A stretch of DNA of 64,000 nucleotides from Hahella sp. (GCA_028280065.1 JANQMN010000069.1:29424-93423), one strand, 5' to 3'; shown: positions 1 to 64,000, counted from the first letter of the stretch. The notes: generated from the letters alone by a model not told the origin. Translations and numbers: made by a program.

Positions 1-764
1 TGACAACTTCCGCAGAACACCTGTCGGCCCTGGGCGCCGATATCAGTTTACCTCCCAAAATGATAGACGACTTGGAAACGCACGGTTTTACCATTGTGCC
101 CAATATGATCGAACCTGACTGGCTAGAGGAAATGCGCCGCACCTTTGATGCTCTGGTGGAACGGGAAGGTGACCAACTGGCAATAGAGCATCATACGGAA
201 GAGACGGTGACTCGAGTTGCCAATCTGATTAACAAAGGCACTGTTTGGGAGAAAGTCTGGAGCCACCCCTTGTTATTGGCGGCAGCAAAACATGTATTTG
301 GGGGTGAGTTCAGAGTATCCAGCCTCAATGGCCGGGAAGCGCATCCGGGTGGAGGCCATCAACCGCTCCATGGCGACTGGAAAAAACCAAGGCCTGATTT
401 TCCGCGGGTTCATGTACTCAATTCGATCTGGGCTATTGATGACCTAAGTGCGGAAAACGGCTCTCCAAGGATTATTGCCGGGACTCACAACCGACCGGAA
501 TTGCCTGAAGATGTCATTGCGGATCCCTCTGCTCCGCATCCGGACGAGGTCATACTGGAATGCCCTGCGGGAACCGTCATGATATTTAACGCCCATACCT
601 GGCATGGGGGCACCACCAATAAGTCAGGCGCTCGAAGACGCGTGCTGCACGGTTACTTTACCCGCCGGGATGACCCGCAACAGCAAGATCAAAGCCGTTG
701 GATCAAAGAGTCCACCTTAAGTCGGCTGACGCCGGCACAAAAATGGCTACTGGATGTTGATTAA
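1..764 (+). CDS. Phytanoyl-CoA dioxygenase (PhyH) family protein, 5' end cut by window edge
   Basis: Frame is open from base 3 (TTSAEHLSALGADISLPPKMIDDLETHGF...); the window begins tgaca, so the ATG probably starts one base before it. HGDWKKPRPDFPR, GSPRIIAGTH and NAHTWHGGTTN resemble the Fe(II)/2OG HxD...H pattern of PhyH proteins. Confidence 0.8.
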   Translation, partial: TTSAEHLSALGADISLPPKMIDDLETHGFTIVPNMIEPDWLEEMRRTFDALVEREGDQLAIEHHTEETVTRVANLINKGTVWEKVWSHPLLLAAAKHVFGGEFRVSSLNGREAHPGGGHQPLHGDWKKPRPDFPRVHVLNSIWAIDDLSAENGSPRIIAGTHNRPELPEDVIADPSAPHPDEVILECPAGTVMIFNAHTWHGGTTNKSGARRRVLHGYFTRRDDPQQQDQSRWIKESTLSRLTPAQKWLLDVD

Positions 765-783
765 TTAGAAAGAGGTTTCGCCC

Positions 784-1785
784 ATGACCCGCATTGTCAC
801 CATCACACTTAACCCTGCATTGGACTTGACCGGCAATGTAGATCATCTTGTTGCCGGCCGGGTTAACCGGGTAAGCGACATGCACCTGAGACCTGCCGGC
901 AAAGGCATTAACGTTGCGCTGGTAGCCCGGGGTCTCGGTGTTTCGGTCGCGGCTACCGGAATGCTGGGGCAGGGTAATCAAATGCCGTTTGTGGATTTGT
1001 TTGAAAAGCACAGGATTCATGATGAGTTTATTCGGGAGCAGGGCGATACCCGAATCAACATCAAGATATGCGAACAAAGCGGTCAGTTCACTGATATTAA
1101 TTTCCCACGGTTGGAAATCAGCCAGGAGAATATCGATCAACTTTTTGAGCGGGTATCTGTTCTTGCGCAAACCTGTGACGTCTTTGTTCTGGCAGGAAGT
1201 GTTCCTTCCTCATTATCAAGCTCGATCTGGGCCGACTTGATCAACTTATTAAAGCCCTTGGACAAATGCATTCTTTTGGATACCAGTGGTAAAGCACTGG
1301 AGGAAGGTATTGCCGCCTGTCCCACCCTGATCAAGCCAAACGAAACTGAACTGTCTGAGCTGGTAGGGTATGCATGTGAATCTCGAGAACGGCAGCAACA
1401 GGCTGCGGAAGAGTTGCTATCCAAAGGTGTTGAGAATGTGGTTGTTTCCAACGGTGCCGAAGGTGTCAGTTGGTATTCAGATTCCTTGGTGTTGCATGCG
1501 ACGCCCCCACCGCAAAAAGTTGTCAGTACGGTAGGTGCCGGCGATAGCTTGGTTGCCGGCTTGGCAGTCGGTCTGAGCAGGATGCTGGATGCTGAAACAA
1601 TTCTTCGAACTTCGACCGCAATTGCGACGATGGCAATTAGTCAAATTGGAGTAGGCATTACAAATCAAATGGATTTTATCAGGCTGAAACGTAAAATTTT
1701 GATCTCTCGAAATATTAGAAAACCACAGTCCTCAATGAAACAAAAAGAGGAAGGTTGGAAACGTATCGGATATGTTTCTGATTAA
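784..1785 (+). CDS. PfkB-family sugar kinase, 1-phosphofructokinase-like
   Basis: ITLNPALDLTG at N-terminus, GGKGxN-like RPAGKGINVA, C-terminal VGAGDSLVAG (PfkB signature 2). Confidence 0.85.
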   Translation: MTRIVTITLNPALDLTGNVDHLVAGRVNRVSDMHLRPAGKGINVALVARGLGVSVAATGMLGQGNQMPFVDLFEKHRIHDEFIREQGDTRINIKICEQSGQFTDINFPRLEISQENIDQLFERVSVLAQTCDVFVLAGSVPSSLSSSIWADLINLLKPLDKCILLDTSGKALEEGIAACPTLIKPNETELSELVGYACESRERQQQAAEELLSKGVENVVVSNGAEGVSWYSDSLVLHATPPPQKVVSTVGAGDSLVAGLAVGLSRMLDAETILRTSTAIATMAISQIGVGITNQMDFIRLKRKILISRNIRKPQSSMKQKEEGWKRIGYVSD

Positions 1786-1791
1786 ATACAA

Positions 1792-2247
1792 TCACTTGGT
1801 TTTTTGCAGTTTAGGATTGAGTAACACGTAGCTGATTCCTCCCAGTGCACCCGCAGAGCATTGTGCTATAAAACCCGCCGTGCCACGAGAACCGGCAATT
1901 AGGGTAATGTCTAAAATCGGCTGTAAGCTGGCAAGGAGCGCCATAAACGCGGCAAATCCAGCGATAGCGTATGCGATGGCAGGAGGTACAGGCCACCAAT
2001 GTCGAACGCCGGCTGTTACTGGGAAAGCGATGGCAAAGGCAAGCGCGATGAGCGAGCAATAACTTGGCAGCATGCCAACCCAGTCATCCAGAGTTGTTTT
2101 CAGTCGTACCCCAATTGGAATGTCGGTCCCTACCTGCACGAGACCATGCAGTACGAATTGCGTATGAAGGATGCTGGCCAAGCTGAATGCCACAAGAGTG
2201 GCAATCAGGTAGGCAATCAGTCTGCGGGTAAGTAAGCCTTTATCCAT
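1792..2247 (-). CDS. Hypothetical membrane protein (about 4 TM)
   Basis: 151-aa ORF with several hydrophobic segments, convergent with the PfkB gene. Confidence 0.65.
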   Translation of the reverse strand: MDKGLLTRRLIAYLIATLVAFSLASILHTQFVLHGLVQVGTDIPIGVRLKTTLDDWVGMLPSYCSLIALAFAIAFPVTAGVRHWWPVPPAIAYAIAGFAAFMALLASLQPILDITLIAGSRGTAGFIAQCSAGALGGISYVLLNPKLQKTK

Positions 2248-2322
2248 AATATCTGTGCTATCGTATTTACGCCTGAAATACCTTTTGTAGTTTATCAGGA
2301 TTAGTTTGCTGCGGAGCCACTT

Positions 2323-3429
2323 ATGAAAGTAACCCTGAAATTTGTAATTCTAGCTTGCTTTTTCCTGGCTGTTACTGGAAATGCGGCTACATTTCCCGCC
2401 TTTAATAAAGTCGAGGTTGCAAGTGGGCTGGACTTTCCCTGGTCGTTGGCATTTCTGCCGGATGGCCGGTTACTGGTCACAGAACGAAGCGGAAGTTTGC
2501 GCATTATCAATAATGGACAGGTATCAGAGCCAATCGCAGGTCTACCGGAGGTTTATGCCCATAGTCAGGGCGGTTTAATGGATGTTGTGTTACATCCGAA
2601 CTATCAGCAAAATGGCTGGCTTTACATTAGCTTTGCCCATGGCGACGAAAACGCGAACGCAACACGGTTGATTCGAGCCAAACTAAATGGTACGCAGCTT
2701 CAAGAGTTAGAGGTGCTTTTTACCGTTGATCCCAGCAAGGATACCCCTGCCCATTATGGTGGCAGACTTACGTTCCTGCCGGACAATACTCTATTGCTGA
2801 CCACAGGGGATGGTTTCGACTACAGGGAAGAGGCGCAAAAGCTGGATAGCCTACTCGGAAAAATAGTTCGCCTCCATGATGATGGCCGAATTCCGCAAGA
2901 TAATCCTTTCATCGGTAAAGTTGAAGTCCGGTCTGAAATCTGGAGTTATGGTCACCGTAATCCTCAAGGCATCCTTTATGACTTAAAGCGCCAAATGGTT
3001 ATCTCACATGAGCATGGCCCCAAAGGCGGTGATGAAATAAACTATATTGAAGCCGGTAAGAACTACGGCTGGCCGGTTATAACTTACGGCCGGGATTATT
3101 TTGGTTCAACGATTTCTCCTTATCAGGAGTATCCTGGAATGGAGCCACCCATCCTGGATTGGACACCGTCGATTGCTCCTTCCGGCATGGCGGTTTATTA
3201 CGGCGAGTTGTTCCCTTCTATTCAGGGTGATCTGTTAATTACTGCTCTTGCATCTCAGGAGTTGCGATGGGTAAAGTTGCAAGACACGAAAGTCGTCGAG
3301 CAGCAATCCTTGTTAAGCGATATGAATACCCGTTTTAGAGATGTCCGCGTCGGGCCTGAGGGTGCTATTTATCTGCTGACTGACTCTCCACAAGGGAAGA
3401 TTATCAAACTGATTCCAACCGGGAGCTAG
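2323..3429 (+). CDS. PQQ-dependent aldose sugar dehydrogenase family (YliI/Asd-like), secreted
   Basis: Signal peptide; LDFPWSLAFLPDGRLLVTERSGSLRII, GGLMDVVLHPNY, YGHRNPQGI, SHEHGPKGGDEIN, GKNYGWPV: typical soluble glucose/sorbosone dehydrogenase motifs. Confidence 0.92.
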   Translation: MKVTLKFVILACFFLAVTGNAATFPAFNKVEVASGLDFPWSLAFLPDGRLLVTERSGSLRIINNGQVSEPIAGLPEVYAHSQGGLMDVVLHPNYQQNGWLYISFAHGDENANATRLIRAKLNGTQLQELEVLFTVDPSKDTPAHYGGRLTFLPDNTLLLTTGDGFDYREEAQKLDSLLGKIVRLHDDGRIPQDNPFIGKVEVRSEIWSYGHRNPQGILYDLKRQMVISHEHGPKGGDEINYIEAGKNYGWPVITYGRDYFGSTISPYQEYPGMEPPILDWTPSIAPSGMAVYYGELFPSIQGDLLITALASQELRWVKLQDTKVVEQQSLLSDMNTRFRDVRVGPEGAIYLLTDSPQGKIIKLIPTGS

Positions 3430-3489
3430 CCATTCGAGTCAGAGCCCTTTATAGGAAAGGGTGACCCCTAAGAGACGTTTACTATTATT

Positions 3490-4356
3490 CTAAAATGCGA
3501 CCTCCCGGAACTTCTGGATGATTCTTCCGTATTCTCTGCCACTCTTCAGTTTGCTTAAGCCTGAGTTGAATTTGGTTAGTAATTCCCGACTGTCCGCATT
3601 ATTTTTGGAAAAAATGGCATAAATGTTGGCTGTGTAATAGAAGTTGGGATGATGAGTGATTAGTGCGGCTTCCTCGGGTTTGAAGTGGCTTGCGAGCATT
3701 CGATAACCTACGTCAATGTTCGCGGGTACCAGTTCAACTCTTCCGAGCATCAGCTTTTTAAAGTTCAGTAGATCGTCGCTAACTTCATCAGTTGTCAGAA
3801 AACCACGTCTTATTGCGTCGTCGAGTTCAGGGCTATAGCTGAAACCAACCGTTGTTCCAATTTTTCTTCCCTTTAAGTCCGAGATGGTTTGCCAGTCGAA
3901 CTGATAGTCTTTTCTATGAAAAAATGCCGCATTGCCTATGTAAATCGGGTCGCTGAATAAAACTTCCTTTTCTCTTTCAGCCGATTTTACATAACCAAGT
4001 GAGCCATGATAACGGCCCCGTTTTACTTCTAGGTAGCCTCTCGCCCAGGGTAGAAAAGTATAGATTACGTCCAGTCCTTCCTTCGCAAAGGATTCAGTGA
4101 CGATTTCTGAAAGCAGGCCGTATTTAACAATACTTTCCGAGGCGAATGGGGGCCATTCTCCGCTTGCCAGACTCACGGCTTCCTTCGCCTGGAGCTTGGT
4201 CGCTGGGAACAGGACTGTGATACCGAGCGATAGGGCAACTATCAATACCGGAACATTTATCAATACCGGAACATTCTGAAGAGGAAAACAAAATTTGGTC
4301 GGGAAGTGTGGTTTATAGCCCTGTGAAGAGTGACTATCAAATTTAGTCTTGGTCAT
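3490..4356 (-). CDS. Periplasmic solute-binding protein family 3 (SBP_bac_3-like)
   Basis: Signal-like N-terminus, GEWPPFAS, DLKGRKIGTTVGFSYSPELD. Confidence 0.8.
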   Translation of the reverse strand: MTKTKFDSHSSQGYKPHFPTKFCFPLQNVPVLINVPVLIVALSLGITVLFPATKLQAKEAVSLASGEWPPFASESIVKYGLLSEIVTESFAKEGLDVIYTFLPWARGYLEVKRGRYHGSLGYVKSAEREKEVLFSDPIYIGNAAFFHRKDYQFDWQTISDLKGRKIGTTVGFSYSPELDDAIRRGFLTTDEVSDDLLNFKKLMLGRVELVPANIDVGYRMLASHFKPEEAALITHHPNFYYTANIYAIFSKNNADSRELLTKFNSGLSKLKSGREYGRIIQKFREVAF

Positions 4357-4575
4357 TGCCTTTCGCTTTTTCTAAAGAAAACTAAATTGAAGTTTCGTAT
4401 ATCCGCCACATGAAGAAAATTATTAACCATGCATCTGATGCATAGTTTAGATCTCGCCAGAGCTAATGGGTAATAAATGCCGCTGTGATGTTTTGCCGGA
4501 AATCTGGTTTTTGTAAGAAACCTGGGCGTTGAAGGTCCGGTCCGGGATTGTTCGGCACAAAACAGTTTACAAAAA

Positions 4576-4619
4576 AGGACGGATGTCCTAATATCTTTCA
4601 AAAATAGGACGGTTGTCCT
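4576..4619. promoter_or_regulatory. Two copies of palindrome AGGAC-N4-GTCCT, putative TetR operators
   Basis: AGGACGGATGTCCT at 4576-4589 and AGGACGGTTGTCCT at 4606-4619, centres 30 bp apart, just upstream of the TetR gene at 4661. Confidence 0.7.
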
Positions 4620-4660
4620 TTTTTGTTTGAGGTCTAAGAGATTCAGGAGTAGCGGTTCAG

Positions 4661-5275
4661 ATGCCTGCCGGTGCAATGACCAAAGCTGAAAAAACCAGAG
4701 AACTCATATTGAATGAAGCCGTTGCCCTTGCAACCTCGGTGGGTATTGAAGGGCTGACAATCCGCCAACTTGCAGAACAGGTCGGCATGTCGAAAAGCGG
4801 TTTGCATGCGCGCTTTAAATCCCGGGAAGACCTGCAAATTCAGGTCGTGGAAACAGTTTCCCAGCGCTTTACGGAAACGGTCCTTAAGCCGGCTTTACAG
4901 CAAAAACGCGGACTGGAACGGCTGAAAGACTTTACCAAGCGATGGGTTGATTGGCTAGGCACAGATCCCCTGGAAGGCGGCGGTTTGATATTCACCATGA
5001 GCCACGAGTTTGCCCACCGAAAGGGTGGTGTTCATGATGTAGTGAACCTAAAGAATCAAGAACTACACAATATCTTAAACCGTCTTATTGACGGCACGAT
5101 TGCCGACGGTGCTCTGCCTGCCGGATTAGACAAAAATCAGTTTATCTTTGAACTCACTTCCATTGTCCTGGGCTATTACCAGTATCTCCGCATTTTTTCT
5201 GCCAAGGAAGTACGCCAGTGGACATGCCGCGCATTCGAAGCTTTGTTTTCTCGAAAGCATCAATTTACTCAATAA
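4661..5275 (+). CDS. TetR/AcrR family transcriptional regulator
   Basis: N-terminal HTH: TRELILNEAVALATSVGIEGLTIRQLAEQVGMSKSGLHARFKSREDL. Confidence 0.93.
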   Translation: MPAGAMTKAEKTRELILNEAVALATSVGIEGLTIRQLAEQVGMSKSGLHARFKSREDLQIQVVETVSQRFTETVLKPALQQKRGLERLKDFTKRWVDWLGTDPLEGGGLIFTMSHEFAHRKGGVHDVVNLKNQELHNILNRLIDGTIADGALPAGLDKNQFIFELTSIVLGYYQYLRIFSAKEVRQWTCRAFEALFSRKHQFTQ

Positions 5276-5294
5276 GAATCCAAAAGAGGTCGAT

Positions 5295-7400
5295 GTGTCC
5301 GAAATAAAAACACACTACCGCAACTGCAATATTTGTGAAGCGATGTGCGGTCTGGAAATTCAATATCAGGGCGAGGAAATTCTCTCCATCAAAGGGGATA
5401 AGGAAGATCCCTTCAGTAAAGGCTATATTTGTCCCAAAGCCGTTGCTTTACAGGATTTTTACCATGACGGTGACCGGCTTCGACAACCGGTGAAGCGGAC
5501 CATATCCGGCTGGCAAAAAATCAGTTGGGAAGAAGCTTTCGCAGAAGTTGCGGCGAACTTACAACGCATTCAGCAAGAACATGGCAAAGATGCGGTAGGC
5601 GTCTACTTGGGTAATCCGAATGCGCATAACCTGGGTAACATTCTGTTTTTACCAATTTTTTATCGGGCGCTTGGCACCAAAAACCGGTTTAGCTCGGCGT
5701 CTGCCGATCAGCTTCCTCATCATGTTGCATCTAATTACATGTTTGGACATTGGATGTTGATTCCGGTGCCGGATATCGACCGTACCGACTTTATGCTGAT
5801 CATTGGCGGTAATCCGCTGGTTTCCAACGGCAGTATGATGACGGCACCCGGCGTCGGCAAACGGATCAAGGCGATTCAGGAGCGGGGCGGCAAGGTGGTC
5901 GTTGTCGACCCGCGGCGCACGGAAACCGCAGCCAAAGCCTCTGAGCATATTTTTATTCGCCCGGAATGTGATGCGCTGTTGCTGCTTGGCATGATCCATA
6001 CGCTGTTTCAGGAAGATCTGGTAAAGCTTGGCCACCTTGAAGATGTTATTGATGGCTTGGCAGACCTAAAGGCCGCAGTGCAGACTTTTGCGCCGGAAAT
6101 CGTGGCCTCCGCAACTGGAATTCCCGAGGGTAAAATTCTGTCCTTAACCCGTGAAATAGCGGCGGCTTCTTCTGCCGTCTGTTACAGCCGGATGGGGGCG
6201 TCAACCCAGTCCTTTGGTGGCCTGTGCCAATGGCTGACGAATGTACTGAATATCCTCACCGGGAACATGGACCGGGAAGGCGGGGCAATGTTTACGCTGC
6301 CCGCTTTTGATTTCGTCAGCCTGCGCTCCAGAAAAGGCAAAAAGACCGGGGGGGAGGTGACCTATTCGAGGGTTCGGAAGCTACCTTGCTACAACGCCGA
6401 GGTTCCGGTGGCGACTCTTGCAGATGAGATAACCACGGAAGGCGAAGGACAAATTCGCGGGTTAGTGACCATTGCCGGGAATCCGGTATTGTCCGCGCCA
6501 AACGGCACAAAACTTAAGCGTGCCTTTGGCTCGCTCGAATACATGGTGTCTTTGGACCCCTATATCAATGAAACCACCCGCCACGCTAATATCATTCTGC
6601 CTCCGGTAACCGGCCTGCAGGTTTCCCATTATGATATCTTCTTTCACATTTTTGCGGTGAGGAATACCGCGAAATACTCAAGTCCGTTATTCCAGAAGAA
6701 GAGAAGCGAACGATTCGATTGGGAGATACTCAAGTCGCTTGCCGCGCATTTGACGGACAGCAAGGAAGACAACGTCACTCCGGATTTGATGCTGGACCAG
6801 GGATTGCGTGCGGGTCCCTACAATGAGGAGGGGATGAGCCTGGAAACCCTGAAAAAATATCCTCATGGCATGGATTTGGGGCCAAACAGACCTATATTAA
6901 AAGAACGCCTGCAGACTGAGGATGGACGTTTAAAATTGGCTCCTCAGGTATACCAGGATGACCTTAAGCGTTTAAAAGCAGCGACTTTGGAACAGGGAGC
7001 TGCCAATGAAGAGTATCCATTTCTGATGATCAGCAGACGGTTGACCAGAAGCCACAATACCTGGACGCAAAACTCGTATCGATTGGTGAAGGGGAAGAAT
7101 CCCTGTACCGTCATTATTCATCCGGACGATGCGGCGCGGCTTGGGATAGCGGACAAGTCACTGGTGAAGGTGCGATCGGTGAGTGGAGACGTCGATATCG
7201 AAGTGGAAATCAGCGATGAGATCATGCCGGGTGTCGTTAGTATTCCGCAAGGCTGGGGACATAAGAAAAACCATATCAGACTGTCGGTGGCGACGACCCA
7301 ACCAGGGGTCAGTATTAACGATCTGACCGACGAAAACCGTGTAGATTTACTCACTGGCAATGCTGCTCTCAATGGTATTCCAGTGGCGATTGAACGATAG
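5295..7400 (+). CDS. Molybdopterin-dependent oxidoreductase with N-terminal [4Fe-4S] site
   Basis: CNICEAMC...GYICPKA (CX2CX3C...C), molybdopterin-binding blocks, C-terminal dinucleotide-binding domain. GTG start at 5295 preceded by AGAGG; the listed ORF start at 5148 overlaps TetR and is unlikely. Confidence 0.93.
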   Translation: MSEIKTHYRNCNICEAMCGLEIQYQGEEILSIKGDKEDPFSKGYICPKAVALQDFYHDGDRLRQPVKRTISGWQKISWEEAFAEVAANLQRIQQEHGKDAVGVYLGNPNAHNLGNILFLPIFYRALGTKNRFSSASADQLPHHVASNYMFGHWMLIPVPDIDRTDFMLIIGGNPLVSNGSMMTAPGVGKRIKAIQERGGKVVVVDPRRTETAAKASEHIFIRPECDALLLLGMIHTLFQEDLVKLGHLEDVIDGLADLKAAVQTFAPEIVASATGIPEGKILSLTREIAAASSAVCYSRMGASTQSFGGLCQWLTNVLNILTGNMDREGGAMFTLPAFDFVSLRSRKGKKTGGEVTYSRVRKLPCYNAEVPVATLADEITTEGEGQIRGLVTIAGNPVLSAPNGTKLKRAFGSLEYMVSLDPYINETTRHANIILPPVTGLQVSHYDIFFHIFAVRNTAKYSSPLFQKKRSERFDWEILKSLAAHLTDSKEDNVTPDLMLDQGLRAGPYNEEGMSLETLKKYPHGMDLGPNRPILKERLQTEDGRLKLAPQVYQDDLKRLKAATLEQGAANEEYPFLMISRRLTRSHNTWTQNSYRLVKGKNPCTVIIHPDDAARLGIADKSLVKVRSVSGDVDIEVEISDEIMPGVVSIPQGWGHKKNHIRLSVATTQPGVSINDLTDENRVDLLTGNAALNGIPVAIER

Positions 7401-7409
7401 GAGGTGAAC

Positions 7410-8393
7410 ATGAAACAAGCCATTTATGAAAAACGAGGGCCGGTACCGCATGAAGTTATTGATGCGGTGGAAAAAGTAACGCCAGAGTTGCAAAGTGGGG
7501 AAGCCTTGGTCGAAGTGCTGGCGGCACCGATCAATCCTTCAGACGTGCTGATGCTGACCGGCGAATATGGCATGCTGCCTGACCTGCCGGCTGTCGGCGG
7601 CAGTGAAGGTGTCGGACGCATTGCAGCGGTTGCTTCGGATGTAAAACTACCGGTTGGCCAAACGGTTCTGTTGCCGGTGGGCATCGGAACCTGGGCCAGT
7701 CATGTGGTTGCAGCGGCGAAGAAACTCATACCGCTGCCGAATGAGGCAGATGCCCAGCAGCTATCCATGATCAGCGTTAATCCTCCTACGGCATCGTTAA
7801 TGCTTTCGGAATTTGTCGACCTGAAACCGGGTGACTGGGTAATTCAGAATGTCGCCAACTCCGGTGTCGGCAGTTATGTCACGCAACTTGCCAAAATACG
7901 CGGGTTAAAGACGGTCAATATTGTTCGCCGAGAATCGGCCGTAGATACCGTACAAGCTAATGGTGGCGATGTGGTGTTGGTCGATGGGGATGACTTAGCC
8001 AGGCGGGTCAAAGAGGCGACCGGCGGCGCGGAAATTCGCCTTGGCATCGATGCTGTCGGCGGGGAGGCAACGGACAGAATCGCAAGTTGTCTCGCCATGC
8101 AGGGCACGGTTGTGACCTATGGCTCAATGAGTGGCGAACCCAGCGTTGTCTCTCCTCGTTTCACCATCTTTAAAGATATTACCCTCAAGGGATTTTGGCT
8201 GGCTTTGTGGTTCAAGAACGCGTCGAAAGAGCAGCAGATGGCGGTTTATGGCGAACTGACCAAACTTATTGCGACCGGGCAGCTTAAGACCAAAATTCAG
8301 AAAGTATACGATGTCGCCGAGATAAAGGACGCCGTGAAGGCCGCAACGGAAGGTGGACGAGACGGTAAGATTCTGATTGGGAAAACTGAATAA
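7410..8393 (+). CDS. Zinc-type alcohol dehydrogenase / MECR-like enoyl reductase family
   Basis: APINPSDVLMLTGEYG, VGGSEGVGRI, NSGVGSYVTQLAK. ATG at 7410 preceded by GGAGG. Confidence 0.9.
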   Translation: MKQAIYEKRGPVPHEVIDAVEKVTPELQSGEALVEVLAAPINPSDVLMLTGEYGMLPDLPAVGGSEGVGRIAAVASDVKLPVGQTVLLPVGIGTWASHVVAAAKKLIPLPNEADAQQLSMISVNPPTASLMLSEFVDLKPGDWVIQNVANSGVGSYVTQLAKIRGLKTVNIVRRESAVDTVQANGGDVVLVDGDDLARRVKEATGGAEIRLGIDAVGGEATDRIASCLAMQGTVVTYGSMSGEPSVVSPRFTIFKDITLKGFWLALWFKNASKEQQMAVYGELTKLIATGQLKTKIQKVYDVAEIKDAVKAATEGGRDGKILIGKTE

Positions 8394-8404
8394 TAAATGC
8401 TGCT

Positions 8405-8469
8405 TTGGTAAAATAAGAGTTTCTCTTTTACCAATAATTTATTCAAAGAAAGCCCTATTAAGGGCTTTT
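8405..8469 (+). terminator. Two consecutive hairpins downstream of the reductase gene
   Basis: TTGGTAAAA...TTTTACCAA (8405-8434) and AAAGCCCT-ATTA-AGGGCTTTT (8449-8469). Confidence 0.75.
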
Positions 8470-8562
8470 GCTTCTATGGGGCTGTAGGAGTATTGAGTAT
8501 CCGTGCGGTTATCAATCCATGACCCGCAAAAAGGACTAATTTTACCCGATCATTAATCCGAG

Positions 8563-9546
8563 CTAAGTCGGACCACTGTTTTGAAACAGGTTTAGATACA
8601 AACTCTTGACCTTTGTTGCCGCCACCAAACTATCGAAATCTACAGATAAGGATTCTTCAATCGATTTAGGAAGAACATCCATAATGTAATTGAGTAATAG
8701 TTTCACACGCTCAGGCATATAGCGTCTTGACGGGTACAAGGCATATAAAGGGAAATGAAAGCGGTATTTGTCCTGAAGTATCGGACATAGTAGTCCAGCG
8801 TTGACCAGTGGCAAAGCGTTTACACAAGCCATTCTGATTATCCCCGCGCCCGCCAGACAAAAGGAAATTGACGCTTGGGTTGAATCGGTAATGACATTTG
8901 GCTTGATCCTGACGTACTCCTTATCTTTGCCGTTATCGAACGTCCAAACAGGATCGTCTTCATCGCTGAACGGACAAAAAACAGTTTGGGCATCGACTAA
9001 GTCCTGGGGGGAGCTAATAGGCGCTGCCGTTTTTAAGTATGCCGGACTCGCGTAATAACCGCCTTCCATCATGATAAGCTGCCTTACAACCAGGCTGGAG
9101 TCCTGCAGAATTCCCGACTGTATCATTAAGTCATAGCGTCGATCGGCGTCTGGTTTTGCGATGCCGTCGTTGATCATAAGTTCCAGATGTATCTCCGGAT
9201 ATATTTGCCTGAACTGCATAAACCAAATGGCAAAGGATTCAATAAAAATACTAGGTGCGTAAACCACAATACGTCCCGCTTTACCCGCCTGATCACTGGC
9301 GATTTCACTCTTCACCGACCCGACTTCGTGCAGGATGTCTTTTGCCCTTTTATAAAAGAGTTCACCCTGGGGTGTAAGATTCAGGGACCGGGTCGTACGA
9401 TCCAACAGGCGCACCTGCAACTCATCCTCCAGCTCTTTGATCTGGCGGCTGAGGGTGGACTTGGGAACTTCACAAAATTCGCCTGCCTTGGTGAAACTCC
9501 CCATTTCAACCACGGCCACGAATAAATCCATACTTTCCAGTTTCAT
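8563..9546 (-). CDS. LysR-family transcriptional regulator
   Basis: MDLFVAVVEMGSFTKAGEFCEVPKSTLSRQIKELEDELQVRLLDRTTRSLNLTPQGELFY. Confidence 0.95.
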   Translation of the reverse strand: MKLESMDLFVAVVEMGSFTKAGEFCEVPKSTLSRQIKELEDELQVRLLDRTTRSLNLTPQGELFYKRAKDILHEVGSVKSEIASDQAGKAGRIVVYAPSIFIESFAIWFMQFRQIYPEIHLELMINDGIAKPDADRRYDLMIQSGILQDSSLVVRQLIMMEGGYYASPAYLKTAAPISSPQDLVDAQTVFCPFSDEDDPVWTFDNGKDKEYVRIKPNVITDSTQASISFCLAGAGIIRMACVNALPLVNAGLLCPILQDKYRFHFPLYALYPSRRYMPERVKLLLNYIMDVLPKSIEESLSVDFDSLVAATKVKSLYLNLFQNSGPT

Positions 9547-9739
9547 TCCTTCTCTCCCGAAATGAATGCAAGCTTATATCGACCTACAACTTACATTTAT
9601 TGTCCCATTTTATGAAACAGTTATTTCCACTGTAGCATGTTTTTCCACGCCGGCTAGATTGATACTATGTGTTCATCGTCAACATTGTGGCGAAACGAAG
9701 AAAAGATTCGATTTTTAACTGATTATTAAGGGTAATATT

Positions 9740-10048
9740 ATGAAAGGCAAAATTATCAACTCGATATTGTTCGTTGCTGTCCTGGGTTTTTCCGTATCCG
9801 CCGCTGCTTCCGGTATCACTGAGCCTTCCTATCTGAACTATTCCAGCAATGGAACAGTAATCGAAAATAGCGAAACAATTGAGAGAATTAATGCAATGAA
9901 TCAGGCGACGCCATCGGCAATGGGTCAAACGAATTCAGGCGAACCGGGGTACTTGAACTATCGATTTACCTCTAACGCTGTAGACCAAACCTCCACATTG
10001 ACATTCGATTCTGCAACCATGAAACCCTATTACAACGATTACAAATAA
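9740..10048 (+). CDS. Small secreted protein with duplicated EP[SG]YLNY motif
   Basis: 102 aa, signal peptide ending SAAASG, motif at two places; RBS-like aaggg upstream and a terminator downstream. Confidence 0.7.
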   Translation: MKGKIINSILFVAVLGFSVSAAASGITEPSYLNYSSNGTVIENSETIERINAMNQATPSAMGQTNSGEPGYLNYRFTSNAVDQTSTLTFDSATMKPYYNDYK

Positions 10049-10088
10049 GTCTGCAGGAACTCAGATGACGCCAGTCAACGTTCTTTTA

Positions 10089-10110
10089 GGGGAGCCAAGC
10101 GCTCCCCGGT
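10089..10110 (+). terminator. Rho-independent terminator-like hairpin
   Basis: GGGGAGC-CAAGC-GCTCCCC followed by ggtttatt. Confidence 0.6.
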
Positions 10111-10333
10111 TTATTATCTCGGATGGACAAAGGATTTCGTAAAACCGGCGGATAGATTCTTAAACTTCAATTTAATGCACTTTATAGTTTATTTTTATTT
10201 GTTCAGTCAATAAACTACACCGATTAGTTTACATGGTGCTGGCTCCAGGTGAAAATTCATATAGTCATAAAACTCAAATAGTCTATAACCAGTTGACTTG
10301 GGTCTTAGATTGTTCGGTAGGAGGTATATAGTC

Positions 10334-11419
10334 ATGGTCAAACCGCTGTTGTTGCTGATGCTGATGGGAGTTGGGTTGTTGGGGTGCGAGCAGCAAGTCG
10401 CTGAAAATAAGCCGGCCAAAGATATCGTCCGCCCGGCTAAACTCTATACTGTCGGCGCCGCCGATTCGGGAAGCATACGTAAGTTTCCAGCAACCACCTT
10501 GGCAAATCAGTCGGTGGATATGTCATTCAGAATACCGGGTCAACTCGATACTCTGGATCTGGTGGAAGGGCAGGAAGTCAGCAAAGGGGATTTACTGGCC
10601 AGACTGGATCAGCGGGATGCAAAAAGCCGCTTGCAGGATGCCCAGGCAAATCATGAACTGGCTTTGGCGAACTACGATAGAACGACTAAGTTGCTGCAAC
10701 GAAAGCTGGTGTCCAAGTCAGACTATGATTTAGTGAAGGCGCAGCTGAAAACTGCCGAGGCCGCTCTCGAAAATGCAAAAAACAGCCTTGATTACACCGA
10801 ACTGAGAGCACCGTTCGACGGCCTTATCGGCCGGCTTTCCGTCAAGAATTTCCAATATATCCAGCCTCAGCAACCCATATTGTTATTATTGGGAACCAAA
10901 AAAATCGATGTTCGAATCCAGGTTCCTGAAGAGCTCTACTTAAATGCCCGGCGCGATCCTTTACCGGACGACTTCAGTCCGGAGCTACGATTTCCCGCCA
11001 ATCCAACTCGGAAGTTCAACGTGCGTTTCAAAGAGTTCGCGAGTGAGATTGATCCCTCCACCCAAAGCTACGCCGTGACATTCACCCTGGATGCCCCGGA
11101 CGATATTTGGGTAGTTCCCGGCATGGCCGCCGAGCTGTATATCGATTTGGATATTATTACCGGTAAGAATACCAACCAGTTTGTGATCCCTGAAACGGCG
11201 TTAATGACCCGCGACGGCGATGGCAAGGCGGTGGTATGGCGATATGATGCGGACTCGGGACAAATAAAAACAGTTGAAGTCGTGCTTGGCAAAATGAGAA
11301 GCAGCGGCGTGGAAGTGATCTCCGGCCTGCGAGCAGGGGATCAGGTTGTCGTTGCCGGACTGGACAGTCTCACCGAAGGCATGGCGGTGAAACCTCTTTC
11401 CTGGGAAAGGGGGATTTAA
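10334..11419 (+). CDS. RND efflux periplasmic adaptor (MFP) subunit, lipoprotein
   Basis: Lipobox-like GLLGC; VDMSFRIPGQLDTLDLVEGQEVSKGDLLARLD, DYTELRAPFDGLIGR, GLRAGDQVVVAGLDSL. ATG at 10334 after AGGAGG. Confidence 0.93.
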   Translation: MVKPLLLLMLMGVGLLGCEQQVAENKPAKDIVRPAKLYTVGAADSGSIRKFPATTLANQSVDMSFRIPGQLDTLDLVEGQEVSKGDLLARLDQRDAKSRLQDAQANHELALANYDRTTKLLQRKLVSKSDYDLVKAQLKTAEAALENAKNSLDYTELRAPFDGLIGRLSVKNFQYIQPQQPILLLLGTKKIDVRIQVPEELYLNARRDPLPDDFSPELRFPANPTRKFNVRFKEFASEIDPSTQSYAVTFTLDAPDDIWVVPGMAAELYIDLDIITGKNTNQFVIPETALMTRDGDGKAVVWRYDADSGQIKTVEVVLGKMRSSGVEVISGLRAGDQVVVAGLDSLTEGMAVKPLSWERGI

Positions 11420-11422
11420 TTC

Positions 11423-14400
11423 GTGAATATTGCCGAATATTCGATAAAGAACAAGGTCATCAGTTGGATGTTTCTGTTAATCCTGCTGATCGGCGGTGGA
11501 GTATCCTACACCCAGTTGGGCCAATTGGAGTTCCCCGAATTCACCATTAAACAGGCCGTGGTTTTTACTTCCTATCCGGGAGCAACGCCTTCGCAGGTAG
11601 AGGAGGAAGTTACCCTGCCACTGGAGGACGCTCTCCAGCAATTAGGCCGCGTCGATAACATTACCAGTATCAGCAGCGCGGGTCTTTCCCAGATTATTAT
11701 TACCATGGACGATTCTGTTCCCGCCGCCGAATTGCAGCAGGTGTGGGATGAGTTGCGGCGCAAAGTCCGAGATGAGCAAGGCAACTTTCCGCCTGGAGTA
11801 TACCCCCCTAAGGTATTCGATGATTTTGGCGATGTGTTCGGTATTTTCCTGACGCTAACCGGCGCAGACTATAGCTATCGCGATCTGGAAAACTACGGCG
11901 ACCTTCTTCGACGTGAGTTGGTGCTGGTGGACGGTGTGGAAAAGGTCACCGTCGCCGGGATTGTTGATGAGCAGATAGCCGTAGAGGTGGATTCTGCTAA
12001 GTTGACGGCTTTGAACATGAGCCCTCATACGATTCTGGCCATTCTGGAAAGCCAGAATGTGGTGTCCAATGCCGGTAGCGTCACCGTCGGAACCAACCGC
12101 ATCCGCATTAATCCCACCGGCGAATGGGATGCCGTGGAAGATTTAAAACAACTCCTGGTGAGCCAGCCCGGAAGCAGCCAACTCGTTAAACTTGGCGATA
12201 TTGCTACCGTCCGCCGGGTTTTGGACGAGCAACCGGGCAATATTTATATGTCGGAAGGAACCAAGGCAATCAGCATCGGCATTTCCTTTGCCGAAGGCGT
12301 AAATGTCGTGGATGTCGGCAAGTCGGTGGCCGATAAAATCACCGAAATGGATTCTCGCCGCCCGATCGGAATGGAAATTCACACCCTCTACAATCAAGCA
12401 GAAGTCGTCGAAGAAGCCGTTAGTGGCTTTTTGCTTAACCTCATCGAGTCCGTTTGTATCGTTATCGTTGTGCTGTTGTTGTTTATGGGGGTGCGTTCTG
12501 GGCTTCTCATGGGATTGGTGTTGTTGTTAACCATTCTCGGCACCTTCATCGTAATGCGCATCCTGGATATTCAACTGCAGATTATCTCCCTGGGTGCGTT
12601 GATTATTGCCTTGGGGATGTTGGTAGACAACGCTATCGTGATCACCGAGGGCATTCTTATTGGGAAAAAGCGCGGCCTGAGTACCTTGCAGGCGGCCAAG
12701 AATATTGTCACCCAAACCCAATGGCCGCTGTTAGGCGCGACGGTAATCGCGGTCGTTGCCTTTGCGCCGATTGGCTTATCGCCGGATTCGGTTGGCGAGT
12801 TCTGTGTTTCCCTGTTCCAGGTACTTTGCATTTCTCTGCTCATAAGCTGGGCGACGGCGCTAACTCTCACGCCTTTCCTGGCCAATATGTGGTTCTCTGA
12901 CACGGATGAAAGTTCCCCGGGGGCCACAGACATTGATCCCTACCAGGGCGCTTTTTTTAACGGCTATCGTTGGTTGCTGGACCGGGCCATGCGTCACCGA
13001 ATAATTACATTGTTAATTGTCTTTGCCATGCTGGTGACGGCAGTCGGCAATTTCTCGAAAGTAAAGAACGTATTCTTTCCGCCTTCGAATACGCCGATAT
13101 TCTTTGTAGATGTCTGGTATCCGGAAGGTACCGATATCCTTTCCACGAAAAATCAGGTTGCTTTACTGGAACAGGATATCGCGGACGATGACAATATCGT
13201 TTCAGTCACTTCGACGATTGGCCAGGGCGCGCTTCGCTTCGTACTGCCTTATGCTGTTGAAAATGCCTATCCGGCCTATGCCCAGCTAATTGTCAAAATG
13301 TCGAGCCTGGAGGACATTCTCGCCTATTTGCCCGTGTTGGATGAGAAGCTTCACAGTCTCTATCCGGAGGCCTTTTTCCGGGTGAAGTTGATGGAAAACG
13401 GGCCTAATCCTCCTGCCAAAATTGAAGCCCGGTTTATTGGAGAAGACCCGGTAGTGCTGCGGCAAGTGGCCGATCAGGCCATACAGATTATTCGCGAAGA
13501 ACCCACTGCGGTTAACATTCGCCATGACTGGCGTAACCAAGTGATGGTCATTCGACCGGAGTTGGAAGAGACCCGTGCCAGGGAAGCGGGCATCACGAAA
13601 ACATCTCTTAATTCAGCGTTGCGGCAAAACTTCGAAGGACTGCCTGCCGGCGTGTATCGCGAAGGCAGCCATATGCTGCCCATCGTGCTGCGATCGCCGG
13701 ACAAGGATCGGCTCAATATGGACTCGATTTCCAGTATCACCGTCTGGAGCGATGAGCGGCAAAGTTATATCCCGGTGAACCAAGTGGTTTCCGATTTTAA
13801 ATCGGCATGGGAAGATCCCTTGATAATGCGCCGCGACCGCAAGCGTACACTTTCGGTAATGGCCGACCCCAGCATGTTTACCGACGAAACAGCGGATTCG
13901 GTGTTCCGAAAACTGCGTCCCAAAATAGAAGCGATACCGCTTCCGGCAGGCTATGAATTGGATTGGGGCGGTGAGTACGAGGCATCGACCGATGCCCAGA
14001 AGAATATCTTTTCTTCGCTGCCGCTGGGCTACTTGTTTATGTTCCTGATCACGGTGTTTTTGTTCAATTCCGTGTTGAAGCCCCTGTCCATTTGGGTGAC
14101 CGTTCCTTTGGTCATGATCGGGGTGACATCCGGATTGTTGCTGCTGAACGCGCCCTTTAGCTTTATGGCGCTGTTAGGCCTGCTGAGTCTTTCCGGAATG
14201 GTGATTAAGAACGGCATCGTCCTGGTCGATCAGATCAGCGTCGAACTGAATGAAGGAAAAGACCGGTTTGAAGCCGTGTTTCACGCCTCGGTCAGCCGGG
14301 TGCGACCCGTCGCCATGGCTGCAATTACCACCATGCTCGGCATGATCCCGTTATTCTTCGACGCCTTCTTCCAGTCGATGGCAGTGACGATTGTGTTCGG

Positions 14401-14497
14401 TCTGGGTTTTGCGACAGTGCTAACGCTGGTGGTATTGCCGGTGACTTATGCCTTGCTTTTTAGGATTCCGTATAAGGCAGTGGGGATGACTTCCTGA
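11423..14497 (+). CDS. RND family efflux transporter permease subunit
   Basis: 1024 aa; EFPEFTIKQAVVFTSYPGATPSQVEEEVTLPLE, GMLVDNAIVITEG, LLSLSGMVIKNGIVLVDQI. Confidence 0.96.
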   Translation: MNIAEYSIKNKVISWMFLLILLIGGGVSYTQLGQLEFPEFTIKQAVVFTSYPGATPSQVEEEVTLPLEDALQQLGRVDNITSISSAGLSQIIITMDDSVPAAELQQVWDELRRKVRDEQGNFPPGVYPPKVFDDFGDVFGIFLTLTGADYSYRDLENYGDLLRRELVLVDGVEKVTVAGIVDEQIAVEVDSAKLTALNMSPHTILAILESQNVVSNAGSVTVGTNRIRINPTGEWDAVEDLKQLLVSQPGSSQLVKLGDIATVRRVLDEQPGNIYMSEGTKAISIGISFAEGVNVVDVGKSVADKITEMDSRRPIGMEIHTLYNQAEVVEEAVSGFLLNLIESVCIVIVVLLLFMGVRSGLLMGLVLLLTILGTFIVMRILDIQLQIISLGALIIALGMLVDNAIVITEGILIGKKRGLSTLQAAKNIVTQTQWPLLGATVIAVVAFAPIGLSPDSVGEFCVSLFQVLCISLLISWATALTLTPFLANMWFSDTDESSPGATDIDPYQGAFFNGYRWLLDRAMRHRIITLLIVFAMLVTAVGNFSKVKNVFFPPSNTPIFFVDVWYPEGTDILSTKNQVALLEQDIADDDNIVSVTSTIGQGALRFVLPYAVENAYPAYAQLIVKMSSLEDILAYLPVLDEKLHSLYPEAFFRVKLMENGPNPPAKIEARFIGEDPVVLRQVADQAIQIIREEPTAVNIRHDWRNQVMVIRPELEETRAREAGITKTSLNSALRQNFEGLPAGVYREGSHMLPIVLRSPDKDRLNMDSISSITVWSDERQSYIPVNQVVSDFKSAWEDPLIMRRDRKRTLSVMADPSMFTDETADSVFRKLRPKIEAIPLPAGYELDWGGEYEASTDAQKNIFSSLPLGYLFMFLITVFLFNSVLKPLSIWVTVPLVMIGVTSGLLLLNAPFSFMALLGLLSLSGMVIKNGIVLVDQISVELNEGKDRFEAVFHASVSRVRPVAMAAITTMLGMIPLFFDAFFQSMAVTIVFGLGFATVLTLVVLPVTYALLFRIPYKAVGMTS

Positions 14498-14563
14498 TCG
14501 CAAAGAAGCGTTCTACTCTTGGTTATGAATAGAGCGCTCTTTACTTGTTGATTTGTTGGGCGG

Positions 14564-15127
14564 TTACTCCATTAAGTAATCCAATTTGAATGATAACTCT
14601 TCAAATGGCTTAACACTGACTCTGTCACCAGAACCAAACGCGCCCAGTGATACCCACTCACCATCAACCAGACTAAAAGCTTCCAGCCTCTTTTTTGTAG
14701 GATGTACTAGCCACAAAAAGCGAACACCATAGTTTGCATATAGCGGCATCTTGATCTCACGATCAATGCTTTCCGTGGATGGCGATAGAACTTCACAAAT
14801 CCAGTCAGGTGTTACGGTAAACTTATGCCCTTCCGGAATATCGGGCATTCTCAGTTTTTGCCAGCCGGCTACGTCCGGCACCGCTACTTCCTGATCAGGT
14901 ACAAAATGAACTTCAGGTTCGACCAAAATCCACCATCCACCTGGCCCGCCTCTGCCGCGTTGATATGGACCGTGAAGTTCAGCACCAATATTAGATGCGA
15001 CGAGAATATGCTTTCCACTTGGTCTCGGGTGCGCATAGAGCTGCCCATTCAGTATCTCTCCGGTTAAAGACTCCGGCAGATCAATCAGTTCCTCATAGGG
15101 TGTTTTCTTTGGTACGGCGAATGTCAT
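14564..15127 (-). CDS. Uma2-family (DUF820) putative endonuclease
   Basis: YEELIDLPESLTGEILNGQLYAHPRPSGKH, VPDVAGW, PDWICEVLSPSTESIDREIKMPLYANYGVRFLWLVHP. Confidence 0.9.
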   Translation of the reverse strand: MTFAVPKKTPYEELIDLPESLTGEILNGQLYAHPRPSGKHILVASNIGAELHGPYQRGRGGPGGWWILVEPEVHFVPDQEVAVPDVAGWQKLRMPDIPEGHKFTVTPDWICEVLSPSTESIDREIKMPLYANYGVRFLWLVHPTKKRLEAFSLVDGEWVSLGAFGSGDRVSVKPFEELSFKLDYLME

Positions 15128-15309
15128 CTTTCCTGCTCTTTGAGAGATATTGCAATACCAATTGTGCCATATGATTTACTAAAAGACCTACAAGTCAGAA
15201 TTGCTCCTCCAATCCATTCAGCGGTTTCTCTTCTGCCAGTCGTTTCGAAACCTGGAGAAGGAGAGTCTTTGAGTGTAAAAAAGTCCAGCAATGGTTTGTT
15301 AAAATCACC

Positions 15310-15332
15310 CCCTGCAGAATTTTACTGCAGGG
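15310..15332. terminator. Hairpin downstream of cydB-like gene
   Basis: CCCTGCAG-AATTTTA-CTGCAGGG, perfect 8-bp stem 3' of the bd oxidase operon; weak U tract. Confidence 0.45.
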
Positions 15333-15342
15333 CGCTTTTCAC

Positions 15343-16347
15343 TCAGTAGTAACGCAGCTCGGTGGTTTTACCCTGGAAAACCCGATAGCTAAATATCGTG
15401 TAGGCCAAGATTACCGGTATGACCACGACCGCTCCTACCAAAATAAACCGCAATGACTCGGTTGCGCTGGCGGCTTCCCAGATAGTCATTTGTCCTGGAA
15501 CGATATCGGGAAAGAAGCTGAATCCCAAGCCGGTAAAGCAGAGCAAAAAGATTGCGACGACAAATGCAAAGGGTACCCAACAGTGGCGGTCGGCAGCTTT
15601 CGGCAGGCGTTTGAGCAGCATGTCATTCAGAAGAAAAGCCAAAAAGCATAGTGCCGGAATCAGTAGTACGAACATGACCAGAGGAAAATCAAACCAGCGG
15701 TCGAATACGCCCGGATTGACCAGAGGGTTGACGATACAAACGGCAATTACGCCGATAAAGCTGATTCTTCCAGCGAGTCTGGTCCAGTTCACCGCACGCT
15801 TCTGCAACTGCGTTTCGGTTTTCATGACCAGCCAGGCACTGCCAATAAAGCCATAAGCTGCGGTTACGCATAATGCACTTAATACCGCAAATAACTCACT
15901 TGCCCAACCTGGTGTAAATCCCATGACATATTTACCGAGCATATAACCTTGAGTCAGCGCCGTTAGTATGGAACCAGCTTTAAATATCCGGTCCCAGGCA
16001 AGTTTATGATCGACGGCGGCTTTCGCACGAAAGTCAAATGCCACGCCACGCATTATCAGGCCGACCAGCATCACAGCGACAGGCAAATAGAGTTCCTTCA
16101 GGATAATACTGTGGGCGGCGGGAAAGGCGATCAATAGCAGGCCAATGGCGAGGACCAGCCAGGTCTCGTTGGCATCCCAGAAAGGGCCGATTGAAGCAAT
16201 CATTGTGTCGCGATTGGCCTCTTCAGCCTGGGCAGTGGGAAGTAGAATGCCGACACCTAAGTCGTAGCCATCCAGGATGGCATATACGAGCACTGCAAAA
16301 CCCATCAGTCCGACGAAGATAACGGGTAGCCATTCATTGAAAGTCAT
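15343..16347 (-). CDS. cydB: Cytochrome bd-type (cyanide-insensitive) ubiquinol oxidase subunit II
   Basis: ILDGYDLGVGILLP, GPFWDANETWLVLAIGLLLIAFPAAHS, about 9 TM. Confidence 0.94.
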   Translation of the reverse strand: MTFNEWLPVIFVGLMGFAVLVYAILDGYDLGVGILLPTAQAEEANRDTMIASIGPFWDANETWLVLAIGLLLIAFPAAHSIILKELYLPVAVMLVGLIMRGVAFDFRAKAAVDHKLAWDRIFKAGSILTALTQGYMLGKYVMGFTPGWASELFAVLSALCVTAAYGFIGSAWLVMKTETQLQKRAVNWTRLAGRISFIGVIAVCIVNPLVNPGVFDRWFDFPLVMFVLLIPALCFLAFLLNDMLLKRLPKAADRHCWVPFAFVVAIFLLCFTGLGFSFFPDIVPGQMTIWEAASATESLRFILVGAVVVIPVILAYTIFSYRVFQGKTTELRYY

Positions 16348-17723
16348 ACGTTCGCTCCTTTGGTTTGCAAGGCAATGGCATCGTTTTGCGCTTTAGGTTC
16401 GCCGCCAGCGGAGGGGATTTCCTCGATCTCCACCGACCTGCGAGACATGACCTTTAGGGTATGAATATAGGCCCATAGCAGCACGGCGTAGACAGTTAAA
16501 TAGAGAGCAAGCGACAGCCCGACATGGGACGCCGGGACGGTGGTTACCGCTTCTGCGGTTTTGAGCACGCCGTTTACCAGCCAGGGTTGGCGCCCGATTT
16601 CTGTCACGTACCATCCCGCTAGGGTTGCTACCCACCCGGAAAACGTCATGACGACCAGACCGCGAAGGTACCAGCGCGGCAAGTTATCACGACGTTTCAT
16701 TAAATAGACACCCGTCCAAGCGGTGGCAATCATTAATAAACCGATCCCGACCATTAGCCGAAATCCCCAAAACAACGGTGCGACTGGCGGATGGTTTCCA
16801 ACAAATTCGTTCAACCCTTTGATTTCGCCGTTCCAATCGTGGGTCAAGATCAGACTGGCAAGTTTCGGTATGCCGATAGCCATGTGATTCTCGCGATTTT
16901 CCCGATCCGGCAACGCAAACAGCAATAAAGGAGCGCCTTTTTCGGTCTCCCAAATGCCTTCAATCGCCGCGATTTTTTGCGGTTGATACTCGAGGGTGTT
17001 CAGACCGTGTAAGTCCCCGACAAACGCTTGCGTAGGTGCGAGTATTGCCGCTAATACGAGCCCTGTTTTAAGGGCAACTTTGGGCGCTTGCTTGGTATCC
17101 CCCTTGAGGATGCGATAGGCGGATAGACCTGCGACAAAGAATGCCGCGGTCAGGCCTGAGGCAATGAGCATATGGGTAAGTCGGTAGGGAAACGACGGAT
17201 TGAAGATAATCTCCCACCAGTCTGTCGGAAAGGCGACGCCGTCACGCATTTCGAAACCTGTTGGCGTATGCATCCAGGAGTTTAACGCGAGAATCCAAAA
17301 GGCCGATATGGTCGTGCCAATTGCCACCATCAACGCGGCAAAGGTATGCACTCGGCTCGGCACCCGGTTTATCCCGAACAGCATGATGCCTAGAAAGGTT
17401 GCTTCCAAGAAAAACGCAGTGAGAACTTCATAACCCAGCAAAGGTCCGGCTATATTGCCGACGGTTTCCATAAATCCCGGCCAGTTGGTGCCGAACTGAA
17501 ACGACATGGTGATGCCACTGACAACACCTAAGGCGAACGTTAGAGCGAATACCTTGACCCAGAATCGATAGGCCCGCATCCACACCGGATTTCCGGAACT
17601 ATCGAAGCGGAATTTGAAATACACCAGGATCCAGCCCAAGGCTATGGTGATGGTGGGAAACAGAATATGAAAGCTGATATTGGCCGCAAATTGAATGCGG
17701 GATAACATGAGCGTCTCGAGCAT
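16344..17723 (-). CDS. cydA: Cytochrome bd-type (cyanide-insensitive) ubiquinol oxidase subunit I
   Basis: LSRIQFAANISFHILFPTITIALGW, GVVSGITMSFQFGTNWPGF, GWYVTEIGRQPWLVNGVLKT; short Q-loop typical of CioA-like subunits. Confidence 0.95.
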   Translation of the reverse strand: MLETLMLSRIQFAANISFHILFPTITIALGWILVYFKFRFDSSGNPVWMRAYRFWVKVFALTFALGVVSGITMSFQFGTNWPGFMETVGNIAGPLLGYEVLTAFFLEATFLGIMLFGINRVPSRVHTFAALMVAIGTTISAFWILALNSWMHTPTGFEMRDGVAFPTDWWEIIFNPSFPYRLTHMLIASGLTAAFFVAGLSAYRILKGDTKQAPKVALKTGLVLAAILAPTQAFVGDLHGLNTLEYQPQKIAAIEGIWETEKGAPLLLFALPDRENRENHMAIGIPKLASLILTHDWNGEIKGLNEFVGNHPPVAPLFWGFRLMVGIGLLMIATAWTGVYLMKRRDNLPRWYLRGLVVMTFSGWVATLAGWYVTEIGRQPWLVNGVLKTAEAVTTVPASHVGLSLALYLTVYAVLLWAYIHTLKVMSRRSVEIEEIPSAGGEPKAQNDAIALQTKGANV

Positions 17724-17811
17724 ATAACAACCTCGTGCAATCGTTTATTAAATCTGTTTGCCGGTTGTTATTCTTGTATCGGCAGTAGCCGGATGAAGTG
17801 CTTAATGGTAT

Positions 17812-18396
17812 TTATTCGGACAATGCATCGGGAGGCGTTTTTCCGGATGCGATTTTTCGCTTATCTTTAATCTCTAATAGTTTGATAATCCCGGAGCCCA
17901 TCTTCATCAAACTGCGAAGGCTGTCCGGGTGGATGCGTTGCAGGTCGACGGACCACTGCGTCACAAGCTCCAGCAGTTCCAGAACTTCCCCCATACGCTC
18001 CATGGCGTAACGTTCCTGGGAGCTTGCATCGCGGAAATTGTTCTCGATTAAAATGCCGCGTAGTCTCGAAAGCGTTGGCTCAATTTCCCGCTTGCGGCGT
18101 TCTTCGAAAATAACCCGAGCCATTTCCCAGACATCCTTCAGAGAGGAGTAATAGTCTTTTCGATCCCCAGGCTTATGGTGCACATGGATGAGCCCCCAGG
18201 ATTGCAACTCCTTTACGCCCATACTGACGTTGCCGCGGGATATGGATAAGACTTCCGCGATTTGGTCCGCGTAGAGGGGTTCAGCGGAAATCACCAAGAG
18301 CGCATATATCTGTCCGACCGTGCGGCTAATACCCCAGCGACTGCCCATTTCGCCGAAGTGATAGATAAACTCCTGTTCGCTTTCCCGAATATGCAT
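17812..18396 (-). CDS. GbsR/MarR-family transcriptional regulator
   Basis: FIYHFGEMGSRWGISRTVGQIYALLVISAEPLYADQIAEVLSISRGNVSMGVKELQSWGLI. Start placed at internal Met (18396), because the listed start (18456) lies inside a promoter-like sequence. Confidence 0.85.
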   Translation of the reverse strand: MHIRESEQEFIYHFGEMGSRWGISRTVGQIYALLVISAEPLYADQIAEVLSISRGNVSMGVKELQSWGLIHVHHKPGDRKDYYSSLKDVWEMARVIFEERRKREIEPTLSRLRGILIENNFRDASSQERYAMERMGEVLELLELVTQWSVDLQRIHPDSLRSLMKMGSGIIKLLEIKDKRKIASGKTPPDALSE

Positions 18397-18422
18397 TTTG
18401 TAGATGTATTGATTTACTGAAG

Positions 18423-18469
18423 TTTCAGAAATTTCTGAAAGTATAAAAATTGACACAGATCAATGTCAA
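18423..18469 (-). promoter_or_regulatory. Promoter/operator of the GbsR-type regulator
   Basis: Minus strand: TTGACA (18464-18469), 18-bp spacer, TATACT (18440-18445); 18-bp perfect palindrome TTTCAGAAATTTCTGAAA (18423-18440); FNR/ANR-like TTGAC-ACAG-ATCAA (18450-18463) inside the spacer. Confidence 0.65.
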
Positions 18470-18503
18470 GGCTTTCTGTGATTCAAAGAAAAGGGTAAGA
18501 GAA

Positions 18504-18527
18504 ACTGCAGGCAGGTATACCTGCAGT
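18504..18527 (-). terminator. Hairpin downstream of the 92-aa membrane protein gene
   Basis: ACTGCAGG-CAGGTATA-CCTGCAGT perfect 8-bp stem. Confidence 0.4.
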
Positions 18528-18538
18528 CTGTGGTGGAT

Positions 18539-18817
18539 TTAGTGTGAACCGCTCCTGTGCCACCGATAGAAAAAGAAATAGTTAAAGTTCGCTAGTGCGA
18601 GAATCAGCGCCAAGATTTTTACGATAAACATGAATAAATGCTCAAACGCAAAGATCAAAGTCAATGCCTGTAACAGGGCAAAGGCGAGGCTAAATCCGAT
18701 TCCCAACAGCCTGACGGTGGCCAACGGCTGCTTACGAGAGTCATGCCAGCGCCACACGGCTTCAAATCCCAACCACGTGCCGAGACTGACCAGTATTCCA
18801 TAAATGATAAGTTCCAT
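18539..18817 (-). CDS. Small membrane protein, hypothetical
   Basis: 92 aa with TM helices, preceded by GGAAGGAATC. Confidence 0.6.
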   Translation of the reverse strand: MELIIYGILVSLGTWLGFEAVWRWHDSRKQPLATVRLLGIGFSLAFALLQALTLIFAFEHLFMFIVKILALILALANFNYFFFYRWHRSGSH

Positions 18818-18866
18818 GATTCCTTCCTCGCCATGCTTTCACGGCGCAAAGCGCCGCCTAATGCTG

Positions 18867-19403
18867 TTAGGCGGCAATATTTCTAAACCCTTTTGCCAGA
18901 TACTCGTATTGTTCCGGCAGGATGGCGCGATTCGCCAAGTACAATGCTTCCCAACGGTTGGGTGCATAAGGGACATTGAGCAGGGTCATCCCCGCCTCTT
19001 CGAGTAAAAGGTCCCCCTTCCGTTGGTTACAGTCCCTGCATGCAGTAGCGACATTGGTCCATACATGCCTTCCTCCACGGCTACGCGGATGAATATGATC
19101 AATCGTCAGCCGCTTGATAGGGAGTACCAGGCCACAATACTGGCAGGTATATGTATCGCGTCTGAACAGATTCCAGCGATTCAGCGCCAGACTGCCTAAC
19201 GCCCGATACTTGCCGGTGGTTGACAATATACCGGGTATTTCGATGGTCGATTGCATGCCTTGCTGATAGCCGCCACGGAGGATCAGGCCAGTGTCGCCGA
19301 AAAACCAGGCAACACGGCCACTCACCAATAAACTCGCGGCCGCCGTTGGGGTTACCCAATCGTCGGGGTGGCCGCTGGGAGCTACTTTTAAAATCAAGAC
19401 CAT
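18867..19403 (-). CDS. HNH endonuclease
   Basis: CQYCG...LTIDHIHPRSRGGRHVWTNVATACRDCNQRKGD. Confidence 0.92.
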   Translation of the reverse strand: MVLILKVAPSGHPDDWVTPTAAASLLVSGRVAWFFGDTGLILRGGYQQGMQSTIEIPGILSTTGKYRALGSLALNRWNLFRRDTYTCQYCGLVLPIKRLTIDHIHPRSRGGRHVWTNVATACRDCNQRKGDLLLEEAGMTLLNVPYAPNRWEALYLANRAILPEQYEYLAKGFRNIAA

Positions 19404-19415
19404 GACTTGTCTTCC

Positions 19416-19743
19416 TTAATCAAAGTACAGGGATGAACCATGGCGTCTGGCCAGTTGGTTAATGTAACGGCGCTCGGCACCGGTGACCGGTGCAAGGCGC
19501 GCTAGCAGCAACTGATGGCGTTCATAGAACGCCAGTAACGTCGGTTCATGCGCAGCATTAATGCGCTGATTGAGCCGTCTGCACATTGCCTCCAAAGACG
19601 GCAATGCCGGCCGATGTCGTGTTGGCAAAGAACACCCCCGTACATGTTGTTGGCCCAAGGGATTTCTCCTCGCTGGTCGTCAATAAAAGACTTCTCCACC
19701 AGTGGACCAAATCTGGAGTGGGTAGACAGACTTGCACTGACAT
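19416..19743 (-). pseudogene. Possible frameshifted gene upstream of the HNH nuclease
   Basis: Three short overlapping minus-strand ORFs in different frames with protein-like composition (e.g. HEPTLLAFYERHQLLLARLAPVTGAERRYINQLARRHGSSLYFD); family not recognised. Confidence 0.3.
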
Positions 19744-19887
19744 GAACGACGGTTGCAGCGTCGTGCCCCTACTGTTCGGCCATACCCACCGAATTACCCG
19801 TTCTGTAGAGTTTTAATAGTTCAAAAACCAAACAGAACACGCCTTGTCTGATGGTCACGCCGGTATTGAAAAGCCGTTGGTTTAAAC

Positions 19888-19924
19888 AAAAAAACCTGGT
19901 GACCAATGCCCGCCAGGTTTTTTA
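19888..19924. terminator. Strong bidirectional terminator
   Basis: AAAAAACCTGG...CCAGGTTTTTT perfect inverted repeat with A/T tracts on both sides. Confidence 0.75.
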
Positions 19925-20473
19925 TAGAGACCTAACATCCTGGAGGGCGCTTCGCCCTCCAACGAGTGTTGTCAGGGAGAAGAAGTCGAGAAATTTTGCT
20001 CAATCACATACATCCAACAATCTGTCTGTGATGCTAGATGCACAGACGTACGTTGCCCGTTGCTTATCTTGGCTAAGCTTCGGAGCATCGATATTGATTG
20101 GTTGTTGAATCTCATTGAACGAAGTATCTCGTTGTAAAGTTGATTGACCCATGAATGGGAAATTGCGAAATAGTCTATGTGAATATTTTTTGCTTTGTAT
20201 GTAGGTAAAAACCCCTATTTTAATTTTAGGGTGCAGGGATTGAGTTTGATTGTAATTAAAGCTATATGATCGATATTGATCTAAATTATCCATATCGATT
20301 GAGTTTGGTGCTTTAGGCCGATATTTTTCTTCACTTACGGGGAGAAATTCCTAGCTTTGATTCCTATGAGCCCGGTTTTTTACAGTTCCAGCAACATCAT
20401 ATTCATGACGTTACGACGTTAGGTAGACGAGGGCGGATGTATGATCTCACCATCTGTTCCATTACGAACAAAC

Positions 20474-21226
20474 ATGGTCGAAAGTAAAGTTCAAAAGTCC
20501 ATCGTAGCGCTTGAATAGGTCGAACAGTTGCATACGATCATCGCGGTGGAAAGTGGCAGCCGAGCCTGGGGATTTCCCTCTAAGGATAGTGATTACGATG
20601 TCCGGATTATTTATCGGCATCAACCCGACTGGTATCTGTTGGTATTTCGGAGTAAAGATCATATCACCCTTCCGATTAATGCCGAGCTGGATATTGCCGG
20701 TTGGGACATCCGTAAGGTCCTGTTGCTGCTGTTTAAGGGCAATGCGGTTGTGCATGAATGGTTCAGATCGTCAATTGTGTATGAGGCTGATACGCTCCTG
20801 GTGAATCAGTTACGTGAATTTGCCGATCGGGTGTTTGACCCCGCAGCGGTATTCCGGCATTACCTCGCAATGGCAGCAAAAAAGCTCGAATACCAAAGCG
20901 GATCGGTTACAGCCAAACAGTTGTTATATGGCTACAGAACCCTTCTTTGCGCCGAATGGGTTGCGGAATACGCGTCTGCTCCTCCCATGGAATTCGCTCG
21001 ATTGATGACAACATTCCTTGATAACCAGTCAGAAGTCGAGAATGCCCTAACGGAGTTGATCAGCCTAAAAGAACATGGTTTGGAAAAAGATACTATTGAA
21101 GTGCAGAACCCTCTACTGAGATTTTCAGCGGAGCAGTTGAAGGCGCTGCGGCGGTTGACGTTTGAAAAACAGCAGTTGGATAGAAATATTTTTGATCAGG
21201 CATTCAAGAAGTTCATACTAGAATAG
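20474..21226 (+). pseudogene. YcgL/COG3541-like nucleotidyltransferase with in-frame TAG at 20516-20518
   Basis: Frame from ATG 20474 reads MVESKVQKSIVALE*VEQLHTIIAVESGSRAWGFPSKDSDYDVRIIY; GSRAWGF...DSDYDVR is the nucleotidyltransferase motif. An alternative TTG start at 20528 would restore an intact ORF. Confidence 0.7.
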
Positions 21227-21444
21227 TGGAATTAGCGGCGCTGCTATTCTGACAGTTTTCAAGTGGAAGAGATCAATTGCAAATGGGCTTGAGTTTATGA
21301 ACGGTTAGATATGGTGCTAACAGGGCATGGTGTAAATATTGGAAGCTGGCATAGCTATTTTGAAATTCAGTATTGGCCAGATCTTGCAACTGGTAAAGTT
21401 GGCCTGAAGCGCTTCTTGAGAAGAATCTGAGTTAGGTACGGTTA

Positions 21445-21628
21445 AACCCCGAAAGGGGTTGTGTGATATAGCCGGTGGGTTTCAACCACCGGTAGGATCG
21501 ATAAAAAAAATAGTCCCGAAGGGACGACGTCAAAAAGCAGCCTTACGTCGCCCTTTCAGGGCTTGGGTTGGGGTTACCTGTTCCGGTGGTTGAAACCACC
21601 GTCTATATGCCATTTCCCCTCCGGGGAA
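21445..21628. repeat. Palindromic multi-hairpin interspersed element (REP/BIME-like)
   Basis: Six hairpins: AACCCC-GAAA-GGGGTT; CCGGTGG..CCACCGG; GTCCC-GAA-GGGAC; GCCCT-TTC-AGGGC; CGGTGGTT-GA-AACCACCG; TTCCCC-TCC-GGGGAA; the two halves mirror each other. Confidence 0.75.
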
Positions 21629-22021
21629 TAGACAAAACAACGTGCGCACGGCGCACCCTACCGATTTGAAAGAATGGTCTGCTAACTACCGGAAACCTGC
21701 TATACAGCAATGCTATCTTTAACACCCGAAATAGCAACTTGCCAGGTCTTGATTTGAACTATAGTTTTACTTGATTCGGTCAAATCTGAATTTCTACAGA
21801 GAAGGCCATACCATTAAGCCCTCACAGGTTGAATCTAATTAGCGTCCTGACCATACTTCCGTAATCAAACCCGTTTGTATAGCTGCTGTATTGTCTTGTG
21901 GGAACTTCGGACTTGCAGCGGGGCGGCTTCTGTATGTCTTTCGAATAGCGATTTGCTGGTTCACGGAAATAACGGAGCTTAACAAGATCAGCTTTCGCTG
22001 ACTGGCTGAAAATCACACGCC

Positions 22022-25000
22022 ATGGACTTTGATCGAATATTAAGCTTGGACTTAGAACTCAGCAGAGATGGTAATCGCCTCCACCATCTGGGGGCCGTTC
22101 TGGGCTCGCGTAAACTGGACCTGACTAGTCCGACGGCAACGCAGATGGCGGCGCTCCAGCGCTTGGCTGAGGATGCCGATGTCTTGTTGGGACATAACAT
22201 TCTGGAACATGATTTACCCTGGCTGGCGGAACATGGGTATTATTCCGGCAGGCTGGCGGAGTTGCCTGTTGTCGATACCTTATACTTGTCGCCCTTGGCT
22301 TTCCCGAAGAATCCTTATCACCGTTTGGTGAAAGACTATAAATTGGTAAAGGATAGTTTTAACAATCCGGTGGCAGATGCGCGTCTGGCACTTAGAGTCT
22401 TTGAGGATCAACGGGCGGCGTTCGCACTTCAGTTTCAGGAAAACTCGCATTTGATCCGGGTGTATCATCGGTTATTAGGCAAGGAACAAGACACCCGAGC
22501 ACTTTTGGCGGCGCTCCCGGAGCACTGCGATTCCGAACCTGGAGCTGATTTGCCGGACCTGGTCCAACGCAGCGCGGTGGCGGAATGCTGCCAAAACCAA
22601 CTGCGATCCCTGTTGGAAAGCGCCGAAGATACCGCATATTCCCCTATCTGCCTGGCTTATGCTTTGGCCTGGCTTCAGGTAGCCGGTGGAAATTCGGTTC
22701 TGCCTCCTTGGGTATGGCGCAGATACCCACAGGTGAAACGCATAATCGAACTGATTCGGGAACAACCTTGTGGCCAAAGCGATTGTACCTACTGTCGGCA
22801 AAATTTTGACACCAAGGGCTTCTTGAATCGCTATTTCGAAATGCCCGATTTCCGCCAGCTACCCGACGGCACGCCATTACAGAGACAGCTGGTTGATGCC
22901 GGCGTCAGGGGCAGGTCGTTATTGGGCATACTGCCCACGGGTGGCGGTAAATCGCTCTGTTATCAGTTACCGGCGCTCATACGAAACAGGCGGAATAGCT
23001 CGCTGACCATCGTGATTTCGCCGCTGCAGGCTTTAATGAAGGATCAGGTCGATGGTCTGAAGAATAAAGCGGGCATTGAAGGCGTGGCCGCTTTATCCGG
23101 GATGCTTACCATGCCTGAACGGCAAGCCGTGCTGGAAGAGGTGAGAATGGGGGATATCGGTATTTTGTATCTCTCGCCGGAACAGCTCAGGAACCGGAGA
23201 GTAAAAAAGGTACTGCAAAGCCGTCAAATCAGCGGTTGGGTTTATGATGAGGCGCATTGCCTTTCCAAGTGGGGGCACGATTTCCGGCCGGACTATCTCC
23301 ACTGCGCCAATGTCATCGCTGCGATAGCCAAGCAGCAAGCCGAGCAACCACCGCCGGTTTTTTGCTTTACGGCGACCGCAAGGCTGGATGTTATTAAGGA
23401 TATTTGTTCCCATTTTAAGCAAAAACTCAATATCGAGTTGGAACGTTTCGAAGGTGGCGTTGAACGTGACAACTTAATTTACGAGGTGGTTGAAACCCAG
23501 GCCCATAGTAAAACCGCCCGCATCTTACAGCTGCTCGACGATTTTTTCGGCAACGACCAGCCGGGTAGCTGCGTTATTTATAGCAGTTCGCGAAAAGGGG
23601 TTGAGAAGCTGGCGGCCGCCTTGACAAGCAATCAACCGCTGCCGGTCGCTTGGTTTCATGCCGGCTTGGATCCACCCAAAAAGCGCGAAATTCTGGAAGC
23701 ATTTATCGCGGGGCAATATCGCATTATTGTCGCGACAAATGCCTTTGGGATGGGAATTGACAAAGACGATGTGCGCTTGGTGATCCATTGTGACATTCCA
23801 GGTTCTCTGGAAAACTATCTCCAGGAAGCCGGCAGGGCCGGTCGCGACCGGCAACTGGCCCATTGCGTTTTGCTATTCGATCAGCAGGATGTGGAACAAG
23901 AATTCAGGAAGGCCAAGCAAAGTGAAGTGCGGCTGAAGGATATCGCGGAACTGTTGAAGGAAATCCGTTACCGCGCCAAGTATGCCGATGGACGTGTAGT
24001 TGCAACGGCCAAAGAACTACTGCGATCCGAGTATGTCGAAACTGATATCAGCCTTGAAGACAATAATGCGGACACCAAAGTTAAAACTGCCATTGCCTGG
24101 CTGGAAAAAGAAGGATTCTTAAGCAGGGAAGACAATGTCACCTCCGTGTTTCAGGGCAAACCGCTTTTTGCTGATTTAAAGGAAGCCCGGCGAAAACTCA
24201 ATGGTTTGCAGTTGTCCAGGGTGGAGAGACAGCGCTGGGAGGTAATTCTGGAAGCGTTGCTGAGCGCCAAAATAGATGAGGGACTCAGTGCCGACGATAT
24301 TTTGGATAAGGTCGCGGGGCAGCTAAAACAAGCGCCGGATAAAACCGACTATTCCCCCGAGAACATAATGAAAACGCTCTCGCAAATGGCGCAATGCGGA
24401 TTGCTGAGCCGGGGGTTCTCGATGACTGCCTACTTGCGCCCAAAAGGCAGAAACAGTAGCCGCAGTGTCGCCGAAATAGTGGTAGCCATTGAAAATAGGC
24501 TGCTTCAGTGGCTGCCCGAAATTGCGCCCTATGAGGGAAGCGATACTCTCCATCAAGTGGACATCAGAGCGATAAATTCCAAGTTGCAGGCGGATTTTCA
24601 ACTGCCTTCAACCACCAGGCTGGTTCGTATCGTATTCAGAAACTGGGCGGAAGACGGCAAAACTTCCGGCACCGTCGGTTCTCTGCAATTTAGCAGTCGC
24701 GGCAAGGAATTGTTTACTATTCGTCTACAACGCCCTTGGTCCGAAATCAGGGAAATCGCCGAGCAAAGACAGACGTTTACCGTGCAGGTGTTGAATTTCC
24801 TTTATTCCAGGTTGACGCCCGAAGTCGCAAATCTGCAGAAAAAAGTCCTGGTGGAATTTACCTTGGAAGATGCCGTTTCCAAGTTGAAGGAAGATGCGCT
24901 AATTCGTCTGCAGCTGGCAGACAAGCATCAGATCCAGGCCCAGGAATTTTTACTGAAAGGCATCCAGCGCGTGTTAATTTTCCTGGATAGTTGCAAGGCC

Positions 25001-27178
25001 GTTGAGTTGCAAAATGGTATGGCGGTATTTAAGCAAGCCATGGAAATACGGGTCTCTAAAGGAAACAATCGGCGTTACCTGCAAGCGAATTATCGGCCGC
25101 TTAAAGAACATTATTCACAACGGATCGTACAAGTGCATGTGATGCATGAATATGCCCGGCTTGGGGCTGAACAAATCAAAGCCGCGCTGGACCTTGTGCA
25201 GGACTATTTCGTCAAGTTAAACAAGGCGTTTATCCGCCAGTATTTCCCTCGACAGAAAGGCATGTTGGAACGGGCGACAAGCCAGGAAAGCTGGGACGAT
25301 ATTGTCACCTCGTTGAACAATCCTCACCAACAAGCGGTGGTATGTGCCAAAAGCGATAAAAATCAACTGGTTTTAGCCGGTCCTGGCGCAGGCAAAAGCA
25401 AAGTCATTATCCACCGTATTGCCTACTTGATGCGTGTCGAGCAAGTAGCGGCCGGGAAAATTCTTGCGCTGACCTACAATCACAATGCGGCGGTTAGTCT
25501 TCATAAAAGACTGGTCGGATTACTGGGCAAGGATGCTTACTTTTTAAGAGTGCATACATTTCATGGCTTGGCACTGCGATTATTAGGGCGCAACGTTGAG
25601 CCTGACAAATCCGCAAACCTGGATTTTGACCGCCTAATTGAGGATGCAACACGCTTGCTAAGTGCGGAGCAATTGGAAACCGGCTTGGATGAACATAACC
25701 AAAGGGCCGTCTTGCTCGGCGGTATCGAGCATATTCTGGTAGACGAGTATCAGGATATAAATGCGGAGCAATATGCATTGATTGCCGCACTGGCCGGTAA
25801 AAACACCTCGGACGAAGATGACCGGCTCAGTTTGCTGGCCGTGGGAGACGACGATCAATCGATCTACCAGTTCCGACGGGCAAACGTTAAATACATTCAT
25901 CAGTTTCAACAGGACTATCAGGCCGATGTCAGCTTTCTGACCCAAAATTACCGTTCAACGGCAAATATCATCAGTGCGGCCAACAGCCTGATTGCGCACA
26001 ACCGGGATCGGATGAAGACCCAACATCCAATCGAGATAAACCAGGAGCGCCGCTTAGAGCTGCCAGGAGGAAAGCGGGAAGGGTTCGATCCACATCACAA
26101 AGGCAGGGTCAAGCTGGTTGAGTGTATCAACCTGCACCAACAGGCACAGGAAGTTTGCGAGCAGATCAAGGAGATCCTCCGGCGCGATAAGGAGGCCGGC
26201 TATGCCGACATAGCAATACTCGCGAGAAGTGGGATTGATAAGCCTGCGCTGTTGAGTATTCGGGCGTGCCTCCATAAACAGGACATCCCCTATAGCTTCT
26301 CAAGGACCGACGGCGAGTCTTTTCCGCTCCATGGCGTGCGGGAAATAGCCGCTTTTCGGGACTTTCTGCGGGACCGGTCGCAATCTCTATTAAGCACGGA
26401 GGCACTGCGAGCCTGGCTGCCGGAAGAGCGTAACCACTGGCATCAGTTAATCGCCAGTGTCATTGACGATTGGCAAGATCAATTTGGCAAGGACCCTGTC
26501 GAAGTAATTTTCTTTCAGCGCCAATTAAACGAGTTTTTGCTGGAACAGCGCCGCCAAACCAGAGTCGGCGCCGGGATTGTTTTGAGCACAGTCCACGGCG
26601 TTAAAGGGGAGGAGTTCAAATATGTAATGGTGGCGGATGGCAGCTGGCGCTTTACCTATGCCGATGCCGCCCATTGTGAAGAAGAACGGCGTCTCTACTA
26701 CGTGGCCATGACCAGAGCAATCGAGCAGTTGGTGTTGTTTCGTATCCAAAACGCCGACAATCCTCACCTGGCAGTGCTGGATAACAACGTGATTTCCGGC
26801 GATTTCAGCAAATGCCAGCGCCACTTAGAAGGCATGACCAGATTTCACACAGTCGGACTACCGATGTTATATCTCAGTTTTGCCGGCAGGTACCCCCAAG
26901 GGCACAAGGTGCATCATTGCCTCGATTGGCTCAATACAGGCGATCGGGTAGAAATAGCGCGGCAGTCAAGGGGAAGTATTTCGATTGTTAAGGACGGAGT
27001 TGAAATTGCCAGGCTCTCCAAGAAAGGCATTGATGAACTGGGTAATGAAATAGGCCAGGGCCGACCAGCGACAGTTATTGCGATGGTGAAAAGACTTAAG
27101 GAAGCCGACAGCGATTACAGCGAATCCTTAAAAGTGGAAAACTGGTGGCTGCCGGTGGTCGAATTTACCGTCTGCTAG
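22022..27178 (+). CDS. Fusion protein: N-terminal DEDD-type exonuclease, RecQ-type SF2 helicase, C-terminal UvrD-type SF1 helicase
   Basis: 1718 aa. DEDD: LDLEL, LGHNILEHDLPWL, NPVADARLALRVF. SF2: LPTGGGKSLCYQLPA, YDEAHCLSKWGHDFRP, GRAGRD. SF1: GPGAGKSKVIIHRIAYL, LVDEYQDI, AVGDDDQSIYQFRRA, QNYRST, STVHGVKGEEF, LYYVAMTRA. Confidence 0.93.
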   Translation: MDFDRILSLDLELSRDGNRLHHLGAVLGSRKLDLTSPTATQMAALQRLAEDADVLLGHNILEHDLPWLAEHGYYSGRLAELPVVDTLYLSPLAFPKNPYHRLVKDYKLVKDSFNNPVADARLALRVFEDQRAAFALQFQENSHLIRVYHRLLGKEQDTRALLAALPEHCDSEPGADLPDLVQRSAVAECCQNQLRSLLESAEDTAYSPICLAYALAWLQVAGGNSVLPPWVWRRYPQVKRIIELIREQPCGQSDCTYCRQNFDTKGFLNRYFEMPDFRQLPDGTPLQRQLVDAGVRGRSLLGILPTGGGKSLCYQLPALIRNRRNSSLTIVISPLQALMKDQVDGLKNKAGIEGVAALSGMLTMPERQAVLEEVRMGDIGILYLSPEQLRNRRVKKVLQSRQISGWVYDEAHCLSKWGHDFRPDYLHCANVIAAIAKQQAEQPPPVFCFTATARLDVIKDICSHFKQKLNIELERFEGGVERDNLIYEVVETQAHSKTARILQLLDDFFGNDQPGSCVIYSSSRKGVEKLAAALTSNQPLPVAWFHAGLDPPKKREILEAFIAGQYRIIVATNAFGMGIDKDDVRLVIHCDIPGSLENYLQEAGRAGRDRQLAHCVLLFDQQDVEQEFRKAKQSEVRLKDIAELLKEIRYRAKYADGRVVATAKELLRSEYVETDISLEDNNADTKVKTAIAWLEKEGFLSREDNVTSVFQGKPLFADLKEARRKLNGLQLSRVERQRWEVILEALLSAKIDEGLSADDILDKVAGQLKQAPDKTDYSPENIMKTLSQMAQCGLLSRGFSMTAYLRPKGRNSSRSVAEIVVAIENRLLQWLPEIAPYEGSDTLHQVDIRAINSKLQADFQLPSTTRLVRIVFRNWAEDGKTSGTVGSLQFSSRGKELFTIRLQRPWSEIREIAEQRQTFTVQVLNFLYSRLTPEVANLQKKVLVEFTLEDAVSKLKEDALIRLQLADKHQIQAQEFLLKGIQRVLIFLDSCKAVELQNGMAVFKQAMEIRVSKGNNRRYLQANYRPLKEHYSQRIVQVHVMHEYARLGAEQIKAALDLVQDYFVKLNKAFIRQYFPRQKGMLERATSQESWDDIVTSLNNPHQQAVVCAKSDKNQLVLAGPGAGKSKVIIHRIAYLMRVEQVAAGKILALTYNHNAAVSLHKRLVGLLGKDAYFLRVHTFHGLALRLLGRNVEPDKSANLDFDRLIEDATRLLSAEQLETGLDEHNQRAVLLGGIEHILVDEYQDINAEQYALIAALAGKNTSDEDDRLSLLAVGDDDQSIYQFRRANVKYIHQFQQDYQADVSFLTQNYRSTANIISAANSLIAHNRDRMKTQHPIEINQERRLELPGGKREGFDPHHKGRVKLVECINLHQQAQEVCEQIKEILRRDKEAGYADIAILARSGIDKPALLSIRACLHKQDIPYSFSRTDGESFPLHGVREIAAFRDFLRDRSQSLLSTEALRAWLPEERNHWHQLIASVIDDWQDQFGKDPVEVIFFQRQLNEFLLEQRRQTRVGAGIVLSTVHGVKGEEFKYVMVADGSWRFTYADAAHCEEERRLYYVAMTRAIEQLVLFRIQNADNPHLAVLDNNVISGDFSKCQRHLEGMTRFHTVGLPMLYLSFAGRYPQGHKVHHCLDWLNTGDRVEIARQSRGSISIVKDGVEIARLSKKGIDELGNEIGQGRPATVIAMVKRLKEADSDYSESLKVENWWLPVVEFTVC

Positions 27179-28134
27179 TTTTTCTGTCTGTCCGCGAGCC
27201 CTAGATCTTCTATTTTGGGTGTCAGTTCAACCTGCTTAATACAGAGTCGATTGCGGCTATCGCGCTTGCCGGCATAGAGCAGATCGTCGGCAATCTTCAG
27301 CGATTGCGCCACTTTTTCTCCTGCTTGCGGTACACATACGCAGGCCCCGATCGTGATGGTTACCACCGGCGCTGCCGACGATTGGTTATGCTCGATATTC
27401 AGATCTTCCACGCCTTTTCGACAGGATTCCAGGATATGCCGTGAGCCTTCCAGATCGGTTTCCGGCAAAATGATACAGAATTCCTCGCCGCCGTACCTGC
27501 AGACCAGGTCACGCGGACGTTTCAGCTTCACTTCGAGAATATTTGCAATGCGCCGTAACACCTGATCGCCGGCGGCATGGCCGTAATGATCGTTATACAG
27601 TTTGAAGTGGTCCACATCGACCATGGCAATGGCTAACGGGTGCCCGGTGCGATTTGAATTGGACCATTCGATATTGAGTTTTTGCTCCATCTGGCGCCGG
27701 TTCGGTATGGCGGTGAGGGAGTCCAAATTCGCCAGCTCCTCCAGCATGCGCCGTTGCTTTGCCAGTTCCAGGTGGGTAAATACCCGGGCTTTGACAATCT
27801 CCGCATGAAAGGGTTTGTGAATATAATCGCAAGCGCCCAGTCGCAGGCCTCGAGCTTCATCGTGGTGAGAGTCCAGGGCGGTAATAAACATTACCGGGAT
27901 GTTCTTGGTTTCATCGTCGCGTTTGAGCTGTTCGAGGACCTTAAAGCCGTCCATGTCCGGCATGATGATATCCATCAATATTAGCGTCGGGTTCTGGCGG
28001 CGCGCCAGATCCAGTGATTGCAGGCCATTTTTGGCCAAAACGATCTTGCCTTGCGACTTCAGAAGATCGTAGAGAATTTTTCGATTGGATTTTTCATCAT
28101 CCACAATCAGGATAATGGGTCTTTCAATCTGCAT
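27175..28134 (-). CDS. Response regulator with GGDEF diguanylate cyclase domain
   Basis: REC: ILIVDDEKSNRKIL...LILMDIIMPDMDGF; GGDEF: DLVCRYGGEEFCIILPE. Confidence 0.94.
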   Translation of the reverse strand: MQIERPIILIVDDEKSNRKILYDLLKSQGKIVLAKNGLQSLDLARRQNPTLILMDIIMPDMDGFKVLEQLKRDDETKNIPVMFITALDSHHDEARGLRLGACDYIHKPFHAEIVKARVFTHLELAKQRRMLEELANLDSLTAIPNRRQMEQKLNIEWSNSNRTGHPLAIAMVDVDHFKLYNDHYGHAAGDQVLRRIANILEVKLKRPRDLVCRYGGEEFCIILPETDLEGSRHILESCRKGVEDLNIEHNQSSAAPVVTITIGACVCVPQAGEKVAQSLKIADDLLYAGKRDSRNRLCIKQVELTPKIEDLGLADRQKN

Positions 28135-28172
28135 AAGGATTCCAGGTTTAGTATATGCGTTGAATCGTTCCG

Positions 28173-31100
28173 TCAGCGCTGCATTTCTTCTTCAAGCAGC
28201 TTAAGTTTTACCAGGGCCTGATCATATTCGATATCGTCCAGTAATTCCTCAATAGTTTCGGCGGCTTCTTGGTGCTGAGACCCCGAGCAAATTTCATTCA
28301 ACGCCGGCATCAAGTCTTCTGCCTTGGCGTCGGAGTCCTCAACCAAAGGAATCAGGCGTTGCACAATGCCCAGTGCTGCCTGGAAATCGAAATCAGTATT
28401 CGTCATCACTTTTTGCTTGATTTTTAAATCGACTTCCATGCGTTTGATCAGGTTTTCGACCAGTTCTATGGTGATTTCCATTTTATTGGATATATGTTGC
28501 TTTTTGTCGACCGCCAGTTCCAGCTCTTGAGCGGCTTTGGAGATCACTAAAGCGCCAATGTAGGCAGCATTGGAACGCAGCGAATGGGCAAACCGATAAA
28601 GGGTTTCCAAGTCCTGTTCCTGCCAGAGCTTGGTCAGTTTTCCACGAATGTCGCGATAGTCCTTGACGAAGTCCACTGCCAGGTTCAGGTATAAGTCGGT
28701 TTTACCCTGGATCTTTTGAATCGCAACATCGACCATTAGCTGTGGATTAGCGTTTAATGCTTCCAGCAGTTGTGCGTTGCTGTCATTGGTTGCAATCCGG
28801 GATACGGCGGGCCGCTTGCGTTGCATGATCAAATCGGTATCCATCCATCTTGCCATCTTATGATAGAGGTCGTCCGGATCGATGGGTTTTGTGATGTGGT
28901 CGTTCATCCCGGAATTCAGGCTTTTTTCCCGCTCGCCCGGCATGGCGTGTGCGGTCATGGCAATGATTGGCAGCTTTTCCCGGTCCGGTAGCTTACGGAT
29001 TTCTCCCGCCGCCGTCAGGCCATCCATTTCCGGCATCTGAATATCCATCAGCACCAGGTCATATTCGTTGTTGTGAACTTTTTCGACGGCGACCTTGCCG
29101 TTTTCAGCGATATCCAGGGAGATACCGGTCTCGTTCAGAAAACCTATCGCCACTTGCCGGTTGATCGCATTATCCTCCACCAGCAAAACACGGCCACCGG
29201 ACATGTCGAGCAGGGGGGATTTGGCGGTTTCTTCCGGCGGCGGCAGAGGCTGGGAACCGCTGGTTGGAATCAGGCAGTTGGTGATGGTATTGATAAGGCT
29301 GGATTGATGGAAGGGTTTTTCCATGTAACCTTCAATTCCGACGGCGGCGCACAAGGATTGGGCTTCATCCTTATCGTAGGCCGAGGCCATCAGAATCGCC
29401 GGGGTGTTCGCCATGTCCAGGTTTTGCTTGATGATGCGGGATGCTTCGATACCATCCATTTGCGGCATTTTCCAATCCATAATCACCAAATCGAAAGGTT
29501 TTCCCTGGTCATATTGTTCTTTGACCAGGGTAACGGCCTCCTGGCCGTTTTCCGCTTCCATGATATTGGCCTTCAGGTGGCTTAACATGGTGGTCAGCAC
29601 CGCCCTGGTAATTTCGTTGTCGTCCACCACCAGTATGTTCAAATTGGCCAGCGACAGGAGCGATGGCAGTTGGGGCTGTCGCGCGGCGACTTTGGCTTGT
29701 ATGGTGAAGCCGAATTCGGACCCTACATCGGGTTGGCTGGATACCCATATCTGCCCCCCCATCAGTTCCGTCAACTGTTTGCTGATCGCCAGTCCCAAGC
29801 CGGTGCCGCCGTATTTACGCGTGGTGGAATCGTCTGCCTGGGAGAAGGATTGAAACAGCCGATTGCATTGCTCCTCTTTCATGCCTATGCCGGTATCGCG
29901 CACTATGAACTCCAGTGTCATCATGCCTTTGGAACGGGCTTTGGGCTGTACCATGATGGCGATGTGGCCGGTTTCGGTAAATTTGATGGCGTTATTGGCC
30001 AAGTTAACCAGAATCTGCTGTAAGCGCAGAGGATCGCCGACCAGCATTTTCGGAATGTCTTTACTGATATCGACAATGAGTTCCAGCCCTTTGGCGTAGG
30101 CTTTCAGGGCGCAGACATTAATCACCCGGTCCAGCAGTTTTTCAAGATTGAACTGGATCGACTCCAACGTCATCTTACCGGCTTCAATCTTGGAGAAATC
30201 CAGAATGTCATTGATAATACCGAGCAATACATCCGCCGAATCGACAATCTTTTCCAGATAGTCCTGTTGTTCGGCAGTGAGCTTGGTTTTAAGCGTGAGT
30301 TTACTGAGACCGATCACTGCATTCATCGGCGTTCTGATTTCATGGCTCATTTTCGCCAGAAAGTCGGATTTGGCTTCGTTAGCGGCCTTCAATTGCAGGT
30401 TTTTTTCTTCGATTTCGGCAGTACGGGCCTGCACTTCGGATTCCAGCAGCGCATAATGATTAGCGTTAATTAGTGCAATCGCGGCGTGGCTGGAGAGCAG
30501 CTTGAGAATTTCCACACGGCGCCTGTTAAAAGCGCCGGCAATCAGGTCATTTTCCAGGTACAGCACACCGATCAGCTTGGCTTGGTAATGAATGGGTAGG
30601 CCGATGACCGATTTGGTCTGATTGCGGCGTATATAGGGGTCGTTTTCGAACTTAGGATCATTCGATGCTTCGTCCAGCAGTACCTGTTGCTCGGTACGTA
30701 CTGTCACATTGAATACCGAATGGGCGTAATCTTCCTCCGACGGAAGGGTTGTCGGATCAAAATGCTCCAGTTGATTATCGATGACCTTGGCGCCTGCCAG
30801 TGCTTTGATGCGGCTGTTTTTTTGGAAAAACAAAATGCCCTTTTGTGCGCCTGCGTTTTCAATGCTGATTTTAAGCAATGTTTTCAGCAGGTTGTCCAGG
30901 ACGATTTCCTGCGACATGATTTGGGACGCCTTCAAGATCGTCACCATATCCAGGCTCTGGCCGCCGGTGACAGTGGAGGCGTTCCCCTGGCGGGTTGCGG
31001 ACGATGACACGATGTGCTCGGTGGACTCCAGTAGGGGGACGAATTCGGAATAGGCGGACTCCAGATGCACGACCTTGCTGGTTGCCTCCCACTTGTTGTA

Positions 31101-34100
31101 GTAATAGCGCGCCTGACGCAAATGGTAAACCGCCAGTTCCTGCAGGCCGCGTTGGATGTAAAAGCGTGCGGCGTATTCCCAGGCCAACGCGCATTCATGA
31201 ACAAATCCCTGATCCCGGGCATGTTCTATTGCGGCGTGATAATGTTCGTTGGCTTTACCGAAATCGCCTTCCAGGCGTGCTTGCTCCGCTTGGATCAAGT
31301 GACAGCGATGTAAGTGATTCTCCGGCGCATGGCTTGCCCATTTACGCAGTTTGGCCAAATCGGCTTTGACCTTGCGTAAGGTCTTGCGCCGTTCCCATCC
31401 GGTTTGCTGTTCCGCTGCAGTGAGTAGAGCCAGGGCTTCGTAATAATGAAACAGAATCACGGCAAACATGCCCAGGCCGCCCTTAATATATTGCCGGCCC
31501 TTGTTGGCGCAATCCAGGGCTGTGTCCTTGTCGTTGAAATACACGCTCAGCATCAACTTGGCGCAATAAAGCAAAAACAGTGCGCTAACGTCGGTATTGG
31601 CGGTGTGTTCCGGCAGCTTTTTCTGCTCATCGTAGGCAACTCCCTGGAGACTTACGGGATTTTCCGTCTCTTGTTGAAAGTTCTCGGCGGTCTGCCACCA
31701 GATGGCATGCCAGTTTATCGAAGGTATGACCTTGAAGCTTTCCAGGTCCTTTTCCGCAGTTGCCATGGTCTGGGTCAGGTCACGAAGTGGGGCACCGCAG
31801 TGGAACTCGGCCTGGAGTTTGTTGTTGAGCGAATAAGAGGCATATTCGATATCGCCCAGTTCCAGGCAAAGTTTGTAGGCATTGTACAGCTCGGGCACCG
31901 ATTCACGTATGTGGTGCTTGTAGTTCTTTATAATCCAGCCCCAATAGAAGAGCGACTGATGAATCGGCAGACCCTGTTTGCGGGCCAGATCGATACCGCA
32001 TTTTCCGTACTGGTATCCCAGGTCGATATTACCCAGCACCGCACACTCGGTGATACCCCACCAGGAAAGACCGAATCCGGCTATTTTAGAATACCCGTAC
32101 TTGATGGTATTGCGGGTTAATTGAAATATCACCAGAAACACCAGATTGGGTGATGCCCAATAAGCCGGCGGAATAGTCAGGCCCAGGATATTCATCGATA
32201 AGCCTACTTTCGGGTCCTTCATGGCGGGCAACTCCATAAGCTTAGCGATCGGTTTCCGCTTGACCGCCATTTTGGTGCGCAGCAGGTTCAACAACACATC
32301 CATTTCACCGGGTTTGTCGGGAAACTGACAGTCAAGTTCCTTCAGGGCTTTCAGCGAGATCGCCACTGCTTCCGCCAGGCGGTTTTGCGCGGTATACGCC
32401 TGGAGCCGAATGGCATAGGCCTGGGTAATCGACGGCAGGTCGGTCAGGTTTGTTTGTAACTCGTCCAGCCAGCCTTCCATCAGGTCGTATTTCTTGCTCA
32501 GAAAGGCGACTTCGGCGGCGAAAAGCAGCAGTTCGGTAACAATTTCCTTACGGCTTTGCCAGTAGTCGCCGGGCAGCGCGTCGATGGCGAGCTGAAAGTA
32601 GTGTAAAGCCGGCGCATAGGCAGTGGCTTCCTTAGCGCGCCGTCCGGCTAACAGGTTGTAGTGCAGCAGATTGTCCTTGGAAGCCTGTTCCTGAAATACG
32701 TCTTTGGCGAGATTAAGATGTTTCACCAGTTCGAAAACCCGTTGTTCCGCCTCTTCCTTGGATAGCGCTTCCAGCAGCGTGGTGGCGATCTTTTCGTGAA
32801 TGTGGGTCGTCCGGTCGGTTTCGATTAGGCCGTACGCTGCCTGCTGAATGCGGTCGTGGATGAACTGGTAGGAGACCTGATTGAACTGGGAATCCAGGCG
32901 GGCGATACGGTAGTTGGAATCCAAAGGCTTGAGAATGCCTTCCATGATGGCTGGCTCCAGCCAACCGGCAACTTCGGTCGTGGCGGATTGCAGAATCACC
33001 GAAAGGGTTGTTAGGTCAAACCGGTTGCCGATACAGGCGGCATAGGTGAGACAGGTTAAGGTGTCGCTTTCCAGCTTACGCAGTTTAAAAGCCATCAGAT
33101 CGACGACGTTGTCGGTAATGTTGAGCTGTTTAATCTGTTCAAGGTCGGTCTGCCAGCAGAGTTCCTGGGCGTCGAAACTGATCAGGTTCTCCTTGTAGAG
33201 ATTGTTCAGGAACTGAATCAGGAAGAAAGCATTGCCCTGGGTTTTCTCGTTAATTAGATTGACCAAGGGATCGATATCCCGGCTATGTCCCAGGGCATCG
33301 CCCACCAACTCGTAGACGGCGTTTTCCTTGAGATTACCTACTTCCACCCAGTTTAGCGGGACATGGGCTGTTTGCATGTCATCGAGTAACAGTTGAAACG
33401 GGTGGCTGGACGTTACTTCGTTGTTCCGGTAGGCGGCAATGATCAATAGGTACCGGGATTCCCGGTCACTCAGCAAATAGCGCAAGAGATTCATCGATGC
33501 CGAGTCCGCCCATTGCCAGTCGTCGATAAATACCACAAGCGGATGATTTTCCCGGCAGATGGTCTTGAAGAAGATATTCAATGCATAATTAAAGCGGTTC
33601 AGCGCCTGTTCCCCGTTTAGTTCGGGGGGCTCGGGTTGCTTGCCCAGCAGGGTTTCCAGTTTGGGGACCAGCTTAACCACTACGCCGGCAACATTACCGA
33701 GACTTTCCAGCAAGGACTGCTTCCAGGTTTGCAGGGAATCTTCGTCTTCCTTGAGTATTAAGTTGATCCATTCGGAAATTACCGAAATCCAGGCGAAGTA
33801 GGGAATATCGCGCTCGTATTGATCAAACTTGCCGGAAATAAAAAGACCGTGTTTCACGGTAAGCGGCTTATGAACCTCGTGCACCAGGGAACTTTTTCCG
33901 GTGCCTGAATAACCCGACACCAGGGTTAGTTCCTTGCCGCCGCTACTGGTGCGTTCGAAGGCACTCAGTATTTCCTGAATTTCTTCGTCTCTGCCGTAGA
34001 GCTTTTGGGGAATCTGAAAATGCGCCGAGTAATCCGCCAATCCCAGCTCGAATGGCTCGATGCGGCCATGTTCCTGCAACTGGCGCAAACAACGTTGCAG

Positions 34101-34898
34101 ATCGTGTGCCAAGCCTTTGGCGCTTTGATAACGGTCGTCAGGCATTTTTTCCATCAGCCGCATGATGATACTGGATAAGCATTCCGGCAGATTGGGATTA
34201 AGCTGGTGGGGAGAAGGGGGCACGAGCGCAATATGGGCGTGTACCAGTTCAATACCATGTAAACCTTCGAACGGGAGTGAGCCGGTAAACAACTGATAAA
34301 GGGTTGCTCCGCAGGAATACAGGTCGGAGCGGTAATCCAGCGCACGGTTAAGGCGACCGGTTTGTTCGGGCGCGATATAGGCGAGGGTGCCCTGTAAATC
34401 ATTTTGGTGCTGAAATTCTTGATGTTCGAGCTTCAGGCGGGTGGCGATGCCGAAATCGATGAAATAAAGCTTTTCGTGCTCCTCCTGCCAGATCAGGTTG
34501 GTGGGATTGATATCCTTATGAATCACTTGCTGGTCATGTAGCTGGGAAAGTATTTCCGCCAATTGCAGGGCAATTTCCAAACGCCTGGTAAGGTCCGGAT
34601 GCTCGGTCTTGAGCCACTTGGCAAGATCAACTCCGCCAACGTCCTTTTCCACCATTACCAGGGTGTTTTGATAGGCTTCCAGACGCTCAACCTGAATAAC
34701 CTGTTCCAAATGATCCAAAGAACGGGTGTTTTCATACTCGGCCCGAAAGTTGGATAGCTCCGTCAGGGTCGGGAAGTCCTTGTTCAACACCTTGAGAATG
34801 AAGGTTTGGCCGTTTTCCAAATGGCGGGTGCGATAGACGCGGGCATTTTCGCTTTCGAAAAGGCGCTCGGTAATCTCATACTTCAATATGCTTTGCAT
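28173..34898 (-). CDS. Giant hybrid signalling protein: Ser/Thr kinase - AAA ATPase - GAF - histidine kinase - REC - REC - HPt
   Basis: 2241 aa. VIHKDINPTNLIW and FIDFGIA (kinase); GYSGTGKSSLV (P-loop); FLAKMSHEIRTPMNAVIGLS, GTGLGLAISKQL; two REC (VIMDWKMPQMDG, LVLMDIQMPEMDG); HPt FAHSLRSNAAYIGA. Confidence 0.95.
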   Translation of the reverse strand: MQSILKYEITERLFESENARVYRTRHLENGQTFILKVLNKDFPTLTELSNFRAEYENTRSLDHLEQVIQVERLEAYQNTLVMVEKDVGGVDLAKWLKTEHPDLTRRLEIALQLAEILSQLHDQQVIHKDINPTNLIWQEEHEKLYFIDFGIATRLKLEHQEFQHQNDLQGTLAYIAPEQTGRLNRALDYRSDLYSCGATLYQLFTGSLPFEGLHGIELVHAHIALVPPSPHQLNPNLPECLSSIIMRLMEKMPDDRYQSAKGLAHDLQRCLRQLQEHGRIEPFELGLADYSAHFQIPQKLYGRDEEIQEILSAFERTSSGGKELTLVSGYSGTGKSSLVHEVHKPLTVKHGLFISGKFDQYERDIPYFAWISVISEWINLILKEDEDSLQTWKQSLLESLGNVAGVVVKLVPKLETLLGKQPEPPELNGEQALNRFNYALNIFFKTICRENHPLVVFIDDWQWADSASMNLLRYLLSDRESRYLLIIAAYRNNEVTSSHPFQLLLDDMQTAHVPLNWVEVGNLKENAVYELVGDALGHSRDIDPLVNLINEKTQGNAFFLIQFLNNLYKENLISFDAQELCWQTDLEQIKQLNITDNVVDLMAFKLRKLESDTLTCLTYAACIGNRFDLTTLSVILQSATTEVAGWLEPAIMEGILKPLDSNYRIARLDSQFNQVSYQFIHDRIQQAAYGLIETDRTTHIHEKIATTLLEALSKEEAEQRVFELVKHLNLAKDVFQEQASKDNLLHYNLLAGRRAKEATAYAPALHYFQLAIDALPGDYWQSRKEIVTELLLFAAEVAFLSKKYDLMEGWLDELQTNLTDLPSITQAYAIRLQAYTAQNRLAEAVAISLKALKELDCQFPDKPGEMDVLLNLLRTKMAVKRKPIAKLMELPAMKDPKVGLSMNILGLTIPPAYWASPNLVFLVIFQLTRNTIKYGYSKIAGFGLSWWGITECAVLGNIDLGYQYGKCGIDLARKQGLPIHQSLFYWGWIIKNYKHHIRESVPELYNAYKLCLELGDIEYASYSLNNKLQAEFHCGAPLRDLTQTMATAEKDLESFKVIPSINWHAIWWQTAENFQQETENPVSLQGVAYDEQKKLPEHTANTDVSALFLLYCAKLMLSVYFNDKDTALDCANKGRQYIKGGLGMFAVILFHYYEALALLTAAEQQTGWERRKTLRKVKADLAKLRKWASHAPENHLHRCHLIQAEQARLEGDFGKANEHYHAAIEHARDQGFVHECALAWEYAARFYIQRGLQELAVYHLRQARYYYNKWEATSKVVHLESAYSEFVPLLESTEHIVSSSATRQGNASTVTGGQSLDMVTILKASQIMSQEIVLDNLLKTLLKISIENAGAQKGILFFQKNSRIKALAGAKVIDNQLEHFDPTTLPSEEDYAHSVFNVTVRTEQQVLLDEASNDPKFENDPYIRRNQTKSVIGLPIHYQAKLIGVLYLENDLIAGAFNRRRVEILKLLSSHAAIALINANHYALLESEVQARTAEIEEKNLQLKAANEAKSDFLAKMSHEIRTPMNAVIGLSKLTLKTKLTAEQQDYLEKIVDSADVLLGIINDILDFSKIEAGKMTLESIQFNLEKLLDRVINVCALKAYAKGLELIVDISKDIPKMLVGDPLRLQQILVNLANNAIKFTETGHIAIMVQPKARSKGMMTLEFIVRDTGIGMKEEQCNRLFQSFSQADDSTTRKYGGTGLGLAISKQLTELMGGQIWVSSQPDVGSEFGFTIQAKVAARQPQLPSLLSLANLNILVVDDNEITRAVLTTMLSHLKANIMEAENGQEAVTLVKEQYDQGKPFDLVIMDWKMPQMDGIEASRIIKQNLDMANTPAILMASAYDKDEAQSLCAAVGIEGYMEKPFHQSSLINTITNCLIPTSGSQPLPPPEETAKSPLLDMSGGRVLLVEDNAINRQVAIGFLNETGISLDIAENGKVAVEKVHNNEYDLVLMDIQMPEMDGLTAAGEIRKLPDREKLPIIAMTAHAMPGEREKSLNSGMNDHITKPIDPDDLYHKMARWMDTDLIMQRKRPAVSRIATNDSNAQLLEALNANPQLMVDVAIQKIQGKTDLYLNLAVDFVKDYRDIRGKLTKLWQEQDLETLYRFAHSLRSNAAYIGALVISKAAQELELAVDKKQHISNKMEITIELVENLIKRMEVDLKIKQKVMTNTDFDFQAALGIVQRLIPLVEDSDAKAEDLMPALNEICSGSQHQEAAETIEELLDDIEYDQALVKLKLLEEEMQR

Positions 34899-35005
34899 AG
34901 GCAGGTTTTCTTAGTTGTTTACAATGGCATGTTAGGTTAAGAGCGGCCGATATCCGTTGCGCTTAAAAAGCGTCTGCCGACTTGTTACTGCAGTCAGGCG
35001 GAAAC

Positions 35006-36343
35006 TTATGCCTGGAGAAACAATCGCTCCACTTCGGCAACCAGGCGTTCGTTTTCACTATCCTCGCGTAGCGACGGGAACATGGAAAAACAGAGTTGAT
35101 CGTCGAACGACAGATTGATAACGACAACTGCACGGTTGATCAGCGCCGCTCCGCCGGCGTCTAGCGGGTCTACATTCACGGCGCTTAAATGCGCCAGTGA
35201 TTCGCAACCCGCCAGGAACGATTTACCGGCTAGGAAGCGATAGTTATTCCAATTGGTGATGATATAGGAAAGTTCATCGTCTGCCGTACCGACGGCATTT
35301 TCCGCCGCGCCTTGTTCCACCAGTTCAAAGCAAGTCAAATTAATCTGCCGGGACTTGAACTCCACTATGCGGTCGTGAACGCCTTTGGAAATATGCTCAA
35401 CCGGTATCTCACCTGGCGTGGATACCGGTACGAAAGCGATATAATTGCCGATATATCGCCTGCGAAAATCCGCGGGCAGCAAATCAGACACGGTTTTTCC
35501 GCTGATGATATGCGGCTCGTTCTTGCCCAGGTGCTCGGTATTGATGTTGTAAAGCGCTTTGTGGAGAACACCGGTGATCACCGCGTTCTTGGTTACCTCG
35601 GGAAAGGCGGTACGGCAGTGCTCGATCATTCGCTTGGCATCGACCACCACCGTAACCGGGCGGCGTTTACGTTCGGCGAATTTTGGCAGCAACTCAGGCA
35701 GCGTAGCCAGGCGCACGCCATGGCCTCCGACATCGGCAATGGGATAGCTGGCCAGATGTTGGACATTCGCTTCCAGGTCATAATCCGGCGTCCGGAGGCG
35801 TTGGATCATTTCTTCCGCATGCAGGGTGTGGAGATTGCTGGCCTGGCTTACCAACTCCCGCATCGTTTCGTAATTGTTGACCTCCATGGCGTTGTAATAG
35901 TCGACGATCAGGTGCAGGATAGTTTCCGCGCTACGGGCGTCGATGTACTCATGCGAGCACATTTGCGCCAGTATAAACCGGTTTTCCGTTTCCGGATGAG
36001 TGCTCTTGATCACCACCAGATTCATCGGAAAATTTTTGCTAGAGGATCGAAGTTCGAAACCTCTAGCGGAGAGTTCTATAAATTCCTCTTCGAGGTCGTC
36101 TGTTTCCAACACATGAAACCGATCTTCGTATGCGGCAAACGGACGCCAGTGAAAATCGTTTTGTGCCGTGAAGTCAATTTGGTGGCCGAATTTGCCTATA
36201 TTATCGACAATGGCATGAAATGCTTCCCGCAGATTTTCAGTGTTCAAATCTCCCTGGAAAACATAGCCGGCAGTAAAGAGAATTTCCGCACGGCTCATTA
36301 ATCCTTCTAGATTTAATTTGCCTACAGAATGTGATGTTGTCAT
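35006..36343 (-). CDS. Condensation / PapA5-like acyltransferase fold protein
   Basis: 445 aa; MCSHEYIDARSAETIL resembles HHxxxDG with a degenerate first His; C-terminal VVINLSFDDQLCFSMFP. Confidence 0.6.
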   Translation of the reverse strand: MTTSHSVGKLNLEGLMSRAEILFTAGYVFQGDLNTENLREAFHAIVDNIGKFGHQIDFTAQNDFHWRPFAAYEDRFHVLETDDLEEEFIELSARGFELRSSSKNFPMNLVVIKSTHPETENRFILAQMCSHEYIDARSAETILHLIVDYYNAMEVNNYETMRELVSQASNLHTLHAEEMIQRLRTPDYDLEANVQHLASYPIADVGGHGVRLATLPELLPKFAERKRRPVTVVVDAKRMIEHCRTAFPEVTKNAVITGVLHKALYNINTEHLGKNEPHIISGKTVSDLLPADFRRRYIGNYIAFVPVSTPGEIPVEHISKGVHDRIVEFKSRQINLTCFELVEQGAAENAVGTADDELSYIITNWNNYRFLAGKSFLAGCESLAHLSAVNVDPLDAGGAALINRAVVVINLSFDDQLCFSMFPSLREDSENERLVAEVERLFLQA

Positions 36344-36445
36344 GGAGAGTCAACCTTAAACACTTCACCAAACGGAATTGGGGTGGAGTTACCTTGTACT
36401 GTTCTGGTAAGCATAGCAAAAACCGCCGCGAACATTGGGTTAAAA

Positions 36446-38062
36446 TCAGGGAATTTCACAGGAATAAACCCCGGCGGGACAGGCGTTATTTTGGTAAAAC
36501 GCACAAAATTTATCTGCTTTGCTACGGCTGGGGACCGTCTTGCCCGCGACCTTCTCTTCACATCTACCGGTTGAAGTGAAGTTGTAATCCATCTTGGCAT
36601 TAATGCAAAGTGTTCGCAGATTGGCTTCCGAAGGATGATTTACCCAGGTGTCGGCGCAGCTTTTTTGTGCCGCGTCGGTATCCATTCCAGGGGAATCGCT
36701 TAGCAATTGAGCAATACATATGGCCTGCATATCGATTTGCTCGTCCTTCACTAAATCAAACGACTTGTAGCCGCTGCTTTGGCAAGAGGGGCTTGGGTCG
36801 CCGGGACAGCACTGATAGGTAGTGACATCCGGGTGGTTGGTGGCGACCCAGGACGTGGTTTTCCGGGCTCCCGGCAGGGTCGTAGTGCCGGCATAGGGAA
36901 GCTCATATCGGACCGGCTGACCGGTGATGGCGGCCCATGCCTTGCGTGCGTCGCTGCCCAGCACCATGACCGGCAAGGTATGTCCGGTTGAGCGGTTACC
37001 TGGCGGATCAGCGAGCAGGTTGATCATGGGAGCCACGTAATTTCCGCCGCTCGCGGAGTTGTTGAAGTAAGTCATAATGTCCGGCAGGAAAGGGGATTGG
37101 CCGGAACCGGGAGCGGCAATAGGCCGAGAATCAACGATGGTATTGTAGAGGTGAGGATTGGCGATACCCGCCGACTTGAGAATCCGGTTCCAGCGGTCCA
37201 TGGTGAAGTTATCCAGATAATCGCCGCTGGTCAACGCATCATAGGGGGGATAGTTTAGGTAATTCACGATTTTCTGATTCAACATGGCCAATCCCAAGGG
37301 TAAATAAAACGCCCAGGGCGCATTACCGATATAAGGTTCCCAGCAGCCGGCGTTGTTTTGGCAGGCTTTTACACCCTGTAAGCCCTGTTGACCGTGCGCG
37401 GTATCCATAAAACGCTGATGCATGACGGCGAAGTTCTCCAACAACGCGGCATCGCTGCCTTCCAGCTCCACCACGGCCGGTTCCCCCGGGGTTGCCGTAA
37501 CGCTGAGAATGTGAATTTCATTGGTTAGTCCGGCGTTATCGATGGACTGTTGGGTAAAGTGCTCAATGGTTTTGGCCAAGCTACTGTAGTTAAACCATGG
37601 TGGCGAGGGCTTTGGCTGTGAGTCGGCAAAAAACTGCTCGCCTTTGGAGCAGACAAGGGTATTATCTTGAGCGCCCAATCCACAGACCAGGTATTCGTGT
37701 TGATATTGCCCGCCGTCATAGCAGTGGAAGGCATTGTTGCTTGCGAAGCAGCTGAAGGTTTCCTGCTTTTGCTCGCCATACTCGCTATACGTCAGGGTGC
37801 ACTTTCCCGGTGCGGTAATCCGGCAGGTGAAGCTGCCGTGCCGGTCGGCGCAACCTTGGTCCGCAGCGGTTGCGGAGCGGGTGGTTAACCCGCCGTATTG
37901 ACTATAAAAAGCCGGCAGCCAGCTATCATGCGGATAGAGGCATACGGCTTTTTCGGACAACTCATATTCAATGACACTGGTATTCGACTGTTGAGGCAAT
38001 GCACTACATGCCGTAAGCAGCCATCCTGTCAGCATCAGCCATATTAAACAAGCTTGTTTCAT
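36446..38062 (-). CDS. Cys-rich lipoprotein, paralogue of the 38102-39262 product
   Basis: Signal plus lipobox WLLTAC|S; WAFYLPLGLAMLNQKIVNYLNYPP...TIVDSRPIAAP...WVATNHP. Confidence 0.75.
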   Translation of the reverse strand: MKQACLIWLMLTGWLLTACSALPQQSNTSVIEYELSEKAVCLYPHDSWLPAFYSQYGGLTTRSATAADQGCADRHGSFTCRITAPGKCTLTYSEYGEQKQETFSCFASNNAFHCYDGGQYQHEYLVCGLGAQDNTLVCSKGEQFFADSQPKPSPPWFNYSSLAKTIEHFTQQSIDNAGLTNEIHILSVTATPGEPAVVELEGSDAALLENFAVMHQRFMDTAHGQQGLQGVKACQNNAGCWEPYIGNAPWAFYLPLGLAMLNQKIVNYLNYPPYDALTSGDYLDNFTMDRWNRILKSAGIANPHLYNTIVDSRPIAAPGSGQSPFLPDIMTYFNNSASGGNYVAPMINLLADPPGNRSTGHTLPVMVLGSDARKAWAAITGQPVRYELPYAGTTTLPGARKTTSWVATNHPDVTTYQCCPGDPSPSCQSSGYKSFDLVKDEQIDMQAICIAQLLSDSPGMDTDAAQKSCADTWVNHPSEANLRTLCINAKMDYNFTSTGRCEEKVAGKTVPSRSKADKFCAFYQNNACPAGVYSCEIP

Positions 38063-38101
38063 AGTCGTATCCTGACAGTCAAGGTGATCTTCAGCAATAG
38101 C

Positions 38102-39262
38102 TCAAGCCGGCTTTGGAATTTTGAAGCTGAATTCCAAAGCTTTCGGATCCGGATAGAACAGCGACCCCTGATGCTCCACCAATTGCCTGACCTGATCTGT
38201 GCGGTTCGCATCGCGCCAGTAGTCGATACCGGCATCCAGCACTACCTGTGGATCCTGGCTCGGATCGTTAGACATCTGCACCTGCCAGTGCGCGGCGGCA
38301 AGATCGTCCTTCATCAATGCGATGACAGAATCCAAATGCCCAGGAGCGATTTCGCCGCATCCCACGTAGTATTTGTCCGGCTGCTTATCGTCGATTTGCG
38401 CCTGGGCATAGAACCGGTAGGGGTGGTTGGTGGACAACACCCGCGTCTTTTTGCCCGGCACTATTTCGGCAGTGGCGACTTTGTTGATGCCTAACGTTTG
38501 ACCTGTGCCCTTAAGAAATATTTCCTCGAACTCTTCACGGGGATGAGCCCCGTAGATAACGATGGGAATAGTATAACCTTCCTGATTCTCTGCCGAATTC
38601 AGGAGCAGCTTAACCAAGTCGGTTTGGTAGGTGGTGAAATACTCAATGGGAATCAGTCCGTATTTATATTTGCTCTTGTCTACCTTCTTGGAACCCTGGT
38701 CGTCCGGCGCCGCAATAGGGGTCGCGTCCACCACGGTTTCGTACAGCCAGCTGGCCTGTTCGCTGCTTACGCCATTGACTTGCAGCAGCTCTTCCCAGCG
38801 CACCGGAACCGGATCGTTCAGGTAGTCGCGCATGGGGTCCAATAGGCGAATTGGCGGATAGTGAAAAAACTGCAGGGATTTCTGCCGCACCATCGCCAGC
38901 CCCAGCGGTAGGAAGAAGCGCCATTGTCCGGTATTTTCCGGGTCCCATTTGCCGATCTTATGCAGCTCCGGAATCACCTGATCTAAAGCCTGCTGGCCAA
39001 TGGCCAGCAGTTCCTGAAGGCGTTCGGCATAACGCGAGACCACCGGCTGTTGATTCTCTTCAGCGACCAGTTCCAGGTAAACCTGTTGATCCTCAAGGAT
39101 CGCGGTCGCCTTGATTTGCTCGGCAACACCGTCGCGTTGCAGGGTTTGATCAAACCAATGCTGAATCGTCGCGCTGAGGGACTCGTCGGCATTGGGGAGG
39201 TTTGGATAGGAATAGAGTGCTGTCAGGTCCGCTTCGGTCCCGAGAGGTATCCGAGTCTTCAT
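38102..39262 (-). CDS. Uncharacterised protein, signal-less paralogue of the 36446-38062 lipoprotein
   Basis: 386 aa; WRFFLPLGLAMVRQKSLQFFHYPP...TVVDATPIAAP...VLSTNHP matches the neighbouring lipoprotein co-linearly. Confidence 0.75.
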   Translation of the reverse strand: MKTRIPLGTEADLTALYSYPNLPNADESLSATIQHWFDQTLQRDGVAEQIKATAILEDQQVYLELVAEENQQPVVSRYAERLQELLAIGQQALDQVIPELHKIGKWDPENTGQWRFFLPLGLAMVRQKSLQFFHYPPIRLLDPMRDYLNDPVPVRWEELLQVNGVSSEQASWLYETVVDATPIAAPDDQGSKKVDKSKYKYGLIPIEYFTTYQTDLVKLLLNSAENQEGYTIPIVIYGAHPREEFEEIFLKGTGQTLGINKVATAEIVPGKKTRVLSTNHPYRFYAQAQIDDKQPDKYYVGCGEIAPGHLDSVIALMKDDLAAAHWQVQMSNDPSQDPQVVLDAGIDYWRDANRTDQVRQLVEHQGSLFYPDPKALEFSFKIPKPA

Positions 39263-39274
39263 GTTTTTGGCTCC

Positions 39275-40576
39275 TTATGTGATGTCGCCGCCGATACGTT
39301 CGATTTCATTCAGGTCCTGCCAGAGCGTTGGTTCATGAAAGCAGATAGCACCGCCGCCCCGTTTTTCCTGGGAGGTCATGCGGTTTAAGTCCGCCACGCA
39401 GACCCAGGCGGCGTCGGTGCCGCTTTCGGTATCCACTTCACGGACGCCACGTTCCTCGGGTTTTTCCGATAACGCCCACTTGGAATGATCATGGGTGTAA
39501 GCCCAGGTGTAACCTTGCAACGACTGGCCTTGGCTGTCATTTAACATGGCCAGGTCGAGATTTGTGATTTCATCCTCGTCATGTTGACCGTCACCTTCGA
39601 CAAACTCATGATGGTAAAGCGTATCCTTGTGTTTATTCACACTGTCATCCTGGCCATATTCCGCATTGCCCGAACTATCAACATTTTCAGGGAGTGTGGC
39701 GGAGGCAGTCAGACGCCGCCAGGTTTCTACCCGAAGGTCGGTATCTAGTTTGGGTCCCACCAAATTTATCCAGAAGTCATCATGCCAAGCGCCACTTTTG
39801 GCAATAAGTCGAAATGACTTGCCGGCTTGGGAGCTAAACTCGATGTCGGCAGGGTCGCGTTTGCCGTGCTTGGCGATGTAACTGGAGGAATACGAAGGGG
39901 GTTCGATACCCTGAGCGAGCCGCCATAGGTCCGGCCACTTTGAATTTTGGGTGACTGTTGAGGGAAGCCGGCAACCAAATACCTGGGGTTCGTGTTGGGT
40001 CGACAGGACCTCGGCGATACGATTGGCGGTTGCTACATCCTTGAGGCTGATGCAGATGAATGTTTGGGCGTAGGTGTAAGCGTACTCGGGGTAGAAGTAG
40101 TCTTCGTCGTTTTCCAGGTGCAGGCCGGGAATTCGCGGAGTGGAATGGGATAACCAGAAGGCAGTATCCGTAGCCAGATCGAATGCCAGCGTGCCCTTAC
40201 AATGGCCGTTATGGCTGTTATCTATCGGATGTCCCCGGTCCTTTTCCCGCGCGTTCTCGCTATAATATTTGGGTGGTCTGTTCGGAGGCCAGTCCTCGCG
40301 TTGTAATGAATAGGGGTATTCATCGTTATAGTGAATCCAGCCGATAGATTCGGAGTTGTCTGTCAACAACTGCACCATCGTATGGTAAAGCGCACCCTTG
40401 GCAGCGGTTCCTAAGGTATTGCTGGATAGAGCAAGTGTCCTCTGCTTGTCGCCGTCATAGTAAAGATATTCATTACCCTTTGTCTTCTTGCCAGTAGGGC
40501 CGGAGTCTTTGGGAAGTTTATACATAAACCACCAGTCGGTGGCATCACCAGTTTGATCGTTTTTTGCAGATAACAT
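39275..40576 (-). CDS. Deoxyribonuclease II family protein
   Basis: TDWWFMYKLP, IHYNDEYP, GHCKGTLAFDLATDTAFWLSHSTPRIPG, YAQTFICISL, DHSKWAL, CVADLNRMTSQEKRGGGAICF: co-linear with animal DNase II, both HxK motifs present. RBS AAGGA before ATG; no evident signal peptide. Confidence 0.9.
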   Translation of the reverse strand: MLSAKNDQTGDATDWWFMYKLPKDSGPTGKKTKGNEYLYYDGDKQRTLALSSNTLGTAAKGALYHTMVQLLTDNSESIGWIHYNDEYPYSLQREDWPPNRPPKYYSENAREKDRGHPIDNSHNGHCKGTLAFDLATDTAFWLSHSTPRIPGLHLENDEDYFYPEYAYTYAQTFICISLKDVATANRIAEVLSTQHEPQVFGCRLPSTVTQNSKWPDLWRLAQGIEPPSYSSSYIAKHGKRDPADIEFSSQAGKSFRLIAKSGAWHDDFWINLVGPKLDTDLRVETWRRLTASATLPENVDSSGNAEYGQDDSVNKHKDTLYHHEFVEGDGQHDEDEITNLDLAMLNDSQGQSLQGYTWAYTHDHSKWALSEKPEERGVREVDTESGTDAAWVCVADLNRMTSQEKRGGGAICFHEPTLWQDLNEIERIGGDIT

Positions 40577-40827
40577 AGGATCCTTCCGGTCAGGCTGAGG
40601 TTAGTTATTACGGCATATAGTGTTGTAGAAGAAAGCCGATTTCGCCAGTCAGAAAGTGTGGATTTGATGTTTGCCGAAGATATTTGATGCTTTGTTATTG
40701 AAAGAGATGAAGAAATGATCAATGTAAAGCGGTTTCCAGTAAGTCCGGCCGATATGCCAACATCTAGCCGATATGTTTCCATGATCCCAGGGTAACAGGT
40801 AGTTCCCGAAATCGAAGACCTTCAGAC

Positions 40828-41274
40828 TTATAGCGCCTTCTTGCTTTCTGAAGCGGAATCGGGCATTTCATTTTGCTCCGCCTCCAAGGCTTCGAGCCAC
40901 TCAAACGCCTCCTTGTCAATGACGCTAATATGGTGGTTTAGCCAGCAGTTCAGATAGCGTCTCAAGTCTTCAAGCTTGATTTCTCCCGTTGACTGCCACA
41001 GCTCTTGTTGCTTAATCATGAACTCGAAGAAATCGGTATGTTCCTGTTTATGGGCATTAGTGCGAGGATATCCGTCAAACAGCTCTTCTTCGTAACCGAA
41101 GTGGTATACCGTGTACTTGAGGAGTGAGTTTAAAATCTTTTCTATTTCATACCGCTCATTCGCGGTAATTTCTTCCCCAAGCCGATTAATAATGTTGAGC
41201 AGCCGTTTATGCTGACTATCAATATCTTCTCGTCCTACAGACATTTCGTCTCGCCAAGAAACCGTTTCAAACAT
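40828..41274 (-). CDS. Bacteriohemerythrin
   Basis: DIDSQHKRLLNIIN, YHFGYEEELF, HKQEHTDFFEF, WLNHHISVIDKE: full hemerythrin metal-ligand set. Confidence 0.95.
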   Translation of the reverse strand: MFETVSWRDEMSVGREDIDSQHKRLLNIINRLGEEITANERYEIEKILNSLLKYTVYHFGYEEELFDGYPRTNAHKQEHTDFFEFMIKQQELWQSTGEIKLEDLRRYLNCWLNHHISVIDKEAFEWLEALEAEQNEMPDSASESKKAL

Positions 41275-41289
41275 GGGAAGTACAGCGGC

Positions 41290-41592
41290 CTAGTGATTTG
41301 GCCGGCTTTTGCTCAATCCATAACTATCAAAACTGTTGCACATGGCAAACTCGATTCCCTGACGAATCAGGCATGAAATTTTGCTGTACCGCATTTCAGT
41401 CGGAATTATCGGGTTTACTCCTTCCGGAACATCCCAGCTACCACTTAAAAGCTCTACTCTAAAGCCGCTTTTATGCTGTACGGCTTTATCTGATACAAAG
41501 TGCCAATCCATAAATTTTTCCCATCTCATATCTAATCTAATTTCATAAAAACTATTTTCGAGTAGGGTGTAGCGGTTGTCGAAACCGCACAA
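41290..41592 (-). CDS. Hypothetical protein between hemerythrin and luxI-like genes
   Basis: 100-aa ORF with protein-like composition, co-directional with neighbours. Confidence 0.45.
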   Translation of the reverse strand: MCGFDNRYTLLENSFYEIRLDMRWEKFMDWHFVSDKAVQHKSGFRVELLSGSWDVPEGVNPIIPTEMRYSKISCLIRQGIEFAMCNSFDSYGLSKSRPNH

Positions 41593-41638
41593 TTTGCAAA
41601 GGTTGCAACCCGGTGGTCTATACCACCTGCCTTACCGC

Positions 41639-42193
41639 TTACTCCAATTCAATCCAGCATGCGAACAATGGGTAGCCATTGATGATTTTTGGCGGGCCGG
41701 CACGATGTGCTTTGAAGCCGGCTTTTCTGAGAAGACGTTCAACTCCCAGGGGAGAAACGCTGATCATTCTCTTTGCGCCATGTTCCTGGGCACAGCGGAT
41801 AGCGGCTTTGAGTAGATCGACGCTATGTTCGGCAGAAAACTGTGCGTTGGTTGGGCTGGTTTCAGCTTGCAAATCGAGAGACGTGAATCTTGATAATTCC
41901 CAAATCTCGGCGGATTTAGGCGGTTTCAGTCCATTCAATAATTCTGGAAACACTTCTTCCAGTAAATACGGCAGGGTTGTTGGCAGAAGTCTGGCACAAC
42001 CGGTAATCTGACTGTCTTCGTTCCGCGCCACCACATAGATGGTTTCGGAATGATCGAACTGGTCTGACTCGTAGCCGTTCTCGGTATCGAGATCCCAGCC
42101 CAGTCGATCAACAAATACTTCGTATCGGTAGGTAAAAAGTTCGCATCTTGCCTGATTTGAGAGTCCTTGCGATGTATGTGACTTATAGTTCAC
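41639..42193 (-). CDS. Acyl-homoserine-lactone synthase (LuxI family)
   Basis: YRYEVFVDRLGWDL, YVVARNEDSQITGCARLLPTTLPYLLEEVFPELL, AEIWELSRF. Confidence 0.95.
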   Translation of the reverse strand: MNYKSHTSQGLSNQARCELFTYRYEVFVDRLGWDLDTENGYESDQFDHSETIYVVARNEDSQITGCARLLPTTLPYLLEEVFPELLNGLKPPKSAEIWELSRFTSLDLQAETSPTNAQFSAEHSVDLLKAAIRCAQEHGAKRMISVSPLGVERLLRKAGFKAHRAGPPKIINGYPLFACWIELE

Positions 42194-42255
42194 GCGGCAC
42201 CCCCATAAAAATGTTTCGTCAGGGGCTATTAACTAAAATTTAACGAACCCGTTGT

Positions 42256-42275
42256 AGCTGTTAAGTTTGACAGGT
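42256..42275 (-). promoter_or_regulatory. lux box upstream of the luxI-like gene
   Basis: Minus strand ACCTGTCAAACTTAACAGCT, i.e. CTGT-N8-ACAG dyad, about 60 bp upstream of the luxI start. Confidence 0.75.
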
Positions 42276-42277
42276 GG

Positions 42278-42709
42278 CTATGCGTACTTGTTTGTGATAT
42301 GCGCCGAAATTTGGTCGCCCCAGCATAACTGGCCGACTAAAACAGACAGATACTTCATGCAGGTATCGGGTTCCAAATCTCGTTCGTACCGGTCCAAAAG
42401 AACGACATTGCTAAATGGGTGACCGACCATTTTGTATCGGGGCGGGATATCGTATCCGTCGAATTCCCAGTCCCATCCGATGGAAATTGCCGGTTCCGTT
42501 TCACTGATCCATTCCGTATAGCCGTTCATTTTGCAGACGCGGTTACTGGTCGTATCCGCTTCCGGCTCGTCGGCATAGACTCCCGAGTCCAGGTGTTTTA
42601 GTTTGACAGCATCCAGCTCAAGACTGGATAAACGAACATATCCGTCATCGGACAGGCGAAGCTTCGGTTGGTGCATTGTAAGTTCCTGGTTCACTTGGTT
42701 TTCCTCCAT
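42278..42709 (-). CDS. RsaM/TofM-like (DUF4902-type) quorum-sensing modulator
   Basis: 143 aa, located between luxI-like and luxR-like genes; size, position and sequence character (YVRLSSLELDAVKLKHLDSG; EWISETEPAISIGWDWEFD) fit RsaM-type proteins. No alignment run. Confidence 0.65.
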   Translation of the reverse strand: MEENQVNQELTMHQPKLRLSDDGYVRLSSLELDAVKLKHLDSGVYADEPEADTTSNRVCKMNGYTEWISETEPAISIGWDWEFDGYDIPPRYKMVGHPFSNVVLLDRYERDLEPDTCMKYLSVLVGQLCWGDQISAHITNKYA

Positions 42710-42798
42710 TGGCTATAATGGTGTATTGTAAACACTTGTCGGCATGTTGGTGATTGATAAATCTGACAGGTATATGAAAGGCCAAGAGGCTGGTCAAA

Positions 42799-43509
42799 AT
42801 GGAACAGTGGATTGAAGAACAACTTCATCTATTGCTGAATGTGTCGTCGAAAGATGAGCTCTTCTCCGGTTTAACCAAGGCAGCGCGACTCCTGGAGTTC
42901 GACTACTTTGCCTACGGTCTGCGCATTAATATGCCGGTGACCTCGCCGAAGATTGAAATGCTGAATAACTACCCCGAACAGTGGCAGCAGCAGTATTCCG
43001 CGCAAAATTATGTGGCAATCGACCCCACCGTTAAACACGGCTCTCAAAGCTTGAGGCCGGTTGTTTGGTCGGAAGAACTCTTCTCAAATACGCCGAACCT
43101 GTGGGAGGAAGCTTCCTCCTTCGGGTTGCGCTTCGGTTGGGCGCAGTCTACCCATAGCTTACCGGGAATATCGGGAATGATGACCCTGGCGCGATCTGCA
43201 AGCGACCTGAATGAATTGGAACTCACAGCCAAATCGGCCTTGATGGTATGGTTCACTCAAATTGCGCATATTGGCTTGCAGGACATTTTACTACCTGAAA
43301 TGCTGCCGGAGCTAAACGTTAATCTCACACTGCGGGAAATGGAAATTTTACGATGGACAGCAGACGGTAAAACCTCGAATGAAGTTTCCGTGATTTTGGG
43401 GATTGCCGAGCGAACGGTGAATTTCCACCTCAATAATGCGATGTCCAAACTCAACGTCATCAATAAAACCGCGGCTGTCGTAAAGGCTGTGCAGTTGGGG
43501 ATAATCTAG
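42799..43509 (+). CDS. LuxR-family quorum-sensing regulator (autoinducer-binding + HTH)
   Basis: Autoinducer-binding domain (FDYFAYGLRI, YVAIDPTVKHG, GWAQSTHSLPG) and HTH LTLREMEILRWTADGKTSNEVSVILGIAERTVNFHLNNAMSKLNV. Confidence 0.95.
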   Translation: MEQWIEEQLHLLLNVSSKDELFSGLTKAARLLEFDYFAYGLRINMPVTSPKIEMLNNYPEQWQQQYSAQNYVAIDPTVKHGSQSLRPVVWSEELFSNTPNLWEEASSFGLRFGWAQSTHSLPGISGMMTLARSASDLNELELTAKSALMVWFTQIAHIGLQDILLPEMLPELNVNLTLREMEILRWTADGKTSNEVSVILGIAERTVNFHLNNAMSKLNVINKTAAVVKAVQLGII

Positions 43510-43537
43510 CGCCTGCCACCGGTCCTTGGAGCAGCAG

Positions 43538-44440
43538 TTACAGCTCCAGCCAAAGAGTGGCATCCTGCAAAGGACTATCTTTCGGAAGGTACGGGTTCTC
43601 AAACCGAATTAAACGCCTGGCTTTGACGTTCGCTTTTTCTATAACCGCGCCGTACTCTCTGTAAAACAATGCATCGAAAGAACCGTCTTCTCTCGCGCGC
43701 CGGAATCCCTCGGTCAACCGGTCGTGCAGCGGGTTATCTTTAGCCACATATAAATAATCCCCGATTGGATAATGGATGACCAGCGTGTCCTCCACCATTA
43801 GATCCGGGCAGCATTCTTTGTGGGTGGCCACTTCATTCCAAGGCTCGTGTAAAGCGCGATGTAAATAATCATAACGCTTACCCTGCAGCATTCTGAAAAG
43901 GTAGTCGTATTCGTTTTCGGTAACGACCACACTGGCATTATGCTTTAATACCGGAAGATCCCCCCATTGCGCCCCAAACCCTGCACGAAGTTGGCGCAGA
44001 TCGGTCAGGGAATGTACTGCTTCAAATTTTTTACTGTTATCCCTATGTATCAACAAAATACGCCATCCTAATAAGCCCTTGCGAATGGGGACCTTGATGG
44101 GCATCAACAGTCTGTTGGCTTTCAGGCTTATCGGCAATTGGGCGACATCCAAGTGGCCGAGTTGGAGTTCCCTGATAATCCGATCTTGCGTCATGGGGAC
44201 ATAGCCCTGAAGGCGATAGCTCCCGAACTGATTCCGGGTAGTATCCAGAAGCAGTACCAGCAGTTTTTTCATGTAGTCATAACGATTATCGTCCGCCGTC
44301 CTGCCGATCGGGTGAATGACGACCATTTCTTCGGAGGCTGCAACGGGTAACGTTCCCGTTGTCAGCACGAAAGTGACAAGGATTAGTCGCAACAGGGTGC
44401 CTAGTGGCTTTGGCAATTCGGTAAACAGAGGTGTTTTCAT
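43538..44440 (-). CDS. Periplasmic substrate-binding-like protein
   Basis: Signal peptide; RIIRELQLGHLDVAQLP, IRKGLLGWRILLI; paralogous to products at 59779 and 60674. Confidence 0.75.
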   Translation of the reverse strand: MKTPLFTELPKPLGTLLRLILVTFVLTTGTLPVAASEEMVVIHPIGRTADDNRYDYMKKLLVLLLDTTRNQFGSYRLQGYVPMTQDRIIRELQLGHLDVAQLPISLKANRLLMPIKVPIRKGLLGWRILLIHRDNSKKFEAVHSLTDLRQLRAGFGAQWGDLPVLKHNASVVVTENEYDYLFRMLQGKRYDYLHRALHEPWNEVATHKECCPDLMVEDTLVIHYPIGDYLYVAKDNPLHDRLTEGFRRAREDGSFDALFYREYGAVIEKANVKARRLIRFENPYLPKDSPLQDATLWLEL

Positions 44441-44678
44441 GATTCGTCAAACCATAATCTTCACATCCCTATGGTCTGCTAATCCAGCTTTACTTGGGCG
44501 ATATCTCTTAAAGGTCTAAGGCAAGAGATAATCGAGAGAGCTTCTCTGTGCTCATTCCAGTATAGCCCAAACCGGTAAATTGACTGCCTGAAGAAACTTC
44601 CTGACCGCTGCTAAATCTTTGCACCTTGTGGTTATCCCAAGTCTTTCAATGGGTGTGTCAAGGTCAAAATAGCCTGTC

Positions 44679-44726
44679 AAAAGTGACAGTGTCTGGAGTG
44701 GTATAAAAGTGACAGTGTTTGGAGTG
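44679..44726. repeat. Two 22-bp direct repeats
   Basis: AAAAGTGACAGTGTCTGGAGTG (44679-44700) and AAAAGTGACAGTGTTTGGAGTG (44705-44726), one mismatch. Confidence 0.8.
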
Positions 44727-44903
44727 CATTGATTGACAGTGAAATCAGCGATCGGAAGTCGGTTTGAGAGCCGAAGAAAATCTAGTAAAGGATAGATATG
44801 AGACGTTTTGATGGCAGGACTAAGCTTGAAAAATCCCTAGGCAACCTTGAAACACTTGTAAAGAATCTGGAGCTTATTCAAGTCACAAAGATTCGAATGT
44901 GGG

Positions 44904-45068
44904 GAGGAGCAACGTGTTGCAGCCGCATTTTCCGGAGTAGCCGTGCCTGTAATTCTCGATAAACTGAAGCTGGATCCGGCGCTATCCGGTGCGGTGATTC
45001 TCACTACGGTCACTGACATTGTCGGATTTGTTGCGTTTCTCGGGCTAGGAACGATTTTACTATTGTGA
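44904..45068 (+). pseudogene. 3' remnant of an MgtE-like magnesium transporter gene
   Basis: EEQRVAAAFSGVAVPVILDKLKLDPALSGAVILTTVTDIVGFVAFLGLGTILLL* matches the MgtE C-terminal TM region; no intact 5' part. Confidence 0.7.
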
Positions 45069-45283
45069 AGAAGCGGTCATAGCATTTTGCCCTACCCAAA
45101 AAGCGGAGGAGATTGAGCAGCAAATCACTCGAGATATCATTGTGTGGCATGCAAAGCAGGCCAAATCAGAAACGGCACTTAGCACTTAGAGCTAGAAGCA
45201 TCATGCCTAATAGAACCTTTTCGAAATCTAGGTCAGCGTAATCGAATAGCTTTTTTGTCAGGATATATTTTGTCGCTTTGGTA

Positions 45284-45694
45284 TTATCTTTTGGTCAAAA
45301 TAACTTTTAGAAATTTTTCGATTTCCAAGACTGCGCAACTCATTACCTTGGCAATGGATAGTTTAATATTTTCCAACTCGCGATAGCTTTGCTCATCTAA
45401 ATCTGGATTTTGAAGTTTGTTTGAAATCTCGGCTGATAGTTTGGAAAGGTGGTTCAACTGCTCTATGGCTTGTTTGACACTTTTCAGAATATTTTGTCCT
45501 TCAGGTGTAAATGCCAGAGGGATAGATTCCTTGCTCGCAGTTGTAGCGTCCAACACCATTTTATTGGACTCTGCCATGAGTTTCAGGGCTGCATTAAAAA
45601 GGCCCGGATGCGCAATCATAGAATCCTTGTTTGCATTGAGCGCATTTAAAGTCTCTAACAGCTTCTGTTGCTTGTTGATAAAATCTGCGTCCAT
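45284..45694 (-). CDS. Hypothetical helical protein
   Basis: 136 aa, mostly amphipathic helix; preceded by GAGGAAG. Confidence 0.6.
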   Translation of the reverse strand: MDADFINKQQKLLETLNALNANKDSMIAHPGLFNAALKLMAESNKMVLDATTASKESIPLAFTPEGQNILKSVKQAIEQLNHLSKLSAEISNKLQNPDLDEQSYRELENIKLSIAKVMSCAVLEIEKFLKVILTKR

Positions 45695-46435
45695 ACTTCC
45701 TCCTCAAACACGTGTCAACCATTGGGCTACCGCAGTTGCAACGTTTTTCGAGCTCAGTATTAATTCGCTTTGTCGGACAGTTGTGGTCGTCGGTATTCAA
45801 CGGAAGTTTACCGACTGATGACCCACTACTTTTGCCCAATTAACCACTTAATGGCTAATACCAACAAACTTTCATCACTAATTTTTCTGCTTAAACAACC
45901 TTGCTATATCGACCTTACCAAGTTAGGTGCCTAGCACTATTCACATCTATTTAGAACAGCGGTTTGGTTCCTAGTTGATAACCAAGAATACAGGAATATC
46001 TCGATTAATTAATTGTTTCCAAACAAGATTGCTAACTTTTATTGAGCGGGATTGTGGAACCAAACGAAAGGAATCGCAAAAGTTCGTTTGTGAGATATAT
46101 CTGAAAATCTTGTGAGACTTATCCTACAGACTGATGTTGCACTACCGGACTGTACAACTTGAAGTTTGGATAGGTTTTTTAGATGTAAATAAGCATTATT
46201 GGACATTTGGTATTAATGTGATACGAAGTCAGTGGCGTGAACACTGGGTTGCTTTTTATAGGATGGCCACGACCGCTATGTGCTGGTGTTGGAAAAGGAG
46301 TTAGAGGTCGTTCAGGAAACCTTTATATCCATTTACAAGGATGAATGAAATTTTTATGCTGGACTGTTATTTGTCCACCCTCTAAACGGACGAAGGTTTC
46401 CTGAGCCATACAGTGCTTTGTACGTAGGTGCCCGG

Positions 46436-48442
46436 CTACTCCTGCGTTTGTAACTGTCCGCCAACATTATCCAGCAACTGCACGACTTCGTGGGAAAGTT
46501 CCTTTAGCGTGTGGAAGTGCTGCTCCGCTTCTTGATGCCGCCCGGATTCTTTGTGATCGATAATTTTGCGAATGGCTTGGTGGAGGTCAGCGTGCGGTTT
46601 TTCAATTGCCTGCATAGCCGGTATTGCCTGGTATTGCGAGGCAGCTTGATCGTAATACCACTTCCCGAAAGCGCACTCCTTGTGTGAAACCGCCTCCTCC
46701 CTCGATAAGCTGCCGGCCCCTGTCAGGTAGGAATAAACCCGGCTGGCCCAGGCCAAATGGGCGAATTTGGCATGCTCAATTTCGATCGCCGGATTTCTCG
46801 ACTTAAACTGGGCGGCAGCGCTTCGCAGGCTGGCGATGCGTTCTCCGATATCCACGGTAGCCTGGATGGCTTCTTCAGTGTTTTCCAGCGTTTGTTCGGC
46901 GACAACGCTGATGTTGGTGATGTTGCGATTGATTTCTTCAGTGACATGCTGCTGTTCTTCGGAGGCGGTAGCGATTTGGTTCGCCATGGAAGAAATCGTG
47001 TCGATCAGCGCCAGAACGCTCCGCAACGCATCGTTGGCTATAGCGGTTTGCTCAGCGCCGTTATTCGCCTCCGCTTGGCTTCGCTTCATCACGCTTACCA
47101 CCTCTGCAACCTGGGTTTGCAAACGGGTAATCATGCTGCCGATCTCTTCAATGGAAGACCGGGTCCGTTGTGCCAACGCACGCACTTCGTCCGCGACCAC
47201 GGCGAATCCCCGTCCTTTTTCCCCCGCCCGCGCAGCTTCGATGGCGGCATTCAGAGCCAATAAATTGGTCTGCTCGGCAATGCTGTTAATGACCTCCAGA
47301 ACGCCGGTAATATTGCTGCTTTCGTCTTCCAGCTTGTCGAGCGAAGCGGAGGCGTGCTGCACCTCTCCGTGCAGGCGTTGCATTACCTCCATGGTAGACT
47401 GCATCAGGCGATCGGCTTCATAAATCTCTGTTTTCGCTTGGTCCGAAGCCGTCGCGGCTTCTGAAGTGTTGTTAGCCACTTCCTGAAAGCTCGCGGACAT
47501 TTCATTCATCGCCGTGGCGACCTGATCGATTTCCTTGTGTTGAATGCGTACGCCTTTAGCCGTTTCGTTCACGGATTCGGTGACTCGCGTGCTCTCCGAA
47601 CCAACTTTTACGGATGCGCCCAGGACTTCAATTAAAAGGTTTTCGACCCTGGATAGCAGTGCATTGAAGTGGCGGGAGAGAAAGCTGACTTCATCCTTGC
47701 CCTTTGGCGTCAGAACTTTCGAAAGATCATTATGCTTGGATACCTCGCCGATACCGTACGCCACTGTTTCAATGCCGCGTGAAATCGCTCTGCCGTTGAC
47801 CACGATCAGCAGGAATAAAAGGCTCGACAGGCCGATGCAAAGCGCTAGGACTGAAAATGCATTGTCATCGGTTTGATCAAATATTTCTTGCTTTTTCGAC
47901 AACTTGAAAGCGAACAACTCTTCGGACAAAGAGTTTAATCCGGCAATAGCGGGTCCGTCACTGACCTTGACAATGGCGTCACGCGCTTCGGCATTTTTTC
48001 CTTCGCTAAGCAGTTGCGTGACGACGGGAACAAAATTTTCATATTCACTTGCGGTTTTGGTGATGGCCGTTAGCGCTTCTTTCTCGGATTCGGACAAGTT
48101 CGGAAGTTGCCGATAGGTCGTGATTGCCGCCCTGAGCTTCGAGAAGTTAAGTGCGGTACGTTCGACGTACTTCGTCTGCCCTCTCAACACATAGTTTTTA
48201 AAATTGTGGATCATGCCGCCATAACCCAGATGGGTATAAAGTTCCGTGATCAGTTCCTGGCGTTCGGAAAGCGTGTTGATCATCGAACCCCAGTCGCCTT
48301 TCATTTCCTGAATCTTGATGTGTTGATACCAGGTAATCGTGGCCAGCAGGATGACGGCGACAACCGCCACACTATAAAGTCTTACTTTAATAGAAAGTTG
48401 AGACAGAATTTCATTCAAAACAACGACCTCATCATTGAACAA
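46436..48442 (-). CDS. Methyl-accepting chemotaxis protein with C-terminal CZB (zinc-binding) domain
   Basis: [39 protein letters not shown]-terminal [17 protein letters not shown]...CAFGKWYYD...HADLHQAI. Confidence 0.94.
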
Positions 48443-48629
48443 ATACTAAACTACTTGTCTCGCTGCCAAGGAATACCGGAATAGTCTCGGCTTCCAAGGC
48501 GGCATGGGAATTTACCAAAAACATAGCATTGTCCAAGATCGCCATTAATGCCAGTTTGGTATCGACTAATTGCTTATGTTTCTTTAAACGATGCGTTAAC
48601 CTGATCCTGGTCAGATTTCCAATCAGCAG

Positions 48630-50207
48630 TTAAACCTGGAATTGGCTTACAAGTTCCTGTAACTCCTTGCTGTTGCGATGTAACTGGGTACTCGCACTTG
48701 CCGTTTGTTGGGCTCCTTTGGAGGTTTGTTCGGCAATAGACTGGATATTGGTAAGATTCTCGCTCATCTCTTCGGTAGTGGCCGATTGTTCTTCGGCGGC
48801 GCTAGCAATCTGAGTGTTCAAGTTAACTATCTCGGCCACTGCCTTTGTTATGTTGGATAACGACTCTCCCGCGAATTTGGCATCGTCCACGGTAACTTGC
48901 GCCGCCTTGCAACTTTTTTCCATGACCGATACTGCTTGCTCGGTGCCGGATTCGAACTTTGCCACCAGTTCTTCAATTTCGATCGTGGACGACTGGGTTC
49001 TTTGTGCCAGTGTCCGCACCTCGTCGGCGACGACCGCAAAGCCTCGGCCCTGTTCGCCTGCGCGTGCCGCTTCAATTGCGGCATTCAGCGCCAGCAGATT
49101 GGTTTGTTCGGCAATGGTCTTTATCACCGTCAATACATTGCCGATGTTTTCGCCGTCGGTCTTCAGTTTGGATATAACTTCTGCCGCGCTTTCAACATCG
49201 GCCACCAGGGCGTCAATGGAGCCGATGGTCTTTTGGACGACCTTATTGCCTTGATTGGCTTGGGTATCTCCCGAGTCGGCAGAATTTGCCGCCACTTCGG
49301 CATTTGCCGCCACTTCTCTGATGCTCGCGGCCATTTCATGCATGGCTGTAGCGACTTGGGTAATTTCATCGGATTGGCGATGTACGCCCTGCTGTGTATT
49401 TTCTGTGATTTCGGTGAGTTGTCGGGACGATTCTTCAAATTGCCTGGCCTGAATTTTCACCTGTGACACGATTCGACTCAGATTCTCAATCCATCGATTA
49501 AACGCCTGTGCCAGTTGCCCGATTTCATCACTCGAGGTAATGGCGGCTCGCTGGGTCAAGTCCCCGGAACGTTCGATTGCCACGATAGTTTCCTGAAGGT
49601 TGTTAACAGGCTTGCTGATCAGATTAGCGACGATAAGTGGAATCACTATGCCCAAAACGATCAGGCTTGCCAGCAGTCCGTATAGTGACCCGCTAACCAC
49701 GCGATTGGAGCTGTGAATTTGCTCGACAATCTGTTCCAGATTTTGTTCATATTCAGACTTCAACTCAACTATCTGCCGGAATATCGTGTCGGCCATTTCA
49801 TTGGACTGACTCAACAAGGTTCCGCCCTGGAGTCGATTGTCATCTAAAAAGGCAGAGGTGGCCTGCCCAAGGAGACCTCGATAGCTTTCGATTTCCGGCA
49901 GGAGCTGTGCAGCGAGCGGGGAATCCAGTTCACCCAGAACTCGGCGAAGTCCATTGTAGTTATCGTCCTGCCTCTGTTTGAACCGGTCCTGCAGCAGCAT
50001 TATGTATTCGAGGGATGCAACACGCAGATCGAAGAATTTTTCTTCCGCCTCATTGATAACCCGAAGTGATTCGACCAACGCTTCTTCCTGAGCTAGCAAT
50101 TTCTGATTTTCATTTAGCTGGAATAATGAAAAAAACAGAACTGCCAACAGGATGACAAGCAGGATAGCGTTACCGAGTAAGATCTTATAGCGAACCGAAA
50201 GTTGCAT
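48630..50207 (-). CDS. Methyl-accepting chemotaxis protein
   Basis: N-terminal TM/sensor, HAMP ([13 protein letters not shown]), MA domain [34 protein letters not shown]. Confidence 0.95.
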
Positions 50208-50221
50208 TTGGACATGATTTC

Positions 50222-51202
50222 CTAGAGAGATACCGTGAGGAGACGATCCAACATATAGCGCACGTGTTGCATTTGGTAAAAAACGTCGGAAGGAGTCTTA
50301 TTCTGTGCCGGTTCGGCCGCAGGTGTTGCACTGTGGACCTGCAAAGGCATTTTCAGCAAGTTGATCTCTGCAATGATGAACTGGGTTTGGGCAAAAACAT
50401 CAATGGGTTGAATCTGGCCGAAGGCATCGATAGCCGGTGCATCTATTTCTGCAAGACTGAATTTTTTCCGGATGTCGTTGAGTAGGTTACGCACGTCGAG
50501 AGCCAGCTTTAAAACATCGCCAGGACTTTTTCCCGGCGTAAAGGAAGCCATTCTAGAACCGTCCGGATGCATCCCGTACTTGGCAGTGATTAACGCGCGT
50601 TTAGTCGTTTCCTGGTCGCTTGGCATGCGCTGGGACAGGGTAAGCAATAAATTCTGTAAATCTTTATTGGCCCGCAATGTATGGGCATAGACTACATTCG
50701 GACTTACCGCTTTGTTGCCATTTAATCGGTTGAGTTTATAGAACAGATTCAGAAGTACGCCATAAACGTCGGAAGGGCTCTTGTTGGAGAACTGGTCCGG
50801 GGAAATATTTACATAGCCAATGGTATCGCGATATCTGAATTCCAAGTGGTTTTTCAGTATTTGCGATCCGAAGTACACGCTGGTAGGAGAGTATTCTATC
50901 GGTGTGGAAAACAGCCTCGGTGGCGGAGGCTTTCCTGAACCGAGCGTGTACTCGTAAAGTTCCGCCAATACCGACGCTTGTAACTCATAGACATGCATGG
51001 GCTTTGCGTCCGATTCCCGTGAAGTAGGCAACTGCAGATTGCCGATTCCTTGCGCCTGCAGGATCGAGTCGACAAGACGGTTGCTGTATTCCAGACTCCC
51101 AAACACATCGCTTGGTGTGTATTGGTTGGAAGCCTGTACCTGGTAACTCATCGAGAGGATGAAAACGAAGAAAACGAGTTTCTTTATGCAATAGCTACCC
51201 AT
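50222..51202 (-). CDS. Secreted protein built of repeated [ST]P[SG]DV[FY] helical units
   Basis: Signal peptide; [94 protein letters not shown] plus weaker copies; 14 bp upstream of the MCP gene. Confidence 0.8.
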
Positions 51203-51466
51203 GCCTGTATTGGCCTCAATCGAATAACAATAAAAAGTATCGTTAGATGTTTTGATTTATTTGCTGCTACGATTTTTTGTCTGGTCCGGATCACCATGAC
51301 AAACTATAGCTTGCTTTGAATATCGGATAGCATCGAAATATTAGTTCTTTAGCGGCTCTGGCGGTTATCGCTGAAAATCCTGTGGGGTATTTCCTACGAA
51401 TCATTTTTTGTTCCATTTGGAGCGCGCGAGGGCACTTGGTTTCACCAAATAAAACTGGAGGGTTTG

Positions 51467-52015
51467 TTATCGTATGTCAGCCAGTTTCACTCCGATGACA
51501 TACGACCACCAATGATCATTTTTGTTGCTGAATAAGCTATGCCAATACCAGGAAGAAACGTCACTCCAACTATTTCCTGATTGGTCTTTGATAAATTCGC
51601 AGACTCGCAACCTGCTACTGCCTTTGGTCATCGCAAAGCAACCCATGCCGTTTCCAGCTTTATTGGTTTGCATGGGCAAAAATTTTATCGAATAGCCCAC
51701 TCCTCGGAAGCAATCGCTGGCCGGATGTAACTGACGGGTTGGGGCTTGAATCCAGCGGATAATGATCTCGCGGTTGCCGTCGGAAAATCGGGCAATTTTG
51801 CCGGGAAATCGCTGCACGAAACCCTTTTCCCGTTCGCTTAACTCCAGGCGTTTGAGCAGCTTTCCTTCGTAGTGCGTTGGCCAGCCTGGAAAGCTGGATT
51901 CTACATGGGCACTGGACGACAGAGGTGTCCAGATAAGCGACACCACCGCCGCAAAGCCACTGGCGATAATGAGGAATAGAAACTCTAGACGTGAGTTGAT
52001 TTTGCTTTGCCCCAT
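51467..52015 (-). CDS. Exosortase-associated EpsI-like protein
   Basis: One TM then RQLHPASDCFRGVGYSIKF; overlaps the 3' end of the exosortase gene. Confidence 0.65.
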   Translation of the reverse strand: MGQSKINSRLEFLFLIIASGFAAVVSLIWTPLSSSAHVESSFPGWPTHYEGKLLKRLELSEREKGFVQRFPGKIARFSDGNREIIIRWIQAPTRQLHPASDCFRGVGYSIKFLPMQTNKAGNGMGCFAMTKGSSRLRVCEFIKDQSGNSWSDVSSWYWHSLFSNKNDHWWSYVIGVKLADIR

Positions 52016-52833
52016 CCGTTTATTCCATTTAATGTCAAAACGATTGCGCCAGCAGTCAAAATAAATGCGGCAGTTCCCACTCCTTCATGCCACCAACTCA
52101 TGGGTAACTCGACTAATCCGCTTTCCAAATGAAACAAACTACTGGCTCTCAGCACATTTCCGAGTAAAACCAATAGACAGCAGGCGAACAAGCCGATGCT
52201 TAAGCGCAGTACTTCCATTCTACTCACAAAGGCAATTACCAGGGTTAAGAACAAACCCGCCCAAAGCATGGTGATACCGCTGCATGGCCCGTCGAATAGC
52301 AGCATTTCGTTTTGCCAGACTAAGTAAGTGCCTTCCTGGCTGACCTGCATTCCATTCATCTTTAACAGGGGTACAGTCAGGCTGGCAGATAGCAGGCGGG
52401 AGGGGTAGCCAAGATAAAACTGCAACGACGGAAGCACAGGCAAAGCGAGTAACACCATACCCCAAAATCCCGCAGGAGGAGGCCGTCCAAAGGCGGCGAA
52501 ATACAAGGTAAGTAAGATGGCTGAAACAGCAATCGCAGCGCGAATGATCGAGGGTGCAAACAGATAGGAGATACCATAGAGCACCATAAGTAACGCAATA
52601 GGAATGACTGGAAAGTAAAAGATTTGCCTATTCTTGCGGATAGCTTGCCAGGCCAAGGCAAGAATCAATGCGAACGCCACCAACAGGGCTACCGCTTCTT
52701 CAGGTGAGTGCCAAGTGCGGTGTAGGTACCACACCCAGGCAGGCCAAAAAGCGACGATCTGAAGACCCATGACGAGAATCAGACGGGCTAGGCTATGCCG
52801 GTTAATCGGTGACGGTGTTGCCGTAAATACCAT
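51985..52833 (-). CDS. Exosortase family membrane protease/transpeptidase
   Basis: Multi-TM with catalytic pattern DGPCSGITMLWAG (Cys), GNVLRASSLF (Arg), WWHEGVG (His). Confidence 0.87.
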   Translation of the reverse strand: MVFTATPSPINRHSLARLILVMGLQIVAFWPAWVWYLHRTWHSPEEAVALLVAFALILALAWQAIRKNRQIFYFPVIPIALLMVLYGISYLFAPSIIRAAIAVSAILLTLYFAAFGRPPPAGFWGMVLLALPVLPSLQFYLGYPSRLLSASLTVPLLKMNGMQVSQEGTYLVWQNEMLLFDGPCSGITMLWAGLFLTLVIAFVSRMEVLRLSIGLFACCLLVLLGNVLRASSLFHLESGLVELPMSWWHEGVGTAAFILTAGAIVLTLNGINGWGKAKSTHV

Positions 52834-55169
52834 AGGATCAACGCCAAGATGACAAAAAGTAATAGCCATTGATGCGGTTCGGGGATAGTCGGCACAGAAC
52901 CGGCTTCCACAGGTGTCAGGTCGTTTTCCTCATACTGCGCCTGGCTTTCCAGGACAACCGCTCCACTTACAGGGGTAACCAATTGATGCCGGGCTGCGAT
53001 TTCGATGGCACGATCCGTATTGCCTTTTTTATCTTCGGTAATGAGGGATAAGACCTGAGTTTTTGCCCATAACCTGACGATATGCGCAGAACCTCGTTCA
53101 ATTTCGCTGCCCGGACTCCCTTTAAACCGCTTCCACTGATAACCTGGGTGAGTCGAAAATAGTGAGTCGAAATAGTCGGCCAGGTCTTTTTCAACCATGC
53201 CTAGATAGGGCAGTGCTTTCGCTTGCCAGCTCCAGTCTGCGTTATCCATCAGCAGATTCGGACCCAACCCGATACCATACAGGACTATTTTTGGCGTGCG
53301 TGAGAGTCTGGTCATTGCCTGGTCCAGTTTCGCTTGGCTGGCAGTAAAAGCAACCGGCTGAGGAGCATGTACCCAAAGTAACTCTGTTTGAGAGTAGGAT
53401 TCCAGAGCGTGCAACGCATCCGTCAATGCGTGCCCGCTATCTTGGCCACCGGCGAAATCCGTTGCTTCAATTAACTGCTTAAATTGCGCTTTGCGTTTTT
53501 CTGTCCAGGCGCCAATGGTAATAGACGCAGGTGCTTCACTGGCGATGATCAGCCCTATCTGTGTTCCATCGGGAATGCGGTCTAGAGCGGCAACGATAGC
53601 GTCTAGGTACCTGTGCATCTTTGCCGAGCCGTCAATCACCAGCATCAATGCTTCTGGGGGCGTTTGTTCCTCCATCACTAACTGTTGAATAATCGCTTCC
53701 CCAGGTTCTAACTCAGACCAGGATCTGAGTCGTGTTTCATCTTGATCGACCCAAATACTTTTTCTGGAAATCGTCAGGTCCATATCTGAAAGACTGCCCT
53801 GAATTCTGTAGAGCTGTTGGTCGCTTAGATGTTTTGTCGTGACACCGGATAGGTCTGATCGGAGGCTTTGATGGGCTTCGATCCATATTTCGTGCTGTAG
53901 CTTTCGGTCGATGTTGAAGTTGCGGTTTTCAATTGCGGGGAGTATCAGTTGGGCGCTGTCTTTACCGATGAGTTTTAGTGGTGCGGTCATCCCTAGTCGG
54001 AATTTGATCAGGCCGCCGTTCGGCAGGATGGGAAATGCCTGGGCAAGAATCCTGTCTGTTCCCTGGGTAGTGACCAACAGCGGATCTCTGCGCCTTTGTA
54101 CGATGCTTTGGTATGCCTGGCGAACTTGTCTGCGCCCTGCAAAAGCCGCCTCGCTTTCCTCGCCGTTGATCCATAAGGTGGCACGGGACACGACAGCATC
54201 CGGCGGCAATGAAATTTGCAGTCTGGCTTCTCGTTGTCGGTATGAATCGTTACGGAACTCAAACGTCCACTCCAGATAGGCAATGCCGTCATCACTATTC
54301 ACAGAGCCATCCAAACGGGAAGACACCAGGTTTAATCCTTTCAATCTTCCACCCACCTGCGTCCCGCCTTGATCCGCATCGAAGTTCATATCCTCGAACT
54401 GTCTCCAAGCCCGTCCTGCATGGGGAATGGGTTGCAGATTAAAAGGCTCACCGGTAACACGATAGAATATCTCCCTCACTTTTGACGGGTGCGTCGAGCC
54501 TCTATCTTGTAGAAATATAAGGGCAAAACTCAGCGGCCCGGTGGCTTGCCCGTGCCGGTCGTAACAGTGACGAAGCAACAGCTCCTCGTCTCCCCAGCGC
54601 CGCAACAACTCAATACCGCGTCGACTGGTTGTTTGATTGTCGCTGGCTGCCAGGGTGATTCCCCATTTCGTTGCCGCAGTGGGTAGATCCAAAATGACAA
54701 AGGCAAACAGTGCGATTAACAATCCGTGCCAGAGTTTGGTTTTACTTGTGCTTGAATCCTGAGAGACCAGATTTCGATAGAGTTTGATAGTGACGAATAA
54801 AACGATAAGCGGCGCAAGGGAAAGAAATCCCATGCCGAAGATGACAATCGCCATTACAGAGATTGGTGTTAAAGGCAAAAACAGTATCGCATAGAATCCC
54901 GCGATACCAATTGAAATGGCAGACGATAAGATTAACCAGCGCGTGTCGGTAAATCTTTTTTCACGCAGCTGAATCCACAGAAGGCAGTTGGATAGAGGAA
55001 CAAGAAGTACGAGTAAGACATGCCAAATAGTCGGGATCGGGTCAAAAAACGTTTCGGCGCACATACGACTATAGAGTTCAAAGCCGATAACGCCTGCGGG
55101 GTAAATGACACCCAAAAAGAGTAAGACCCAGCCCGGTTTGCGTGTTTTTTTGGTTTCCATAGGCTGCAA
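52788..55169 (-). CDS. VIT/vWA-domain membrane protein with C-terminal IPEP sorting signal, probable dedicated exosortase target
   Basis: About 4-5 N-terminal TMs, VIT-like region (YLEWTFEFRNDSYRQREARLQISLPPDAVVSRATLWING), vWA-like ALMLVIDGSAKMHRYLDAIV, C-terminus PTIPEPHQWLLLFVILALILWYLRQHRHR. Confidence 0.82.
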   Translation of the reverse strand: MQPMETKKTRKPGWVLLFLGVIYPAGVIGFELYSRMCAETFFDPIPTIWHVLLVLLVPLSNCLLWIQLREKRFTDTRWLILSSAISIGIAGFYAILFLPLTPISVMAIVIFGMGFLSLAPLIVLFVTIKLYRNLVSQDSSTSKTKLWHGLLIALFAFVILDLPTAATKWGITLAASDNQTTSRRGIELLRRWGDEELLLRHCYDRHGQATGPLSFALIFLQDRGSTHPSKVREIFYRVTGEPFNLQPIPHAGRAWRQFEDMNFDADQGGTQVGGRLKGLNLVSSRLDGSVNSDDGIAYLEWTFEFRNDSYRQREARLQISLPPDAVVSRATLWINGEESEAAFAGRRQVRQAYQSIVQRRRDPLLVTTQGTDRILAQAFPILPNGGLIKFRLGMTAPLKLIGKDSAQLILPAIENRNFNIDRKLQHEIWIEAHQSLRSDLSGVTTKHLSDQQLYRIQGSLSDMDLTISRKSIWVDQDETRLRSWSELEPGEAIIQQLVMEEQTPPEALMLVIDGSAKMHRYLDAIVAALDRIPDGTQIGLIIASEAPASITIGAWTEKRKAQFKQLIEATDFAGGQDSGHALTDALHALESYSQTELLWVHAPQPVAFTASQAKLDQAMTRLSRTPKIVLYGIGLGPNLLMDNADWSWQAKALPYLGMVEKDLADYFDSLFSTHPGYQWKRFKGSPGSEIERGSAHIVRLWAKTQVLSLITEDKKGNTDRAIEIAARHQLVTPVSGAVVLESQAQYEENDLTPVEAGSVPTIPEPHQWLLLFVILALILWYLRQHRHRLTGIA

Positions 55170-55269
55170 GGGAATAAGCCAGTCGATCCATTGATAGTAT
55201 AGGTGTAATAGGGCGATGTTATGGATGGATATGACGAATTCTGTTGAATAGAGGCGGTCGGATTATTAC

Positions 55270-56025
55270 TTACAATCTTTCTACCAACTTTCCGTAGCCG
55301 CTGCGGCTTATTGCATACTGACTGCCGTCTTTCATGGTGGCAAATCGCGAGTCTTTGCCTTCCATTTCGATACTCTTCAAAAAATCCAAGTTTATCAATG
55401 TGGAGCGATGGATGCGGCAAAAAAGCTGGGAGTCCAACTGTTCCTCCAACTTGGATAAGCGGTCTTGCTTAATATGAGACTGATCGGCAATGTGAATCAC
55501 CACATAATCATCGGCAGCTTCAATGGCAATAACATCGCTAGTTGCGATTACGTGTACTTCATCTTTATCGCGAATCAACAAACGCCGTAAAGGGCCTTGA
55601 TGTTGTTTCATCTCTGCGATTACGGCTTTGTTCTTGGGAGCCTCCGTCTGGGCCTGGCCTTTGCGTTCTTCAATGCGCTTTACACTCGCGGCCAATCGAT
55701 CTTTACTTACAGGTTTTAGTAAGTAGTCCACGGCATTGCTTTTAAATGCCTGGATTGCGTATTCATCATAGGCAGTCACGAAGACTACCAGAGGCGTGTG
55801 GTCACCCAAGAGTTCTAGTACTTCAAAGCCATCGAGCTTGGGCATATGAATATCTAAAAAAATTACGTCGGGATTGAGATCATTAACGGCTTTTACAGCC
55901 TCTTTGCCATTTTCGCATTCGGCTAAAATTTCAATTTGCGGATGGTCTTTTAGTAAATGCTGCAGCGCCACTCGTGCATGAGATTCGTCATCAATAATCA
56001 GGGCACTAATTGTTGACTCTTTCAT
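55270..56025 (-). CDS. LytTR-family response regulator
   Basis: REC (DVIFLDIHMPKLDGFEVLEL) and LytTR domain (DVIAIEAADDYVVIHI, FCRIHRSTLINLDFL). Confidence 0.93.
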   Translation of the reverse strand: MKESTISALIIDDESHARVALQHLLKDHPQIEILAECENGKEAVKAVNDLNPDVIFLDIHMPKLDGFEVLELLGDHTPLVVFVTAYDEYAIQAFKSNAVDYLLKPVSKDRLAASVKRIEERKGQAQTEAPKNKAVIAEMKQHQGPLRRLLIRDKDEVHVIATSDVIAIEAADDYVVIHIADQSHIKQDRLSKLEEQLDSQLFCRIHRSTLINLDFLKSIEMEGKDSRFATMKDGSQYAISRSGYGKLVERL

Positions 56026-57116
56026 TGCATAGCCTCAAGGCGCAGTGCCGGCGGTAATTTAGGTAACTGAATGGTTACTGAAAATGTGGTGTCTGCTTTA
56101 TTGGTGGTAAAAAGAACTGCTACGCCGTAATTTGCGGTTAGGCGTTTTCTAAGTGTGCTTAACCCGTGGCCGGTCCCTTGCGATTTAATGCCAAGGGGAT
56201 CAAAGCTGTTAATTACTTCCAATCGAATACTGTCCCTGCCTTCAGTCAATGCTATATCGATGTAGCCGCCATCAAGCTGTGATTGAATGCCGTGTTTTAT
56301 GGCGTTCTCCACCAACGGAAACAGCACTAATGGTAGCGTTGGAATTTCCAGGTCTATTGCGTCAGTTTGATAGTTAACCCTTAGTTTGTCACCAAAGCGT
56401 TCTTGCTCTATGGCCAAATAGTTTTTGATGTGGCCGATTTCATCTCCCAATGTAACGATTGGCTTTTTCCCGTAACTAACACTGTAGCGCAAGAAGTCGG
56501 ACATCTTTACGCATATGCCGTGAATTTTTTCGGGCTCGGACAGCGATAGGTTCGCCAACATATTTAGGCTGTTGTACATGAAATGCGGGTGAACAGTGGC
56601 GCGAAGCGCTTGCAATTCGATTGAGCTGATCAAAAGTTGCTGTTCCAGTACCTTCGCATTCTGTACCTTGTCGCCTGCAGCGGTAAGAAAACTATAATGC
56701 ACCATGAGCCATACACCATAAACCAAAACGCCGATCAATGTATGATAGAGCAGCAGAGGGCTATACAGTAAGTGAACGTTTTGAAGTCCGATAATGTCGA
56801 GCAGGATTGTCCAGCCCCATCCCGATAGCAGCCATAAACCTACAGTAGTTAGAGCCGCAAGCCCGTGCGCAACTATAAGGACAAGGATATCCGTCTGATC
56901 CAGGGAAAGCCGGCGACAGAGATACAGGTTGGATATGGAAAAGAACAGTAACAGGTAATACCAAGGCAATAGTTGCACGGATGCAGTAAACCAATGGATT
57001 AACTCACCGCCTGCCTGCGCCAGCTGTAGTAATATGAATGCCAACACTACGCATAGCAATGCCCACAAAATGGACAAGCTAAAAAAACTGCGGTTTGAAA
57101 TAAATAACGGATGCAT
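56022..57116 (-). CDS. LytS/YehU-type sensor histidine kinase
   Basis: LRATVHPHFMYNSLNMLANL, PLVENAIKHGIQ, GHGLSTLRKRL. Confidence 0.92.
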   Translation of the reverse strand: MHPLFISNRSFFSLSILWALLCVVLAFILLQLAQAGGELIHWFTASVQLLPWYYLLLFFSISNLYLCRRLSLDQTDILVLIVAHGLAALTTVGLWLLSGWGWTILLDIIGLQNVHLLYSPLLLYHTLIGVLVYGVWLMVHYSFLTAAGDKVQNAKVLEQQLLISSIELQALRATVHPHFMYNSLNMLANLSLSEPEKIHGICVKMSDFLRYSVSYGKKPIVTLGDEIGHIKNYLAIEQERFGDKLRVNYQTDAIDLEIPTLPLVLFPLVENAIKHGIQSQLDGGYIDIALTEGRDSIRLEVINSFDPLGIKSQGTGHGLSTLRKRLTANYGVAVLFTTNKADTTFSVTIQLPKLPPALRLEAMQ

Positions 57117-57144
57117 CTGTCCAGTGTCTTTTTGGCGAGTTCAC

Positions 57145-57675
57145 TTAGTTGGTAATTTCCACACCACCCATTATCGCAACACCGGAAATGATGAGATGTT
57201 TTTCCGGTGCGCCTACTTTGTCCGCTAAGTAAGTTGTGGAGTTCGAGACACCCGCTAGGATGGGCAGTATTCTTGAACTGACAGTGAAGTGTCGCGGCAC
57301 TTGAATTTCCACACCGCCCACGATTGAAATCACTTCAATTTCAATCGTATTGTTCTGACTCTCGGCTTCGCGAATATCAATTTCGACACCGCCCAAAATG
57401 GCCGTGGCATTGCCACCGGTAACGTTGCTGGAGCGGGTAGCGAACTTGCCGCCATCGAGCAACCGAAGCATGTTGATTTTAACGGGTTCCGCAGTACTTC
57501 TGTTTAATCCGGAGGAAGTCGGCGATATGGGTCCAGGTTGGATTGAAAAGAAAACAATAATAAGTAGCGCAAAGACAATGATTGCGCCGACGCAGTAAAC
57601 CAACAAACTCGTCCGCCATATACCTTTGCCAGCTGCAACTGCCAGAGTGCGATCACTTTGCATAACAATGCCCAT
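57145..57675 (-). CDS. LiaF-like C-terminal domain protein with a novel N-terminal TM segment
   Basis: C-terminal about 115 aa very similar to the 57753-58541 product; N-terminal TM VYCVGAIIVFALLIIVFFSI lies in a duplicated histidine-kinase 5' segment read in another frame. Confidence 0.7.
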   Translation of the reverse strand: MGIVMQSDRTLAVAAGKGIWRTSLLVYCVGAIIVFALLIIVFFSIQPGPISPTSSGLNRSTAEPVKINMLRLLDGGKFATRSSNVTGGNATAILGGVEIDIREAESQNNTIEIEVISIVGGVEIQVPRHFTVSSRILPILAGVSNSTTYLADKVGAPEKHLIISGVAIMGGVEITN

Positions 57676-57752
57676 GATATTGACCGAGTAAGAAGTTGCG
57701 ATTTAGTGTGAATAACAGGTGCGTTTGCCCAATAACTCAAAGGCAAGTTCAC
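57504..57752 (-). pseudogene. Duplicated 5' fragment of the neighbouring histidine kinase gene
   Basis: NAPVIHTKSQLLTRSISWALLCKVIALWQLQLAKVYGGRVCWFTASAQSLSLRYLLLF aligns without gap to kinase N-terminus MHPLFISNRSFFSLSILWALLCVVLAFILLQLAQAGGELIHWFTASVQLLPWYYLLLF; ATG changed to a non-Met codon at the equivalent position. Confidence 0.75.
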
Positions 57753-58541
57753 CTAGTTGGTAATTTCCACACCACCCAATATCGCGACACCGGAAATGAT
57801 GAGATGCTTTTCCGGTACGCCTAATTTGTGCGCTAAGCAGGTTGTCGTATCGGTAACGCCCGCCAGAATCGGTAACACTTTGGAGCTGACACTGAAGTGT
57901 GGGGGTACTTGTATCTCAACTCCACCCATAATGGAAATCACTTCAATTTCAATGGTTTTGCTCTGGCTCTCGGCTTCGCGAATATCAATTTCTACACCGC
58001 CCAGAATCGCTGTGGCATTACCACCGGTAACGTTATTGGAGCGTGTAGCGAACTTGCCACCGCCAAGCAAAGTAAACATGTCGATTTTAACGGCTTTAAC
58101 TTCTTTAGCATTCTGGCCGCTAGTCTCGTTTCCGGTCTCCACCAGTTCGCCTTCAATAACACCCTCAGATTGATTCTCAAATTGGCTATCCCCGGCGGAT
58201 TTGGCGGATTGCGACCGAATCAATTGGAAACCCACGAATAATAGAATCACCGGAATCAGTATCGCGCCCAGGCCAAAATTGAGTATGTGCATATTGGCCA
58301 ACTGGAACAAAACGCCTGCTCCTATCAATACATGAGGCAGATATCTGCGGCCGTTTTGTTGCCGTTTCCCCCTGCGGCGGTTGAGCATAATAATGCCCAA
58401 AATAATCAGCAAAACGGGCCAATTGCGAACCACCATGCCGAGGAGGGGAATACCGATATTGCTCAAAAACAACAATACGGCAAATATAATCAGGCCTATC
58501 CCAAGAATACTGCGCGTATTTAAATTATCGTATTTGGACAT
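57753..58541 (-). CDS. LiaF-like membrane protein (LiaF TM domain + LiaF C-terminal domain)
   Basis: Four TM-type segments then GGKFATRSNNVTGGNATAILGGVEIDIREAE. Start at MSKYDNLNTRS after AAAGGAA. Confidence 0.85.
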   Translation of the reverse strand: MSKYDNLNTRSILGIGLIIFAVLLFLSNIGIPLLGMVVRNWPVLLIILGIIMLNRRRGKRQQNGRRYLPHVLIGAGVLFQLANMHILNFGLGAILIPVILLFVGFQLIRSQSAKSAGDSQFENQSEGVIEGELVETGNETSGQNAKEVKAVKIDMFTLLGGGKFATRSNNVTGGNATAILGGVEIDIREAESQSKTIEIEVISIMGGVEIQVPPHFSVSSKVLPILAGVTDTTTCLAHKLGVPEKHLIISGVAILGGVEITN

Positions 58542-58581
58542 GTGTATTCCTTTCTCTGCTGGAAAGTTGTAACAAGGCAAA

Positions 58582-59028
58582 TTATTCAGGTTTTTTGCCA
58601 TTATCGGTATCGCCTGAATTGTCTGTGCTCTTGTCAGACTTGTCCACAGTTGAAGGCTCTTCGACTTCGATGATTTCGCCGCTCCCGGATTCTTGCTTAT
58701 TACTGGCCGGCGGATTTGCTACCTTGTTCTTAGGCCGAGGATCATGTTTGCCGGCAAACGGAAAAGGTCTTTCCTCAGTGTTGTAGCTGACAAAGCGCAA
58801 AGCGCTATTGATAAAGTCAATCAGCGTTGCGGACAACTTGCGCACGTTATCGTTATCGGTACCAAATATCAGCGCGCATAAAAATTGTACGGCACATAGC
58901 AGCCACATTACGCCGCCAGCCACGTGCAGCATGATTCCGTAAATCAACATGTAGACCAAGCGGATCCAACTGTTTTGGTTGCTGATGTTTTCGAAAATCT
59001 GTTCTTGATCAATGGTTTGTTGTGCCAT
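58582..59028 (-). CDS. DUF4389-family membrane protein
   Basis: WIRLVYMLIYGIMLHVAGGVMWLLCAVQFLCALIFGTDNDNVRKLSATLIDFINSALRFVSYNTEERPFPF. Confidence 0.8.
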   Translation of the reverse strand: MAQQTIDQEQIFENISNQNSWIRLVYMLIYGIMLHVAGGVMWLLCAVQFLCALIFGTDNDNVRKLSATLIDFINSALRFVSYNTEERPFPFAGKHDPRPKNKVANPPASNKQESGSGEIIEVEEPSTVDKSDKSTDNSGDTDNGKKPE

Positions 59029-59245
59029 CGCGGTTCTCCCAAGTAATCTACATCAGCAAGATTACTTTTAACTGGCTGCCTTTTGGGTCTCAAGTCGGTC
59101 AATGACACCTAGAGGTCGGTAAATGACGTTGGGATCGGTGATTGGTGCATTGTGGCGGGGATTTATTGATGGCAGTGCTTTGAAAAGGGGCTTGAACTTT
59201 AGCTTTAAGAGTTTGTTTTGGCTCTGAAGTTCTGCGGAACGAATA

Positions 59246-59530
59246 CTAGTCGTTGGATATATCTCGAAAGATGGGATGCACTCCCTCGCCAATGTAGGAT
59301 ATCCAATATTCGGTGCGGCTGCCGTCGCGAAAGTAGACTATGGTGAAGTCTTCGCTGCACTGGATGTCTATTACCAGTTTTGCCGGGGAAGCCGGAACGC
59401 TTTTCAATAAGTCAATATCGCGTTCAATCGCAAGTCTCGCATTTGTGAGCGTTCCCGGACCAATCGCTACCGGATCTTCGGGACTTGTTCGCCCTGGTTT
59501 ATGATGCTGCCTAACCGCAATGTAATTCAT
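59246..59530 (-). CDS. Hypothetical protein
   Basis: 94-aa ORF with protein-like composition. Confidence 0.5.
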   Translation of the reverse strand: MNYIAVRQHHKPGRTSPEDPVAIGPGTLTNARLAIERDIDLLKSVPASPAKLVIDIQCSEDFTIVYFRDGSRTEYWISYIGEGVHPIFRDISND

Positions 59531-59778
59531 CCCTTAACCTGCCCAATAAATCGAAACACGACCAGGTAACAAGTTAGGTCTGTTTAATATACTGCCCACT
59601 TTCCGACAAATTCAGTCTAAGGAAGTTCAAAGCGAGGGGAAACAGTTGAGGTGTAAAAGGCTGTAAACTTGAGGGAATGAACTAGTCCACCATCCCACCT
59701 ATTTAGGTTTTAAGCCGATCCAGCTAATCGGCCTAATCAGGATTCTGTCAATCGGTTTTATACCTTGATATCTAAACG

Positions 59779-60672
59779 TTAGTACAGATCGATCCTACCG
59801 TCCTGAACGGCATGTTTTTCAGCGATCCGGTTAAGCGTCGAATCGCTGATATAGGGATTGTTTAATCGGATCACCCTTCTTTCTGCTACGTTGAGATCCA
59901 CCAACACTTGCTGATAATGGTGTTTAAAAAACTTTTCCAGACTGCCATCGAGATGGGAGCGCCGCAGTCCAAGCTCTAGTCTGCTTGCAAGTTCGACATC
60001 TTCTTTTTCTAATAAAAACAGCGACGTGGATGGGTAGGAGAACAATAACGACTTTTCAATCATTAACTGCTCATCCGGATACTTCCTCAGGTCTTCCAAA
60101 ACTTCACCTATGCCTCTTAAGAAACAGTTAAACCTGCCTGCTTTCAGCATGGGAATCAAGGATTCGAAGTGGACCGATGTCACCACCCGCAGGCGATTGG
60201 ATTCCAATATTTTGGTATCCGGCCAGTGTGTTCCTTGGCCAAAGACAATGTTCCTCTCCAATATGTCTTTATGGCTCTTCACTCCTTCGAATAAAGGTTG
60301 ATCCTGGCGTTTGATAACACAGACTCGCCAGCCGATGAGTCCTTCTTCTGCTGCAAAACGAATCGGGCGGAGCTGTAGCTCTCTTTCGATATCAGAAACG
60401 GCGTTGATAACACGGACGAGCGACTCACGTCCATCCTGGAGTTCTACAATGGCGCGTCCTTGCGTCATTTTCGGTGTCCTGACAATTTTATAGTCACCAT
60501 AGAAATCAGTCGTTTTTTTCAAAACAAGGTTAAGGAGTTCAAAGGTTCTCGGGTTGTCGTAGTTTCTATACCAATAAGTGAGATCCATCCCATACCCGGA
60601 TGCTGCAGTCATTTGTGCGATCAACAGGAAAATAGTGAAAAAGAACAACTGAACGTTAAAGTGTACGTACAT
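59779..60672 (-). CDS. Periplasmic substrate-binding-like protein
   Basis: Signal peptide; KMTQGRAIVELQDG, EEGLIGWRVCVIKR; paralogue of the next gene. Confidence 0.75.
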   Translation of the reverse strand: MYVHFNVQLFFFTIFLLIAQMTAASGYGMDLTYWYRNYDNPRTFELLNLVLKKTTDFYGDYKIVRTPKMTQGRAIVELQDGRESLVRVINAVSDIERELQLRPIRFAAEEGLIGWRVCVIKRQDQPLFEGVKSHKDILERNIVFGQGTHWPDTKILESNRLRVVTSVHFESLIPMLKAGRFNCFLRGIGEVLEDLRKYPDEQLMIEKSLLFSYPSTSLFLLEKEDVELASRLELGLRRSHLDGSLEKFFKHHYQQVLVDLNVAERRVIRLNNPYISDSTLNRIAEKHAVQDGRIDLY

Positions 60673-60673
60673 C

Positions 60674-61612
60674 TTACTGTACGCTCTCGTGCCAAAATGC
60701 GCGTTGCTTGGTCAAAGCACGGCTTTTAGGTGATAGGTTAGGATTGATTAGCTGAAATGAAAGGCGGTCAGAAAGTTTGAGTGCGGTTAATGACGGGCCA
60801 AGCAGCGATACAATCAACTCGTCATAGGAGCCGTCATCCAGGGCACGGAGCAGGCCGAGCTCGATTCTGGAAGCTAATTGCGGGCTAGACTGATTGACGT
60901 AGAACAGGCCCGGTTGAAAATACTTAAATACGAGGTCCTCTTCGATATCGACGGATGCCTGGTATTTCATGGCTTCCGGAATGATTTCTTGGACGCCACG
61001 TAAAATACAGTCGCAATCGTTATTAGCCAATCCGGTGAATAGATCCTGGTAGCGGTCTTTTGTCACCGTGTGAAAACCGTTGCGACGAAGCACTTCGACA
61101 TCCGGCCAGTAGGAGCTCTGGCATATGCGAAAGTCTCGCGAGATAAAATCATAGGGTGTTTCAATTGTGCTAAATCGGTTTTGTTCACCTTTTCGAATCA
61201 AACATACGCGTATACCTAAAAGTCCTTTAAGCACTGGAAATCCAACGGTATGAAACTTTTGTTCTCTTGTTGCGCTAGCTGCGGTGCTGACGACATGCAT
61301 TTGCTCACCCTCTTGCAGGCGGCGAATTGCCACGTTTTGCTCAACAGGATCGCTGCGCTTTATGGTTAAAGGAAAATACAGGTCTAGCGTTTTAGTAAAG
61401 GCGAGCTGCAGGACCTTATCGACGGGCGCCGTATCAAAGTTTCGGTTCCACAGGACAATCTCTGTCTCCTGATCGATTCCATTTGCAAAGGAGGCAACCA
61501 TACTGATGACGACTATCGTTGCCAACAGTTGAATGAAGCGCCTTAAGCCTCGGCTGTTCGGCAGTACCCTTCGTTGCATGCTATTGGGCCTAAGAAAGTT
61601 GGATACCGTCAA
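60674..61612 (-). CDS. Periplasmic substrate-binding-like protein
   Basis: IRRLQEGEQMHVVST, LKGLLGIRVCLIRKGEQ; tandem with 59779-60672. Confidence 0.75.
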   Translation of the reverse strand: MTVSNFLRPNSMQRRVLPNSRGLRRFIQLLATIVVISMVASFANGIDQETEIVLWNRNFDTAPVDKVLQLAFTKTLDLYFPLTIKRSDPVEQNVAIRRLQEGEQMHVVSTAASATREQKFHTVGFPVLKGLLGIRVCLIRKGEQNRFSTIETPYDFISRDFRICQSSYWPDVEVLRRNGFHTVTKDRYQDLFTGLANNDCDCILRGVQEIIPEAMKYQASVDIEEDLVFKYFQPGLFYVNQSSPQLASRIELGLLRALDDGSYDELIVSLLGPSLTALKLSDRLSFQLINPNLSPKSRALTKQRAFWHESVQ

Positions 61613-62274
61613 CTATAGTCAAAATCAAAAAGCCGGCAATTCGAAACTCTAACTACTCTGTCATATGGTCTTTTGCTTTTTCTTGTGGCGGATTAGTGGA
61701 GGGACTTTTTGCCTCCGAGTTTTGCTTTGATGGGGCAATTATCGGCAACATAGGACATGTTATAACTTACCGAAGAAGCGATAAGTGATAGTTACGCGCC
61801 TTTATTAAAAAATAGAAAGTTTTGGAAAGAAGCCAGTCTCGGAGAAGAAGATACTGAATGGCTGGATGGTCTCAAACACTCTGTGGCCGCAAAGAAAAAG
61901 GCAAAAGTGGCATAATTCACTTGAGGGGGTTCATCGGCGGCAGTTGAAAATTATCACGGAAGGTCGGCAAACTGAACTAAAAGCCATCGAATCGCTCAAT
62001 CATCGGCACGAAAGTATTCTGCAGCTTGAATACATTCAGCGTTTTACTGCTGGAAGAAAAACTCTAGTCACCAGCCAGGATGACCTTTATCGATTTGCCT
62101 ATAAGTCTCTTCCCGAGTTCCTGTCCGAGTTCACTAAATCGCGCCATTTCTCACTATAGTTCTCACGAAATTATCACAAAGATAACAATTCCTTAAAATT
62201 TTCTAGTTTAGGCTGCATTTAGAGATTTATTACTGTCAAAGTATGCATTATTAGCAATACAGTCGAGATTTACC

Positions 62275-62835
62275 ATGAATCATAACCATCCGCTATTGAA
62301 AAACATCTTGAGATTAGCAATCGTTGCATTGGGATTTGCTACCGCCGTTGCGATGACAGGGGCAATCGCGGCGAACAAAACGTCACCCCAGCATCCGGTC
62401 TACAGTAAACCAAGCGATAGTGAACTGAAGCAACGATTGACACCTTTGCAGTATCAAGTCACTCAAAAAGATGCGACGGAAAAACCCTTCAAAAATGCAT
62501 ATTGGAACGAAAAGCGCGACGGGATTTATGTCGACATCGTGAGCGGTGAACCCTTATTTTCGTCAAAAGATAAGTTTAGGTCTGGTACCGGCTGGCCTAG
62601 CTTTACCCGGCCATTAGTCGCTCAGCACATTACCGAAAAAACCGACTTTAAGTTGCTATTTCCACGTACGGAAGTACGCAGCAAATATGCTGATTCACAC
62701 TTGGGGCATGTGTTTAACGACGGTCCACAACCGACTGGGAAACGTTACTGCATCAATTCTGCCGCTCTGAAATTTATACCTAAGCAGGAATTGAAAAGAG
62801 AAGGGTACGGTGATTTCTTGCACCTATTTGAATAA
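62275..62835 (+). CDS. msrB: Peptide-methionine (R)-S-oxide reductase with N-terminal export signal
   Basis: [84 protein letters not shown]. Confidence 0.95.
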
Positions 62836-62886
62836 AGTCAGGTTTAGGCACGGAAGCCTCATCATCAGCTTACGTGAAAGGTGTCC

Positions 62887-63153
62887 TTAGTTCATGGTTG
62901 ATTGGCAACAGTGGTCTTGCAAAAAAGCGACTGCTTTGAATAGGTTATCGGTTGAATTTATATAGAGCAGGCATCCCATCTTCTGTGCTACTTTGGAAAT
63001 CATCGAAGAAGATGGCCAGCGCCCTTTCGGCAGCTTTGCCAACCAGTCTGTTTCCTCATTGCAATAACCCTGGACGGTAACCACAACACGACGCAGTTGC
63101 TTTTCCAATAATCTCAGGATTGCATTCAGTTCGTCGGGAGAGAAACCGCCCAT
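62887..63153 (-). CDS. Hypothetical protein
   Basis: MGGFSPDELNAILRLLEKQLRRVVVTVQGYCNEETDWLAKLPKGRWPSSSMISKV...; start at internal Met avoids overlap with the plus-strand gene. Confidence 0.45.
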   Translation of the reverse strand: MGGFSPDELNAILRLLEKQLRRVVVTVQGYCNEETDWLAKLPKGRWPSSSMISKVAQKMGCLLYINSTDNLFKAVAFLQDHCCQSTMN

Positions 63154-63165
63154 AGCGGCGGCAAT

Positions 63166-63576
63166 GTGGTGAACAATAAAGCCAAAGACGCGGCAAGAAG
63201 GGTACACCGGAGTATGTTGGCTGACGGTTATCAATGCGTAGTTAAAGTATCCATCAGCGATCCAATCCCTTTCGAATTTGCAAATCAGTTCAATAATCTC
63301 CACCGTAAAATTTCAAATGGTTTTGGTGCAGTTGGAGGTACTGTTGGTGGTGCTGCAGGGTTAGTCTTCGGTGGAATTGGCGCTAAAGCCGGAGCAGCGG
63401 CAGGGACAGCTTTATTACGTGAGTGGTACATGTCAAGACAGGAGCCGTTGCATACGCATGATGTAATTGTAACTATTACTGCTGTTGTTAGCGGTGGAAT
63501 TGGTCCACAGCGGCATACTGAAACTGTTTCGATCCCTCGATCAGCTTGGGATAGATCCGTTGCAGAGGCTTGGTAA
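63166..63576 (+). CDS. Glycine-zipper-containing hypothetical protein
   Basis: FGAVGGTVGGAAGLVFGGIGAKAGAAAGTALL. Confidence 0.6.
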   Translation: MVNNKAKDAARRVHRSMLADGYQCVVKVSISDPIPFEFANQFNNLHRKISNGFGAVGGTVGGAAGLVFGGIGAKAGAAAGTALLREWYMSRQEPLHTHDVIVTITAVVSGGIGPQRHTETVSIPRSAWDRSVAEAW

Positions 63577-63581
63577 GAATA

Positions 63582-63836
63582 ATGAGTGAGTCATCGGTGT
63601 TTCTATTGATTTACGGATTAGTACTCGTACTTCTCTTTTTAGTGACTTTTGTTCTCAAGAAGCCAAAGGTTCAGTTGGTTATAGCAAGCATTGCAGCCGT
63701 GTCATTTGTTGCCGGTTTTTTTATCGAAGATTTCACTAATACGGTTGCTGCTATTCATCTTGCAGTAGGAGCATTTTGCATAGGCACTTTTTGGTCGATT
63801 TTCGCATCAAATAGACCTGGGAAAAACAATCACTGA
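63582..63836 (+). CDS. Small membrane protein (about 3 TM)
   Basis: MSESSVFLLIYGLVLVLLFLVTFVL...; follows the previous gene by 5 bp. Confidence 0.6.
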   Translation: MSESSVFLLIYGLVLVLLFLVTFVLKKPKVQLVIASIAAVSFVAGFFIEDFTNTVAAIHLAVGAFCIGTFWSIFASNRPGKNNH

Positions 63837-64000
63837 AAGGCTGCACAGTAAAAAGGAAGGAAGAAAAGGAAAGACAAGGGAAATTTAAAGAGCTTTGGGA
63901 TAATCATCCGACAATTTCCGCCGGTTTTTTTGAAGATGATGCTCCATGTACAAAAGATGGAAAGAAGGCGCATGAAAATCAGTGTGCCATTAGAATGGGA
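63815..64000 (+). CDS. Tae4-like T6SS peptidoglycan amidase effector, 3' end cut by window
   Basis: Frame 63884 onward reads FKELWDNHPTISAGFFEDDAPCTKDGKKAHENQCAIRMG, with the Tae4-type N-terminus and NQCAIRMG catalytic-Cys block. No ATG in frame before 63884. Confidence 0.55.

What the first reader, a model, noticed from the sequence alone, without database searches (positions are those of the whole stretch)
35006..40576. Candidate undescribed system: DNase II homologue with two paralogous unknown proteins and an acyltransferase-like protein
Seen: four minus-strand genes with gaps of 12, 39 and 102 bp, in transcription order DNase II, 386-aa unknown, 538-aa lipoprotein, condensation-like protein. 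The two unknowns align over nearly their whole length (L..TI.H...Q, W.F.LPLGLAM..QK, YPP, VD..PIAAP, TNHP), but only one has a signal and lipobox. Established: DNase II is best known as a eukaryotic acid nuclease with sporadic bacterial homologues. Inference: a nuclease plus a cytosolic and a lipidated version of one fold suggests an effector with compartment-specific partners (immunity, export or DNA scavenging).
Basis: partly seen in the sequence, partly recalled or inferred. Interest (0 to 1): 0.85.

Follow-up and report, generated by a model that had tools for sequence, protein, structure and literature searches.

The report
DNase II with glycosylase-fold partner pair
A rare bacterial version of the animal DNA-digesting enzyme DNase II, made without an export signal, sits next to (and in one bacterium is fused to) an undescribed protein family that looks like a distant relative of uracil-DNA glycosylases, often with an inside and an exported copy in the same genome, which suggests a DNA-processing system not described in anything I could search.

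Summary
The four genes, gaps and paralogy are as described. The system is real but drawn slightly wrong. DNase II (PF03265, E 3.7e-68) keeps both HxK motifs and has no signal peptide; nor does any of the roughly 35 bacterial DNase II genes I collected. The two 'unknowns' belong to an undescribed family (working name PIAAP). The 386-aa protein's AlphaFold model (pLDDT 87.5) matches only the uracil-DNA-glycosylase (UDG) superfamily with high probability. Profile alignment places its P-P, D and N-H-P motifs on the UDG motifs, although the usual motif-1 catalytic residue is replaced. Clade A of the family is DNase II-linked: directly downstream in three other loci, in one operon through a phosphoesterase in a fourth, and fused in one polypeptide in a fifth. 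PIAAP occurs in 11 of 36 DNase II genomes against 15 of 399 in a phylum sample. Five proteobacterial DNase II genomes besides this one carry a leaderless A copy and an exported B copy, unlinked, so the cytosolic/exported pairing recurs. Other clades are fused to or beside PF04185 phosphoesterases and a giant sensor kinase like the one downstream here. The 'acyltransferase' gene is not conserved with the system. Function is inferred, not shown.

The parts
39275..40576 (-). leaderless DNase II (PF03265), 433 aa, motifs GHCKG and DHSKW present
38102..39262 (-). PIAAP clade A protein, 386 aa, leaderless, UDG-like fold; motifs FHYPP (133-137), D179, PIAAP (182-186), YG (237-238), NHP (279-281)
36446..38062 (-). 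PIAAP clade B protein, 538 aa lipoprotein with a Cys-rich N-terminal extension and a C-terminal domain paralogous to the 386-aa protein; motif-1 His replaced by Asn
35006..36343 (-). 445-aa protein, condensation/acyltransferase-like only by an HxxxD-like motif (SHEYIDA); in the run but not conserved with the system
28173..34898 (-). 2241-aa STK-AAA_16-GAF-HisKA-REC-REC-Hpt sensor kinase; homologues (about 30% over about 1500 aa) lie in 7 PIAAP/DNase II loci; probable regulator
27175..28134 (-). response regulator with GGDEF domain, next gene after the kinase; membership uncertain

Best explanation
A DNA-processing module. Leaderless DNase II works together with PIAAP-A, a leaderless protein with a uracil-DNA-glycosylase-like fold that most likely binds DNA (recognising, flipping or removing a base) and so directs or completes DNA destruction by DNase II in the same compartment. 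An exported or lipidated paralogue (PIAAP-B) does the related job outside the cytoplasm. Shown: adjacency, one fusion, clade-specific linkage, the A/B pair in several genomes, the leaderless state, the UDG-like fold (predicted) with motifs in register. Inferred: DNA as ligand, co-operation rather than inhibition, control by the downstream sensor kinase, and the purpose (destruction of foreign or self DNA is my first guess; nucleic-acid catabolism second).
For: Clade A (100/100 support) is DNase II-linked: directly downstream in L032, L033, L034; in line with a phosphoesterase and DNase II in L055; one 942-aa polypeptide PIAAP-DNase II-Lys-rich tail in L058. PIAAP in 11/36 DNase II genomes against 15/399 in a phylum sample. 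DNase II tree: linkage in three clades, at least 4 changes. Fold: high-probability PDB matches are BdiUNG 5gn2 (prob 1.00) and TDG (0.77-0.93); MUG also appears at lower probability (0.47). hhalign against UDG scores 28.6-30.6, against at most 22.4 for unrelated or reversed profiles and 17.9 for 120 column shuffles, with motif 1, the D/N-PIAAP strand, the beta3 Gly and NHP in order. His280 invariant in 37/37. Bacterial DNase II is uniformly leaderless, several with Lys-rich tails that fit DNA binding.
Against: 25 of 36 DNase II genomes have no PIAAP gene, so DNase II does not need it. Clades C and D partner phosphoesterases, not nucleases, and 0/18 such genomes hold DNase II, so DNA as ligand is unproven for the family. 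The UDG water-activating Asp/Asn/Glu position is His-aromatic here, so canonical glycosylase activity may be absent. No sequence-level Pfam UDG match in 28 members. Foldseek E-values are only about 0.01 and query-normalised TM about 0.3.
Confidence: 0.45

Rival explanations
1. Nucleic-acid catabolism: PIAAP proteins are N-glycosidase- or nucleotide-handling enzymes working in series with phosphoesterases. DNase II makes 3'-phosphate oligonucleotides, a PF04185 phosphatase removes phosphates, and the UDG-fold enzyme acts on bases or nucleotides, with matched cytosolic and exported sets.
For: PIAAP is fused to PF04185 phosphoesterase in L076-L078 and adjacent in Pseudomonas-like loci and L085; DNase II is next to PF04185 in 10 of 37 loci. 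Compartments match: Tat-signal phosphoesterase with Sec-signal PIAAP in Pseudomonas-like genomes and L085, leaderless with leaderless elsewhere. L031 beside DNase II carries a nucleoside-phosphorylase domain, E 6.9e-8.
Against: No uptake or salvage genes were recognised in the clusters; cytosolic DNase II is a hazard for a scavenger; the sensor-kinase cassette is unexplained.
Confidence: 0.27
2. Toxin with compartment-specific protection: DNase II is a released or injected effector, PIAAP-A the cytosolic immunity or chaperone protein, PIAAP-B the periplasmic or surface guard.
For: Leaderless nuclease with an adjacent leaderless partner; exported second copy in the same genomes.
Against: DNase II occurs without PIAAP in 25/36 genomes; partner and nuclease are fused in one chain; strongly conserved active-site-like residues suggest ligand binding, not variable inhibition. 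No secretion apparatus was recognised, although it was not searched for specifically.
Confidence: 0.15
3. Anti-phage defence: the UDG-fold protein recognises modified phage bases, as Brig1/Brig3 do, and DNase II destroys the DNA; the STK-AAA sensor triggers it.
For: Brig1 and Brig3 are UDG-superfamily defence glycosylases (PMC11078745, PMC13160076); patchy distribution across phyla; sensor kinase whose kinase domain matches PADLOC PD-T4-6 models, though kinase matches are generic.
Against: None of the four cluster proteins matches PADLOC; no defence island recognised; exported copies are hard to explain.
Confidence: 0.12
4. Chance adjacency of unrelated genes.
For: Most DNase II genes have other neighbours.
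Against: Clade-specific linkage, fusion, and enrichment across several phyla.
Confidence: 0.01

Closest known systems
DNase II family (PF03265), including B. thailandensis DNase II 5i3e/5unb
   Same: Whole-domain match, both HxK motifs kept
   Different: No signal peptide in any bacterial member seen; partner protein, fusion and Lys-rich tails
Uracil-DNA glycosylase superfamily (nearest by fold: BdiUNG 5gn2, TDG, MUG; by profile: mainly family 4)
   Same: Predicted fold, order of motifs, invariant motif-2 His, Asp/Asn at the base-recognition strand
   Different: Motif-1 catalytic residue replaced by His-aromatic; N- and C-terminal additions; no Pfam match; exported and lipidated members; fused to phosphoesterase or DNase II
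Brig1/Brig3 defence glycosylases
   Same: Divergent UDG-fold proteins; Brig1 also has a substituted base-recognition residue (Glu instead of Asn)
   Different: Single-gene systems; no DNase II partner, no exported paralogue; whether PIAAP acts on modified bases is untested
PF04185 phosphoesterases (AcpA / phospholipase C type)
   Same: Recurrent neighbour and fusion partner of PIAAP clades C and D and neighbour of DNase II
   Different: Absent from the window cluster

Membership tests
DNase II (PF03265) | Match to the family profile | tested here: met
   230.6 bits against cut-off 23
DNase II (PF03265) | Two HxK catalytic motifs | tested here: met
   GHCKG and DHSKW
DNase II (PF03265) | Secretory signal as in eukaryotic members | tested here: not met
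   Start about 13 codons before the first motif; in-frame stop upstream
DNase II (PF03265) | Acid, metal-independent DNA cleavage leaving 3'-phosphates | not testable with these tools
   needs purified protein
UDG superfamily (386-aa protein) | UDG alpha/beta fold | tested here: met
   AF2 pLDDT 87.5; Foldseek prob 1.00 BdiUNG, 0.77-0.93 TDG, but E about 0.01
UDG superfamily (386-aa protein) | Motif 2 (HPS/HPA) | tested here: met
   NHP, His280 invariant in 37/37; aligned to YHPA in hhalign
UDG superfamily (386-aa protein) | Motif 1 G-x-[DNAE]-P with activating Asp/Asn/Glu | tested here: not met
   L/F-H-[FY]-P-P; the Pro aligns but the activating residue does not
UDG superfamily (386-aa protein) | Pfam PF03167 match | tested here: not met
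   0 of 28 members at E<=10
UDG superfamily (386-aa protein) | Base excision or uracil-DNA binding | not testable with these tools
   needs assay
Condensation/CAT-type acyltransferase (445-aa protein) | Pfam family match | tested here: not met
   no family at E<=0.5
Condensation/CAT-type acyltransferase (445-aa protein) | HHxxxDG catalytic motif | tested here: inconclusive
   SHEYIDA present, first His and Gly differ; AF2 model unusable
Known anti-phage defence system | PADLOC match of the cluster proteins | tested here: not met
   none at E<=1 for the four proteins
Toxin-immunity pair | Nuclease toxic alone, neutralised by partner | not testable with these tools
   needs expression test

The most novel reading that the evidence does not exclude
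A previously undescribed two-compartment DNA-processing system: a leaderless bacterial DNase II guided by a divergent UDG-superfamily protein in the cytosol, with a lipidated or exported UDG-fold paralogue outside, belonging to a wider family of UDG-fold partners of phosphoesterases wired to giant Ser/Thr sensor kinases.
Probability: 0.35. Interest if true: 0.88.

Novelty: new variant of a known kind. Interest (0 to 1): 0.72.

Why it matters
It gives bacterial DNase II, whose role is unknown as far as I could find, a conserved partner and a testable function. It adds a widespread, unnamed branch to the UDG superfamily, including exported members that do not fit ordinary base-excision repair. 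The fused form offers a single protein in which to test the partnership.

Tried and rejected
Viral contigs, phages and plasmids: no PIAAP relative; no DNase II relative in viral contigs; one Burkholderia DNase II on a plasmid. Pfam, NCBIfam, PHROGs, PADLOC: no credible family for the paralogues. PpnN hits in Foldseek rejected: rmsd 15-21 A, prob at most 0.44. Single-sequence model of the 445-aa protein: pLDDT 33, unusable, so no fold search was run. Single-family UDG alignments alone gave weak hhalign scores (13-21); only the combined UDG profile stands clear of controls. The giant helicase at 22022-27178 matches PADLOC helicases only generically and is not taken as evidence of a defence island. 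DNase II search in PIAAP clade C/D genomes: 0/18.

Full report
What is there. The window holds, on the minus strand, DNase II (39275-40576), a 386-aa protein (38102-39262), a 538-aa lipoprotein (36446-38062), a 445-aa protein (35006-36343) and then a 2241-aa sensor kinase (28173-34898), with gaps of 12, 39, 102 and 107 bp. DNase II is a whole-domain PF03265 match with solved bacterial relative 5i3e. The 386- and 538-aa proteins are paralogues, and a third copy lies elsewhere in the genome.

Bacterial DNase II is rare and leaderless. PF03265 was found in 2 of 274 class genomes and 1 of 299 phylum genomes, the window's own included. A scan of 85,462 species genomes gave 37 loci from Pseudomonadota, Bacteroidota, Planctomycetota, Acidobacteriota, Myxococcota, Verrucomicrobiota and Thermodesulfobacteriota. 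Nearly all start about 13 codons before the D-W-W-F motif, so none has room for an ordinary signal peptide. Complete members keep both HxK motifs, and several end in Lys-rich tails.

The paralogues form an undescribed family, called PIAAP here after a conserved motif. Profile searches found it in 11 of 296 order genomes and 15 of 399 phylum genomes. No library names it.

Linkage to DNase II. Family members lie within 10 kb of DNase II in 7 of the 37 loci besides the window: L032, L033 and L034 (directly downstream, same strand), L055 (PIAAP, phosphoesterase, DNase II), L045, L064, and L058, where one 942-aa ORF is PIAAP (about 1-400), DNase II (429-786, E 1.5e-66) and a Lys/Ala/Pro-rich tail. 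The title of L058 names Akkermansia muciniphila, but its 6.2-Mb genome size makes that label doubtful. All DNase II-adjacent or fused copies in L032, L033, L034, L055 and L058 fall with the window's 386-aa protein in one clade (A, 100/100). On the DNase II tree the linkage occurs in three clades with at least four changes. At genome level 11 of 36 DNase II genomes hold PIAAP; the 15/399 background is from one phylum and not taxon-matched, so the size of the enrichment is approximate.

The cytosolic/exported pair. The window's lipoprotein belongs to a second clade (B, 100/100). In DNase II genomes G921, G922, G924, G926 and G935, as in the window's genome, one A copy without a leader and one B copy with a signal peptide or lipobox coexist although (outside the window's genome) they lie on different contigs; G929 shows a B lipoprotein only. 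In L045, L058, L064 and L086 the B copy is leaderless. Signals were judged by eye from the sequence, not with a predictor.

What the fold is. The AlphaFold model of the 386-aa protein from a 12-sequence alignment has pLDDT 87.5 and pTM 0.89. Foldseek gives no E<0.001 match; the high-probability PDB matches are UDG-superfamily enzymes: BdiUNG 5gn2 (1.00) and human TDG (0.77-0.93, target TM 0.46-0.51), with E. coli MUG at 0.47. A phage polymerase is among the high-probability viral matches. Profile-profile alignment against 21 UDG sequences scored 30.6 and 28.6 with two PIAAP alignments; unrelated and reversed controls reached 22.4 and 120 column shuffles 17.9. The alignment places H-Y-P-P on motif 1 (GEAPG), the R-W helix after it, the beta3 Gly, and N-H-P on motif 2 (YHPA). 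His280 is invariant in 37 members; Pro136/137, Arg155 and Asp179 are nearly so. By my own reading, Asp179 aligns with the base-recognising Asn of UDGs; Brig1 has Glu there (PMC11078745). The usual motif-1 catalytic residue is not kept. I take remote UDG homology as likely (about 0.8) and glycosylase activity as open.

Wider family. Clade C is fused to a propeller-like region and a PF04185 phosphoesterase in L076-L078; clade D has signal peptides and in several Pseudomonas-like genomes lies beside a Tat-signal phosphoesterase. DNase II itself neighbours a leaderless PF04185 protein in 10 loci. A cassette of giant STK-AAA-GAF kinase (histidine kinase or cyclase output), an AIG2/GGACT-like protein and an unnamed 238-aa protein recurs in L045, L064, L076-L078, L085 and L086. 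The window's 2241-aa kinase is homologous over about 1500 residues at about 30% identity, which is why I list it as a probable part.

What is not part. The 445-aa protein has no homologue in any of these loci nor in 147 order genomes, no Pfam match and no usable model. It may be a passenger.

Mechanism. Fusion, order and clade-specific linkage indicate that PIAAP-A and DNase II act together. The UDG-like fold makes DNA or a nucleotide the likely ligand. I favour co-operation in DNA destruction (0.45) over a catabolic enzyme series (0.27), toxin-immunity (0.15) or dedicated phage defence (0.12); the last is one possible purpose of the first. No experiment or expression data were available.

Literature. 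Full-text searches found no description of DNase II with a UDG-like partner. The library holds open-licence papers only, so absence there is weak evidence of novelty.

Noticed in passing
L031-L068 (DNase II loci): Bacterial DNase II genes lack a signal peptide throughout, and about a dozen carry Lys/Ala/Pro-rich, histone-H1-like C-terminal tails.
   Followed up: partly
L045, L064, L076, L077, L078, L085, L086: Conserved cassette across phyla: giant STK-AAA-GAF kinase or cyclase, AIG2/GGACT-like protein, unnamed 238-aa protein, PIAAP and propeller-phosphoesterase; in Bacteroidota also GshA/GshB-like genes flanking DNase II.
   Followed up: partly
L031, L061, L062: DNase II followed by a roughly 970-aa protein (PNP_UDP_1 nucleoside-phosphorylase domain, E 6.9e-8 in L031, marginal in L062) and small paralogous proteins; tyrosinases lie near DNase II in L031 and L067.
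   Followed up: partly
L038, L039, L042, L043, L047, L048, L049: In Flavobacteriaceae and a Saprospiraceae MAG, DNase II is followed by a leaderless PF04185 phosphoesterase and preceded by a conserved 476-aa lipoprotein-like protein and a protein of about 1530 aa.
   Followed up: no
41639-43509: A LuxI-type autoinducer synthase, DUF4902 protein and LuxR-type regulator lie upstream of the cluster, so quorum control is possible.
   Followed up: no
L009 8643-9821 (G000:C120): Third PIAAP clade A copy, solo, with Asn instead of Asp179; its sister is the L034 copy next to DNase II.
   Followed up: partly
20528-27178: RlaP-type RNA-repair nucleotidyltransferase and a 1718-aa protein with DEAD-box and UvrD helicase modules.
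   Followed up: partly
14564-15127 and L009 3354-3914: Similar roughly 186-aa proteins (PDC-S03 match for the window copy) occur both in the window and near the third PIAAP copy.
   Followed up: no
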